A program made the position numbers and the translations under genes. The notes under the pieces are model-generated. The model was not told the origin of the DNA. It did no database searches and saw only the letters and a list, made by a program, of their open reading frames with translations. DNA of 64,000 nucleotides, from positions 642,949-706,948 of the forward strand of contig JAJEKV010000014.1 in NCBI GenBank assembly GCA_021234155.1, in the 5' to 3' direction. This DNA comes from Isoetes taiwanensis. Its lineage: Eukaryota; Streptophyta; Lycopodiopsida; Isoetales; Isoetaceae. Positions 1 through 64,000 of this stretch are shown here, in pieces (within the stretch, counting starts at the first letter, position 1; each line of letters begins with the position of its first letter).

Positions 1-248
1 GATCCCTCATGTCTTGAGCATGATGAATTCGATCGCAGTATAGGCAGTGCACTCGCCCATGGTGATGCGACGGGCGGACCTCGCCCTAAACATAAACACT
101 CCGGTTCGCAGATGCACCAGGGGTTGAGATCCTCGAGGTCCGGATTGTAGGGCACCGTGAGGTTACCCGGAACCCCTGATCCGGGTCGCTTTACGGCCTT
201 TCTCATTCCACCATCATTCGGCTGCTTTGCTCTCTTACCTTTGTCCAT
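1..248 (-). CDS. Possible first exon of an unknown minus-strand gene, cut by window edge
   Basis: On the minus strand an ATG at 248-246 opens a frame with no stop to the left edge (about 82 codons). It starts MDKGKRAKQPNDGG, is basic for its first 25 residues, and later has a short Cys cluster (WCICEPECLC). The DNA is GC-rich compared with the neighbourhood. Upstream there is a CTCCAT-type repeat that would lie in the 5' leader and a TATA-like box about 200 bp from the ATG, which together look like a plant promoter and leader. I do not recognise the protein. The Cys cluster may sit close to an exon end, so the last residues could be intron. It could also be a chance open frame. Confidence 0.35.
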   Translation of the reverse strand, partial: MDKGKRAKQPNDGGMRKAVKRPGSGVPGNLTVPYNPDLEDLNPWCICEPECLCLGRGPPVASPWASALPILRSNSSCSRHEG

Positions 249-265
249 TCTGTTGGCGAAGAAGG

Positions 266-332
266 CGGAGATGGAGATGGAGATGGAGATGGAGGCGGAA
301 ATAGAGGCGGAGACGGAGATGGAGATGGAGCT
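266..332 (+). repeat. GAGATG/GAGGCG hexanucleotide repeat
   Basis: Imperfect hexamer run (GGAGAT with GGCGGA variants). On the minus strand it reads CTCCAT/CTCCGC, the type common in plant 5' leaders, and lies between the TATA-like box at 444-454 and the ATG at 248. Confidence 0.8.
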
Positions 333-443
333 GGGCTAGCACTTTCTGATGATCCGGGATTGCCGCTCAAGGGCTCAAGAGCTCCAGGCGTCGCAAGATC
401 GTGAGTGATCTTGAGAGTGGGTTTTTCTTGTTCTTGCTTCTTT

Positions 444-454
444 GTTATATAGTT
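444..454 (-). promoter_or_regulatory. TATA-like box of the left-edge gene
   Basis: The minus strand reads AACTATATAAC. It is followed 30-40 bp downstream by an A-rich leader and about 200 bp later by the ATG at 248. The assignment rests on position and sequence only. Confidence 0.35.
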
Positions 455-741
455 CTAGGGTTCACGAAGATATGCGAATTCCGCTAATTTCTTCTGACCG
501 ATCTACCTTAAATCTTTGGTCTTGTCGTAGTCTTGTCCCTCTGTTGTCTTTTCGAATTTAAATGCGTGGATATTAAGCCACGGCTCCTAGCTACTTAGCT
601 TACCTACGTCTGTTTTAGTCCTCTTCTATATTCTCATTATTTCATTCTTCGCCTCCTTTAATGCTTTTCGGCTTGTCGCCCGCGTGTCCAGCCCCCTTTA
701 AATGTGTAGTCTACACGTTATCATACATTTGCCAGGTATTC

Positions 742-792
<51 letters not shown>

Positions 793-1300
793 GGATATTT
801 ATCTCACGTTTATTATTCCCTCACCCCATTTCCTTTTCTTTTATTTTCGTTTTTATTTCATAATATTGTTATTTCCTTGCTAATTCGAATTTTCATGACC
901 GTTGTGTACGGATTTGTGAATATGCTTCCGATTCTCGTCCTCCATCCTGCCCCTCGACCCATAGCTCCGTTAGCTATGCTGTGCTGATTGGCATCCCTCC
1001 TTCTTCTGTTCCATTAACCTTGTCCCCTTCCCTTATTACGACTAACACTCTGATACTCCCATTTTCGAAGCTCTCATGAATCTGGCTACAGTTCTCTTGT
1101 ATTTTTAGCATTTTTAGTATTTTGAAATAACTATTTGGATCTCCGACTACAATTGGCTACTTCTGCTAAACCTAACTTACAAACATACGGATAACAAACA
1201 CAGATTGGAAAGTAAATCACAGATTACTGACCTGTTTATCGCTATCTTCCATCGATTCCCCATTCGCCCATCGCCCATCGCCCATCCGCCCAGTGCGTGG
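455..1300. other. No gene seen; T tract
   Basis: AT-rich sequence without a convincing coding frame. A run of about 33 T lies at 754-786; it could be the poly(A) tail of a minus-strand retroposon, but no element body was recognised beside it. Confidence 0.5.
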
Positions 1301-1304
1301 ATTT

Positions 1305-1326
1305 GAATAAAATAGAATAGAATAGA
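1305..1326. repeat. (TAGAA)n tail of LINE copy A
   Basis: Four to five AATAG/TAGAA units directly beside the 3' end of the minus-strand LINE. Read on that strand it is a TTCTA repeat, so this LINE family seems to end in a simple repeat and not in poly(A). Confidence 0.7.
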
Positions 1327-2703
1327 ATAAAGTTAAGTTTTTATCGTCCGCGGAGACCAATTGGCCTATAGAACGCAAAAAGGAGGCACAACAAGCGTAT
1401 GACTGTCCAGTTTAAAAAACCCCTGCTTCGAAGGATTTTTGGGGAAAAAACTATAATACGATTAGGATTGTTGTTAAACTGTACACACGTCTATCATGAA
1501 CGGAAAGAAATATGTACATATATCAGGCAAGTGCCCAAGGACTGAGCTGATCTCGGTGATCCATGACCTCTTAAGGTATGATCCCAACATCCGTACCGAG
1601 GCCGTGCTCAACATCTCATGCAGGGGCTGGCCAGGACGGATTAGCTCAGCATAACGTATCTGAATGTCATCACATGTCACAAGGCTCTGAAGGGTGTGGC
1701 ATTCATCTTCCACAACTCCAACTTGGCATATTGACAAAGCCTCTCCTGGCGCGGCTCCCCAATCCATCTCCCCGTCTCAATTCGGAGATGGTGTACACCT
1801 GTGCAGGTAATGGATCCTCACTTTTTCAATGGGTAGATGAGTGCGCAGGTAGCATTGTGGGTCCCGCTACAACATGGGGTTTATATGATGTTGATAATGT
1901 GTCGTCTTGACCAGTTCAAGGTTATTGGCATTCCATAGCTTGTCGAGGAAGCATGTATCAAGGTATTGTCTGAGACTGTGGTGATCTACCTCCATTTGCA
2001 CTCGGATGCACCTTTGCTTCTACACAATCCATCGGGCCAGCCACTGAGCTCTCTTTTCCCACTAGCAAGCCTTTAGGCGTTGAGGCCTCATTGAGGCCAC
2101 AGTGTAAGCAAGGTTAGGGAGACGAGTATCATCCATATTGATCACCTTCTGGAAGTAGACGATGTGCCTGTCAAGGGCCCCCCTCTGAAGAGGCAAAAAA
2201 TATGTATCCTGCAATAGTATCTGGTATAGAACTGTATACTTTACCCACAGGGCTCGTGCCAAGAAAGCTTTTTGCACCTGTTCCAAGTCATTTCAAGTGG
2301 CGAGGAAAACCATCGGGCCCCAGACCTCGACCCCATACAAAAGCACAGGTTCTACTAGCACCTTGAATAGGTGCGACTGGTGGGCCCAATCATACAGCTC
2401 CATTTTGTGGCTATTGTTCTGCATTGCATAGAGTGCCTTCCAACCTGCTGCGGCTCGCAAGCGGATGGAATTGTCCTAGTTCATGGCAGACGGGAACTCC
2501 ACCCCCAAATATTTGTAAGCGGGTACCACTTCAACATTTTGGCCACGATAAGTGAGGATCAGTGCCCTTGGCTAGTGTGTAGACGATATGAGAACCACCT
2601 TGGTCTTGGTCAAGTTGACACACATGCCAGTCACCTGACAAAATGTGTCCAGGGCATCGAGATGGCATTGCATGTCCGCTTGAATGTGAGCCAGGAGGTC
2701 CAC

Positions 2704-2715
2704 ATCATCAGCATA
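2704..2715 (-). other. LINE reverse transcriptase catalytic motif YADD
   Basis: The minus strand reads KLIYADDVDLL, the metal-binding aspartate pair of the RT palm. Downstream in element order, VNLTKTKVV matches the next conserved RT block. Confidence 0.85.
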
Positions 2716-2948
2716 GATCAGTTTCCTGGTGATTTGGTGTAGAAGTTAAGCCCCATTGCCTCCATTATCGGCAAACCATCTCTCTAAGTAATCAATGTAC
2801 AGGTCAAATAGTGTAGGAGAGAGAGAGGTCATCCCTCGCGGTCCCCGATACTGCTCTCAAAGGTTGGCCCGCTAGTTGTAAAAAGCCTGTGCATGTCTAA
2901 TATAACATGTACACTGCGCAAGTCTACGAAGCAGTAATATAGATCTTG

Positions 2949-3990
2949 TCAACGGTTCCTGTTGTCCTCAACCAGAGTTTGCAACGTGAAGATGTGATCA
3001 ATGGTTGAGTGCCTTGTCTTAAATCCTGCCTGCATGACTGTCTGCACTTCTGTTGTCTCTGCCCCTCTTGTCAACTGCTGCTCGAGGATCCCCGCGAGGA
3101 CCTTTGCAAATACTAAGCTAATCACGAAGGTCTGGAAATTGGCTGGACAGTGCGGGTCTCTTGCCTTGTAGATTGGGACAACCCTACTAGTGGTCCACTG
3201 CGGGGGGAAACCTTCCCGCAATGCGTTGTTGAACATGACAATTAGTGAACCGGTGCCATGGTTGGTCCTGCCCACTTGAGTAACTCCGCCTGCAATGCCA
3301 TCGAGGTTTGGCAATTTTCTATTTGGCTAGACACTGCAACCCTGCGCTACCTCCGCCTCTGTGATTTCCAGCACCGGGCCCTGCTGGGGGGGAGGAGGGG
3401 AGGTAATGCTGCCCGTGCACCCTCAGGATTGTAGAGCTGCTATAGTTATTGCCTTCACTGCTCGGGGTGATGTTTCTTGTGGGCAGCACTGACCTCCTGA
3501 GCACTCTTTGCCAGAAGGTCCTGGGATGACGTTCCAGGAGGAAGAACATTTCCTGTTGATGGGCCGCAATGTACCTAGCCTTTCTAGTCTTAAGGAAAGT
3601 GCGGTATTGCTTGACCGCGTTCGAGCATAGAGCAGGATCTGTAACTTGTCGGAGCCAGCATTTGTATTCTTTGCACTCAGCATCAAACCACTGGTTACGT
3701 GGAAAGGTCGTAGCTCCTGAGGTTCGCCGGGGATGACTTCTCCCCAAAACATCTTTCGGCAGCAGCTCCGAGGACATCAATGAGTCTGCCTGCCTTCTGC
3801 TCCAGCATTGAACACTGTGAGATGCTTGCCAGGTTCTCCTTAAGCATCTGGAAATAAGTATGAGCGTGCTCATAGTCATGTATGAGCTAGGGCATGCAAG
3901 GAGATGGTGTACATGTGGGTGGAACAATATACCAAGCCAGCTGCAAGTAGAGTGGCAGGTGGTCTGAGTCCACCTCCTCATCCCTACCAT
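2949..3990 (-). pseudogene. LINE RT/linker coding remnant
   Basis: Two overlapping open stretches in different frames (3990-3319 and 3314-2949) together cover the linker after the endonuclease and the first RT blocks. The segment reading TFPRNQWFDAECKEYK is nearly the same as TFPRNRWFDDECRELK in LINE copy B, so the two are one family. The change of frame near 3316 and the loss of frame after 2949 show it is not functional. Confidence 0.8.
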
Positions 3991-4325
3991 CTATTCCCAC
4001 TCGGAAATGCTTGATGAGATGCATGTCAATTGCTCGGCCACTGATACATAGTCCACCATGCTAGACCCGCCTCCCTGGTTCTCCTGCATGCAAGTATGCT
4101 GGCAAGAGGACGGCCACTGTGCTAGCCCATTGCAAATCACTAGGTCAAAGATACTGCAAAGCAACAAGAGCTACCTCCCATAGCGCGAGACCTGAATGTC
4201 AGCTGATGCCCGTGGCCAAGCTCCTTCTGAAAGACACAGTTGCAACACATCATCTGCCAAAGGGCCAAATCTCATTGGTTGTTCTGTGCCAGTGCATGCA
4301 TTGAAGTCTCCAACGAGCATGGCGA

Positions 4326-4660
4326 ATCCGATAGATCTTATGAGAGGTTAGAATAGGAATCTCAACACTATTAAGCAGATAGCCTACTAGGTCATATGGA
4401 AGCACAGAAACAAAGTCACATGTTCAAATAGAAATGTGGATACTGCCTGGCTAAAAGTTGCTTTTCAAGTTGAATTGACTAAAATTGCAATGTCTCACAA
4501 AAATAAGACGCTAGATAAAGCAGCTGATGGCTGGCTAAAAATAAGAGAATTTAAAGGTCCTCTAAATGTTTTTAGTTGTAAGAGCATGTTAATTTCTGAT
4601 GACAATTTTTTGGCTTATAGAAATGCTGTTAGCATTGACGATCAGGACGAAATTTAGGCC
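4326..4660. other. No gene seen between LINE copy A and the acidic-tail gene
   Basis: A 73-codon plus-strand frame exists at 4436-4657 but resembles nothing I know and has no promoter features. The stretch is probably the 3' flank of the minus-strand gene that ends at 4661. Confidence 0.4.
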
Positions 4661-5245
4661 TCAATTCGATGACCTCTCAGCTTCCTCTTCAGCTTGCTGC
4701 CTTTCCTGTGTTAAGTCGACGTCTATGATGTCCTCTACGTCCGACTCACGTCCTTCATCTTCCTCCTGCTCTGCTTCCCCGTACTCGAGAAGCATCTGCT
4801 CTTCTTCACCTGCTGCCATCACCATAGGCTCAATCTCTAGGGGTTGGACAGATGGTTCTTCTATCTGGATTTGGGCTCTATGGGATAGGAAAATAGCTAC
4901 AGCTGTGGTGTATGAGAAATATCTCCTCCTATTTACAGCTACTAACATATAATTAGGCAAGCGACTAGCCTTGTTTTCTAGGTACTTGTCTATCTTGGGG
5001 ATGTCTTGCAGAGCTGTACGAAGGGCCATGCTTGGAGCAAAATATCCCATGCAAGGGGGGAGTTCTACTAGAGAAGGCCTTATCTTGGCATGGAATTCAG
5101 CCATGATTTCTTGGTAATAGGGAATAGCATTGATGGTTGCATCCACATCAATCTCCTTCTGAAAGACGGCGAAGACTGAGTTGATGTCGGCCTCAGCCAC
5201 ATGAGCTGTGGCACTGTACCATCGCCTAAATGCAGATGTTGCCAT
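4661..5245 (-). CDS. Unknown protein with acidic C-terminal tail, H3-like locus partner
   Basis: A single uninterrupted frame of 194 codons, starting MATSAFRRWYSATAHVAEAD at 5245 and stopping with TGA at 4661. Residues 1-135 look globular, with mixed hydrophobic and aromatic content. Residues about 135-194 are strongly acidic (EEEQMLLEYGEAEQEEDEG, then DVEDIIDVDLTQ), a composition known from histone chaperones and other chromatin proteins; EDIIDVD also looks like a SUMO-interacting motif. No signal peptide or membrane segment is visible. It has a TATA box about 115 bp upstream and a leader that resembles that of the H3-like gene at 7994 (both contain a GGCGATTTT stretch), and the same hairpin repeats lie further upstream. 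Shared promoters suggest joint expression with the H3-like gene. I do not recognise a family and assign no function. Confidence 0.6.
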   Translation of the reverse strand: MATSAFRRWYSATAHVAEADINSVFAVFQKEIDVDATINAIPYYQEIMAEFHAKIRPSLVELPPCMGYFAPSMALRTALQDIPKIDKYLENKASRLPNYMLVAVNRRRYFSYTTAVAIFLSHRAQIQIEEPSVQPLEIEPMVMAAGEEEQMLLEYGEAEQEEDEGRESDVEDIIDVDLTQERQQAEEEAERSSN

Positions 5246-5355
5246 GATACTAAGCCTGCTGGGGATATCAAACAGACGAAGAAGAACCTTTGGGAGCTAG
5301 AAAATCGCCTTGGAGTGAGGAGCAAAGGGGTAGGGTGCAAATGAGGGTTGTGGTC

Positions 5356-5365
5356 CTATTTATAG
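5356..5365 (-). promoter_or_regulatory. TATA box of acidic-tail gene
   Basis: The minus strand reads CTATAAATAG, identical to the box at 8107-8098 and at almost the same distance from its ATG (about 111 bp against 104 bp). Both boxes lie just downstream of a TTTTAGGGTTTGG stretch. Confidence 0.75.
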
Positions 5366-5538
5366 ACAAAACCCTAATTTTGGAAAATTTTAGGGTTTGG
5401 GGAATATCTATCATTCTAAGATGCTGCTATGCAAATCATAGGCAAAGTAAATTAAAGAGTGCATGCTAAGGATCCTAATGCAATAATTTTCATCTAATTT
5501 GGAGAAAGTTGAGGCAAGTTAGGTCAGATTTGGTCTGA

Positions 5539-5610
5539 CCACTCACACAGTGCGCGAGAGGTCATTCCAAAATTCTCGGATTGGCTCCTGGCGCACTCTG
5601 TGAGGGGTGG
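5539..5610. repeat. Hairpin repeat unit 1 (upstream of acidic-tail gene)
   Basis: One of four copies of a ~72-bp imperfect palindrome. The left arm starts CCACTCACACAGTGCGCGAG, the right arm is GCGCACTCTGTGAGGGGTGG, and an inner stem pairs TCATTCC with GGATTGG around AAAATTCTC. It lies about 175 bp upstream of the TATA box. Confidence 0.85.
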
Positions 5611-5742
5611 GGCTCTATTTGGGTCAAGGATGACTCAATTTTTGCAATCTAAGGGTGAAATCCTACTTATCTCGATGAGTTAGGTCGGATTGCATGCTTA
5701 CTTTCTATATTTGGCCAAGTCTTGGCAAAGATCAGTGGTCGA

Positions 5743-5814
5743 CCACTCACACAGTGCGCGAGAGGCTAATCCAAAATTCTCGGATTGGCTTCTGGCGCAC
5801 TCTGTGAGGGGTGG
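5743..5814. repeat. Hairpin repeat unit 2 (upstream of acidic-tail gene)
   Basis: Same palindrome as at 5539, starting 204 bp further on. The spacers between copies also share short words, so the repeating unit is about 200 bp with the hairpin as its conserved core. Confidence 0.85.
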
Positions 5815-5957
5815 GGTCAAAAACACTGAGTTTTGGTCCAAATTTAGTAATTCCAAGTGCAAATATCATTAGTACAACCTCATTACTTACAATCTTACAC
5901 TTTAACATGATCAAAACATAAATTTGTGTTTACAAAACGTTATATGTTTACAATAAA

Positions 5958-6260
5958 CTAGCAATCTTCTTTCTTAATAAATCTGGCTAGTTTCATGTCC
6001 CTAGGCATACAAGTTACTCTTTTATCATGTAGAGCACATGCTAGAGAGTCTTCAAAGTGTTGTACTAGCCTCTGCTCCGCTGCCTCCTGGTGTGCGAGTA
6101 ACATGTCATCTGTTACTCTCTTCGTGTTGTCAAACTCCTGCAAAATTTCGCGGGTCAGTCTCGTGAAGGCGGCTCGTGGAATCAACAACCCGTAGCTCCT
6201 CTGAAAATGGCGGATCTCCCGAGCAGCTCTCGCGAAGTATGAATCTACCTTTCTCTTCAT
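5958..6260 (-). CDS. H3-type histone-fold segment of the H3-like gene
   Basis: An intact 100-codon frame from the Met at 6260 to TAG at 5958; the same frame is open upstream to about 6375 and adds a KKP motif just before this Met, where H3 has its own KKP. Recognisable H3 blocks in order: AREIRHFQRSYGLLI (alpha-N and start of alpha-1), FTRLTREILQEF, LLAHQEAAEQRLVQHFED (alpha-2), KRVTCMPRDMKLARFI (loop 2 and alpha-3). Loop 1 has the same length as canonical H3, so it lacks the longer loop typical of centromeric CENH3. Identity to H3 is about 40-50 percent by eye. The damage seen further upstream is absent here, which may mean recent decay or separate use of this segment. Confidence 0.8.
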   Translation of the reverse strand: MKRKVDSYFARAAREIRHFQRSYGLLIPRAAFTRLTREILQEFDNTKRVTDDMLLAHQEAAEQRLVQHFEDSLACALHDKRVTCMPRDMKLARFIKKEDC

Positions 6261-6940
6261 TGGCTTTTTGGGGGTGCTGGTCTCTCTAGGGGCGGCTTCA
6301 AGGTGTTCTTCTTCGATAGCCTGCCTCCCTCCACGTAGGTCACCTTGTGCTCCTCGTAGTACTTCGAGTACTCCTCATACATTTTCATGTATTGGTTGTA
6401 CTCCTTGAGCTTCTTCCTGTACTCTTGCTCGTGCTTGAGTACATAGGATTCCCTTGCTGGCTTGGGCTTCTTAGAATCTGCCGTTGGCTTGGGCTATTTA
6501 GGGTAGGGTGGTGCTGCTGCTGCCGACTCCTCCTCTTCGGCGTCGACATTTGAAGGTCCCGAGCCTTCAGCTGGGCGGGGAACCCTTGTCTCCTCATTTG
6601 ACTCAGTGTCAGAGGGCGAAGAGGGCAGCTTGTCGGGCTCCCGCTCCGTTATGGTAACCCCTTTTGCCGGTGTCGATTTCATCTTTCGCCGGGCTTGCGC
6701 TCCAGCTTCTCTTCCTTCCTCTTACTCTTTGTTTCTCTCTTCTCCTTCCCCCTCTTCTCCATCTCCTTTAGTCTCTGCACCATTTTCTCTGTCATTTCTT
6801 CATCTTCGTCTTCTTCGTTCTGGCCCCCATCACCCTAGCTCTCAGGGTTCTCTTGCAGGCTCCTCTATATGTTGGGCGTGCTCCTCCTCCTCTTGGTGTT
6901 CCTGATCCTCCTCTTGGACATCAGGGTTCGCGTTCGGATC

Positions 6941-6948
6941 TTGCTCTC
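6941..6948. repeat. Left target-site duplication of the hAT-like insertion
   Basis: TTGCTCTC, repeated exactly at 7880-7887 on the other side of the insertion. Confidence 0.75.
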
Positions 6949-7879
6949 GGTGTTGTTTCGCACGTGCCGTATTTTACGTTTACGCACGTCCGTACCTTCC
7001 TCCGCGATTACTATCACGTACTATACCTATAAGTTGACGGTCAAATTAATCCCTTGTTTTATTAATGCCAGTACTTAGCATTATTAATGCATGCGATGCG
7101 TATGATACGTATTTTATGTAAAAAAAATCTTTCAAATGACATTAGACCAATACAATTGATAAAATTATACATTAGGAAAAATACATTATTATATATTATA
7201 GAATAGGTGTAAAAAAGACATTAGGAGGTTTTAGACATTAGGGAAATTATGGAATTTTAAAAAGAAAAAAAAAGCACATAATCTTCTTGCAAATAAAAAC
7301 CCAAAACCCCCGCGTTTTCCCCCTCTTTCTTCTTACCCTGGCTGTTGAATCGAAATGGAAATGGAGATGCAGACCCACCTTTCTCCTTGTTTTGTCATGG
7401 TAGGAGGCAAACCTTCTCCTTAATACTTTAATAGCTTGCATTCATGCCGGGGAAAGAAATACTGAGGTCAGGTGGTTAATAGCCGGATGCAACAAATGAG
7501 CAACAATTACTTGAATTTATTTGTCTGTGGGTGTAGATTGCAGACTAGAATATATAACTCTTAAATAGACATATTTTGGATTGAAAAATTTAAGAAATAC
7601 TTAATTTTCTAAAGTAATATATTCTGGTTCATTATTTAAAACTTGAAGTTCTTCATACTAGTTGTTATTGCAACTTTTTCAAGTGCAATACAAGAAATAA
7701 TAGTTCGAAAAATTACAGAAAGTACTTAACGTATAGTACGTAAAGTACGTATTTAATAAGTACTTTATAATTCCAAAAAACGTATTTAAAGTACTTTTTA
7801 AATGAAAGGTATGCATACGGTATTAATACGTTACGTACGTATAATACTCGTACCGTACTAAACGTACCTGACAACACTG
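6949..7879. mobile_element. hAT-like non-autonomous DNA element inside the H3-like gene
   Basis: A 931-bp insertion bounded by an 8-bp duplication (TTGCTCTC). Its right end read inward is CAGTGTTGTCAGGTACG and its left end GGTGTTGTTTCGCACG, matching the CAGTGTTG type of terminus known from hAT elements. Both subterminal zones are packed with ACGT/GTAC words (about 6960-7060 and 7725-7870). No transposase frame was found. Removing the element and one duplication restores a continuous Glu/Gln-rich frame of the host gene across the site, which supports the boundaries. Confidence 0.75.
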
Positions 7880-8097
7880 TTGCTCTCTCTCGGCTCGCTC
7901 CTGAGCCTCCCTGGCCTTTTGTTGAGCAGCCAACACTGGCGCTGACGAAATTGTCGGGCACTACCATTCAAGCAGTTTGTTTGCTGCGAGCCATGTTTTG
8001 AAATAGCTTGATCGCCTTCCGGGCGCCTAAAAATCGCCTTTTTGGATGGAGGGCAGCTAACTGGAGAAGGGAAGTGAAAATGAGGAACCCTAATGGT

Positions 8098-8107
8098 CTA
8101 TTTATAG
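8098..8107 (-). promoter_or_regulatory. TATA box of H3-like gene
   Basis: The minus strand reads CTATAAATAG, about 104 bp upstream of the ATG at 7994. The leader between them contains GGCGATTTTTAGGCG, similar to the leader of the gene at 5245. Confidence 0.75.
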
Positions 8108-8215
8108 GTCTGGGGATTTTAGGGTTTGGACCTGCAATTTCATGTTGTACAATTCTGCAAGGTATTAGTGTATGTAGGATAAATACATTAGGTTTGTTTA
8201 GGCAAAAAGTGTCCA

Positions 8216-8285
8216 CCACTCGCACAGTGCGCGAGAGGCCATTCCAAAAATCTCGGATTGGCCCTGGGCGCACTCTGTGAGGGGT
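8216..8285. repeat. Hairpin repeat unit 3 (upstream of H3-like gene)
   Basis: Third copy of the palindrome seen at 5539, here with GGCCATTCC pairing with GGATTGGCC in the inner stem. It is about 110 bp upstream of the TATA box. Confidence 0.85.
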
Positions 8286-8427
8286 CACCCCTTTTTTACT
8301 CTAATTTTCAATTTATAAGGAGTTTCTTAGTGTTATAACATGCAAATATAGCTAAAATTGAAGGATTAAGCTATCCTGCACCATCAAATTACATAATTAT
8401 GCATCTATCTAGGTCAACATGGGTCCA

Positions 8428-8497
8428 CCACTCACACAGTGCGCGAGAGGCCATTGCAAAAATCTCGGATTGGCCCTGGGCGCACTCTGTGAGGGGT
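8428..8497. repeat. Hairpin repeat unit 4 (upstream of H3-like gene)
   Basis: Fourth copy, starting 212 bp after unit 3. It is closest to unit 3 in sequence, while units 1 and 2 resemble each other most, suggesting each pair arose or was homogenised locally. Confidence 0.85.
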
Positions 8498-8698
8498 CAC
8501 ACCTTTTTGGCCATAATTTTGCAGGGTTTTGCTAAAAATTCTTACTAACTTAGCATTATTCTACTTGCTGCACTAGAGATTGGAAAAAATTTCCCAATTT
8601 TTTGAGGTTCATGTTTGGGTGGTTATTCCCAAGACTAGAAGTCTACTGTTAGTCCTAACAGGGAATGGTCAGTGCTCGATCTTGGTCTACCAAGATCA

Positions 8699-8711
8699 TG
8701 CTCTGATACCA
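8699..8711 (-). other. Primer binding site (tRNA-iMet type)
   Basis: The minus strand reads TGGTATCAGAGCA, the usual plant retrotransposon complement of the initiator tRNA-Met 3' end. It is one base from the LTR end at 8713, which shows that the internal region of this element lies to the left, on the minus strand. Confidence 0.8.
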
Positions 8712-8712
8712 C

Positions 8713-10357
8713 TGTGATGTCCCCTACTTCCTCTACGATGCTCCCATCGTATCAGAAGGCAAAGTTCATCCCCCTGACAGCCAAACTGGCAGGGGCTATC
8801 CACCTGTCACCAATCCCAAGAGATGGGCCAGCACGGAAGATTGGATGGGTCATTTGCCCCGTCTTCCTTCGGGTCGACCTAGCTGCGAAAGTGCAAATAA
8901 ACATGAGCACATAACATCAATACATCAATAAAGTCACCCCAAAGGGTGAATACATCACAATATAACAAGAGCAACATCATCAACATCAGCAATCAAAGGG
9001 GATCCTACCCAGGGCTCAGACTCATGGGGGATCGATTGATGGCTTGGGCCTCCAGAAGTCAATGCAGACCGAATTCATGGCAAATAGATTGGGCTGGCAT
9101 AAGAACATGGCTGTTGGGTAGTCCATTCCATCCGTCCCTCCCGTCAGGGAAGATGCCCTCCGGACCGCGCAAGGTGGTCGCCTATTACGCGGCTCACTGG
9201 GACTCTTTTGATATCTGCTTTTTCCTCTTCCGCTTAGCAAAGCCAGCCCCCTGAGTGCACACTTTGCAGAGTAGGTTGAAAAGTATTGGGACCGGACTAT
9301 AGCCTGCCGGGTGCATAGCCAAGAGGGCTACTGCTGGGTTGCATCTCCCCAGCCCCGATGAGGCAGGAGGAGAGTAACCTCCCCTCCAGAGGCATGCATG
9401 CCCATCACAGGCGGCTAGAGGGCCACTGCCCTTATTCGACTTGAACCCCATTGAAGGTGACGCATCACCCAAGAGGTGTCGAGCTCATGCCTTGCCCACA
9501 CGCAGTGGCAAACCATTAAGCCTAGCCCACTGAGATCCCTGGTAGGCTTTACACACCAGAGGGATCAATCTGTGATGGGACAAGTCCCCCTTATCCCTCG
9601 GTCTAGCCCCGCCACCCACAACCAGGCGGGCTCCTATGCACGGGCCATATTAATTGGGAATTAATGAGGCTATCTAGGATCATCTGCTACGGAGGCTTTT
9701 AGGGTCTCTATCCCCCTTCCCAATACATAAGAGAGCACAGAGTGGAATCATCATCATCATAAAGAACTGAAATGTATAATATCTAACCTATCTACCTAAA
9801 CATCCAGAGTTAGGTTCCTTTGTTAGAGCTTGTGACCTCGGAATCTATAAGGCCTCTAAGGCTGAACTAACATGCTAAACCAACTCATTGCCAGACTAAA
9901 ATGCGGCATTGCACAACAGAATGACCATTTACCTGATCCCTGACTCGCTCCTCCTTTTCGGAATGCGTCCATACCTTCGTTCAGGCCGAAGGCGGCTGCT
10001 GCTGGAAGATTTGTTGTGCAAATGCAGCTTTTCGGAGCCTGGCAATGTGAATTAGGGTCTTGGCTTGGCCAGAATGATCCAAGGAAACCCTAATTGCGAA
10101 AAGGAGAAAGGTTTAGGGTTTAAGGAAAGCCCTTATATGGGGACTTTTAAGGTTAGGTTAACATTGGCCAAATGGGGTTTTTCCATTTGGCAATGGGGGT
10201 TTATAGTTGTATATGTTTATTAAACATGCACAACATACGAGGTTGCCCCCTAGGTGCAACCCTTTACGGTTCGCCCGTACTTGTCCTGATGACATGTATG
10301 TGTGACGTGGCAGTATAATATACGTATTTGGATCGTATATTATACTAGAACGTCACA
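8713..10357 (-). mobile_element. 5' LTR of a minus-strand retrotransposon (TGTGA family)
   Basis: A 1645-bp LTR read right to left: it starts TGTGACGT at 10357 and ends ACATCACA at 8713. It is collinear with the LTR at 33573-35330 in opposite orientation, apart from a MITE present only there. A primer site follows at once, so this is a 5' LTR and not a solo LTR. No gag or pol of this element is visible further left; instead the hairpin repeats and the H3-like/acidic-tail genes follow, and no second LTR is found before the left edge. The element is therefore truncated, very long, or replaced inside. Confidence 0.85.
10301..10357. repeat. 57-bp near-palindrome at LTR start
   Basis: TGTGACGT and AGTATAATATACG in one arm are mirrored in the other, so the first 57 bp of the LTR can form a long hairpin. 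The same structure is at 33573-33629. Confidence 0.85.
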
Positions 10358-10885
10358 CAAACTTAGCAAAATGTCAAATGAAATAATAGATATAGAGACT
10401 CTTGCTACAATGGTCTATATCAATTTCATTACAAAGTTAAGCCTGTCGAAATTCAATGATATAGACCAATACTTTAACCACAAAGTCTATCACAACATTT
10501 ATCTTCTATTAACTGTACATCCGACAGCCCAAGCTCTGATTGATGGGAATCTTCAATCAGCAACCTGTATCAACCCGATGAACCCATCTGTCTATTCATT
10601 TTATTGTTATACTCATTGCTCCGGCTATTAAGCCAAACCAAATGCTCCATATCCATTTTTGGTTTGAACTATTATAGAACACCATGTATATCTTTATCCT
10701 AATAATGCCCTGAATATCTTCGGCCCTTTTTATTTCATATAGATTAAATATAACTCTTAACCCAACCATATAACCTAGGTCTACTGTTGAGACCATATAT
10801 ACTGATAACTTCATATACATGTTTTCTTCAACCACATGCAGTATCTATAAGCCCATTACTTAGATGCATTCTTTTGTGTATACAT
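10358..10885. other. No gene seen
   Basis: AT-rich sequence with a small inverted repeat (GGTCTATATC near 10412 and GATATAGACC near 10458). It may be the 5' part of the degenerate LTR that is recognisable from about 10885. Confidence 0.4.
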
Positions 10886-12010
10886 TGATTCTACATGATA
10901 TAATCTTATCAGTATGAATAGTTGGATGATTAGATTCTATTTTATGCTTTATTTGAGATTATGATGGATGTTTTGTATGTGATTGTTCTCTCTTTCTGTT
11001 TCTCCTGTGTGTATGGGTTAAAGGGAGGTAAAGACTTAAAAGGCTACCTAGGAATAGAGATGCTCTTAGTTAGAAACCCTTAAATCCCATTAAATGCGGC
11101 CTGTCCACAAGAGCCCTCCTGGTTGTCGATGATATGATATGGCTGAGCACCAAACAAGAATCATAGTGGTGAAGTGGGGGTGGGACCTTACCTAACGTGG
11201 CTACAAGGCTCCCTATTGCGGCTGAATCTATAGTCGGTCATTGCGTATGGGCCGAGTTTGGGTCTGACACCTCCTGGGTCACATGATATGTGCCGATAAG
11301 GACGTCCTGGGCTCGATGTGCGCACTACGGTGGCCTATGGATTTTGAGGGTTTCAATCCGGTACGAATGCGTGGTTGCCAATGGGGCCACGATCCTCTAG
11401 CCACCCATGGAAGCACCATGCTCTGGGAAGGATTCCTCCTTCCCTGCCTCATTGGACTGGGGAGATGTAACTCATAGGGTGAATCCATGAGATTGCGTAT
11501 ATGGAAGGCTACAACCATGCCATAGCATGACTCAACCTATCTGCAAAGTGTGCACAGAAGGGGCAGATGAAGTGGACTACCCTAGCCATTGTTCTATACC
11601 AGCCAACGCCATTGCCACTATTCTTGTCTGTTGGTATTCGGAGGCCCTGCCTGTCAGTTGACACCATTGAATCTGAACCAAAGATTAGACCCTTCATTTA
11701 TGATGCATTTGTTATGTTTCCTACTATTACGATGTGTTGTGCTATTGATGGATGTCCCATCCTTAAAGGTGGCATATTATTTTATATATTATGTGCTTGG
11801 TGCTAACTTTTATGTACGCTTCTGCTATATAGGATTCCCATAGAAGGCATGGGGCGAATGACACCTCCATGTCCTTCACTCGGACACTTGGCCATCACAA
11901 GTGGTCCGAGGCAGACGGGGGGGTCCTTCTGTGGTGATGTGGTTGCCATGGGAGGGGAATTTCCAGTATTTGCACGATGGGAGCATCGTATAGGTTCAGG
12001 GAGCGTCACA
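10885..12010 (+). mobile_element. Degenerate solo LTR, TGTGA family
   Basis: Collinear with the LTR at 46329-47917 (shared words include GAGATTATGATGGATG, TAAATCCCATTA.ATGCGGCCTGT, TATAGTCGGTCA, AACGTCCTGGGCTCG-like text and CCATGGGAGGGGAATTTCC) and, more distantly, with those at 8713 and 33573. It ends GAGCATCGTATAGG...GCGTCACA at 12010. No primer site follows, so it is probably a solo or fragmentary LTR. The 5' limit is uncertain. Confidence 0.7.
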
Positions 12011-12700
12011 ATACTCACCTTCCAAACTTTGCCTACACATTGAACATGGGTCCACAACGACTTAAAGCCTACTGGAAGGAGAAGCGAGCCAGTTATTCTT
12101 GTGAAAAAACATGGGTGTACATAGGTACAGAACAATGAAAGTCACATTCGCCTGAAGCAATATCTAGATACATGCTGCCTGGTAAGGTTTGGGATGCTAA
12201 TGCGTTAGAGCTAGTAAAGACATCACAATACAAAAATCAGATTAATCGTGAAGAAGCGCAGGACGATTGTGTGTATTTCACAAGAGTACACCGCCTCAGA
12301 ATTGAAACAAGTAGATGGGCTCAGGAGGAGTGAGAAACACAGGGTATAACAATGTTGCCAAAGGAGATATTTAAGAGGAATGCCACACTATTCAGAACTA
12401 CCCAACATTTGTGGCTATTCAGATACGATATATCTGGTGGATGGACAGTAGTTGGCTAATGCGTTCTTTATGGATGCATCCTATAGGTCTTTTGGTCTCA
12501 ATGGACGATAAAATTCAATCCAATCCAATTCGTAATCCATGATGATGTCAAAAGTCATCATCATAAATGTCATGTAATGCAAATTATATAATAGCTCATT
12601 ACAAGACATTTAATGGAATGGCAAGGGGGAGAGGTTTCAGGGTGTGGACAAGCCCGACATTGAAGTAAAAATGGTGCAATATCGTCCCCCCTTGCCCCCC
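12011..12700. other. No gene seen
   Basis: No coding frame or known element was recognised. It ends in a C-rich run near 12690-12710 next to the AAAT repeat. Confidence 0.4.
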
Positions 12701-12708
12701 CCCACCCC

Positions 12709-12753
12709 AAAAAAATAAAATAAAATAAATAAATAAATAAATAAATAAATAAA
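12709..12753. repeat. (AAAT)n microsatellite
   Basis: About ten AAAT/AAATA units in a row. Confidence 0.9.
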
Positions 12754-12754
12754 G

Positions 12755-13122
12755 ATTCCCCGAAATTCGCCATGATCCCATTAGATTATTTGTAATTCCC
12801 TCGAGATTCACTGTGACTCCTCAAGGTTCTCCCAAGATACCCTGAGATTTTCTCATAACTCCTTTGATTTCCCAATGTTTCCTTTAATCCCACCAAGATT
12901 CCCCTATATTTTTGGAGATTCATCTAAATTTCCTCAATATTCCTTGAGATTCCTTCACTCCTCAAGATTCCCTTTAGACTTTCTAGTTTCTCTGCGAGAT
13001 TCCCCTAGAGATATCCTCAAGATTTTGTGGGATCCCCTAAGGTTATTTGCTATTTTCTGAAGATTCCATGAGATTTTCTTAAATTCCCTTAAGATTTCTT
13101 TAAATTCCTTTAGATTTCCTAG
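12755..13122. repeat. Degenerate AGATTCC tandem array, left part
   Basis: More than fifteen loose copies of an AAGATTCCCTT-like word spaced about 15-25 bp. The order is irregular and no unit is exact, so this is an old, eroded minisatellite. A similar block reappears at 14165-14370. Confidence 0.75.
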
Positions 13123-14164
13123 AGGTGGACCTACACATGGAACACATTCATTTCAATGTTCTTGAGAAGAAGAGTCGAAAGTGCAAGCCGCGCTCCATTC
13201 TGACCTATGCATTGCAAGTTACGATCCTTGAAGTTTGCTTGAAAAAGAAAAGGGTGTAAGAAAGAAACAACATATAATGACTTCTTATCTTATATACATG
13301 TGTTATTCATTGGGCAATCAAATCCAAAATTGAACAAGGTGCTACGCACAGAGGGTTGCCCTCCACTTTCTTGAGGGTGAAGTGGCCTAAATATAATCGT
13401 GAAGTCATGTTTTTACAATCTATATTTAAATTAAACTAGACCTCTACCATATTCTTGCAATCAGTTTGTAATTCTGCTACATTCATGTACAAGCCTATCC
13501 ACAAGTACCCATCGATCAAATTGTGCATGTAACTGAATAGTTTAGTATTCTCGTCTCCGTGGCATCGCATCCCCGTTCTTGATCAACAACTGGATTGGCC
13601 ATCTCAGATAAATAAATTGTGTCGGTTAGCCAATTTCCACACCAGCTACCCAGCAACAATGGTGACTACCAGTTTACATGTAAGGGTAGGTTTGGAGCAA
13701 TCACTAGCATATCCTAGGTATATTCCAGCATATACCTAGGATATGCCACAAACCCACATAAGTGAGGGTTTGCCCCCCTAGGGGCAACACAAAAAGCACA
13801 TCAATATCTAAAAATGCAGTTATTCTTAGCGTCAAATTATCTTTATTGCTTTTAATCAATGATCAATTCCTGGTGAAGGATGTCCCCGAGCGTGTGGGTT
13901 GTCTTTGACTCAGATAAGTCGAATTCAATGTTCCCTCTAACTAGTAGCATAAGTGTAGTTGGTGAACAACCTATAGGAAATGCATCCATGCGCACTTGCA
14001 ATCTACTCAAATTGTGAATGTTAAGTCGTTCAAGAATTGTTATATTCCCATTAAGTGTACAACATGCAGAACACAAGTCTTGACTGTTAAAAAGGTTAGA
14101 ACCTTCAACTTATGGTTCTGTATTGCCAACAATCTTGGGTGCACCATTTTAGATTGTTCAAAAG
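13123..14164. other. About 1 kb separating the two AGATTCC blocks; no gene seen
   Basis: No coding frame is convincing. It includes one copy of a dispersed palindromic repeat (13665-13795). It may be a mobile element that split the AGATTCC array, but terminal repeats or a target duplication were not identified. Confidence 0.35.
13665..13795 (+). repeat. Dispersed repeat with double palindrome, copy 1
   Basis: Contains AGCATATCCTAGGTATAT mirrored by ATATACCTAGGATATGC, then GAGGGTTTGCCCCCCTAGGG with its own GCCCC..GGGGC palindrome. The same arrangement is at 18235-18362 in the same orientation. Confidence 0.75.
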
Positions 14165-14370
14165 TCTTGTTATTCCCTTAAGATTCCTTTAAATTATTCA
14201 AGAGCTTTTATCCAAGTTTCATAGAGATTCTGTAAAGATTCTTTAGAATTCAATAAACATATGCTTAGATTCTACCCCACTACATGAGTTTTGCATGAAA
14301 TCTATGGGATTCTTAAGGGAATCTATACAGAATCTTAAGGAATATCCATCCCTGTCTTGAGGAGATTCGT
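14165..14370. repeat. Degenerate AGATTCC tandem array, right part
   Basis: AGATTCCTTTAAATT, AGATTCTGTAAAG, AGATTCTTTAG and inverted GGAATCT forms; same word family as 12755-13122. Confidence 0.65.
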
Positions 14371-14385
14371 AGATAGATCCGCCAA

Positions 14386-14483
14386 GTCAAAGCAACATCT
14401 GATACATTTCGGGCAGATTTTGTATTTTTTTATAGTCAAAGCAACATCTGATACATTTCGGGCAGATTTTGTATTTTTTTATA
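14386..14483. repeat. Exact 49-bp tandem duplication
   Basis: Two identical 49-bp units (14386-14434 and 14435-14483), each starting GTCAAAGCAACATCTGATAC. Perfect identity points to a recent event. Confidence 0.95.
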
Positions 14484-16020
14484 GAAGCCGGACGACCTTG
14501 TGAATATAAAGGAAAGGAAGAAAGAGAACCGCATGTCTTTTCATACCGCTGGCAACAAATTTCTGCGTTTTTGTGGAGATAAGGAAAGCACAACTGACTA
14601 GCTTCAAAACCGTGCCCGTGCCCAAACTCTAATCCAATGTCTAGACATTTTTATTAGTTGTCTATCGGTTATTTTTACCAGTTGCTTATCGGTAGGGCGC
14701 AATGCATCTTCCAACTTGGGACTGCCAAATGTCATTGCCAAACTACATGCCAGAGCAAAATTGCGATCCAACTTCTCGACTGTTATTCTTTTTATCGATC
14801 TTAGTCTTTTTAAACAATATTCACACTGCCCTTATAAGTTGATCAATGGGCCGCATTTAATCATATGCAAGAACACAAACATCATATGCAAGAACACAAT
14901 CGAGGGCTATATACCTGCAAATTCATATATCACAAATCATATCGAGTTGGTTAGTCATATGAGGATAAATCACCATACATTGTATATATATACACAAAAT
15001 GACCATTCACATCTACACATATTATTATGTATAATGTGCCCATAGCAAATGCCTTAAAAAAGGACACGTTAATTGGCAGTTTGACGAAGCATTACAGACA
15101 TCACAACCAGAAGTTGCACATGGCATGCATTGGCCGAGTAGTTTAGAACATCATAAAACAATAAGCATCAACCCACTTCATAAATACGAACAATTTTTTG
15201 CCTATTCAATTTGGAAAGGCAATAAATAAGAGCCGCATTGTTGCAATATCAGAAATTATATTGGTAACGCCGCCGCATGTTACAAAAGAGTCGTAGTCCT
15301 TGCACCGACCATTAGGAAGGCAAAAGACCTTGGGCGTTCACATTTCGACATGTTGCAAGTATGGCACTATGACTGCACAAAACGCCCAAGTATGAAGCGA
15401 CCATATTATGCTTGAACTTGCCAAACAACCTTGAAGCGTTCACGTTCGGGCATATTGCGATATACCGGTGGTTATAAAGGCTCTATGACCAACAAAATGC
15501 TTAGTATGAAGCTTGCATATAAACTTGCAAACCGACCTTGTGAATATATAACTTTTCTCGGGTTAAAAATGGTGCGGATTTCGTCAATGACTATAAACAT
15601 TCTACTGCATGTTTACACGTTAGTAAAGACTCGATCTTGGTTTTCCACCGCATTTTCTGCAATGTTCTAGGGCCAACTCATTGTGGTGACAAAGCAATAT
15701 AACTTTAGAATGTTTACATTGAGCAATCAGAGATAAACCAATAGCTTTCAACTCTAGTTTATCCGAGTAACGCGATCCACAAGGCGACCATCAACATATG
15801 TTCCTTTGTGTGTTTCAAGCTCGGGCACACTTCATGTCTTTGAATAATAAAGTTAAAATGTTATCACAACTTTCAGCCGTAAATAATATCACGTATCAAT
15901 GGTCATACAAAAACGTTATGGCCAATTCATGAAGAAAATATTAAGATAACATGATGAAGAGAAAACGAGCAACTCCACCTTAGTAGCGGGTTTTCCATTC
16001 ACTTTGGCAAATCCCTCCTT
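14484..16020. other. No intact gene; repeated ~110-bp units
   Basis: At about 15326-15548 two diverged copies of a ~110-bp unit follow each other (words ACCTTG.GCGTTCAC, TATGAAGC, TATGACC/TATGACT). The minus strand of this stretch is broken by stops. It could be an extension of the PPR-like relic at 16025-16360, because PPR genes are built of ~105-bp units, but the protein signal is too weak to decide. Confidence 0.35.
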
Positions 16021-16024
16021 AATG

Positions 16025-16360
16025 CTACTCGCACAATTGGGCTCTGGCCGACTCTAGGAAGCTGCTCGCGATCCAAGCATCGACGAGGTCTTGCAAGTTT
16101 GGTGGAGAAGCTGCGGCAAAAAAAACCTTGTGGGGGGCATCGGCTGAACGAAAAATGCAAAATCTTTGTCGAGCTCCAATTTCTAGCAAGATGTTGCAGC
16201 CACGGCTCCCCGGAAGAGAATCAAAGCGACTTTTGAGAAGTTGTGTTACCACCGATTTCGCTAACAAATCATGCTCCACATGGCAATAAGTGCATTCCGC
16301 CAAGCTTTGGCAATAGGCGATGGATTTAATCGCCAAAAGCAAATCGTAGTGAGGCGCCAT
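16025..16360 (-). pseudogene. Possible relic of a PPR-type protein
   Basis: A 111-codon minus-strand frame from 16360 to 16025. The first 40 residues (LLLAIKSIAYCQSLAEC) and the block KVFFAAASPPNLQDLVDAW resemble the spacing and residues of pentatricopeptide repeats of the plant organelle RNA-editing class (compare the usual A.KVFD....PN...WNA.I pattern). It is far shorter than a real PPR gene (usually over 400 residues), and the sequence downstream is interrupted. If right, it would have acted in a mitochondrion or plastid. The resemblance is by eye only, and an unrelated chance frame is possible. Confidence 0.3.
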
Positions 16361-18234
16361 TGTTTTCTCACACGTTCATGTGCATCTCACTTAAATAGTT
16401 ACCTTTAGCGCATTATGATATGATAGTCGAAATGCCAAGCTTTCCATGCAAAAGTGACAAGAGCCAATCTACCACCTTCTCATCATGCTTTAGCCACGAA
16501 GAAATAAGCTTACATAGAGTGTATGTCCAAGTTACAACAGTTGAGCAGGTTGGCGACTTACGGATAACTCTTATTGTATAATAGTCATTGCAGTGGATCG
16601 CCACTTTCTGTGTTAAAACCAATGTTGCAATATAGAAGAAGAAGATTTCCACAAGGCGGCGTCCTATCGGACATGTGACACTTTACAACACACCCAGATG
16701 GGTCCCGCCCCCACCACCCATTCTTTGAAGTGGGTCCTTCCCCCACCAACTTTACATTGCATGGCCAAAACCAATGTTGAACCAATGACCTTAGAACAAG
16801 GAAAACATTTAAGAAAAGATACAGTACTGATATAACATGACACTGAAAGGTTTCTATCAGCTGCTCATGAACTAATTATACACAAGCAATTAATCTGCAT
16901 GACAATTGTGTGCGTCATGCCAAACTCTATTTCAGAGGAAAATATCTTCTATGCAAATGCCACCACAGCCTACTTTCATTACATTACTCTAAAAGCATCA
17001 TCAAAGCCTTCATCTATTGCATAATGCAAAAGCATGCAGAGGACTGAAACATTTATAGCGAAATAATTGTTGGCCCACAATTTCTATCATAAAATCATTG
17101 ATGTTATACGATAAGTCTGATGTGAATCCTGCTACCCTATTTCACTAGCAAAACATATTGTGTTCGAGTTAAAACTGAAAGGATCGTATTCCTGGTAAAT
17201 ACTTTCACAATGCATGTTTACAGGCAAAAAAAAGGAAGTCACACCTTTGTTTTCTACCACGCAATTATAATAAGATCACACAATAAATATTACTGCTTTC
17301 ATGTTAATTGTACCTGTTGACAATCATCGTTGTGCACTCAAGATATTCTGTTAAAACTTACGAAGCAAATATGGGAGTGCAGCTCAGGTGGCAAGTTTTG
17401 CAGTAAAGCAAACAATGTAAATTTCCATGATTCTACCATATCCATTCTCGAATCATCCTACCCAAACATTAGTAGAAGCATACTTAGCAACAAACCAACG
17501 TATGGTTTTTCATGTGACGCATACAAAATTTTCACCTTAAAGTAAATATAAAGTTGTGAGTAAATCTTACAGGATAACGCAACTTGGTATCTGCCACCAT
17601 TTTAGCATTTAGAACTCCCGAGGTTCCAATAGTAAAGCCCGTAAAGCTTGGTTTATTCTCTGTTTTTGATATCATCTCTTCGATTGACAATATGTTTGAT
17701 GTCCTTGAAAGAGAAAATGTCCCAGTTTCACTGCGCAGATAAAACTCTTGGTTATCATTTCATTTTTCTCAAATGCCTAAAACGTGGATGCAAGCGACCG
17801 ATTCTAAAAGGAAAATTGAAAAAGGAAAATATTGTACCTACTACTATTTCAGGTGACTACTCCGCTTCAATGAAATGATTACGGTGACTCCGCTTCTTTG
17901 AAACACGAAAGAAAAACACGATTTAGGTAAGCCTTCACAAGAAACAGGGGCTACAGAGAAAAATCGAGCTAGGTTCATGGCTATGGCAGGGCGGCGTTGG
18001 GTAAACAGAGTTCTATTTGCTACTATCACGCAAGGAAAAGCAAAAATCGAACCTCTTGAACTGCTATGCTACATCCTAAGCTCTTTTCTAGAAGCAAACG
18101 ATTCCCAGCAAAGAAAATCATGAAAGGCAGAGTAAATAACTGCCATGCTCTTGGACGCCAGAGGAAAATGCTTGGAAGAAGAAGAAGGGTCGAGCTGCCC
18201 CATTGCCACGCCTGCGAAGGAATGGGGCTGGATG
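16361..18234. other. No gene seen
   Basis: Low-complexity AT-rich sequence. A short plus-strand frame at 17981-18121 starts MAMAGRRWVNRVLF, which looks like an organelle targeting peptide, but nothing supports a following exon. Confidence 0.4.
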
Positions 18235-18362
18235 ACCGAGCATTTACAGGCAGCAGCCAGTTTTTAGCAGTCATCAGCATATGCTAGGTATATGCCAGCA
18301 TATACTTGAATATGCCCACATACCCACATAAACGAGGGTTTGCCCCCCTAGGGGCAACCCAA
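18235..18362 (+). repeat. Dispersed repeat with double palindrome, copy 2
   Basis: Matches 13665-13795: AGCATATGCTAGGTATAT mirrored by ATATACTTGAATATGC, then GAGGGTTTGCCCCCCTAGGG. Confidence 0.75.
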
Positions 18363-18873
18363 AAAATAGAGCATTAGTCTAGCGACAATTGCAAACATAT
18401 GCCAACCTTAACGTCCCTAAGGCAACAAGGTAAACCTTAGTTGCACAATAGGCCATCACATTAGATACACAACTAAATAAATAGGAATTCTTAGATAGTG
18501 ACAAGTTCTAGAGTCACCCTTACAATCATATAGTATTAAAACCTATATAGTATTAAAACCTATATCTAGTACAAGGAATCTATATAATAAAAAATATACT
18601 ATTGTAGTAGATGTGTCAATAAATGCCACACATGCAATAGAATAGCATGCATGCATGATGCCATTAACACGAGCCTTTTTAATAAAAGTGCAAAGTAAGT
18701 ATTATTCAATATGGCCACTACTTGTCATGTATACTCGGACGTGTTCAATGGCCACCACGATTATTAGTCAAGCCAAGCATGTAGTATTGTGCCATGTGGT
18801 TGATCTTTGTGAATTTGCTCATATACTCTAGATATCCATTGCTAATCCTTCGGGATCTACATTGTATTCCAAG
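18363..18873. other. Upstream region of PRA1 gene
   Basis: AT-rich. A direct duplication of TATAGTATTAAAACCTATA lies at about 18529-18563. No clear TATA box was assigned. Confidence 0.4.
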
Positions 18874-19392
18874 ATGGGAAATATGGATGAGCAAATGGAT
18901 GAGATGAAGGCTTTTTGTTTCAAGATTAAAGAAATTGCTTCACGACGACGCTCGTGGATGAAATTGGTAGACCACACTGAATTCCTTAAGCCTGATTCCT
19001 TCAGTGATGCATCAATCCGCATTCGTAAAAATATCCACTATTTTAGAGTGAATTATATGATATTCCTTGTGGTGCTTATTATTTTATGCCTATTATGGAA
19101 CCCAGTGTTCTTGTTAGTGATGGTTTTTATGGTAGGAGCATGGATCTTTATGTATGTGTATAGGGCTGATCCAGTTATATTGTTCGATCGACCAATTGGT
19201 GAAAAGGAGGTGTTTATAGCCATGAGTATTGTAACGTTGGTGGTGTTCTTTGTTCTTACAAGTATTGGAGTCTTCCTTGTCTCCACTCTTCTTGTAGGTT
19301 TCCTTGTTATTTGCGTACATGGAGCTTTTAGAGTCCCAGATGACTTGTTTGTTGAGGAACAAGAATCCACATCATCATTTTATCCTGTTTAA
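18874..19392 (+). CDS. PRA1 family protein (prenylated Rab acceptor)
   Basis: A single-exon frame of 172 codons from ATG at 18874 to TAA at 19390-19392. The N-terminal ~50 residues are charged; then comes the PRA1 core: FSDASIRIRKNIHYFRVNY (about residues 49-67), a hydrophobic pair (about 68-105), a short polar link DPVILFDRPIG, a second hydrophobic pair (about 120-155), and a C-terminal HGAFRVPDDLF (DDLF is typical of plant PRA1). Known members are small four-helix endomembrane proteins that bind prenylated Rab GTPases and act in ER/Golgi traffic; usual length is 180-220 residues, so this one is slightly short at the N-terminus. The frame is open upstream of 18874 to a TAG at 18829 but has no ATG there. 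It looks intact amid repeats. The closest subfamily by eye is plant PRA1.F/E. Confidence 0.85.
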   Translation: MGNMDEQMDEMKAFCFKIKEIASRRRSWMKLVDHTEFLKPDSFSDASIRIRKNIHYFRVNYMIFLVVLIILCLLWNPVFLLVMVFMVGAWIFMYVYRADPVILFDRPIGEKEVFIAMSIVTLVVFFVLTSIGVFLVSTLLVGFLVICVHGAFRVPDDLFVEEQESTSSFYPV

Positions 19393-19681
19393 TCTATATT
19401 TATCTAATTTTGAAGAGCTCCATGATTCTTCTATTAATGAACTCTTCATCAACCATTTGTGTACTAAAAGTTTTAGATCACGTGTATTATATGTATGTTT
19501 GTTCTTTTGCTTTCCTGTGGTGTCGAAAGCCCATTTTTGGTTAGATTATCGTAGTGAATACAATAGGCTATGCCTCACCATCATTTAAATTTTAAAATGG
19601 CATTTATATTTATATAAGATATTTTAGTTGGAAATATAAAAAATAGTTGATCGTTCCAAATACAATTCCAATAATATCAGC

Positions 19682-20300
19682 TTTTTTTTTTTTTTTTTTT
19701 TTTTGAGGGATGAAAACCAAAAAGTTTATTAATCAGATATAAAAAATATAAAATTTACACGTCTCATCTAACTGTGTAAGCACAAAATGATGTCATAGGA
19801 GCACGAGCCTGAAGCACAATGTACTTACTCTAAAATAGGAGATTAACGATAAGAATCAATTTGAAGATACTGAATCCAAATATGTTCCGTCACTTCCGAC
19901 TCAAGGGAAGAATACTTGTAAGCTATTAGTATCTTTTTTGGGGCCACTGTAGTAACACCACATGGCAATGAATAAATGCCCCGAAAAATGTGGCGTCTGC
20001 GACACTCCCATATCGACCACAAGAGCCAACCAGAACCAAGATGGAATGCCCTCAGTTAAGCTGGGGGGCATGCATTGGGATAGGATGCCAAGAGAGTGCA
20101 TCGGCAGTCCAATGCGCTGTCAACAAACCTTGTAGCCAGGACCACGCCGGCTGAACCTCTAAACAATAAAAAAGACAATGCTCAAGAGTCTCAATATCTG
20201 AAAGGCAGAGCGGGCATATTGCAGATATACGAGCATCATAACGATGTCAGAAGGCATTAACATCTAGGCATCTGTGGATAACCCGTGGATTTAATTGTCT
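19682..20300 (-). mobile_element. 3' end of an L1-type LINE
   Basis: Begins (plus strand) with about 24 T, the poly(A) tail of a minus-strand insertion, next to CTGATTAATAAACTTTTTGG, a typical plant L1 3' end. Inward lies a broken frame with the C-terminal RT knuckle AICPLCLSDIETLEHCLFYC at about 20221-20162. Only the last ~600 bp are present, consistent with 5' truncation. Confidence 0.8.
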
Positions 20301-21314
20301 ATTTACTTAGTTAAGACATTTATTATTCAAAAAAAGTTGCAAAAAAAAAATTACATTGAAAATGTCCACTAGATCAATCCCACCCCGCATTATTGCAACA
20401 TAAAATAATGTGAAAAGGAAAGCAAAAACTCATGAATAAGTATAGGTCTACATCCTTTTGCTTCGATGTAACAGTCTTGGCCGTTTGATGGGTTAGTATA
20501 CGTACTCATGTACATATATACATGTTGACATGCATGCAAGATATAACATGCATGCAAGATAGGATTAAAAATATGTAAAGGCCCTATGATATAGAGAGGC
20601 AAATTGAGAAAGGAACTTTAGAAGCATTTTGGAGACATGAACTAGAGGCCGCGCTTTTTGGAGGAATTGCAATCAGAGCTGTGGAAGCCAGAGCTCGAAG
20701 ATTCATCATTGATTTTCTTAATTTTTAGATGGAGCTTGTGAATTTATTGGGAATTGCATAAGCTGTCCAGAATTGATTTGTGCATGCTAATATTATGGAT
20801 TGATATCAGAAATTGGAATTGTGGTAAAAAGTTAGTCTGTTGTATCAAAATCGTCTGCGCCAGAAGCGGCACTATGGAAAACTCCATGAATTGATCAGAA
20901 ATGGGTCAAATTTGTTGGGAAGTTCTGATTTGCCCGGGAAGAACCTTAATTTGATGAATCAATGTGTTTTGGGAACTGCCACAACGCCGGATTTGGAACA
21001 TTACTTGCTTTTTGTTTGTTATATTTCTGGCCTAATTGTTACTTTTGTCCATTGCTTGTTCAAAGGAAAACAATAGAAAGTTCAGGGGCTTGGATTGAGG
21101 ACCGACCATTCACAGAGTATGCCCAGGTCCTGCTGCAAGAGATTTAGATGAAACATGACGGAAAATATGTGAACTCTGCATTGCTTTAATATAACATGCT
21201 AAGAAAGAATAAATCTCTCTTTTATAAGTAAATAACTCGGATAATTGTATGGGCTTGCTCATGGAGATGGGGCTAGCCTTGGGGCTATTTGAGAAGTGTT
21301 CCAGACAATTGAGG
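20301..21314. other. No gene seen
   Basis: A plus-strand frame at 20840-21076 and a frame around 20640-20730 (LEAALFGGIAIRAVEARAR) are open but short and unsupported. A direct repeat ATGCATGCAAGATA occurs near 20531-20561. Confidence 0.35.
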
Positions 21315-21324
21315 TCAGGAAGGA

Positions 21325-21815
21325 AGGAAGTATATTTTAACGTCCGCGGAGGCTAAACTTGACCTATGAGACGGTACATGCAGTACACAAAGCAGATAAA
21401 ACCACACCAAAAAGACAAATGCTACTATACAATGTGTCCCTACTCTTTGGGATGAAAACCCCACATGGGAGGAAAAACCTGGTAGTAGGCTCTCGGATCC
21501 CTTGTCTGTAAGGGATTCTCGACCGGTAGAGACTTGCAAAATGTAGGATCGAGAGGCGTGCAACCATTGGCGATGCCGGCAATTGATGCTGGCGGTGCCC
21601 GCTGAGCATCTAAGATCGGTATGTGTTGCTCGGATATGCGTATATGCGGACACTCTTGCGAGCATGGTGCTCATCCTCTCTTGTCGCATGTGGCAACACC
21701 GGCATATTCTCTCATGCGGGGATTCTATGCCCTCCATCGTAGTCCAGCGACTTGTTTCAATTACGAGATGATGGGACCCCATCCTCCCGGAGGCAATAGC
21801 TCTCCGTTTCTTCAT
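21325..21815 (-). mobile_element. 3' end of an APE-type LINE related to copies A and B
   Basis: Minus strand: GSHHLVIETSRWTTMEGIE then ERICRCCHMRQE, the end of the RT ORF with a Cys-rich knuckle, followed by a frameshift. The terminus GTCCGCGGAGGCTAAACTTG corresponds to GTCCGCGGAGACCAATTGG at the end of LINE copy A. It ends in a GGAAGGAAGGAAG simple repeat, again a non-poly(A) tail. 5'-truncated. Confidence 0.7.
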
Positions 21816-22254
21816 AGATATATCGCTTTCAAATGCTTGGTGTGGGCCATGTTCGGTGTTGGATTAACTTGGCGTGTGGTAGTGCTCTGTTTTAGGCTTT
21901 GCAGTGGTTGCGTCCCACCAGTGGTGGCAAAGCGCTCATTCAGGTGTGCAGCCTGTTCCTGGGCATCAGGCATAGCCACAATCTGCTGGTAGTCTATAGA
22001 CCACGTTGGAACCACCCCTGACAGTGCTCCTGCCATACCCTCTTCAGTCGTTGTGGCTCTCGTGCCAATAACAAAGCCCTCGGGGGAAGACGTTGTGCAT
22101 CCATGCTGGTGACCTTGTGGAAATATGCAAGATGTCTGCACATAGCGGAATGTTGCAGGAGACCCTATGGAATTTAAGCTGGAAAGACATAATTTTGAGG
22201 CTCTATATTAATTGTGCTATTAAATTGATTAGCTAAGGAAGTGGTATTAAAATT
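21816..22254. other. Broken minus-strand frame of unknown origin
   Basis: A 109-codon frame (22141-21812) joins the LINE fragment at 21815. It contains WSIDYQQIVAMPDAQEQAAH, which I cannot place. It may be more of the same LINE in a diverged form. Confidence 0.3.
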
Positions 22255-22500
22255 ACAAGAAACTTATCGCGGCAGCCAAGGCCGCCGCGAACGTTTCTCT
22301 AGTTCCAACCCGCTGAGGTTTGGCCCACTATTAACGTTCAACCTGTTAATGCAATGCATGCTTAATAATGGGTTTCTATTCACAAGGGTGCGAGACCACA
22401 TGTGGTAGCATTTATGAATTGCCAAGCAGGCGGGATTTGAACCCACATTGTTGCCTTGTGTCCTCTTGCCCATACGATAGATAGTTGCTGCGAGACGACC
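22255..22500 (-). mobile_element. tRNA-derived SINE
   Basis: The minus strand carries a perfect RNA polymerase III B box, GGTTCAAATCC (22443-22433). The element ends GCGATAAGTTTCTTGTA at about 22255. A second, diverged copy with the same end lies at 47918-48060. The A box is not clear. Confidence 0.6.
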
Positions 22501-22555
22501 ATGAGATTCCCAATGCTGGTATCCCTTTCTCTCTTTTATCCTCTCCTTTTTATCA

Positions 22556-22843
22556 CCCGATGCTAGTCAGTGGGGTTTGAGCCTGAATGGGTGCTGCCCA
22601 GAACCAATGGCCTGACCACTAGGCTAACAACGCAGTTGCCATTATCTCTTTCTCGCCATCCATTGCTAGTCAGTGGGTTTTGAGCCTGGATGGGTGATGC
22701 CCAGAACCAATGGCCTGACCACTAGGCTAACAACGCGATCGACCTTTTTGTTTATTTAGATGCACCCGATGATGGGCAGTGGGCTTTGAGCCTGGACGGG
22801 GGTTTCCTATAACCATTATCTTAATCACTTGGCCGTCAACGCG
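22556..22843 (-). repeat. Three tandem tRNA-like SINE heads
   Basis: Three ~78-bp units at 22556-22633, 22660-22736 and 22763-22843, separated by short T-rich spacers. On the minus strand each reads like a tRNA 5' region: A box TAGCCTAGTGG followed 30-35 bp later by a B-box-like GGCTCAAACCC. Units 1 and 2 are nearly identical; unit 3 is diverged. They do not fold as complete tRNAs (no proper acceptor stem), so they are SINE or tRNA-relic monomers rather than tRNA genes. Confidence 0.65.
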
Positions 22844-22855
22844 GTGAGCATCTTT

Positions 22856-23172
22856 TTATCTCTGCCTCATTTGTTTAATGTAATTTATTTGTTTAATGTT
22901 TGTAGTTTGATTTGTTGAAGAATAGATGTGGGGAACCTCATGGTAATCAAACAACATGCCATCTATCGTATGGGCCAGAAAGGGAATGGGATGAGAGATA
23001 TAGAGCACGCAACTTGTTTGAAGTATGCATGGAATAAAAGTGGATCTGCCGGGTTGTCTCATCATCGCTCGCATGGCCGCATTGGTCCACAGAAATGCCT
23101 TGTGGACTACAATGGCGCCGAAGTTTTGTATGCAGGGGCAAGCACAGGTCTGGCTATGGCGGGCGTCGGAAT
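22856..23172. other. No gene seen
   Basis: An open plus-strand frame at 22928-23230 has no recognisable motif and runs into a minisatellite. Confidence 0.35.
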
Positions 23173-23340
23173 AATGGCCGCAATAAATGCAAAGTGTATT
23201 AATGGCCGCAATAAATGCAAAGTGCATTAATGGCCGCAATAAATGCAAAGTGCATTAATGGTCACAATAAATGCAAAGTGCACACATGTCTCATCAAGTT
23301 ATTAGAGTGTATTAATGGCCGCAATAAATGCAAAGTGCAC
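23173..23340. repeat. 28-bp minisatellite
   Basis: Units of AATGGCCGCAATAAATGCAA plus AGTGYATT: three perfect or near-perfect units (23173, 23201, 23229), a fourth variant at 23257 and a fifth at 23314 after a 30-bp spacer. Confidence 0.9.
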
Positions 23341-23894
23341 ACATGTCGTGCTTTAATAATTTTTAAGGAATGTGGGTGCAAACTTGCTCATTCTTTGCTC
23401 AAGGAAGCTTAGATGGATTGATTGAGCAAGGGGAGTCACGTGGTTGTGGCTCCTCCTCAATATAAATATTAACTAGGAAAATACAAAAAATGTTCCTCAA
23501 AAATATTTTTTGACACTTGGCGTGCATGCACTGGAGCATCAAAGAATCTCGAAGAATAGAATCAAAGTGTATGCATTATATATGGTTTGAATAAAACATT
23601 AAAACCATAGCTAACGATGTCTTAAGAAATTAATGTTGTATGATGATAGTACATATCTCGGAAGCAGATGAATTGGTTCTTTGTTGTCAATCTATCGTAG
23701 CAGAATAGAAACATGTCCAGCATAATGGCTTGGTAACCGTTAAGAAGAAACGGCTTGAACTTCAGCAAATCCTGGGTAATGCTATAAGTTAAGGGCCACA
23801 TCTGTTCATTGTTGAAAGAGGGGCTGAGAACCACAAGGACAGCTCCACCACTTGGGCTAGGCATCACAAGCTTAACCCCGATAATCATCTAAGG
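23341..23894. other. No gene seen
   Basis: Short open frame on minus (23888-23622) without motifs. Confidence 0.35.
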
Positions 23895-24753
23895 AGAAGC
23901 GTACCTAAGACTCCACGACATCAAGAACCTTCCAGAGTGCAGGGACAGGGGCTACAGGATAGACGAGCTCCTACATCTCCTACGTCAACAACCGGACCTT
24001 GATGACTTCATCGACCGAGAGACACATGACTTCTCCATCAGCATAAGGGAGGCCCGGACGTACACTGGCCAATCATCGACGGACATAGAAGCCTACACCG
24101 GCATCAGGAAGATGATGGCTCAGCAGGAGTTGCAGAAGAGGAGTTCTTAGTGATCCAGGAGTGGATGGGAATCAGAGGGAAATCAACGAGTGCGCTCCTA
24201 CCCAGCACCTCAGCAGCAACACCAGCCGAAGGCAGCATTAGCTTAGCATCTTCTATGTTCAACGACTACAGGGAAATGGTAGAAGTACCGGTGGATGAAT
24301 ACTCCGGAAGACACAGGGCTGCAATCAGATCCAGAGAGGAGGCAGGGCATGATAAGGCGCTCAGGTTCTACCTACCTTTGCTCACTGATGGAAGGATAGC
24401 GGTTATACACCACCAATTCAGCCCACATGGGGAAGAAGGAGTCTTTATGCTTGTTGCCCTCTCAGGATTCGGAAGACATGCTCGCATGGCCCCAAACATC
24501 GATCATGTCATCCTTGTCAAGAGGACAATAGCTCTAAGCATCTTCGACTTCGCGGTCCCTTATAGGCGACAGGGCAGGTTGGCAGTCACCGCAGCCTATA
24601 CATCATAGAGAAGGGTCGAAGACTTGGTGACCACACTCCAAGGAGGCACGGCCACCAACATCTTGAGGAACTTAGGGCGAACGGTCGGCACAGTCCAAGT
24701 GAAGAAATTCTTGGAGGACAACCCAGATTATATAAGAAGATTCCAAGAATAGA
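23895..24753 (+). pseudogene. Unidentified decayed ORF upstream of chromovirus gag
   Basis: Coding-like sequence in two frames. The first (about 23900-24150) includes RDRGYRIDELLHLL and DDFIDRETHDFSISIREA. The second runs 24150-24605, ends at a TAG, and continues in the same frame past it (RRVEDLVTTLQGG to IRRFQE) to a stop at 24753. Together this is about 285 residues. A segment with GRIAVIHHQFSPHGEEGV followed by hydrophobic beta-like stretches is loosely reminiscent of 30K-type movement proteins, but this is weak. It lies just upstream of the gag of the Ty3 element, in the same direction and with similar decay, so it may be an extra ORF of that element or part of another retroelement. Confidence 0.35.
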
Positions 24754-24914
24754 ATTAAAATTTTCAATTTTCTATGTCTATTTTTTAATGTAAAAATATT
24801 ATATCCTATAAATATAAATGGTGATATTACGCATGTCTCTTGATATATTTTGTCCCCACAATTATATCATCAAACAAACCAATGCAATAACAAAACAAAG
24901 AACTAATCATCACA

Positions 24915-26173
24915 GTGCAATCTAATGTGTATGCAGCTAGAGTAGCCAGGAATGTGGAACAGGATAGACAACTTCTGGAAGAACAAACACCCGCAAGACA
25001 ATTCCAGCCAAGGAACCTGTACCAAGAGTTCGAGGCACCAACCCCAGAAGAAGAAATATCCCAGTTAAGGTCGGACATCCACGAAATAAGAGTCTTGCTG
25101 GCAGGAACGACAGCAATGGAACCAGACTAGAATGTCCAACTACCGGAAACACTAGCGGGCCGAGCAGTCAAACCAAAAAAGAGAAGCCGGATAAGGAGAT
25201 CACCCAGCACGGATTCCTCCAACTCTAGCTCCGACTTCGACTCTGAGTCTGATGAGCAGGAGAATGAACGACAGGATTGCCGGGAGGGTCCCAACCGTGA
25301 TAGGGGCAGGGCAGAAGCCGACTACCAGAAAGTCGACTCAACACTGAGCAATGTGTGGAACGCTAGGAAGTTGGAACAGTTCTCAAGAGATAGCAGGTCT
25401 GGAATGGAGGCCAAGGCATGGTTGGATGAAATGAGGGAGTATGGGAATGCTTATAGCATGAAGGATAAGGACAAGGGCAGAGTAGCAACAGCCAACCTTA
25501 AGGGAGTAGCCAGGATTTGGTGGAAAGGCTATGCCAAAGCCCATGGGTTAAGCAGAGATAGCTGCAGATTCAAGAAGTTTGCCAAAGCATTTAAGCGTCA
25601 TTATTGTGCCAAGGAAACACAAGTGTCATATGATGCAGCAGTTCTGCAGGCAGCAGGGCAATAAGACAGTCCAGAAGTACACTGAGGAGTTCATGAGGCT
25701 GAGGCTCTATGTGCTGAAATTGAGCAAAAGGCATGCAATAGAGGGGTACATTGAAGGCTTGAACGAGGAGATTAGGAAGCTGGTGAGAGCAATAAACCCC
25801 AAGACAGTGTCAGAAGCAGAGTCTAAAGCAGTGAACTTGCAAGGAACGGGACCCCAAGAGAGCGGAACGAGGCAACAGTACTATCAAGACAAGGGGAAGG
25901 CTGCAGAAAGCTACAACCCAAGAGCAACAAGCCTAGCAGCTAGCAGACCTCAATATAACGCAAATTATGGGAAGCAAGGCAACGCAAACTCTGGCAAGTA
26001 GGACAAGAAGCAAGTCAGCTTCAAGGAGCAAGGAGGTGGTTCCAACTACTCAAAGGCAGTTAAACAGTTCTTACAGTCCATCCCCAAGGAGAAGAGGCAG
26101 GAATGTATTGAAAAGCAGTTGTGCTTCAGGTGCTTCCAGCCAGGACATCGTACACATAATTGCCCATTTGTGA
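24915..26173 (+). pseudogene. Chromovirus gag
   Basis: Starts with a helical, Gln/Glu-rich part (about 24915-25130), an in-frame TAG, a Ser/Asp-rich linker, then the capsid-like core (MEAKAWLDEMREYGNAY, IWWKGYAKAHG, KFAKAFKRHYC; 25353-25640). A frameshift near 25660 leads to VQKYTEEFMRLRLYV, the conserved end of the retrotransposon gag domain, then a second in-frame stop at 25999. The CCHC knuckle C-F-R-C-F-Q-P-G-H-R-T-H-N-C is at about 26119-26165. Not functional. Confidence 0.8.
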
Positions 26174-26623
26174 TGAATGCGGCGTTAGCGGAGCTAGGAT
26201 GGGAGACACCCACGGATATCGACGAAGAAGATGCTCCCGACTACATCCAGGGTGAGTGCCACATCTTTGCTGCTATTGATTCTGAGAATGCTGAGAGTCA
26301 GTACCAAGTCATTTCGACGACTGGGAAGGCCCAAGCCAAGTCCTTCATAGTGTTGATAGACACAGGGAGTACCCACAATTTTGCTTTGCCCAGGATGGTA
26401 TAGACGTTGAAGCTGAAGCCTTTGAAGTCCAAGCCTAGGCCGGTTGTGTTGGCAAGTGGGCCAATCCGACACACAGCAGGGAAAAGGATCAACTTCAACA
26501 TAGACTTGCCAGGTATCAATGTTGGAATGGGAGCAGAAGTGATGAACATCGGCAAGTACGACTTGATCATAGGCATGGAATACCTTGGACCGGCTGGAGC
26601 CGTGATTGATCAAGGTCATTGAG
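26119..26623 (+). pseudogene. Chromovirus zinc knuckle and aspartic protease
   Basis: The knuckle is followed by an acidic linker and the protease active site VLIDTGSTHNFA at about 26350-26385 (catalytic Asp in DTGS). A TAG at 26401 breaks the frame; the second protease half ends in the flap-distal YDLIIGMEYLG near 26560-26590. A frameshift then leads into the RT. Confidence 0.8.
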
Positions 26624-27452
26624 ATAACAGGTAAAGAAGTCATCTCAATCATGCAATGCATGCCTAGTAAGAAGTTACTTAAATGCATAAGAAAGGAGCA
26701 AGTGGCCTATGTCTTTAAACTCAAAGTTGACGAGCAAGAGATAGCCGAAGAGAAAGAGGCCAAAGCATTGAGCAAGCTCCCAAATCCTATAGCAAAGTTG
26801 GTAAAGGAATTCCATGATTTGTTCCCAGATGAGATTAAGCAACTTCCACCTTACAGAGGAGTCGAGTGTGAAATAGCACTTGAGCCAGGAACTAAACCAA
26901 CAAGCAAGGCACCCTACAGGATATCAACCCAGGAGTTGACAGAATTGAAGAAGCAATTGCAGGAGTTGCTAGACCTAGGGTTTATAAGACCTAGTGTCTC
27001 TCGATTTGGAGCGCCAATACTCTTCGTGAAGAAGAAGGATGGAAGTATTAGAATGTGCATTGATTATCGTCAATTGAACAAGCACACCATCAAGAACAAG
27101 TATACTCTACCTCGATCAGATGATTTGATGGATCAATTGCAAGGAACAAAGGCCTTTTACAAGATAGATTTGAGATCAGGTTATCACCAGATCAGAATCA
27201 AGGAAGAGGACATCCATAAGTCTGCATTCAGTACGAGATATGGGCACTATGAGTTCACAGTGATGCCGTTTGGATTGTCCAATGCTCCAGCAACCTTCAT
27301 GAAGCTCATGAATGATGTTTTCCGCGAGTTCCTAGATGCTTTCATCGTAGTTTTCTTTGATGACATTCTAGTCTACAGCAAATCCTTAGAGGAGCATGTC
27401 CAACACTTGAGAAAAGTACTTGAAAAGTTGAGGAGGTATCAGCTTTTTGCGA
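26606..27452 (+). pseudogene. Chromovirus reverse transcriptase, N-terminal 2/3
   Basis: Clear Ty3 RT order: [54 protein letters not shown] (first catalytic Asp), [13 protein letters not shown], and [13 protein letters not shown] (catalytic Asp pair; Phe where most elements have Tyr-Ile/Val). The frame is interrupted after RRYQLFAKL by the insertion at 27458; the continuation [15 protein letters not shown] starts at 30620. Confidence 0.9.
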
Positions 27453-27748
27453 AGCTAACAAGATTGCGTATTAAACGGGAGCAAATCATTGAAACGGGAG
27501 CAAAAGGAATATTCCTCAAAGATTCCCTTTTTTTCCCAAAAAAAGAGCTAAAATGAGGTAAAAAATTTATTTTGGGTATAAATTTGCATTTTGACCCCCC
27601 CAAAATCACTCATTTTTTTGTGCAAAGAGAAAATTGACTATGTCAAAGTGACAGTTTTCCTAACAGTTAGAATTTACCTGAAGTGTGTTTTTAGACAAAA
27701 CCACTAATTTAAGTGTACGTCCTACACAACATTTTGTTAGCTTGGATT

Positions 27749-28311
27749 GTATTCCAGAAAACGTACTTTTAGGTTACAATGTGTTCTTTTTTAATAATAT
27801 AATATTTTAAAGTACCAAAATTGTATTCGGGAAATACAGTTTTGCTATTCGAGGATAACAGAACTGTATTCCGGAATACACTTTTGGTTTTGCTCGAAAT
27901 CCAAAGTGTATTCCGGAATACACTTTTGATGTACAAGTTTCTGAGAGTCAACAGTAACCTTGCAATTTTCCAAGTTTTCCGGGTTTTCAGCATTTTCAAA
28001 GACCTTGCATTTTTTTTTTCAATTAATATGAATGACTCTGCGATTTTATTTGTTTCTTTTATGTGGGAATACAGGAACGTCGTTCTAAATACTGAAGGGA
28101 TTAGCGAAAGTGAAAATTTAACCAACAACAACTAGATTTTTTGGCATTGATGACCTTTCATTTTTTTTTTTTTTTTGTGTGGATACAGGGTCATGGTTTT
28201 AAGAAATAAAGGGATATTGATTTTTTTGTTTTAAAGTCAGGGATACTGGGTTTTGGTTCAAAATGATAAGTGGGAAATGTATTCCGGAATACACTTTGTA
28301 TTCCGGAATAC
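27749..28311. repeat. Left cluster of GTATTCCGGAATAC palindromes
   Basis: Exact 14-bp copies at 27866, 27908, 28279 and 28298, with diverged copies at 27749 (GTATTCCAGAAAACGTAC) and 27823 (GTATTCGGGAAATAC). Typical of subterminal protein-binding repeats. Confidence 0.85.
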
Positions 28312-28401
28312 GTTTTGATGTTTTTTTTTCAAGCCTTTGCTCAAGGCGATCACTCTTTCTAGACCTCGGGCTACCATTTCTCATGGATCTTGGCCTTGGC
28401 A

Positions 28402-30058
28402 TTGTTGTTGGCTACAGATTAAGCTATGGCGCAGTAGTTTTCAAAGTCCGTTTCCAGTTTAGGGTTTTGACGATTTAGTTTACTTCAGGGATCATGGCTA
28501 CAGAATGAGAGAGATGGGTTGGGCGTGCCAGGATGGTTTTTGCAGAGCAGAGCAAGAGCCATGACGGTTTTGCAGAGCAGAGCAGAGCAGTGCACTGATT
28601 GAACTTTTTTGGCTGTTGTTAGCGGTTTTGGTTGCATCGATTTGGAGGTTTGCTCCATTCGACCTTCATTATGCAGATGGTCTCAAATGGGAGAGATGGT
28701 AGCTGGATATAAAATTTCTCAGGTACAATCCTCTGAAAGCACTAGATTAACAGTCTTGGAATAAGAATTCTGTTTATGTTCAGCTGTTGTGAACAGGTTA
28801 TTTTCTTCAAAGGAAAGCTTTTGATTATTAGAGTCGGAAGCCTTTGTGTTTGTGGTGGAAAAACTTATATGATTACCCCTCGACTTTCATGCACTGATTC
28901 GATTCTATGTAGTTAAATAAATGTGTCAGATAAGGGTCTAACAAGCTCTTACTTTGGCAGGTTAAAACGAGGTTTTCTATGTAGACGAAATGCACAAGTT
29001 GTTCTTTAAGAGCTGTAACAGTAGACGGTTTATCACCTACATGTGAATACTTAAAGGCTAAAAAGCATGCATGAAAAATGCAGGAGCCTAGGTAGGCATG
29101 AAATGTGTTGTGTTGCAGGCATGCAAGGTCCTTATTTTGCAGATAAAAGAGGTAAATATAAGTCTGTTTGAAGCTCAGGCATGTGGATCTAAACTAAAAA
29201 TAGGATGTCCATACACCAGCTTGTGCAAACTAGGCTGCTACAAAGGTGCATATAATTTGTGAATTTGTGGTTCAAGTTCCATTCCAGAGTATAGATAGAG
29301 AGATGAAGACTAAAAGACTAGGTGCCATTTCTTTGGATGTGGATGTTGCTATCAGGAAGCTATCAATGAAGATTGTTTTTCTTCTACGACTTCAAAAAAC
29401 TTGTATTATCTGTTTTAATTGTATCTTGTTGCAAGCGCATATCAGATATTGGATGTTCTATATTGGTTGTTCTATGTCTGGCCAGGTAATGCAATCTAAT
29501 GATTACTTCCAATCCAATCTCATTTGAAGAATTATTCCTTTCAAAATGCTATGGTTCTTGATCTGTCAAACAATAGTATTTGATTACTAAACTGGCAATA
29601 GGTGCATCTTATCATGTTCATTTTGAATAAAATGTCTCATGTCCTCTATTTATTTCTTGTAAATATTCCATTTTCATTTCTTATTCTGGTGTATCAGCAA
29701 TATTACATGTTTTGGCTTATTTCTGATCTGATTATTTTCTTAGCATGGTTAAAACACATGTTGTCACCAATACAGGCTTAACTAGTGGACCTGATAATGT
29801 CTCTGAAAAAGGTATTGATTGGATCATTTCGTTTAAAGATCATGTATATGTGATAATATTTGAGGATGTGGTTCTCTAGTTTATGGCCAATAGTATAAAA
29901 GTCTATAGGATTTAGTCTTCTAGGCTTGATATAAATGGATAGTACAATGAAGGGATCAACCAAGGTTAACGTATGTCCCAACATGCTTTGTCTTGGTTAG
30001 TAAATGCAATATATCTCCCTTGTTTTGTATCTTTGGAAAAAATGACTACCACACTATT
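28402..30058. other. Interior of the 3.16-kb element; no gene seen
   Basis: AT-rich, no convincing frame. A GCAGAGCAGA short repeat lies near 28543-28590. Confidence 0.45.
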
Positions 30059-30144
30059 GTATTCTGGAATAGCATAAGAGTGCAAGGTCCTATTCCGGAA
30101 TAGCATAAGAGTGCACATGCAACCAATAATCCTATTCTGGAATA
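30059..30144. repeat. Right cluster of TATTCYGGAATA palindromes
   Basis: Copies at 30059, 30091 and 30133, each followed by GCATA; the first two also share GCATAAGAGTGCA. Confidence 0.8.
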
Positions 30145-30615
30145 GCATAGAAATTCTGAAAACACTAATTAGGTTTTTTTAGACAGATTTCGCATGCTCT
30201 GGTGCTTTTACTTCATTTCACACTAGAAAACTTATTTTTACAACTTTTTCACACCTTGCACTTTCAGTCTGGTGCTCGTAATTTAACTTGTGATCTATAA
30301 AATCACCTTTTTTTTGTCTTGTGTTGCCAATTCATCAGTGGCAAAAGAAATAAATGTTGTTGAAATAACGTATATAAAATCGTAATCACCATGATGTTTT
30401 GAACATAACCCCTAAAACTGCTATTTCAAGTGGCTGACATGTTGACCTAGTGGGTTTTTTTTTTGGGGGGCTAAAATAGCACATATTAAATTGTAATCAC
30501 CACGATTTTTTGGCCTAAACCCCCAAAAGGGCCATTTCAAATAATTAATATGATTTTAGAAGGGAATCTTCAAACGGGAATGCTGCAACACTCCCGTTTA
30601 ATATGCAACCTTGTT

Positions 30616-32790
30616 AGCTATCCAAGTGTCACTTCGCAACAGAAAGAGTGGAGTACTTGGGGCATGTGATCACGGCAGAAGGGATCTCCACCGACCCTGC
30701 AAAGATTGAAGTGGTAATTGATTGGCCGGCACCAAAGAACACCCATGAAGTGAGGAGCTTCCTCGGCTTAGCAGGGTATTATAGGAAGTTCGTCAAGAAC
30801 TTTGCAAAGGTGGCAACTCCATTGACGGACCTCACCAAAGCAAGAAAGATAAAAGATTGGGCAAGTCATTGGCAAAGGAAAGCCCATGCAGCATTTGAGA
30901 CGTTGAAGGAAGCTTTAACGACTGCGCCAGTCTTAGTATTGCCAGATCCAAGCAAGGATAAGCTTGTAGCGACAGACGCTAGTAGGATAGCAACAGGTGC
31001 AGTCCTCATGCATGAGGAAAGGGTAGTCGCATATGACTCCAAGAAGATGAATGACGCAGAGCAACGCTACCCGACTCATGGCCAAGAGCTTTTGGCCATT
31101 GTGAAGGCCTTGAGAATCTGGAGACACTACTTGTTGGGAAGAAAGTTCCAACTAGATACAGATCACCAAAGCCTCCAGTACATCTTCACGCAACCACTCC
31201 TGAATCTGAGGCAAAGGAGGTGGATGGGGTTTCTTGAAGAGTATGACTTCGAGATAGTCTACAAGCCAGGCAAGCTAAATGTAGTCGCAGATGCGCTCTT
31301 CAGAAAGCCATTGAAGACAAGGATGCATTGCAATGTCATATCGACTCTCACAAGTGAGTATGGCAAGAGAATTGAGGAGACGTTGCCAACAGATGGCGAC
31401 TTTAAAGAAGCTTGGGCAAGCCTTTGTAAGGAGGCCATGACAGATAAGGAAAGGGAGACCTTCAGGCACTATAAGAAGGAGGGTAACTTGCTATACCACA
31501 AGAATAAGTTGTGTGTACCTGAATCTTCGGGAGTGATGAAGTTAATCCTCCACGATACACACAATAGTCCCATAGCAGGGCATGCAGGGTTTATGAAGAC
31601 ATATTTCAAGATCAGAAGCAGTTACTTCTGGCCCGGTATGAAGAAGCAGATAGCAAGATACATTCGAGAGTGCCAGTTGTGCCAGCAGACAAAGGCAGAG
31701 CAACTCCGAATCCCAGGTGCCTTGGAGCCAGTGCCAGTGCCAAATGCAAAATGGAAAGTCATAAGTATGGACTTTATTACAGGACTCCCAAGGACAGCAA
31801 GAGGCAAGGATGCCTTGATGGTGGTGGTAGATAAGTTGTTCAAGATGGCACATTTCGTGCCGTGTAGGACAACAGACACAGCATTGGATACTGCCATCCT
31901 ATTCACTAAGGATATTTTTAGACTCCACGGTATGCCGAGGGAGATAATCTCGGATAGAGACTCTAAATTTATGAGTGCATTCTGGCAGGATTTGTTTACT
32001 ACCATTCAGACGAAGCTTTCTATGAGCATAGCATATCACCCGCAGACGAATGGTCAGGCGGAGTGAACCAACGGGATGCTAAGGAGCTATGTTTGGAACA
32101 AACAGTCTAAGTGGAATGATTTCATCCACATAGTGGAGTTCGCCTACAACAGTACCAAGCAGGAGTCATCCCATATGTCTGCTTTCATGATTAATTATGG
32201 GTATCAGTGTCTTACCCCAGATACATGGCACAATCCAGTGTCAAAAGTGGAAGTCTCCCAACAGATGTCGGATATGCAGCAGTTAGTGGAGGAGGTAAGA
32301 GGATATCTTCTAGCAGCGAGAAGTAGGCAGAAAAGCATAGCCGATAAACACAGGACTGTAAGGGAATTTCAGGTGGGAGACAATGTATGGTTGAAGATCA
32401 AAGTGAAGCACGCCAAGCTCCGCATCGGCAATTGCAAGAAGCTTGCTCCAAGATGGGCTGGGCCATTCAGGATAACCAAAAGAGTAGGTAGCTAATCCTA
32501 CAAGTTGGACCTGCCAGCACACCTCAAAATCCATAGGGTCTTCCATGTAAGTCTCCTAAAGAGGCACACTCCTAATCCAGAGGAAGTATTGGAGACAACT
32601 GAGTTATTGGAAATGACGGACGACTAGCTTGAAATCGTCCCAGAGGTTCTTCTTGACAGGGCCTATAAGAAGACAAGAAGATCCCAATTTCTCTAATACC
32701 TAGTGAAATGGACGCATTTACCTGTGGAAGACGCTACGTGGGTACTACAATTAGATTTGGAGAAGTAGTACCCCCAATTCATGGAGCAAT
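30616..32790 (+). pseudogene. Chromovirus RT end, RNase H, integrase and chromodomain
   Basis: After the insertion: [18 protein letters not shown] and [12 protein letters not shown] (RT thumb/connection), RNase H with [32 protein letters not shown] and VADAL. Integrase: HHCC finger ([13 protein letters not shown]... CQLCQQTK), core Asp in MDFITGLP, Asp in [10 protein letters not shown], Glu in PQTNGQAE, followed at once by TGA at 32064 that breaks the frame. The frame resumes with WNDFIHIVEFAYN and a GPFRI block to a TAG at 32493, then KLDLPAHLKIHRVFHVSLLK. A C-terminal chromodomain (PEVLLDRAYKK, YLVKWTHLPVEDATWV; about 32640-32760) contains two more stops. The chromodomain would direct integration to heterochromatin in live relatives. 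Confidence 0.9.
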
Positions 32791-33555
32791 GCAAGGGTCG
32801 GCTCGTCACCGAAGTGGTCGGCTCGTCACCGAATCGATAGGAGAGTGGAAGGTAGATTAAAAAGTCTACTTCCATCCCACGGAAGTAGACGACCTTGAGA
32901 GATAAGAGGTCATTCAGGCATGCATTAATAGGAAAGCACCTCTAGTCAATGCCTACCACGGGAAGGACGTCATCCTTCACGCCCAAATACGGGAAGGACG
33001 CCACTCTTCACGCCAAAGGCAACTAAAGGTGTAGGCATGGGTGATCATCCTAGGCATGATAGGGCGCTGTCTCCACGGCCAAGATGGAAGAAACATAATC
33101 TTCCTACGCCGGGAGATTAGTCTTGCATCCATGTAAATTGTAATTAATGGGTGGTTCCCTAACAACCAACCTTATAATAATTAAATGTATACTGACGTAG
33201 TGTTGGACCTAGGCCAATAGGAGAGTTTAGCGGCAGGAAGGTCGCACTGCAAAGACTTGGCAACACATATTTTGTCATAATGTGTTGTAAGGAAACGATA
33301 TGGAACCTTAATTAGAGAATTTTGGAACTATGTTAATAATAATGGTATAAGCCATAAAGTTTTGTGAATAATAGACGATAAAGCAAGAGGATGAAAGAAC
33401 CTCTTATCATAGTATAATATTAAACAAGGATGTGTTATGATAAATTAAAATATTAACTTGGGGTAATTATGTTGTAAAATTATCTGTATCAAATGTAATT
33501 GCAGGATACGCAGGTTTCCAAGGTGGGGAGACGCGTGATGCTGAGGACAACATCA
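32791..33555 (+). other. 3' non-coding region of chromovirus
   Basis: No ORF. Contains a short direct duplication of GGTCGGCTCGTCACCGAA (32797-32830) and repeated GGGAAGGACG...CTTCACGCC text (32960-33020). Confidence 0.6.
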
Positions 33556-33572
33556 ATTCAAGGTGGTGAGAT
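33556..33572 (+). other. Polypurine tract before 3' LTR
   Basis: TCAAGGTGGTGAGAT immediately precedes TGTGACGT of the LTR; AAGGTGG.GAGA is the usual Ty3 plus-strand priming sequence in plants. A similar AAGGTGGGGAGACG lies 45 bp upstream. Confidence 0.65.
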
Positions 33573-33629
33573 TGTGACGTTCCAGTATAATATACGATCC
33601 AAATACGTATATTATACTACCACGTCACA
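33573..33629. repeat. 57-bp near-palindrome at LTR start
   Basis: TGTGACGTTCCAGTATAATA mirrored by TATTATACTACCACGTCACA around a short AT centre. Same as at 10301-10357 and, diverged, at 46329-46383. Confidence 0.85.
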
Positions 33630-33718
33630 CGTACATGTCATCAGGACAAGTACGGGCGAAACGTAAAGGGTTGCACCTAGGGGGCAACCTCGTATGTTGT
33701 GTATGTTTAATAAACATA

Positions 33719-33967
33719 TCCCGGGGATACCACTTAGTGTATAAGGGATACGCCATGTGCGAGGAAGGGGTCATAAAAAACCCCTTCGTATACGCTTTTT
33801 TTAAGGTCTAAAAAACCCCTTTCCGTATGAAATACATCACTAGAGATTGGATTTTTTAAGGTCTAAAGAACCCCTTCCCGTACATATTCGTACGCTTTAG
33901 GTTAAAAAAAACCCCTTATCGTCCACTCACATGGTATATACGGCCTACACTATGTGAATCCCCCGGG
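33719..33967. mobile_element. 249-bp MITE inside the LTR
   Basis: Absent from the LTR copy at 8713-10357, where the flanks are continuous. Ends are TCCCGGGGATACCACTTAGT and, read inward from the right, CCCGGGGGATTCACATAGTG; flanked by the 7-bp duplication AAACATA (33712-33718 and 33968-33974). The inside has two copies of AAGGTCTAAARAACCCCTT. Confidence 0.85.
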
Positions 33968-35382
33968 AAACATATACAACTATGAACCCCTATTGCCAAA
34001 TGGCAAAACCCCATTTGGCCAATGTTAACCTAACCCTAAAAGTCCCCATATAAGGGCTTTTCTTAAACCCTAAACCTTTCTCCTTTTCGCAATTAGGGTT
34101 TCCTTGGGTCATTCCGGCCAAGCCAAGACCCTAGTTCGCATTGCCAGGCTCTGAAAAGCTGCATTTGCACAACAGATCTTCTAGCAGCAGCCGCCTTCGG
34201 CCTGAACGAAGGCATGGACGCATTCCGAGGAGGAGGAGCGAGTCAGGGATCAGGTAAATGGTCATTCTATTGTGCAATGCCGCATTTTAGTCCGGCAATG
34301 AGTTGGTTTAGCATGTTAGTTCAGCCTTAGAGGCCTTATAGATTCCAAGATCACAAGCTCTAACAAAGGAACCTAACTCTGGATGTTTAGGTAGATAGGT
34401 TAGATGTTATTCTACATTTCAGTTCTTTATGATGATGGTGATTCCACTCTGTGCTCTCTTATGTATTGGGAAGGGGGGTGGAGACCCTGTAGCAGATGAT
34501 CCTAGATAGCCTCATTAATTCCCAATTAATGCGGCCTGTGCACAGGAGCCCGCCTGATTGTGGGTGGCGGGGCTAGACCGAGGGATAAGGGGGGTTTGTC
34601 CCATCACAGATTGATCCCTTTGGTGTGTAAAGCCTACCAGGGATCTCAGTGGGCTAGGCTTAATGGTTTGCCACTGCGTGTGGGCAAGGCATGAGCTTGA
34701 CACCTCTTGGGTGATGCGTCACCTTCAATGGGGTTCAAGTCGAATAAGGGCAGTGGCCCTCTAGCCGCCTGTGATGGGCATGCATGCCTCTGGAGGGGAG
34801 GTGACTCTCCTCCTGCCTCATCGGAGCTGGGGAGATGCAACTCAGCAGTAGCCCTCTTGGCTATGCACCCGGCAGGCTATAATCCGGTCCCAATACTTTT
34901 CAAATGTGCACGGGAGGGGCGAATGGAGTGGACTACCCAATAGCCATGTTCTTATGCCAGCCCAATCCATTTGCCATGAATTCGGTCTGCATTGACTTCT
35001 GGACGCCCAAACCGTCAGTCGATCCCCCATGAGTCTGAGATCTGGGTAGGATCCCCTTTGGTTGCTAATGTTGATGATGTTGCTCTTGTTATATTGTGAT
35101 GTATTCACCCTTTGGGGTGACTTTATTGATGTATTGATATTATGTGCTCATGTTTATTCGTGCTTCCGCAGCTAGGTCAACCCGAAGGAAGAACCCATCC
35201 ACTCTTCCGTGCTGGCCCATCTCTTGGGATTAGTGTCAGGTGGATGGCCCCTGCCAGTTTGGCTATCAGGGGGATGAACTCCACCTTCTGATACGATGGG
35301 AGCATCGTAGAGGAAGTAGGGGACGTCATAGTTTGCAAGTGTGTCTGATAATAATAATAATCTCTATAGCTGTATTCTTCAT

Positions 35383-35396
35383 TGGTATCAGAGCCA
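35383..35396 (+). other. Primer binding site of copia element
   Basis: TGGTATCAGAGCCA, the canonical complement of plant initiator tRNA-Met. It lies 52 bp after the end of the chromovirus LTR, too far to belong to that LTR, and 7 bp before the gag ATG. Confidence 0.85.
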
Positions 35397-35402
35397 GGTT
35401 GC

Positions 35403-36329
35403 AATGTCTACTAGATTTGGAGCAAATCTACTGAATGCTATAGAGGTTTTTAAAGGTGAAGGAGGTTTTCAAATTTGGAAACAAAGTATAAGAGAAGTTC
35501 TAGAGTTGAAAATTTGTGGTATTTGATAGATGAAAATACTGTCAGACGTACCAGTGCAAATGTAACTGGAAGGACATCTAGTGCAGGGGAAACAAGCTCA
35601 AGTTCAACTTCTGGGGAATCTGTTATTGGAGGATCTAGAGGATCCGCAATAGTTACAGTTACATCAGAAGTAAGTGATGAAAGATTAAATATTATGGAAG
35701 CTCAAGCTATTATATCATGCAAAGTTGGATCAGTAATCAAGCTAAGAGGTATGTCCCCAAAGGATATGTGGCAATACATGGTGAAGGCGTATGAGGCAAA
35801 ATCATCATCTCAAATAGACGTTTTGGAAAAACAACTTAAACAGCTTAAACTATATCATAAAGATGCTCTTACAGAATTCCTTGAGAAATTTGATTCTATT
35901 ATCGTAGATCTAGAAGGAGCAGGCATTATTTTGAATAAAGAATACCAGATCTTAGAAGTTGCAAGGTCAGTTTCACATAGGGATCATTTAGCTACATTAC
36001 TGACGAATGCGGCCAGATCAAAGGAACATGCAATCCAGATGTTACGAACAGAGTTTGAGCAAAGTACCATTGGGCGTGATGATGATGATCAGACATCAGA
36101 AGTCCTGTATAAAGGTAAATTTAAAGCTAAAAAGAAGGGTAGCTCAAGTGGCTCTAATAAAGGCAAAATCGGGCCATGCTATCACTGTGATAGTTATGGT
36201 CATTTGAAAAGTGACCGCCCGAAGTTGGGAAGAGATTATAATTGTGAAGGAAAAGGGCAGTTGGCTGTGAACTATCCAAGCCCTAAAGTGGCAGGGGCAA
36301 AAATACAACTTCTCGAGAAGAACATATAA
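35403..36329 (+). pseudogene. Copia gag
   Basis: Starts MSTRFGANLLNAIEVFKGEG, then WKQSIREVLE, a frameshift near 35520, the copia gag core (AKSSSQIDVLEKQLKQLKLY, FLEKFDSIIVDLEGAG) and a zinc knuckle CYHCDSYGHLKSDRPK in which the last Cys is Arg. A second degenerate knuckle (YNCEGKGQLAVNYP) follows. Stop at 36327. Confidence 0.8.
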
Positions 36330-36438
36330 ACAGATGTAGAGGCAGTGCAAGAAGGAATCCAACAATTAATCTTGCACAGGAAACATGAGGAGAAGAAGAC
36401 GAACAAAATGAGGATGAAGAGGTATGTAAGTCTGAATT

Positions 36439-37510
36439 ATGTGCTTTGATACAAGCAAACAATGTAATCATAAACTCTTGATTTTAGATTCAGGAGCTGA
36501 AAGGACAGTGATGTGTTCATCAAAGCTGCTCAAAGAATGCAAAGTAAATAATGGTGGACATGTTCAGCTGGGGAATGGTGATCTCCAAGAGATTAAAGAT
36601 TGTGGGATGCTTGAACTTTTCAATCTTGAAGGGAAAGTAGTTAAATTAAAAGAAGTGCTGTGCGTTCCTAGTCTAGTTAGGAACTTGATTTCCATATCTC
36701 AACTTGTAGATAAAGTCTTGTTTGAAAGACTTCAATGTAAGGTCATGATGGATAATAAAATCGTGTTTATTGGAAGACGGGTTGGAAATTTGTTTGGTTT
36801 AGATGTTGAATCCTGTTTGCCAAGTAATAATCTTATAACAATTCCTACAATTGAAACATGGCATGAGAGGTTATGCCATATAAATTCAAAGGCGGTTGAG
36901 CTGTTAATTAAAAAGGGATATTGAGTGCGCAACAATGCAAAACTGAAAATTTCAAATGTGCTGGATGTATTCTTGGGAAAAATAGCAAACTTCCATTTAA
37001 AAAGTCATCATACAGAGTGCTGGATCTTGTGCATACAGATTTGTGCAGACCCTTAAATATCACAAGCTTATCAGGCAAAAAATATTTCATTTTTATCAAT
37101 GACTTTAGCAGAAAGTGCAAGGTTTACTACTTAAAGTCTAAAGATTTAGCATTTGAGGCCTTTAAGGATTATCTGAATGAGGTGGAAGTGGAAACAGGTA
37201 GAAAAATTAAATGTCTACGATCAGATAGGGGAGGAGAATACTTATCAAGTGAATTCAAATAATACTGCAGGAATCATGGAATCAAATGACAATTAACTTG
37301 CAGATTTTCCCCTCAATAAAATGGAGTTGCAGAGAGGACAAATCGTACAATATTGAATGCCATAAGAAGCATGCTGAAATTTGCTGGCCTGCCTAATTTT
37401 TTGTGGAAAGAAGCAACAAAGGTTGCTGTATATGTAGAAAATTTGCTGCCATCTATAAGTACCATGGATACTGTGCCCGACATGCTTTGGACGGGGAAAA
37501 TACCTACTGG
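36439..37510 (+). pseudogene. Copia protease and integrase
   Basis: Protease LILDSGAERTVMCSS at about 36477 (DSGA active site); GAG-pre-integrase with ETWHERLCHIN; a stop at 36922; CAGCILGKNSKLPF (Cys pair of the HHCC finger); integrase core LVHTDLCRPLN (Asp), KCLRSDRGGEYLSSEFK (Asp), stops at 37259 and 37288, then NGVAERTNRTILNAIRSML (Glu). The sequence loses similarity after DMLWTGKIP at about 37505. Confidence 0.85.
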
Positions 37511-38511
37511 GTGGCTTGAATACAATAGGGAAGATGAAGCACTAGAAAAGGAAGATACTGTGTTTCGATTACATTGGATAAATTTGTTTCTGCGTGCTCT
37601 TCATTAGATTCAGATAATTCAGAAGAGTTATCTGAAATAAGCTCATAAAGAATATGAGGATGAGCTGTTGAAGGGTTGCATGGCATCTCCGAAGAGGATA
37701 GCTATAATTAAAATACCCCTAGAAGCTCTGAAATGATAATGAAGAGATAGAATCCAAAGGTACTTCCACTTATTTGTCAGTTGATGAAGTGGCTCTAGTG
37801 GATGAAAAGTTGCTTAGTGCGCGCGCGTGCGCATGTGAGATCTGATCCCCTCTTCCCAAGGGGGGGGGGATAAAAGCTAATATGCCTTCAAGCGTTCTTT
37901 ATCTGAAATCCTTGTGAATATGTGACAACTTTTTTATATCTGAAATCCTTTTTGAATTGTAATTGTATATCTACCTTCCAATGATCCTTCGTATAATACT
38001 TTTGATTAGGTTACTTATAAAAAACACAACAGTTTCTCCTTCTGACTATACATGGCATTTCTTGCAATTCAGCATAGCATGGCAGATAATTGCAGATATG
38101 AAACATGAAATGCTTGTTAGCATATATAATGAATAAGCAGATAAAGTCGAGTTAAAAAAGAATTGCTTATTAACTAATCCAAGGGCTCTCTGCCTTCTCT
38201 TCTAAAATAAATTATTCATCTGGATGAGGTAAAACTTGTTCGCAGCTTGCATTTCTTGTAAAGTGATGGCCTTTCACTATTTACAATTTTACAAAAAATT
38301 TGTTTGCATCGATGTCAAAACAGTGTTATCCATTCAAGACACAAGCTTCTAATATAGATCCAGTGCCTACTAGTATACCAAAGACGAAATCACCTGCTTC
38401 GTACAATAACTATAATAGAAATTCGTTGAACCTGATAGTTTTCTCCAGGTTCTCGCTCAAATGGATGATGCCTGAAGAATTCTTCAAGTCACCATTTGCA
38501 AGAAAATGTCT
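37511..38511. other. No gene seen; possible copia remnant
   Basis: Contains an alternating GCGCGCGCGTGCGC stretch at about 37818-37833 and a run of ten G at about 37860. The last 200 bp continue on the far side of the 7.7-kb transposon (46226 onward). Confidence 0.4.
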
Positions 38512-38515
38512 AAGG

Positions 38516-38545
38516 GGGTGTAAATATGGTAATGCTACCCAAAAA
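38516..38545 (+). repeat. Left TIR of 7.7-kb transposon
   Basis: Identical over 30 bp to the reverse complement of 46192-46221. Confidence 0.95.
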
Positions 38546-39136
38546 GCACTGTCCGGACAAGTGTTGTAAGTGCTTTAGGTGCTTTACCCTCGAGTGCTTT
38601 TTCGTTCAACGACATCGTTTGATGATTACTCCAGAAATAGAACGGATCATCCCGTGGAGGTAGGGATCGATGATATGGATGATCCCGCGCGAATTGGGAG
38701 ATGAATTTTCATGTTTGGCGGGATTTCTAGATGGCGGGATTCTTGGAGGAAATTCTTGGTTGTCATTCTTTGAAGATTTCACAGAACTTGAGATTTGTCT
38801 TCAATTCCAATCAATTCAATCTTTGATCCGTTCTCATGGCTGATAATTCACTTGCAATTCTCAATCCAGAATGCCAATCCCAATTCTAATTCGAGAGCAT
38901 TGCTGATCGGGAAAGGAGAATTTATCCGGATTTTGAAGCCAAGAGGAAGAGAGAATCGAGAAAGAGATTGAAACTAAAGGAAAAAGAAAACATTGCACCA
39001 AATGAGAAGAAGAGAAAACATTTTCTCGATTGATAGAAGGTTGCAAGAGGCATCAAAAGAGCTAAGCGACTCTTTTAATCACATTGTGAGGAATGTTTGA
39101 GAGGATTTAGACAAAGGGAGAATTCTTCAAAGACTT

Positions 39137-42100
39137 TTGAAGAAAAATACACATTACCATTGCAAGGAGAATTACGGATCCCAAGAACACGGCTGTAATG
39201 CATACCATGATTTCCAATGTCAGAGACACAATGCAGCCCCAAAAATGCAAAGAAAAAGCGATATTTTGCAAGCAAGAAAGAGCACTCTACAAATGGCGAC
39301 TGTTGGGGCCCGGGGATCAATCAATGCAATTTCAAGGGTTCTATCTATTCCACGAAAAACATTTGCCATGGCATTTAGAAGACAATTTTTGCGAGAATCA
39401 AGCCGGCCCCTGGTCAATGTTTGGAAGGAAGAAAAGAAAAGATGCCTTCAATTTGAAGAAATAGCCACGGTCGGGGAAGTATTGGGACGAAAATACCGAG
39501 TATCACCTTATAAGAAGCATGTGAGGAAGCATTTGAATGATAAAGGTGAGAAAATTGATCATCCTATTCATCCGCTAGAGATGACACAGGTATAGTTTCG
39601 ACCATACATTTTGAATGCTTTCTTTTCTTTCTTTTGTTTAGAAAGTAACTAAATTTTTTCATTGTGCGGGTTCAACTATATCTTGGTTTCAAGAAGGAAC
39701 ATCCGGATATGAAGATGTCAAAGAAGCTTTTTCGGCTGAAGCCAAGCTACATTAGAAAATTAAAAGAAAGGGGAGACTGTTCTTTGCGCCAATACCATTT
39801 GCATTTAGAATTTGCAAAGGCAGGCCATCAATAATATGAGGACAGATCCTCATGGTGTTCACAAGGAATGTAAATGTAAGTGCAAAGTTTGTGGCCCAGG
39901 TCAGATCTGTATGGCCAAGGAGAACACCATTAAATCAACTAATGATTATTGGAGAATGGTGGTGTGCCAAAAGGATGAGAGTGAAGAGTGGCATAAGCAC
40001 GTGTGTTTGATGCAGACTTGTACAAAGTGTGGGTTAAAGAAGTAAGTATGGTTTCCTTTTGCTTGTACATTACTTTTAAGTAGTATCTAATCTAAACCGG
40101 TTTCCTGTCGATAGTCTTGGTCATCTTTTCCTCAACGAGTTATCTTGTCCAGGTTGTATGTGAGTGTCCCCGCTTAAAAGGAATGCTTCGACTTCACTCA
40201 AACACAGGAAAAGATTGAGTGTTCATGCTGCAGGATTTATGTTCTCTCGAAATTTCAAAGTCACGCTACCTTGAAATAACTAAGTGCGTAACTAAATCAC
40301 ATTGTGCCTTGCTTTTATTTGAAGCACTAAGGTTTGCGAGGTATTCTCTGAGTTGTTAGAGTCTAATCCAGGTGATAGAATTCCAAAATTATCCTATTAG
40401 AGTGATGTGCAAAATCTTGGATTACGCGGGGACATTGACCAATTCTTGACCCGGTCGGTGTGATCATTTTCAACAAGCTCGATGCAAGACTTGATCGGTG
40501 AATCCACATATTCTCAGCCCCTTTGAGTTCATGCCAAGATTAAAATCATTTGCAAAACCATTAGGTTGTGGCTGTAAGGAGTCTTAGAGTCTAGACTTTT
40601 TTTTTCTTGAATTGGGAAAGTTAACAGAATTGATACATCCGCCATTATTGTTTTTGTATTGCGGGTTGCCAACATGTCCTAAAGAGAGGAACAAGCAAAA
40701 GTCTATCAATGTCCAATGGAAAGTATTTGAAAAGGTACTAACTATCAAATTCAAGCATATTACTTTTTAGGAGTTGAGCTAATCATTTGACATTGAACCG
40801 ACGGCAGAAGAAGTCCAAAGAAAGAATCTTGCCAAGCTATCTAAGAAACACGCAAAGGTTACTAGATTGGCCTACAAGGAGGCGATCCTTTTGAATTTAA
40901 TGAGCATGCAACAAAGACTATGAAGTCTTTTGTTCCACATAATTATAAAGCTCATTGGCAAGCTAAGGAATTCAAGAAATGCTTGGCAACCATACCGGAT
41001 GATACTATTGTTTACATCATAGACTTTGCAGAAAATTACGGATTTAAGATCCAACAGAAGCTCAATCTGTCATTGGCATCTTGATCAGGTGTCAATTCTA
41101 GTGCATATTACTTACAGGAGGATGAAGAAAGAAGAAGAAGAAGAAAGAAGGAAAGAGAGGAAGAGAGCTTGAACAAGAAGAACAAGGACTCGGCCAAGGA
41201 GAAGAGAAAACAAACTCTCAAAGGTATTGTAAAGGAGACTCATTTCTATATTAGTGATGACAAAACACATGACCGCGAATTTGTCCAACATTGTCTACAA
41301 ATGCATCTTTGATTGGTTGCAAAGTATTGGAGTTGAATATAAGAAACATGTATTTTGGAGTGATGGTTGTTCTTCTTCACAGTTCAAGTCTTCAAGACCA
41401 TTCCATTTTCTTGGTAGATTTTATGGGAGAAAGGGTAAGGATCTCCTATGGAATTTTTACTAGCTCACATGGCAAAGGTGAGCATGATGGTCTTTGAATG
41501 CGTTTATAAAGAGGATACTAACTCAAGAGCAAATGAAGTACAATGGATGCAAAGCTGCGGTGTGCACATGAGGTTGTTAATTTTCTCCAATTGTACTTTC
41601 AAAATCATCCATCGATAATGATATCAAAAGGTATTATTCCTTTTTTTGTTGTTTTTAGGCGGTCTTTGAATTCTATTTGTCCGGACTTAAAAGCACTTAC
41701 AAAGACTTGATGTTCTGAGGTTATTACGGGAGGTGGAGTCTTCAAACATTGGCGGATCTGAAAAAATTGAATGCCATACCTTGAAGGGAACAACAAAGAT
41801 TCAACGCATCGGGCCATGTGACAAGGAAAACTCTTTGAAGGTAGCTTATAGACCATTGTCATGCTTTTGCAACTATTGCATTCAATTCAAGTGGGATAAA
41901 TGTGTGTATGTGAGTGAATTGGTGATTGGGAGAACAATGAGTTGAGGTTAAAGGAGCCTAGGAATACGGTGACAACATTGAAAATGAAGAAGAGGCCGAG
42001 AGTTTGATAATGAGGAAGAAGAAGAGGATGAAGATGATGTAATGAGTTCCATGATAGAAGTGGGGGATAATTTTGTTGTAAATCTTTGAAGAAGGTAATG

Positions 42101-42410
42101 AAGAAGGGGTAGATTTTTATGTGCTTAGGCACCTTTGAAGCAAAAGAATACTTTGCTAGAAAATTATAAGGATGGATGGGGGAATGTGTTTGGGGTAGAA
42201 GAAGTTATTGTCTCGGGACTTTATTATAAACAAATTCCAGGTAGTCTAAATTTTGAGGTGATGGAGGACAAACTTGAGGCAAGTGTTTATAGCCATCTTG
42301 TAAGACTGTCAAAGTTTGACATGATTACGGATGAAGATGACTCTAACATGTATACCATGAATGAAGACACTTGCCAACAAATCATGAGTAGTCTTCCAAC
42401 TACCTCATAG
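39137..42410 (+). pseudogene. DDE-like transposase, multi-part, of the 7.7-kb transposon
   Basis: Pieces in order: a basic N-terminal part (39137-39595; LGRKYRVSPYKKHVRKH); a Cys cluster (39812-40045; CKCKCKVCGPGQIC and CLMQTCTKCG); a first acidic motif YIIDFAENYGF (about 41010-41045); WSDGCSSSQFKSSRPFHFLG with the second acidic site (about 41355-41415); SHGKGEHDG in a shifted frame (about 41466-41492); a second Cys pattern LSCFCNYCIQFKWDKC (about 41852-41900); and a C-terminal part (42135-42410; YKDGWGNVFGVEEVIVSGLYY). The spacing of D..ENY, SDGC..QFK and HGKGEHDG looks like an RNase H-type DDE catalytic core known from anonymous eukaryotic transposons. Lys-rich coding around 41110-41220 links pieces. 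Gaps may be introns or decay. Confidence 0.6.
40425..40630 (+). repeat. ~210-bp internal repeat of the transposon, copy 1
   Basis: GGGGACATTGACCAA...CTTGAATTGGGAAAG; repeated in the same orientation at 42637-42840 with roughly 85 percent identity by eye. Confidence 0.85.
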
Positions 42411-42419
42411 AAGGTAATG

Positions 42420-42600
42420 GATGAAGTATAATGGATGCAAAGCTGCGGGATCAAAAGGTATTTTCCCCTTTTTTAGTTGTTTTAGCATGTTACGATAAGT
42501 CTTTGCCACATCACTTAAAAGCACTTACGACACTAACATTACGGAGGTTTTTTTTCGGGAGGCGAGTCTTCAAAATTTGAATCTAGTGGGAGGTTAATTC
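42420..42600 (+). repeat. Partial repeat of transposase 3' region
   Basis: AAGTATAATGGATGCAAAGCTGCGG, a TCAAAAGGTATT..CCTTTTTT stretch and CTTAAAAGCACTTAC, then GGAGTCTTCAAA-like text; matches 41535-41750, so part of the transposase region was copied downstream of the gene. Confidence 0.75.
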
Positions 42601-42636
42601 CTGAATTACGATCTTTGGGAGGTGCAAAAAAGTTGA

Positions 42637-42840
42637 CTTGCCGGGGACATTGACCAAATTTTGACCTGGTCGGTGTCATCAATATGAACAAGGTCGATGC
42701 AATACTTAGGTCCAAAATCAATCCACATCTTCTCAACTCCTTTGAGTTCTGCCAAGATTAAAATCATTTGCAAAGCGGTTTGGGTTGTGGGCATGTAATT
42801 AGTCTTGGAGTCTCAACTATTTTTTCTTGAATTGGGAAAG
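42637..42840 (+). repeat. ~210-bp internal repeat of the transposon, copy 2
   Basis: See 40425-40630. Confidence 0.85.
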
Positions 42841-43317
42841 CATCACATCTGCACAATTAACTTTGCAATTTCAAGAAAATTCATAAAAGAACACAATATG
42901 AAAGAGAATGAAGATATATTACATTGCAAGATGGTACAAAATTCTTTTGTAGTTACAAAATGGAGGCAAATCTGCACTCTCATAGTATCTGTACAAAATG
43001 GAGGCAAATCTGCACTCACATACTTACATGCCTCTATGTAACAAAATTGAGGCAATTTAAAAAGTTTACACTAGGATCAGGAATCTAAAAACTTCTGTAG
43101 ATGAACCAACTGGTCTGCACTGAAAACATTTCGATGTGCATCAACTAACCACTGAATCTGGCCCTTGCAGTATGCTTTGACCAGCAGCTTTTCTTATCTG
43201 CTCAATGTCTGCTGGAATAATTCTTCAAGAACACCCAAGGAAAGACTTGTATAACATTACGCTCTAGTGTTATCCTTGATCTGACTAAAGTATCTTGACA
43301 TGTGTAACTTTGTCTAA

Positions 43318-43840
43318 TTATTGGAAGCAAATAAGCGTCCGGAATTGTATCGGGTTGGTGACGGTGAAAGTAGGCACCATAATGGAAGTAAATGGTGGGG
43401 ACAGAAATGTCTTGTAAACCTCATCATCTGCAAGAATTACATTTCTGCCATACTCAGGGAAAGCTGCATATACCTTATGGAGTGGCTTCATAAAAATAGG
43501 ATTAGAAGACTCCAAAGGATACTTGAAAGGCATCTCATCACGAAAAACTCGGTCCCAAATGAAGATGAATTTGTCTTTCTTAGCGGGACATAGGACATCA
43601 AGCACCTCATGAACATTAAATCTGTTCATAGAGGACCAAATGGCTAAGTCATACCCGGTAAGATGCTTCCTCCAAGAAAGCATGTACTCCGACTTTGAAT
43701 ACAACTACTTTGTTAGTTGTTGATGATTTTAATAATTGAGGGTTTATCTTTTTAAGATCATCCCTCAATTGATTACTTCTTCTAAAGGTCTTCACGAAGC
43801 GCCATTAAGATCTAGAATCAGCAATCTCTTTTGCCTAATA
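43318..43840 (-). pseudogene. NIF/FCP1-like (HAD-type) phosphatase domain, C-terminal exons of accessory gene
   Basis: Minus strand, in order: KRLLILDLNGAS (about 43835-43797), the HAD motif 1 region in the DLNG form seen in many plant NIF-domain proteins, with Asn in place of the second Asp; VFKVGVHAFLEEAS (about 43700-43660), matching the RP..FL block; a frame change; then YDLAIWSSMNRFNVHEVLD (motif 2), FIFIWDRVF, a KPLHKVYAAFPEY block, and NVILADDEVYKTFLSPP (motif 3; the usual form is ..LIDDSPYK). Known NIF/FCP1 proteins remove phosphate from Ser in targets such as the RNA polymerase II tail. The unusual motif 1 makes catalysis doubtful. Likely a host gene piece taken up by the transposon. 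Confidence 0.7.
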
Positions 43841-44269
43841 ACAATTGGCGGTCGCGGTGGAACTTGAAGCTACATTTACACTTTGTACTTGATGGACCTA
43901 ACATTCACAACATTAATCAAGTGAATACACACCCAAATTCAAGTACAAATATTGAGATTAAATTAAAAAGCACAAGACACGGAAGTTAATTGGGATACAT
44001 TTAAGTCCTCATCACTTTGGACTACTTGGTCACTCCACGAAGATTCTGAAAAGACAACTCAAATAATGAATACAATAATTTAAGAATTCAAATTAAACAA
44101 TCGGGGAATGAATTATTACGCTCAAGGGATGTTGTTATTCCCCCTCATGGATTCAATCATTTTTTGCAAGTTTTGTACCTTTATCTTGTCTGAGATAGTC
44201 TTTGCGGCTTGTACATTTGGTGCGAGGGTTCTAGTATTGGCTGCTCTTCATGAACTTCTTTTTGAACTT

Positions 44270-46020
44270 TCAAACCACACTTGCAATATCGGCAAGGGTT
44301 GAGTTTATGTTGTCCATGACATCCTTCTCAACCTCTTCTTCATTGCCTTGCAAGTTCTGTTGCCCCGCATCATTCCCATCATTCTTTTGACCTCTCCCTC
44401 TCAAAGGATACTTTCTAGTAACCTTGGCTTTGGTCCGAGCAGTTTGCTTTGGCCTTGCCACCTCCTTTCTTTTGCTAGTCTCTTCTTTATTCAATGTCTT
44501 CTTTTCCTTCCATGTCTTCTTCACAACCACATCAGCTTTTTTTTTTTTTATCTTGCTTTTGCTTCTTCCGGTTGGAGTGTGAAGACATACTCAATCTCCT
44601 CATCACAGGCGACCTTTGTTTCTTCTGAAATTTCTTTGCCACTTCTTAAGCTGCATTGGGGTCACCTTTCTTTGAACATTCTACGTTTCAATATCAGAAT
44701 CATCCCTGACATGTCTCAACCTTCTCAATCTGCTAGTAGAAGGGGACTTCAATTGGTCAGATTGCACATCTACTACATCTTCAATTGCCCGACCTGTATT
44801 TGATCCCCAAATCTGATTTCTTGAAACTTAATCTAGGATCAAAGGAAGCAACCTGCTCAAGCGCCTTGAGAATGCTCAAGCCAAGCTCAACATAAAGGTC
44901 TTCGGGAACTAGGCATTCACATTTCAAACATTTGCCTTCCTTTAACAAGGCGGCACACATCACATGATATTCATGTGAGCAATCAAGAATTAAAGAAAGC
45001 TTGTACTTATCGGAAATCCCAAACCACAAGCATTACAAAAATTTTGTAAAAACACGGAAGATTTCTCTTGATGGTGTTGATGCGAGAAAGTTGAATTCTT
45101 GATGTCTCCTAGACTGTCAAGGTTTTTGCATATTCCTTGGTGCCTTGATGTCACCATCCGGTTGAATTAATTACGCCTCCAAATTTCCCTTCTTCAAAAT
45201 CAGATCACGGATCTCCAGTGCATAATGACTCCATGGACTCTGCGGCATACTCCTCAAATATTAACTTTCTCTCTCCAACTCCTTTATTTCTGTTCTACTT
45301 CTCATGAATGAGCAGGCCCTCTTTCAACAAGCGGTGATTTCAATTGTTCCATCTTTGTGTGTTTTTTTTGGTTAGCCTTTTTAAAAATTTTGTCATTTGA
45401 CTTTTCTTAATTTTGCCGGGCTAACAACTATATCCTGCATTTCTTTTTCCATCGAGTTTTCTTGATCATAAGTTTTTCAGATTCTCTGTCACTATCTGTA
45501 GATTAGGTTTCAAGTTTGTCCGATCAAGTTTACTACTTGCTACCTCTTTTGCTGGCGAGGCTTTGAATCAATTTCTTGTTTCTCTTTAAAACCACGAACT
45601 CTCGGCCTGCTATATGCACGTAAACCATAACACATGCACCATATGCAGCCCAATTGATTTGATGGCCTTCGGGATCTTCAAGACCTTCTTGGCAATTTTC
45701 CCAAGCAAATGCAAGGGCAAATTGCTTCACGACTTCATTGTTTGAAACCCCATCACGGATAAAGAATCCTTAACAAACTGTCCAATTTGGCCTTGGATGT
45801 GGTGAATAGCAAAGCAACTTTAGTGCCGACCTTCGACTTGGAATCGAGGGGTTCTTGCCAAACCGATTCCCAATTGTTCTTGTGTAACATTATTAGCCAA
45901 TTGAATCTGCTCGAGGCTGCAAACCATGGTTTGAAAAAGTGTATCCTTTCGAAATCCTCACCAGAATGCCTCCTCTACCATTGTAATCGATTCCACGAAT
46001 GTAAGTTCGGATAATTGATC
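44270..46020 (-). pseudogene. Upstream exons of the transposon accessory gene
   Basis: Several coding-like minus-strand blocks precede the NIF-like domain: about 46014-45760 (HFFKPWFAASSRFNWLI, then QEPLDSKSKVGTKVALLF), 45730-45533 (FALAFAWENCQEGLEDPEGH, INWAAYGACVMVYVHIAG), 45029-44781 (DCSHEYHVMCAALLKEGKC, ECLVPEDLYVELGLSILKAL) and 44530-44270 (a Lys/Arg-rich part, RKYPLRGRGQKN, followed by an acidic end). Blocks are separated by sequence with stops, fitting introns or decay. I recognise no domain in them; the basic block may bind nucleic acid or act as a nuclear signal. They converge on the transposase gene. Confidence 0.45.
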
Positions 46021-46191
46021 TATGATGTGAGCGGGAGAAAAACAGAGCAAAAGAAACACAAATTGGGATAAAAAAAAAGGAAGGTGCCTGGAAGCTAGGA
46101 GCGCGCGGGAACCGAGGTCGAGATTGTGGGAGGTATAACTACGGGTTGCTAAGTGCTTGGAAGTGCTTTAGGTGCTAAGTGCTTTCGCATT

Positions 46192-46221
46192 TTTTTGGGT
46201 AGCATTACCATATTTACACCC
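46192..46221 (-). repeat. Right TIR of 7.7-kb transposon
   Basis: Perfect inverted match to 38516-38545. Confidence 0.95.
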
Positions 46222-46328
46222 AAGGACGGAACTTGATCCAATTCAAAATCTGAGAATCTTGATTTGCCTCTCATTGTTGGTTGCGTGCCTATTCCTTTTT
46301 AGAGGAAATCAGGAGTGCATTTAGCTCA

Positions 46329-47917
46329 TGTGATGTTCCACGTATTTATATGCCTTTTTAGGTATAAATACATGACACGTCACTATGAATAATTAATGGT
46401 GCATTAATTATTCATAAGCTAAGGTTAGCTATGTTAACTCATTAATTAAAAAGGTGGAAACCTAACCCTAAACCCTAATTCTAATTTAGGATTTAACCTA
46501 ATATTAAAAAGACTAAAATACTAAATTACTTATAGCATTGACACTTGGCCCAAATCGATTGGGCAAGGGAGAGTTGCTAACTTGGGACACTCAAATTGGG
46601 CCTTCCAACCCCCAATTTACCCCAATTCAATTTGGGAGCAATTGGAGAAGGAGGAGGAGCTTATTCAACCAGCAGGGCATGGAGAACCTAAGAGATGGGA
46701 GATCTGTTCAAATACCGGTTAGTAGGCTTAGTTAGCTTGAGATTTTAGTTAGGAACTAACCCTTGCTTGTTAGATGGATGATTAGTCTCTCTATTTTATG
46801 TTCTAGATGAGATTATGATGGATGTATTAGATATGAATGCTCTCTCCTTTTTTTTTTCCCTCCTGTGATATGCTCCTAGCTAGAACCCCTTAAATCCCAT
46901 TAGATGCGGCCTGTGCATAAGAGCCCACCGGGCTGTAGATGTTATGATGTGGTTTAGCACCAAATAATGGTTACTGCTGGTGAAGTGGGGGCGGAGCCTT
47001 GCTGAGCGTGGCTACTGGGGCTCCTACAGTATGCTAGACTTATAGTCGGTCACTAAGTGTGGGCCAGGTATTGGTCTGACACCTCTTGGGTCGCAGGATA
47101 CGTGCCTATAAGAACGTCCTGGGCTCGGTATAGGTTTAGAGGGGTAAGTCGGGTATGGATGCATGTGCACCTGGGTGGCACGTATGCTCTAGCACACCCA
47201 TGGAACCACTGTGATTCTGGAGGGGATTCATCCCTTTCCTGCCATCGGACCGGGGAGATGTAACTTGGAGTAGTCTCATAGCGTGACTCCATGAAATTAC
47301 GTCTCCGACAGGTTATAACCATGCCATTGCATGATCCAGAGGGGCGGATGGAGTGGACTACCCTAGCTACTGTTCTATGCCAGCCAATGCCATTATAATT
47401 ATTCCATCTGCAGTTATCCAGAGACCATAGCCCCCACGAGTCTGAATCCTCATTTATGGTGCATTCCCTTTGTTATGTTGGTATTTTGTTGTTATTTGTA
47501 TTGATGATGATGGGCCACCCTTCATGGTGGCATATTACTTATTTGTATTGTTGCCAGGCCAGGTGCTGTAACGTTCCTAACCGACATGCCCTTAACCAAC
47601 TGGGCAAAACCGTCTAGACGTTTATGAGTAGTCGCTTCTACCCATTTATGCCGGTGTCTCGGGAACGCCCCACAGGCACATTCAAGGTTCGAATACTCGA
47701 GCGGTCTACCATGGGCCCGTTACAGGTGCTAACATGTATGTGCACTTCTGCTATATAGGATTCCCATAGAAGGCATGGGACGAATGACACCTATGTGTCC
47801 TTCGCCCGGACACTTGGCCATCACAAGTGATCTGCGTCAGACGGAGGGCCTTTTCGTGGTGATAGAGTCGCCATGGGAGGGGAATTTCCCTTATTTATAC
47901 AAGAAATTTATCGCGGC
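46329..47917 (+). mobile_element. Solo LTR, TGTGA family, diverged
   Basis: Starts TGTGATGTTCCACG with a ~55-bp near-palindrome (46329-46383), as in the other LTRs of the family. Collinear with 10885-12010 over most of its length. Its last ~60 bp, including the GATGGGAGCATCG ending, are missing where a SINE starts at 47918. No primer site or coding region adjoins it. The inside shows a CG-rich stretch near 47570-47730 (CTCGGGAACGCCCCACAGGC) not seen in the other copies. Confidence 0.75.
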
Positions 47918-48060
47918 GGCTCAACCCCTCATCTTTTGCTAATCCACTTACTGGCCGAAATATTGTCGAATTGAGAGTGTGCACCAATTTAAGAGTACTC
48001 AAGATTTGAACTCATACAATTGCCTTGTGTTCCTGTTGAATATGAATATTGCTGCTTTAA
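47918..48060 (-). mobile_element. Diverged SINE copy
   Basis: Shares with the SINE at 22255-22500 the end TACAAGAAATTTATCGCGGC and the region around the B box (here ..GATTTGAACTC.. with ATTGCCTTGTG). It replaces the end of the LTR, so it inserted there or marks a deletion. Confidence 0.6.
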
Positions 48061-50004
48061 TCTCAGGCTATTGAAGCATCAATATTGGTAAAAGTGAGAA
48101 TATGAAGTGAGAAAAGTGCATCTTTCACACATTGGCAACATATATGTATGAGCAATCCATATACAAAGTATTGTAGAAAATATGTGTATTGTTCGAGGGA
48201 GCCAAGGTCTAGAACATATTAAAAGCGTCAGATGTAAAGGACGACCAGGCTATTTTTTGCCTTTTCGACCAATAGCAAATTGATGCATATCCAGATTCTT
48301 TTCGTGAATCTGCCTTGCTAATGTTGCACCTCCGCCTAACAGGGTCGGGCCCCTTTCCTAGACCAGAAAATCGCCTAGAGGGCCATTTCCCTATACGAAA
48401 TACAATAGAATTATATGTATTATCAGAACATATGTGTACATTGCACAACCTTCTTGCATCTGAGATTAATTTACAAAGTTACAGATCAAAACCAAATAGT
48501 GATAACACCCTAGCTCCACTACTCTATCTTCGCAAGGAATGCAAAGCATGGTCTGTGTCATTGAAGCCATATGAAAATTTTCGGAATCTGAAGAACACCA
48601 AATGGTCTTATTTTATTTAGAAAATGGGCTCATTTGAATGCCTGCCTGCTGCACAAATAAGAATTTTTTTATGAACTTCAAGAAACCATGTTCAAGTAAA
48701 TTTTGAAAACTCGGATGCCTACCTGTAGTAGAATACTCCACTAAGGCACAAAATAATGATAAATAACTATACTGAGTCAGAGATATTTAAGTTGCTAATA
48801 AACTGCGCCAACAAATCTGGAAAAGGATGTGCTTTATTTGTTAATCTGCAGAAAAATATGATCTACCATCCATGCAGAAAGTTTTACCAATCAAATTTTG
48901 GCAGTGCATCAGCCGTATAAAGTAAAGAATTACATCCCTTTCTTGAACCAATAATGGTCCCAATGTTTATCCATCAACAAAGGAGGCTTGGAAGAATCCC
49001 AAATTCTCTGATCTGCTGCAATTCATTTACCTGCCATGTTGTTGTATCAATGCACCAGGCTATTACATATGCTCTCAATTTCAGGGGCATTCAAGCAAAT
49101 GACATAGTTGTTGGATTGGTTACAAAAGATCGGACCTGTACATTAATTACTTGATACAAAGCCACCTCCTATCTATGTCCAAAACTAGACGTGGCGACAT
49201 AACCTGGAGATGGAAGCTCTAAATCAAAATACAGGCCCATACCAGAAGAATGGTTGTCTTCAGCTGTCAGCCGTAAGAGAAAATTTAATCACTGCTCAAG
49301 AGCTCATGTGTCTTACCAAGAAGCAGCATCTGCAAGCACAAGCAGACAATCGTTAGGTGGGCCAAGTACAAATTCAATAGCATAGAAATGGTACGTGTTT
49401 TGGGTTCTGTGAACTAGGGCTCTGCGCTCTGTGCCCTAGGGCTCTGTCTTTGAACTGTAACATGAAGAAATCGGTGCAATCAAGCAAGGACGACCAAGAA
49501 ACACTGATTTATTGGAAAAACCTTCCTTCTTTTTTAACAAAAAGAAATACCAAGCTCTTCAACGGCGCCATTGATTGCCTCCAGAACAAAAAAAATATTC
49601 TCTGGTCAAAATAATTTTCATGTAACATCAACCTCCAGAAATGAAACGTCTTCTGCGCCAAATCCGCCTGCATGCTGCAACACAGAGTCAAGCAAGGTAG
49701 GTATGTTGCAGCAAAAATATCAAGCCCCCCCGATCCAGTCCTGTTTGTCGCTGCTCACGGATTCCACAGATCCGACCACGTTTGTTGTTGGTGAACAGCT
49801 TGATCCGGCATAGGAGGTCGCGTGTTGGCGGACAGCTTGATCCGGTAGGAGGTCGCGACAGGTTACAGGATCAGACGTTTTCAAGAAAACGTGTCAACAT
49901 AGATTGCGGCGCAGAAAAATTCAGGGGAACAAAAACAAAAATGACAAATTCAAGAATGCATTATATCTTCTTTTTTATTTTGGGATGGGGTTGGGAACCG
50001 TGCC
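48061..50004. other. No clear gene
   Basis: A 79-codon minus-strand frame (48448-48209) reads KESGYASICYWSKRQKIAWS near its end and looks coding-like, but I cannot name it; it could be an exon of a host gene or an element relic. A small CCCTAG/GGGCTCT palindrome lies near 49410-49440. Nothing else was recognised. Confidence 0.3.
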
Positions 50005-50042
50005 AGGGAACGCCGCATGTTACGCCGCATGCGGCGTTCCCT
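50005..50042. repeat. Perfect 15-bp-arm hairpin
   Basis: AGGGAACGCCGCATG, an 8-base loop (TTACGCCG), then CATGCGGCGTTCCCT. GC-rich in an AT-rich setting. Confidence 0.9.
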
Positions 50043-51835
50043 TTCATCTTGCGGCTCCCCTACGGCTCCCCTGCCGAAACTTGAGTTGCCAGAATTAATG
50101 CCAATTCAAATTGGCCGAGATATTCGATGCAATGTCCCTCCCTCCTACGAATTTCTCTCGGTTTTTTGCTCTCTCATCTTCGCGCCTCACTGGATCGTCT
50201 GATTCTTGAGCTGTTTGGATCGTCATATGGTGAGTCCAGATTGTATAACTCAACAAGTTTACTCTAATGGTTTGCGGAAAACTTTTGGTCTCGATGGTCT
50301 TTCTCTCCTCTATACCTCCTTTGATCAATTTTCTTGCAGAAAGACGTCAATGTTCCGCTCTTATTTGCAAGTTCGAACTTCCTTTGCACTTTTACAATAT
50401 GGAGCGCATTTTTATATGCTCACACATTTTGTGCAAACGTTCACAATATGCTTGGCGCATTAGATCAATTAATCGGCTTGCTTAGCCAGAAAAGAGGCTT
50501 TCAGTGCTTTCTTAGCTTTAGAAAGATCAGAAAAAAATGGAGTTATCAAATCGGCTTCAATTTTTAGGCATTTTTATTATTCAATAGGCCAAGTTGTGGC
50601 AAGCATCTGAATATGCACTCTTCTCATATTTCTCTCTGTTTCATGTCTTCTGAGCCATTGTTGGAGCTTTACAAAATCGTGCAGAGACAGAGGTAAAATG
50701 CACTGACCCATCTATACTAAAACGTGATTCAGTATTCTTACTCATCTCCGATTCTTAGTTTGGCACTAAAATGTCATTCAATCATTCTTATTCATCTCTA
50801 TTTCTTAGTTTGGCACTATTTCTCGCCTCAAAAAACAAAGAGAGGATCATATTATTTATCAGTAACTTCGTTTCTTGGGAACTCGGTATATCAAGAAACG
50901 AAGCAGCTCAACATTTCTTTGAATAGGTTAGCGTATGGGCGGTTTTCCAGCTCTTTCTCTTCTATTGTAGTTTTAGCATTTGAAGCGTGTCCTTTGTTAA
51001 TCGTTACTTCCTTGCGGTGTTACCCGTGATAGCAACAGGTTGGAGATTCAAGGAAGTGCTAAAATGGTAAAATGGTTTTGGAGATGCCTCTTACATGTTC
51101 TAAAAGCTTATTCTCTTTTTTCAGAAGAAGCTTCCAGTTTCTTTAGTGAAGTATCCGCATCTGAGGTTAGATCTGAAGAGCGAAATAGAGGTAAATGGTG
51201 AAGCTCGGGCTATGGCAAAACCGGGTCGCTACGGTTGGTTTGTGCAAAACGATATACTGGTAGAGATCACATGCAAAGAAACTCATTTCAATGCTAAGGG
51301 ATTTTAGATATAAACTAAATATTGGTATCCCCGAGAAGCTATTGTGAAGCCTGTCATTAGCCAAAGAAGGATTTGGAGGTGACAACAAAATAGGTTTCAT
51401 CTCCTTAAAATTTTTAGAGTAAATCTCCATTCGATGCTATTGTTCGTAATTACGAGATTCAGAGTCTGCACGCTAACGAAGTTTCGGCTTTCAATTTCAT
51501 CTCTATTGCTTTTGAGTTGGGTTAAAATAACTATTGGAGCTTATCTTTGTTTCTCTTTTGTGCTTTCTTCCATGGTTTGTTTTGCCTCCCTTAAATCTAG
51601 CTGCAACAAATGATGGGAAGGAGCTTCAATTGCGTGATTTATAAGTATTGGCTGTTATGGTGATCATGCAGAAACTTTGATGCCCATTGGATTGGGAAAA
51701 TGAAGCCACACAAATACTTCTACCATTGATCAATTAGTGACGATTTAAAACTGATTTCTGAACTTCCAGACCATGATCGCAATGCGTATATTGTATTTGT
51801 TGTGTTCAGGGTAATAGACAACATGGATTCTTTTG
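50043..51835 (+). other. Possible spliced gene or non-coding transcript; not resolved
   Basis: Plausible splice signals occur: CATATG/GTGAGT near 50224, TTTTCTTGCAG/A at 50338, CAGAG/GTAAA near 50692, TTTTTTCAG/A at 51122 and ATAGAG/GTAAATGG near 51190. Candidate exons are short (for example LELYKIVQRQR, then KKLPVSLVKYPHLRLDLKSE) and I do not recognise a protein. It may be the remains of a gene or a chance set of signals. Confidence 0.25.
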
Positions 51836-52200
51836 ATAATCGATGACTCCTGTTATCATAACAAGCCATTTGAGTGGTGTATCTATTGGCAAGGGCTGTT
51901 ACCTAAATTTTTCCCACTCATTCTTTCCCTTTTTCGATCTTCATTCCCTTCCGGTATATTGATAGTTTGTTTTTCTTATTGTTCATTTGCAGAGTATTTG
52001 ATGGGCTCATACTATTATAACAAGCCATTTGACTCGCGCATCTACTGCCAAGGACAACAAATTTCCTGTCTATGAAGGTTTCTCACATCTTCTCCACTCA
52101 TTCTCATTCTTTTTTCTTGAAACAATTTCTTTATTCCATCTTCAATCCCTTTCAATCTTTTCATAGTTTGTTTTTCTTAGTGTTCATTTGCAGAGTATTA
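51836..52200 (+). repeat. ~175-bp tandem duplication
   Basis: The motif ATCATAACAAGCCATTTGA...(A/T)CTAYTGGCAAGG...TTCATTTGCAGAGTAT occurs twice (from about 51855 and from 52015), each ending in a TTTGCAGAGTATT splice-acceptor-like string. The two copies are diverged, so the event is not recent. Confidence 0.7.
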
Positions 52201-53259
52201 TTATACATGTGCTTGAGGCAAAGTGACATAATTTTGTTCTTAAAAATTATGCATCTATTGGATCCTGGACTAGATTCATACAGGATGGTCACGTTATGCT
52301 TTGGGAGCAAGGACTTCCAAGTAAAAGTTTGTTCTTCTCATGTTTAACCTATAAAATTCAGATCCTATTGTTAGAAATGCAATACATGTCCATGAACAAT
52401 GATTATAGGGATTGTTGTCTAAGAGGTATTTTTAAGGCATTTGCAGATCATGTTTATTAAAAGTGTTATTTCCACCGTATTGAAGATCGTAGTGGCAAAT
52501 ACAGTTTGGTGCATGCATTCTATTTATGCTCAGTGCAGGGCATAATAAGTCCTGCACTTTTATAATTGCTATTCAGTTCTACTCTTTAATACCTTTAGGT
52601 TTTCACTGTTAACACCTTTACAATGATATACGCTGTTACAACCATTTAGGAATCATAAGGTTTTGTCACCTTTGGGACATCTAAGTAAGTTTACATCTAT
52701 TCCATCTTGAATTTGTCATATTACTTGATTCTTACTTGATTCTGTTTTACAAAAGTTAGCCGCACAGTGGTACAGATTTCAGTGTTGATATTTGCATCAA
52801 GGCTTCATCCAGTTTACATTTGAAACCTACGAGAGACATGATATTTTACCTTGCACATTATGTTGATCAACCATATGCAGAAAAAAAACAGCGAGACAAT
52901 TTTTGGAAGAAATAGTTGTCTAATTATTTCACAAATAAATAGCATTGATATTGATCTGTCTTATGATTAAAATAATGGAAAATATGGCAAATGCCATGCC
53001 GGGATCACGATAATATTTATTATTGTATCTTGCAATCCTTCGTTTACAACAGTTGATGTCCCTTGCTATGCATGTAGCCTAGGCCCTCTTATGTTGTTTA
53101 TTAATTGCTGATGTCACGCACATCATTTATTTCAACACACGCTACAAAAATGGAAGATATTAAAAAAGAACACCTATAAATGTACCATAGAAGTACCTTT
53201 GGGCTTTCTTCTTCTATCATCTTGATATGTGAATGAACCCCTAGACAGTTTTCTGGCGT
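52201..53259. other. No gene seen
   Basis: AT-rich, no motif recognised. Confidence 0.4.
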
Positions 53260-53388
53260 GGAAGTATCTATTATCACACTCAATTTAAACCTTATCTTAA
53301 ATTTAAGCATTGTGTGGAGGAGGATATGGAGGTATCTATTATCAACTCAATTTAAACCTTATCTCAAATTTAAGCATTAAGCATTGCA
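53260..53388. repeat. ~68-bp tandem duplication
   Basis: GGARGTATCTATTATCA..CTCAATTTAAACCTTATCTYAAATTTAAGCATT occurs at 53260 and 53328. Confidence 0.85.
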
Positions 53389-55395
53389 CTGCATCCTTGG
53401 CCTGATTTAGAATAAAAAATGAACGAAGCTCAATGTCCTCAAAGTACAAAAGGTTTAGGAGCAAACTCTGACTCGAGATAGTCATAATTGTACAAAAGAT
53501 TGACAATGGTTTCGGATTCTAATTCATGCTTAGAGTTGTATGTTTGCTCGAGAGTGGCAAACGTTTTTTTGAGTCCATGCCAATCCACCATCAATATATG
53601 ACATCCTTTGCTATTCTGCTGTATGGATACTATTGTTGGTAAGTTCTGCTAATGACAAGAATTTTAAACAACACTCATTAAGCATGGATGTTCCATCCTT
53701 GGTTTCGACTTGCGCAGTTCACAACCTGGCCACCTCTCACCACCTCTACCGATCCTAAGCATGGCTGGAGTTTGTGGCATCCCTAGCAGAGCTGCTACAA
53801 GCATTTGGTTTGTTTTCAGAACTTGAAATGGGAGATGGTTCAGTTTCTCAGGCTTAAGGCTCTTGGTTCAAAATGCAACATAGCTTCTTGAAGCTTTTGA
53901 TGCATCTAAGCTGCAAAGACTAAGGCACATTCTGATGCTTATCTCGGCAAGCAAATCCGCCTGGAAATCTTTTAATCCGTTGCTGGAAGTTTGGGCAAAT
54001 CCGATGTTATATTGTAAGCACTGAAACCTTCTCAAGTTTTTAAAATTTTTGTAAACATTCGTTCTGGCAGCGTGGCATATATCATTTAGGTTTACGTGTA
54101 TTTACATTTTAAAATTTCACGAGTCTATGGATTGATGCTGGAGCATGGTTTAGTGGGAAGCCTCAGATAACTAGACTATTCATTTCTGCTGTTAATAGCC
54201 TTTTCTGCTATTTATTGGCAATCCTAAGTGCAGATGCATGTCATTTGGCCTAGCAATGTCGCAGAACCAGATTTGCAGATCAAGATATAATCATCAACAA
54301 TCAATGGTACTATCTAGAGTTTACACAGGTATATGATCTACGCATTTTAAAATACAGGAATTGAAGATTGTATGCCACTTGGACTGTGATAATTGTATGC
54401 CACTTGGAAAATACTGCTGTAGAATACTGTGCTGGAAAAGTAAGGAGAAGCAAAAGACATCGGAATTGGCAAGGTAAGGAAAGGCAAGCCTAACCAGGAA
54501 AACTAAACTAATCTAACTTCATGCAGGATGCCAACATTCTTCACTGATATTCAAGCAATGCTCCCATCTCTGTTAGAGGAATACAAATTGCCAAAACTTA
54601 ACATTTATTTACATCTTTAACCCGTGGAACTACATATGCCCATATGAGATAGAGTTTAACGCAACATGTTATAACATTCCCAAGAGATTTTACAATATAA
54701 AAAATGTCATGCTTTCCAACCTTATTGGTTTCCAGATTAACATATGCCTCTATACATGTCTGGCATTGCTATGCTCACTCTTCACATATGCACTCACCAG
54801 AACCTCAAAGTGTCTATTTATAAGATCTCAAAAATTGTATCCTTTTAAAGAATGGTTATATGGATAATTTACTAAACCAAGGCACAACTATTATTGCTCG
54901 GTATCGTCATATCATGCAACTCTGTAGAATTCAATAGTTTAGTATTTATGGGTTTAGGGCTCATGTGTTTAGGAGTTTAGGGTCAAAAGATTCATCATAT
55001 CATGCGACTCTGGCAAATTTAGAATTAAAAACATACTCACACACATCTTCCATACTCACACACATCTTCCATCTCCCATTACAGACACAACCAACATCCA
55101 AATTTTCCACTAGACTCCAATTGCAATTTGTTGACTACGCATTCTTCAACAAACTAAATTACCACAAGCCCCAACCAATACCCTAAATTGTATGTATTCC
55201 TTTACCTCTACCCATTCAATTCCACATGATGAATTTTATTATGCCCAATATCCCTACACCCTTCACACTTGGCACTCAATTACTTCTATGGATACGATTG
55301 CATTTACATGTTTTCATTCCACCTACGAACTCCATTATGTCTATCTGTTCCACACGTCCACGACTAATGCCCGGCATCGCCGGGCACACGTTTCT
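53389..55395. other. No gene seen
   Basis: Only short local direct repeats: ATTGTATGCCACTTGGA near 54370 and 54396; ACTCACACACATCTTCCAT near 55033 and 55053; TCATATCATGC near 54907 and 54996. The end may be the start of a heavily diverged LTR. Confidence 0.4.
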
Positions 55396-55442
55396 AGTAT
55401 GTTTAGATGATGGGAGCATCGTATGGATTCGAAGCACATCAC
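55396..55442 (+). mobile_element. LTR end fragment, TGTGA family
   Basis: GATGGGAGCATCGTATGGATT ... CACATCACA matches the terminal part of the LTRs ending at 12010, 35330 and 8713 (GATGGGAGCATCGTA then TCACA). The preceding sequence is too diverged to align by eye. Confidence 0.5.
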
Positions 55443-55512
55443 AGCTCACATTTTCATGTGTGCTAGAACTGTAACTAAATGGTTTATCACCAATCAATTT
55501 TTAGTTCCACAA

Positions 55513-55605
55513 TGCTCCAAGTTTCATTTTCTTGGTGTGAAATCAGAAGTCTTGGATTTTATGCTCCAAGTTTCATTTTCTTGGTGTGAAATCAGAAGTC
55601 TTGGA
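55513..55605. repeat. 49-bp tandem duplication
   Basis: TGCTCCAAGTTTCATTTTCT unit at 55513 and again at 55562, nearly identical. Confidence 0.9.
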
Positions 55606-55619
55606 AAATCCATGATTAT

Positions 55620-56208
55620 GTACACAAACTTATAGGAACCCGAGAGACCACCCAAGCTGAAACGTTCATCTACTAGTTGGATGTCACACAATTCATAACG
55701 AAGTGATTACGTCATCTGCTTGAGTAGGTACAATAGTTGACATGCCAATGAACACAAATCTTGCCCCCATTCTGTAGGCTAACCTGGTCTAGCATGTTTT
55801 CTACTGAATGCTCGAATTTTGGTAAATACCTCATGCCCTCCTGAAAAAGCTATCTTAGGAATAGTCACTTATATCAGTAATGTATATCCACCTTACAAAA
55901 TATTATAGGCCTGCTCATTTGAAACTCTTCCTATGAGCTTGTTTTTTAAGATGGACTTTTCTAGGTAGCTTGCTCTATATCATCATCAGAGGTATCATTG
56001 TACATGCTTGACTTTTTTCTCATCTTGTATTTTCTAACTTTGGTCAAACCTCATGTAATCTTCTTCTTCTTCTCCAATTTAGAGAGCCCACATTTTTTGT
56101 CAAGATTGTCCCTAGAGATGTAAATGCTGCACCTAGCTTCTCTAGCAGTTGGCATTGTTTTCAAATATTGCAAGGAAGTTAAATACTTAAAATACCTAAA
56201 AGCAGTTG
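55620..56208. other. No gene seen
   Basis: No motif recognised; a TTCTTCTTCTTC run lies at about 56060. Confidence 0.4.
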
Positions 56209-56630
56209 TCATGGAAGCTTTCTCAATCTCGTGGGAGTTGGCCATTGCTACACTGAGCTACATAAAGTTTTCTCAATGTCTATACAAAATTTCATGTTTA
56301 GCTAGTTTGAAAAGATTAAACCAAGATGCTAAATGGAACTGTGAATTGAAGGCCATGAGTGTCAGTACTGGTCTTCATTACTTATTTAGTCCGACGTAAT
56401 AGACGCTCTAACCAAGTTTCATGGAAGTTTTCTCAATCTCGTGGGAGTTGGCCATTGATACACTGCGTTGCATAAAGTTTTCTCAATGTCTATACCGATC
56501 TATACATCTCGTCATGTTTAGCTAGTTTGAAACGATTAAACCAAGATGCCAAATGGAACTATGAATAAGACCACGAGTATCAATATTGATCTTCATCACT
56601 TATATAGTCTGATAGATGCTCTAACCAAGT
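56209..56630. repeat. ~208-bp tandem duplication
   Basis: Two units (56209-56416 and 56417-56630), each starting TCATGGAAG.TTTCTCAATC and containing GTTTAGCTAGTTTGAAA.GATTAAACC; about 85 percent identical by eye. A frame open through the first unit is closed in the second, so it is not a protein repeat. Confidence 0.85.
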
Positions 56631-57792
56631 TTCCTTTTTAACCCAAGAATGAAAATTTTGTCATTAATAGGTACCTTATGACCTTTGCTGATCAAAGATC
56701 CACTAGTTATTATCTGGGTCCACTTGTCTCTGACGTTGTTCGGGACCATCTGACCATTCCAACCAATTTCTTCGTCATTAATTAACTCCCTTTTTTTTAA
56801 GTCTTTCATTGTGACATATTGCAAGAAAACATCGCCTAATTTAGTGTCGACAATGGCGAGATATTACTGTAACTTTATGCTCCATCTTGTTTACCATGTT
56901 TTCCACTATTTCCTTCAAACTATCGGACTTTGATATCTTATTTGGATTAATTGAATGTATTATTCAACCTCATTCTTCATATAGGACTACAGATGATGGT
57001 CAATGCTATAGTTATCAATGGAAGTCAAACTATGTATCGGAAAATATTATAGCAATAACAAACCTGGTATAAAATTTTGACATAAGCAGCCTAGTTAGTG
57101 GATATCATGGTTCATCATTGCCACCTTTCCTTTGTCTTGCTCTTTGGGCTTTTAAAACACTGGGACTCAAAGCACTAATATGCTTGTCTGGATAGACATC
57201 GTTATTCTGTGCATGCAAAAAGTGGAAGGCAACAATCTAGAATACTTTCTACATATTCCTAAGAAGTTTGCTGCATTGTGTAGATAGAGAAAGCCATATC
57301 AGTAATGACTTGAGTTTGCTTGCTACTATGAAACAGCATTGCTCTATCATCATGAACATAACTTAGAGAATGCAAATTTGTATAGAAGTATGATCCAAAA
57401 TAGTATATATGCAATTATCACAAAAATGCCATTTAGATTGACAATATGGAAAATAAATTCAATGTGTCGAACCAAAGTGTTTGCTAAGTACATTTGTTTA
57501 TTTATTCAATAAAACATGATGCTTCAATTGCAAGATAGGGAACATAAATTGGGTACCAGATACACATCATATACTCACTTGCCTACGCTCACGATCTTCT
57601 AAAGTGGACTAGAAGGAAAAACCAATTTTCCCTTTCCTTCATAGTTATTTATGACAATACTAAAAATGCCCACGCACTCTATGTTTATGAGCATTGATCA
57701 ACCATAACAACATATCACCACCATAGAATTCATGTAAATGTGTTGGCTAGTATTAAAGTTGCCTCAAAGAAGAATTCAAAGACTAACCCATT
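56631..57792. other. 3' flank of the LHCB gene; no other gene seen
   Basis: AT-rich, without recognised elements. The LHCB transcript end should lie within the first few hundred bases left of 57793. Confidence 0.45.
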
Positions 57793-58596
57793 CTACGAGC
57801 CAGGTACAAAGTTGGTTGCATAGGCCCAAGCATTGTTTGCAACTGGATCGGCAAGATGATCATTAAGGTTTTCAATAGGACCCTTTCCAGTCACGATAGC
57901 CTGAACGAAGAAACCAAACATGGAGAACATGGCAAGGCGGCCATTCTTGAGCTCCTTGACCTTGAGCTCAGCAGCGGCTTCAGGGTCATCAGCCAGGCCA
58001 AGGGGGTCAAAGCTACCACCAGGGTAAAGAGGGTCAGTGACCTCACCAAGAGGACCGCCAGCAACACGGTATGCCTCGACCGCGCCCATGAGGACAACTT
58101 GAGAGGCCCAGATGGCGAGGATACTCTGGGCATGGACGAGGCTAGGGTTACCAAGGTAATCAAGACCGCCTTCTTTGAAAATCTGGGAACCAGCCTTAAA
58201 CCAGACAGACTCACCAAATTTAACACCATTTTTAGCCAAGAGCTCAGGGGTAACGCAACCAAGGGCACCCAACATGGCCCATCGGGCATGGATGACCTCC
58301 AGTTCCCGGTTGCGGGCAAAGGTTTCGGGATCTGCGGACAGGCCAGCGGTGTCCCAACCGTAGTCACCGGGAAACTCACCGGTTAAGTAGGAAGGGGTTT
58401 CGCCAGAAAGGGGGCCCAAATATTTGAGCCGGTCTGGGCCATACCAGGGGCTAGAACTGGAGCTCTTGCTAGCAGATTTTCGCATGGTGATGCGGGCCTC
58501 TCCGGCAGGGCCGCTCTTCGCCAAGAGCTCATTCTGGGGCTTTGTAAGGACCTGCCCGGAAACGCCAGCCAAAGCTGTTGCTGCCATAGCTGCCAT
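57793..58596 (-). CDS. LHCB: Chlorophyll a/b-binding protein of LHCII (LHCB1/2 type)
   Basis: Intact 267-codon single-exon gene; ATG at 58596 in good context (GAGAAATGGC), stop TAG at 57793. It binds chlorophyll a/b and carotenoids in the trimeric antenna of photosystem II in the thylakoid membrane. Residues 1 to about 36 form an Ala/Ser-rich chloroplast transit peptide; the mature start is near [12 protein letters not shown]. Then [31 protein letters not shown], helix B ([17 protein letters not shown], with Glu and Arg of the pigment-binding motif), [20 protein letters not shown] (helix C), helix A ([20 protein letters not shown]) and C-terminal helix D ([19 protein letters not shown]). Lack of introns matches LHCB1 genes. 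Oddities: Ala replaces the usual Cys in IHCRWAML and WACQVV has Ser, and the last residue is Ser, not Lys or Asn. LHCB1 and LHCB2 features are mixed, as often outside flowering plants. Confidence 0.97.
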
Positions 58597-58640
58597 TTCT
58601 CGGAGTACGAAGATCGGCTACTCTCTGCTTTCAAAAATAG

Positions 58641-58649
58641 GGTTATATA
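58641..58649 (-). promoter_or_regulatory. TATA box of LHCB
   Basis: The minus strand reads TATATAACC about 45-53 bp before the ATG, which implies a leader of only about 20 nt. A CCAAT on the plus strand lies at 58693-58697, and GATAA-type I-box cores occur further upstream (minus strand, near 58757 and 58815), as in light-regulated promoters. Confidence 0.65.
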
Positions 58650-58759
58650 GCATCTCCAGGTAATCCCTTCCATTGTCCTCGCAATTCTTCTAGCCAATCG
58701 TTGCCTTCGTTTCCAAGCTCTTCAACCTCTGTCCTTAGAAATTTTGTCGTTATCTGACC

Positions 58760-60280
58760 ACTTCCTAGATTATTCTAACGAGGATTTTTGTAAATGTTAT
58801 GGCCACACATAAGTTATCTAAGACCACCATCATGGGATGGATAATAAAATTGCTTATTTACTTTGGAAGTCGGATGTTTTTTTAACATATATGATTCTAA
58901 TGTAAGCATCTTGTCGAGCAGAGTATTGTAAGCTTTCTTTTCTCGGTTTGGCTGTATTAGCCAATGTCCTTAATGCTGTAGATGTTAGGTGTCTATTTAC
59001 TCGGTTATGTTGCTCAATCCAACGAACCTAGATGAATTTGTGGCTTAAATTTGCCGCCAAGCTTGATATTCCAAGTCTAGTAGAAGTTTGGTGGTGGCTT
59101 AGGGTTTGCCACCATGGCCAAACAAAAAGATTTTTAGCCAGTAAACAGATGTAAACGGCAGGATGATAGCAGCTATGCCTCCAATTCATTGATCTTGTGT
59201 AAAGCTTATTGTGCTAATTCGAACTCTAAATAAATTAATTCTAAACGGGTTGCAGGACAAGAACAAACATTCTGCATATATTCTGCAGGACAACAAAGTT
59301 AACAGGATATATTTTCATCTTTTCTAGTTTTTCCGAATGCTACAGAGGTTTTTTAGCAGAGGCTTACCTCTTGATTGGAGACGTCGTCTGGTTGGGACCA
59401 TCTGGGCTACAAAAAAACGTTTTTGTTGAATGGGTTTTTCCAGTAGCTTGAAGGAAAGGCAGCAACATCGTATGATCAAAGACAAATACCATGATTTAAG
59501 GAACAACATTTAGCAGGTTAGATCATGTGAATAGCCATATTTATGATGTGTAGACAGATCGGCAAAATTGGTTAATCTTAGGCATAGAATGGGATAAGTA
59601 GAAAGGTGGTGAGCGTTGCTGGGCTTTTGTCGGGATTAAAGTAAAAAAATAATAGAAATTGACGACGTTGGGGTCTTCCTCCTTTACTCTTGATGATCAG
59701 GGTTACTTTGCGGATGGCCTTCTTATAAATCACAAGAAATCAATTCGGATTATGCAGAGTTATATTCTAGAGTTAGGCTACCTTCCCATGGAAACAACGG
59801 GACTTCGAAATTTCTTGTCAAGGTGAAGTCGAGCCAGTTCCCATGTTCAGATTTAACTTCAAAATTTGAGGTCAACTTCCAAGGCTGGCTTCGATTTTTC
59901 AGAAATGGAGGGGGATTTCTGAACTCTCCGGTTACTTGCCTTTGAATCTTGAGTCCGGTCAAGGCGCATGGGAACGTAGCCTTATGCGGAGTTAGTTCTC
60001 TAGAGTTAGTCCATGATCCCATACCAGAAGATATTGTGTACAGCTAGGGTCCCAAAAAATTTAAAGTGATCCAACAAACTTATTGCCGTCATGAGTTGCT
60101 GTTACAATGGTTAAAATTAGGATGATGTTGATTGTTATAACATCATTTAAAAATAAGATAATCTTGATTGTTGTGAGGGTGATGTGCATTCAATTGGACA
60201 AATGATTTTGATCTACAATGAGCTCTTTGCTTTTCACAAAAGATGCCCCTGGATGTATTATGCGTATAAACTATCATAGC
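58760..60280. other. LHCB upstream region; no further gene seen
   Basis: A 90-codon minus-strand frame at 60022-59750 has no recognisable motif. No element was recognised. Confidence 0.4.
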
Positions 60281-60525
60281 TCTCTCTAGCGCCCGCTTCC
60301 ACTTTCTCTCTCTAGTGCCTGCTTCCACTTTCTCTCTCTAGCTCCTTCTCCACCTTCTCTCTCTAGCCCTCCTCCACCTTCTCTCTCTAGCCCTCCTTCT
60401 CCACCTTCTCTCTCTACCTCCTTCTCTCTCTAGCCATATACCAACTTGCTAGCCACCTTAGTATCTCTCTAACCCTTGACCACACTCTCTCTAGCCAAGA
60501 TTGACCGCTCCCTCTCTCTAGCCAA
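60281..60525. repeat. CTCTCTCTAGC minisatellite
   Basis: About twelve copies of CTCTCTCTAGC joined by variable CCTYCTTCCACCTT spacers. Pyrimidine-rich on the plus strand. Confidence 0.9.
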
Positions 60526-60549
60526 GATGACTCATGGCGCGCCAATAAG

Positions 60550-60945
60550 ATGTGCCAACTGCTAGCACACTCAAAATACGCAGGGTGATGTGCCAGCTGC
60601 TAGCACACTCAAAATACGCAGGGTGAGTCGCCTCAAAATACGCAGGGTGATGTGCCAACTGCCAGCACACTCAAAATATGCCAATTGCCAGCACACTCAA
60701 AATACATAGGGTGAGTCGCCTCAAAATACGTGGGGTGATGTGCCAACCGGCCGCTAGCACACTCAAAATCGCCAAACCGCTAGCACACTCAAAATACCAC
60801 CGGTGAGTGGCCTCAAAATACGCAGGGTGAGTCGCATCAAAATACACAGGGTGATGTGCCAACTGCTAGCACACTCAAAATACACAGGTGAGTCGCCATG
60901 TGCCAATTGCTAGCACACTCAAAATATGCAGGGTGAGTCGCCTTC
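60550..60945 (+). repeat. Minisatellite of CTAGCACACTCAAAATACGC units, LINE 5' monomers?
   Basis: About ten copies of GCTAGCACACTCAAAATACG with CAGGGTGA and either TGTGCCAACT or GTCGCCTC joins, in irregular order. It ends where LINE copy B begins, in the position where some LINEs carry tandem promoter monomers. Confidence 0.85.
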
Positions 60946-61110
60946 TGCTTCTTTCTTATGTCCAAATCCATTCCAGCCTATTCCAAAAGCTTCTTCGAGT
61001 CAAGCCCATCCCAAAAGAATTCTGACAGTAGCCGAAATCGAACCTCCCTCCCACAGGGTTGAACCTCTCCGAACCCCCCCCGTGCCAACCACTGAGGGCG
61101 GGCATCGTTT

Positions 61111-62268
61111 ATGCCAGCCCCCCTGGGAGAACCAGGGGGATGGACCGCCGCGAAACGGCCCCGATCGGATAACAAGGACAAGGGAGAAACCTCTTCCATG
61201 AGAAAGGAGGCCCGGGCGAAGGCCCAATTTATGAGATCGACCTGGGAGACAGATGAAGGTTGCTCAGGCCCGACAATGCACCAACCGCAGGCGCAGACGA
61301 AGGCCATGAAACAAATGGAGGAACGAATTGAGAGCAACAGAACCCGGATTGCAGGACTGGCAGAAGAGATCCAATCTTCAGCGTCCCACGTACTCAAAAG
61401 ACAGTTCACAACGGAGAGGCAACGGATTGCAGAGATGGAGACCCGCATGCAACGGTTAGAAGACGGGCTTCGCTTGACACACTTTGAGAGGCAACAGGAG
61501 AAACAGGGTCTTGCTGACCTACGAGCTCGCGTGGACTCCCTCCTCACCACCATAGAGACCATGGCACGGGACATGCAGTGTGCTGAGCAAGATACAATGG
61601 CAACCATCTCCCGCCTCAAGTCAGAAGCTGAGGGGTCTGCCACTATAATACGAAACGTCCAAGCCGCCTTTGAAGCCAGCCAGGCAGAGCTAAGAACCCT
61701 ACAGAGTAGGACTGAGACACAAGATCAGGAGATACAGGAGCTCCGAGCAACTGTTGGCCAGCAAGACAAAGGCCTCCATGTCGAGGTCCATGAACAATTG
61801 CTTGATGGTGCACCTAATGAGTTGGCCAAGCAAAGCGAAATTTCAGCAGAGCTAGGCTCGGAGCTCCGAGCAGAGGTCGTAACCGCGGGGCCCACATGCC
61901 CAATAGCCCACAAGTCGCCAACCAGGCAGTCAGACAATACCTGTCCATCTCGAACACCACATCGCCCTTGCTGTGAACAGCCCACATACTCCAGACAACA
62001 GGCATCACCTGTTGGGACAACCAATGTTGCCCCGCGACTCAGTGAGCAGCAAGAGCAGGGCCGACGACGTCATAATGTGGCGGTACGTGCACTCTCAGAG
62101 GAAATAGGAGAGGGTCTCACCGTTTATCCAGATCGGATCCTATCTGCGCATAGCATTTCAAACCATCAGTCCACATTATCCGAGCAGCAAGCTATCTTGG
62201 GGGGGCTCAACGCGCCGCATCTCCCGCAGCGTTGTCACCTTTATGGTTGCAGACATACGAGTGCATGA
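61111..62268 (+). CDS. LINE ORF1 protein with long coiled coil
   Basis: A 385-codon open frame. The N-terminal 60 residues are basic (KRPRSDNKDKGE, MRKEARAKAQF). Residues about 65-225 are a heptad-rich coiled coil (MKQMEERIESNRTRIAGLAE, RQRIAEMETRMQRLEDGLR, ELRTLQSRTETQDQEIQELR). The rest is Ser/Thr/Gln-rich. LINE ORF1 proteins form trimers through such coils and bind the element RNA; the nucleic-acid-binding end may be in the next frame (62243-62430; ILRQSRQLKGTTLYVTQDLT resembles the end of L1-type ORF1), which would mean a frameshift near 62250. No CCHC knuckle was seen. Start choice: first ATG of the frame after the 5' leader. Confidence 0.7.
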   Translation: MPAPLGEPGGWTAAKRPRSDNKDKGETSSMRKEARAKAQFMRSTWETDEGCSGPTMHQPQAQTKAMKQMEERIESNRTRIAGLAEEIQSSASHVLKRQFTTERQRIAEMETRMQRLEDGLRLTHFERQQEKQGLADLRARVDSLLTTIETMARDMQCAEQDTMATISRLKSEAEGSATIIRNVQAAFEASQAELRTLQSRTETQDQEIQELRATVGQQDKGLHVEVHEQLLDGAPNELAKQSEISAELGSELRAEVVTAGPTCPIAHKSPTRQSDNTCPSRTPHRPCCEQPTYSRQQASPVGTTNVAPRLSEQQEQGRRRHNVAVRALSEEIGEGLTVYPDRILSAHSISNHQSTLSEQQAILGGLNAPHLPQRCHLYGCRHTSA

Positions 62269-62749
62269 GGCAATTTTGCGTCAGAGTAGGCAATTGAAAG
62301 GGACTACCCTGTATGTCACCCAGGATCTTACTCGATGCAACAGAAGTCCTGCCGGCAACAGCTGGCTCAAGTCAAGGGCGTCCGCCATAGAGGGGGCACT
62401 GCAGGATTGGTCCGAGGCAAGCTTTGCATTTTCAGGTCGGCGTCTGCCGAGGTCACCGATGCAATGCGTCAAGCTGCTACAGCATCCAGAGGCCCCATTG
62501 CTACCACTACAGGAGCTACCCCACCGATTGCCACTCCTATTACTGCCACCGGTGCCTATCACGCACCTCTCCCCGCTTTGCTCCAACCGCTCCCACAACG
62601 TTGCTCGGGCATCCCTGCTGCTCCCCACACGGGGAACGGATCATCGTGTGTCTACATCAAATGCCAACAAATAGGAACTATCGTCCGGGATGGTATCTTG
62701 AGGCGCCGGGGCTTTCCTTGGCGTAAAGGGGAGAGTCTCAACTCTATTA

Positions 62750-64000
62750 CAACGAGATATGGATCTCATTTTCCTCATGGAAACATGGGAACATCGGGGA
62801 ATGCCTGCCGAACCTCCCAGGCTATCTGCATTTTTGGTGTTCAACGAGTGCACAGGCAAGCGAGGGCATGTGGGAGGTTGCCTGCTACTATCGTGCAACC
62901 TTGGGGCAGTCAGTCTTGCTGCACAAAACAGATAGGTACAATTGCTACTTGTAGGTGCGCGTGCAGTATGACAGTAGCAGCATCCTCTTCGTAGCAGCAT
63001 GCTACTTTCCACATGCCGAGAGCAACTTCTATAACACTCATTCGAATATGGATAGATTGGAGCCCTATGTCGATCTATATGATGACATACAGCAGCACAA
63101 ATAGTTGGGCAAGATTATGCTGCTTGGAGACTTTAATGCACGCATGGGAGCCGAGCAGATCTCGAAATTTGAGCCCCTGCCAGAGGACGTCTTGCAGTTG
63201 AACCCCGTAGAGGTAGCTTGGTCAAGGATATCAGATGACAACTATATTTCACGCTATGGCAGACAGTTGTTGCTGCTGGATAGTATCTTTGACCTGGTTA
63301 TTTATAATGGGTTGGCACAATGGCCGTCTTCCAGCCGCTACACTTGTAGACAGGAGAACCAAGGGGGCGGCTCCAGTGTAGTGGATTACCTGCTGGTCGA
63401 GGAACAGGATCTGCACCTGGTTACTCATTTTTCCATTGGAACAGACACTCGGGATGAGGAAGTTGACTCAGACCAGTAGCTCCTGTTCGTACATATACAT
63501 TGGCAGGCTCCCCGTGCATCCACTGGCTCAATACCCCGGGTGCCCCATCTGTGCCTGGACTCCGACAGCTACTGTAAGATGCTTTGGGAGAGGCCACTCA
63601 CGGAGAACCTCGGGCGCTGCCACCTTTCCCCGCAACAGATGGTTCGATGATGAGTGTCGAGAGCTCAAACGCGAACTCCGGCAAGTCAGTGATCCCACCT
63701 CCCACCCACAGGCCATCAATCAATACCACTCCTTCTTCAAGAACAAGAAAGTCAGATACCTCGCAGAGCACCAGCAATAGATGTTCGGTCTCCTGGATCG
63801 GCATCCCAAGACATTCTGGAGAAGGGTATTGAGCAAGGTTGTACAACCCACAGGGAACATCACCTCGGAGCAATGGGTACAGTACTTGCAACAGCTTTAT
63901 GACCCGCTCGGGGGCCGGGCACCAGTACCTCCACAGATGGGCATGGCTCTGGTCATCATCACAGAGGGGGATGCCATCATGGACCTGCAACGCCTAGCTA
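62750..64000 (+). pseudogene. LINE ORF2: endonuclease and start of RT region, partial
   Basis: APE-type endonuclease signs in order: MDLIFLMETWEHRG (about 62759-62800; the ETW motif holds the catalytic Glu), a frame change, FVAACYFPHAES (near 62990-63025), IMLLGDFNARMG (63111-63146; Asp and Asn of the active site), SSVVDYLLVEEQD (near 63375-63410) and VDSDQ (where DSDH is usual, so the final catalytic His is lost) before TAG at 63477. The linker (TFPRNRWFDDECRELKRELR) follows in another frame, then a TAG at 63778, and HPKTFWRRVL and YLQQLYDPLGG lead to the window edge. Confidence 0.8.

Follow-up and report, generated by a model that had tools for sequence, protein, structure and literature searches.

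A histone H3 with an interrupted tail as the first ORF of a chromovirus-type LTR retrotransposon lineage in Isoetes taiwanensis, with a possible anti-silencing role

The window and its rearranged element

The window, by which the whole analysed stretch of 64,000 nucleotides is meant (Isoetes taiwanensis, assembly GCA_021234155.1, contig JAJEKV010000014.1, positions 642,949 to 706,948), carries on its minus strand a decayed ORF made up of the parts of a histone H3. The ATG at 7994 opens the H3 tail start MARSKQTA, immediately followed by a TGA, and the stretch 5958-6374 matches the Pfam Histone domain at 1.1e-20. Against solved H3 structures the fold scored 2e-20, with H3.3/H3 nearest, and its loop 1 aligned without gaps, in agreement with the original prediction, which had described a loop of ordinary H3 length and not of the CENH3 kind. 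Start and fold are separated by coding-like sequence rich in Glu, Lys and Tyr, which contains stops and frame changes. An insertion of 931 bp, flanked by an 8-bp target duplication (GAGAGCAA, copies at 6941-6948 and 7880-7887), interrupts it further; the length of the duplication and the inverted ends, judged by eye, suggest that the insertion is hAT-like. The central claim made for this locus, that of a charged insertion dividing an H3, is borne out by the MARSKQTA start and the Pfam match of the fold. The copy had also been described as broken by nonsense codons, frame changes and a transposon; it is dead, with stops and frame changes, and the transposon is the 931-bp insertion. DNA identity to the open ORF1 of a related copy of the same genome (L050, see below) was 85-86% over most of the ORF and 76% in one stretch.

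The ORF (hereafter ORF1) is part of one whole, rearranged element of a divergent family (C), apparently cut by an inversion of about 19 kb. The features are as follows, in the order of the element.

10358..10362, minus strand: target site duplication (TSD) GTTTG beside the 5' LTR
8713..10357, minus strand: 5' LTR of family C, starting TGTGACG and ending ..ATCACA
8700..8711, minus strand: primer-binding site (PBS) TGGTATCAGAGC, initiator tRNA-Met type
5958..7994, minus strand: ORF1 (H3 tail start, charged insert, H3 fold), decayed
7971..7994, minus strand: H3 tail start MARSKQTA, with TGA next at 7968-7970; relatives have MARTKQTAR-M/I
6941..7887, minus strand: putative hAT-like insertion within ORF1, duplications included (insertion proper 6949-7879)
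5967..6281, minus strand: H3 histone fold, from Pfam and solved-structure matches
4683..5296, minus strand: ORF2, first part, with 87% DNA identity to the ORF2 of L050; homology ends at the inversion break at 4683
23818..24690, plus strand: ORF2, second part, resuming 16 bases past the minus-strand end in L050 coordinates
25131..26610, plus strand: gag, zinc knuckle and protease region
26606..27553, plus strand: pol, first part (reverse transcriptase)
30618..32834, plus strand: pol, second part (end of reverse transcriptase, RNase H, integrase); the alignment extends to the chromodomain region
33573..35330, plus strand: 3' LTR, followed by the TSD GTTTG at 35331-35335

The PBS was taken to be a match to the initiator Met tRNA. 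GTTTG is present at both outer LTR ends, and the two LTRs are 95.3% identical over 1,499 aligned bases (K80 0.050). The 5' half of the element (5' LTR, ORF1 and the beginning of ORF2) lies on the minus strand and the 3' half (the rest of ORF2, gag, pol and 3' LTR) on the plus strand. The breakpoints map to L050 positions 7877 and 7894, 16 bases apart, and a single inversion of about 19 kb from 4683 to 23818 would explain the split layout, with misassembly as the alternative. The second part of pol is 75% identical over 744 residues to the pol of a complete element described below (E34), its chromodomain being placed by alignment only. The interval 27554-30617 within pol looks like an insertion.

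Four copies of a repeat of about 106 bp with inverted ends were seen at 5526-5631, 5730-5835, 8203-8308 and 8415-8520. They sit in the leader and in the spacer between ORF1 and ORF2, with similar places in L050, and may represent either a hairpin in the RNA or a small repeat that inserted there. By eye, LINE-like reverse transcriptase fragments adjoin the inversion break (2952-3990, minus strand), Copia-like gag and pol ORFs lie just past the 3' LTR (35460-37436, plus strand), and a long ORF resembling a chlorophyll a/b-binding protein, probably a host gene, is found at 57796-58617 (minus strand).

Related copies, families and element class

Whether the start and the fold belong to separate genes was checked among related copies. 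Sixteen of 40 start matches paired with one of 40 fold matches on the same strand and in the right order (none in the wrong order), with a start-to-fold spacing of 698-759 bp, compared with 1,600 bp in the window copy. A recognisable start was present at the expected place in 18 of 20 copies picked by their fold alone, the exceptions being L063 and L075. Since related copies pair both parts in order and on the same strand, start and fold are read as one gene. The original prediction had advised a search for live relatives; copies with the same order were found in this genome, Isoetes being a lycophyte, one of the groups it had named. Among 20 copies chosen by their start, L050 alone was fully open in one frame, running 385 aa from MARTKQTA through the fold; L056 is open over 378 aa but has an internal frame change. 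The insert, earlier put at about 340 residues, is charged as proposed; its size comes to about 280 residues in L050. With the full-length ORF1 as query, ordinary H3s dominated the matches. At the L050 locus (L057 and L058), a related element has left a solo LTR with TSD GAAAG between ORF1 and ORF2, at about 5432-6990 in gene orientation.

The genome (1,658,258,908 bases in 1,110 contigs) was searched with a degenerate exact motif for CAIHAKRVT, which gave 1,224 matches (627 forward, 597 reverse), with 0 for the reversed-pattern control; the matches were not inspected singly, and the motif misses the family C folds that were read. Of 150 scored Pfam matches, 30 were fetched and the other 120 stayed unread. 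Canonical H3 accounted for 15 of these 30, so nearly all 1,224 motif matches should be element copies, and the genome probably holds well over a thousand related copies. Open frames of at least 400 aa were present in 36 of the 150 scored matches. Larger first-look counts (8,704, 5,727, 822 and 362) represent loose candidates, not copies. The H3 fold was found directly upstream in 20 of 20 sampled ORF2 copies (the best-scoring 20 of 90).

Readable ORF1 starts fall into four families (A, B, C and D); in a fifth group, E, the start is unreadable. Family C begins MARTKQTAR-M/I-VVPDD, followed by a charged low-complexity insert and the fold. Family A begins MPRFKLTVDL (Met-Met in two copies, MSRF in one), family B METPKQV or MEEVKGV, and family D MANTKST, MANTKNT, MANIKSA or MAITKSA. 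Common to A, B and D are a novel domain of about 200 residues, a charged linker, a short H3-like stretch (HP-STGGK, HP-GTAGK or P-VVGAK) and a nearly canonical core; the family C insert is without this domain. Of six D and E loci that were read, the four that belong to D have ORF1 open from the Met to the fold. The insert domain of the A type had no Pfam match; a search of 5.8 billion proteins gave 640 candidates, none of them a homologue at E<=1e-3, and a profile of the A, B and D domains had no match in the PDB at E<=1.

ORF2 likewise had no Pfam match, and its predicted structure (pLDDT 41) was set aside. Among 7,998 scored candidates, ORF2 had two homologues only, P0121 and P0122, on ENA contigs of 2,953 and 3,374 bp, both with ORF2 open. 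P0121 matched this genome at 62% identity at best, so it is probably from another species. Both contigs are likely to come from another plant, perhaps as transcripts, and the lineage may thus be wider than Isoetes.

In copies read with their flanks, the H3 ORF stands between the LTR and PBS (TGGTATCAGAGC or near) on one side and ORF2 on the other, with gag and pol after it where these are kept; the gene order is LTR, PBS, ORF1 (the first ORF after the leader), ORF2, gag, pol. Two elements of about 13.2 kb were read end to end. In E33 (C1018), the LTRs are 95.0% identical and the TSD GGAAA stands at each side; its PBS is altered, ORF2 and pol are broken, and a chromodomain was recognised by eye. 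In E34 (C1056), the LTRs are 92.7% identical, the TSDs match at four of five bases, the PBS is exact and the pol frame is open over 948 aa. Pfam matches in E34 comprise Ty3_capsid/Retrotrans_gag, RT, RNase H, H2C2, rve and Chromo (PF00385, 3e-9), with the chromodomain at the end of pol, and the elements are therefore assigned to the chromoviruses. Paired LTRs, TSDs and a PBS are thus found in E33 (PBS altered), E34 and the window, purine tracts precede the 3' LTRs by eye, and the order gag-PR-RT-RH-INT is kept, also in the window copy, which is split by inversion and insertions. The fold has an H3-type core. ORF1 almost certainly belongs to a lineage of LTR retrotransposons in Isoetes taiwanensis that are Ty3/Gypsy elements of the chromovirus type; the split H3 described earlier stands, as a gene of the element and not a histone gene of the host.

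A Gypsy element of the Ogre/Tat type with an extra 5' ORF was considered and rejected on the chromodomain of E34, the OTA lineage being described as without one in the available text of PMC6317226.

Histone residues, selection and possible roles of the protein

The residue at the K9 place was sought in 39 loci of families A, B, D and their kin, of which 4 were missed and 35 read, 4 of these without a readable position 9. Pro was found in 30 of the 31 readable copies; the other (L028) has Leu and looks frame-shifted. In family C, three of 38 starts were frame-shifted before position 9, and the remaining 35 have Met (22), Ile (11) or Val (2). Lys at the K9 place was present in 0 readable copies of any family read. 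Of 35 copies read at the K36 place, 34 have Arg and one (L019) has Lys, and the stretch that bears K27 is missing, by eye. Canonical H3 or H3.3 was therefore rejected as an identity, since the uninterrupted tail of about 37 residues (ARTKQTARKSTGGK..K27..K36) is absent, a long insert is present and K9 and K36 are replaced. The K4 place is Lys in all 38 family C starts and in five aligned A, B and D starts; in two family A copies (L025 and L030) the frame starts Met-Met, which would move this Lys by one. From these starts we infer that those of A, B and D derive from the H3 tail, and with the K4-place Lys in A, B, C and D, a description as H3 split after about residue 8 suits the whole lineage. 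The suggestion that such a tail would hold Thr3/Lys4-type marks far from the nucleosome fits this layout, with a K4-place Lys in every readable start.

We propose that the element lineage captured a host H3 and that its tail was interrupted, after about residue 8, by an insertion. ORF1 would be translated from the genomic RNA as its first ORF, and the protein would pair with host H4 and enter nucleosomes, perhaps those of the element's own chromatin, where it would display its N-terminal domain. Such a histone could not be methylated at K9 or K27, and the element would thereby be less subject to heterochromatic silencing. In family C, the ARTKQTAR-Met/Ile end might in addition act as a bait of the H3K9M kind. 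The whole statement, a captured, tail-split host H3 kept as a retrotransposon ORF1 with an anti-silencing role, is given a probability of about 0.5. The anti-silencing mechanism by itself, predicted from sequence, is tentative, with the odds leaning against it. The K9, K27 and K36 changes of A, B and D probably go back to one ancestral event and hence are not independent evidence of function. The fuller scheme is doubtful; in it, unmethylatable K9, K27 and K36, a K4 end on a long arm and an H3K9M/I bait in one branch would be joined by an integrase chromodomain, so that the element would both target and disarm heterochromatin. By eye, the chromodomain appears to be without the first residue of the aromatic cage, so binding of K9-methyl H3 by it should not be assumed.

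The core residues bear on another role. Families A, B and D were compared with the host H3.3-like gene L015, using lists of DNA-contact and H3-H3' residues that we assume to be appropriate, and excluding family E, whose row mixed the frame-shifted L082 with L083. DNA contacts are kept at 15-16 of 17 places and H3-H3' contacts at 8 of 8; residues 86 and 89 differ from L015 in each of the three families and residue 87 in A and D, and T107A and I124L are common to all three. The patch formed by H3 residues 86, 87 and 89 steers the choice of histone chaperone. ORF1 might therefore serve as a chromatin tether or hitch-hiker, its fold allowing the cDNA-protein complex to use histone chaperones or to bind new nucleosomes at integration, with no anti-silencing. 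The substitutions in this patch, the mostly kept contacts and the linkage to gag-pol elements, with a chromodomain in E34 pol, all agree with this reading; it does not account, however, for the retention of the K4 Lys alongside replacement of K9 and K36 in almost every readable copy, and we consider it rather unlikely. The same conserved core weighs against a role as a virion or cDNA packaging protein, in which the fold would compact the nucleic acid of the element in particles in the manner of a nucleocapsid. The position of ORF1 first after the leader, its pairing with ORF2 in the 20 sampled copies and the charged inserts would suit such a protein, but an almost unchanged core with all eight H3-H3' contacts in A, B and D goes beyond what packaging by itself would call for, and the element already has gag with a zinc knuckle; this role is improbable.

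The fold of family C is only 46-49% identical to the folds of A and B, and it may no longer form nucleosomes.

Selection was estimated as dN/dS by the Nei-Gojobori method in samples that include dead copies. For the fold, values were 0.062 in family D (16 copies chosen by top ORF2 scores), 0.013 in family B (4 copies) and 0.050 in family A (14 copies), the last leaning low because its loci are the best-scoring Pfam matches. Family C, sampled by start or, for L062-L081, by fold, gave 0.119 for the fold (17 of 20 start-chosen copies reach it, and three had no fold codons). Fifteen host H3 genes gave 0.022. The control with shifted frames covered A, C, D and host H3; in shifted frames, the same A, C and D alignments gave 1.1-4.1. 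Low values in frame against values above 1 in shifted frames show purifying selection, by which the H3 fold, and the insert of family C, have been maintained in the element lineages. In family C, constraint on the insert (0.17) and on the tail (0.20) is similar, so that the tail does not stand out.

These values largely refute passenger capture, in which a functionless host H3 fragment would have been amplified by the transposon, as in fungal hAT elements. Such an origin has a precedent in fungi (PMC6710886, in the text available) and would agree with the high copy number and the decay of many copies, yet a passenger should not combine in-frame dN/dS of 0.05-0.12 (A, C and D) with values above 1 in shifted frames, a layout alike in A, B, C and D, and frames of at least 400 aa in 36 of 150 scored matches; we regard it as very improbable.

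In the phylogenetic tree, A, B, D and E form one clade (97/88) beside host H3, and family C stands on its own long branch (100/100). The nearest host gene to A, B, D and E is the H3.3-like L015 (92/73), with the bootstrap unsettled, which hints weakly at descent from an H3.3-like host gene. CENH3, in which loop 1 is longer than in H3, was rejected on the ungapped loop 1 of the window copy, the tree being built without CENH3 sequences. A host CENH3 or other H3 variant gene family, suggested by an H3 fold with an unusual tail, is refuted for the copies examined by the normal length of loop 1 in the window, by the position of the copies read with flanks, which have LTR and PBS ahead of them and ORF2 and gag behind (TSDs being present in E33, E34 and the window), and by the single clade of A, B, D and E, and can practically be dismissed.

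Comparison with known systems

The elements share LTRs, a 5-bp TSD, the PBS TGGTATCAGAGC (exact in E34 and the window) and the order gag-PR-RT-RH-INT-chromodomain with chromoviruses that carry extra ORFs. They differ in that two further ORFs, of which the first has an H3 fold, separate the PBS from gag. Additional ORFs are frequent among plant Gypsy elements according to the available text of PMC6317226 and PMC7264820; within the main text, supplements aside, the word histone had no match in PMC7264820 and one, concerning chromodomains, in PMC6317226. A Gypsy lineage of Phalaenopsis has likewise gained and kept a host-type gene (PMC9289625, as far as available), but this encodes an AlkB-type RNA demethylase domain and no histone, and its ORF1 is the gag-pol polyprotein.

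Mobile elements are known to multiply histones. In Dothideomycetes, hAT elements carry histone H3 in tens or hundreds of copies (PMC6710886, available text); in P. fijiensis these are mostly truncated and RIP-inactivated, and in P. tritici-repentis 23 look functional. That system is a DNA transposon for which a split tail is not described in this text, whereas in Isoetes the carrier is a retroelement and its H3 is under selection. The bracovirus histone CpBV-H4 is a mobile or viral core histone with an extended N-terminal tail which joins nucleosomes and alters expression (PMC5423620, available text); nucleosome entry is only proposed for the Isoetes protein. CpBV-H4 is an H4 of a wasp polydnavirus with an extension of 38 residues, and the present protein is an H3, is encoded by a plant retrotransposon and has some 280 or more inserted residues.

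In fission yeast, H3K9M sequesters the K9 methyltransferase and prevents normal H3 from being methylated at K9 (PMC5030085, available text). Family C resembles H3K9M histones in that 22 of its 35 readable copies have Met directly after ARTKQTAR. It differs in being natural, in having Ile (11) and Val (2) in other copies, VVPDD in place of STGGK and a long insert, and its effect is a prediction.

The available text of a review of viral histones (PMC9145170) had no match for retrotransposon or retrovirus, and a literature search of open-licence PMC papers, without supplements, preprints and subscription papers, found no histone-bearing retrotransposon. Accessory genes in mobile elements are already known; for a retrotransposon lineage that keeps a histone under selection, no report was found among open-licence PMC papers. 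If the protein enters nucleosomes, the element would encode its own histone variant, one that escapes the marks hosts use for transposon silencing, and would offer a natural test of the roles of H3 K9, K27 and K36 and of a tail arm of 300 residues. In the Isoetes genome paper, repeats with BLASTx matches to plant proteins were taken out of the repeat library (PMC8566536, available text), so elements of this kind could escape repeat annotation. Counts of histone H3 genes in Isoetes may therefore include transposon genes.
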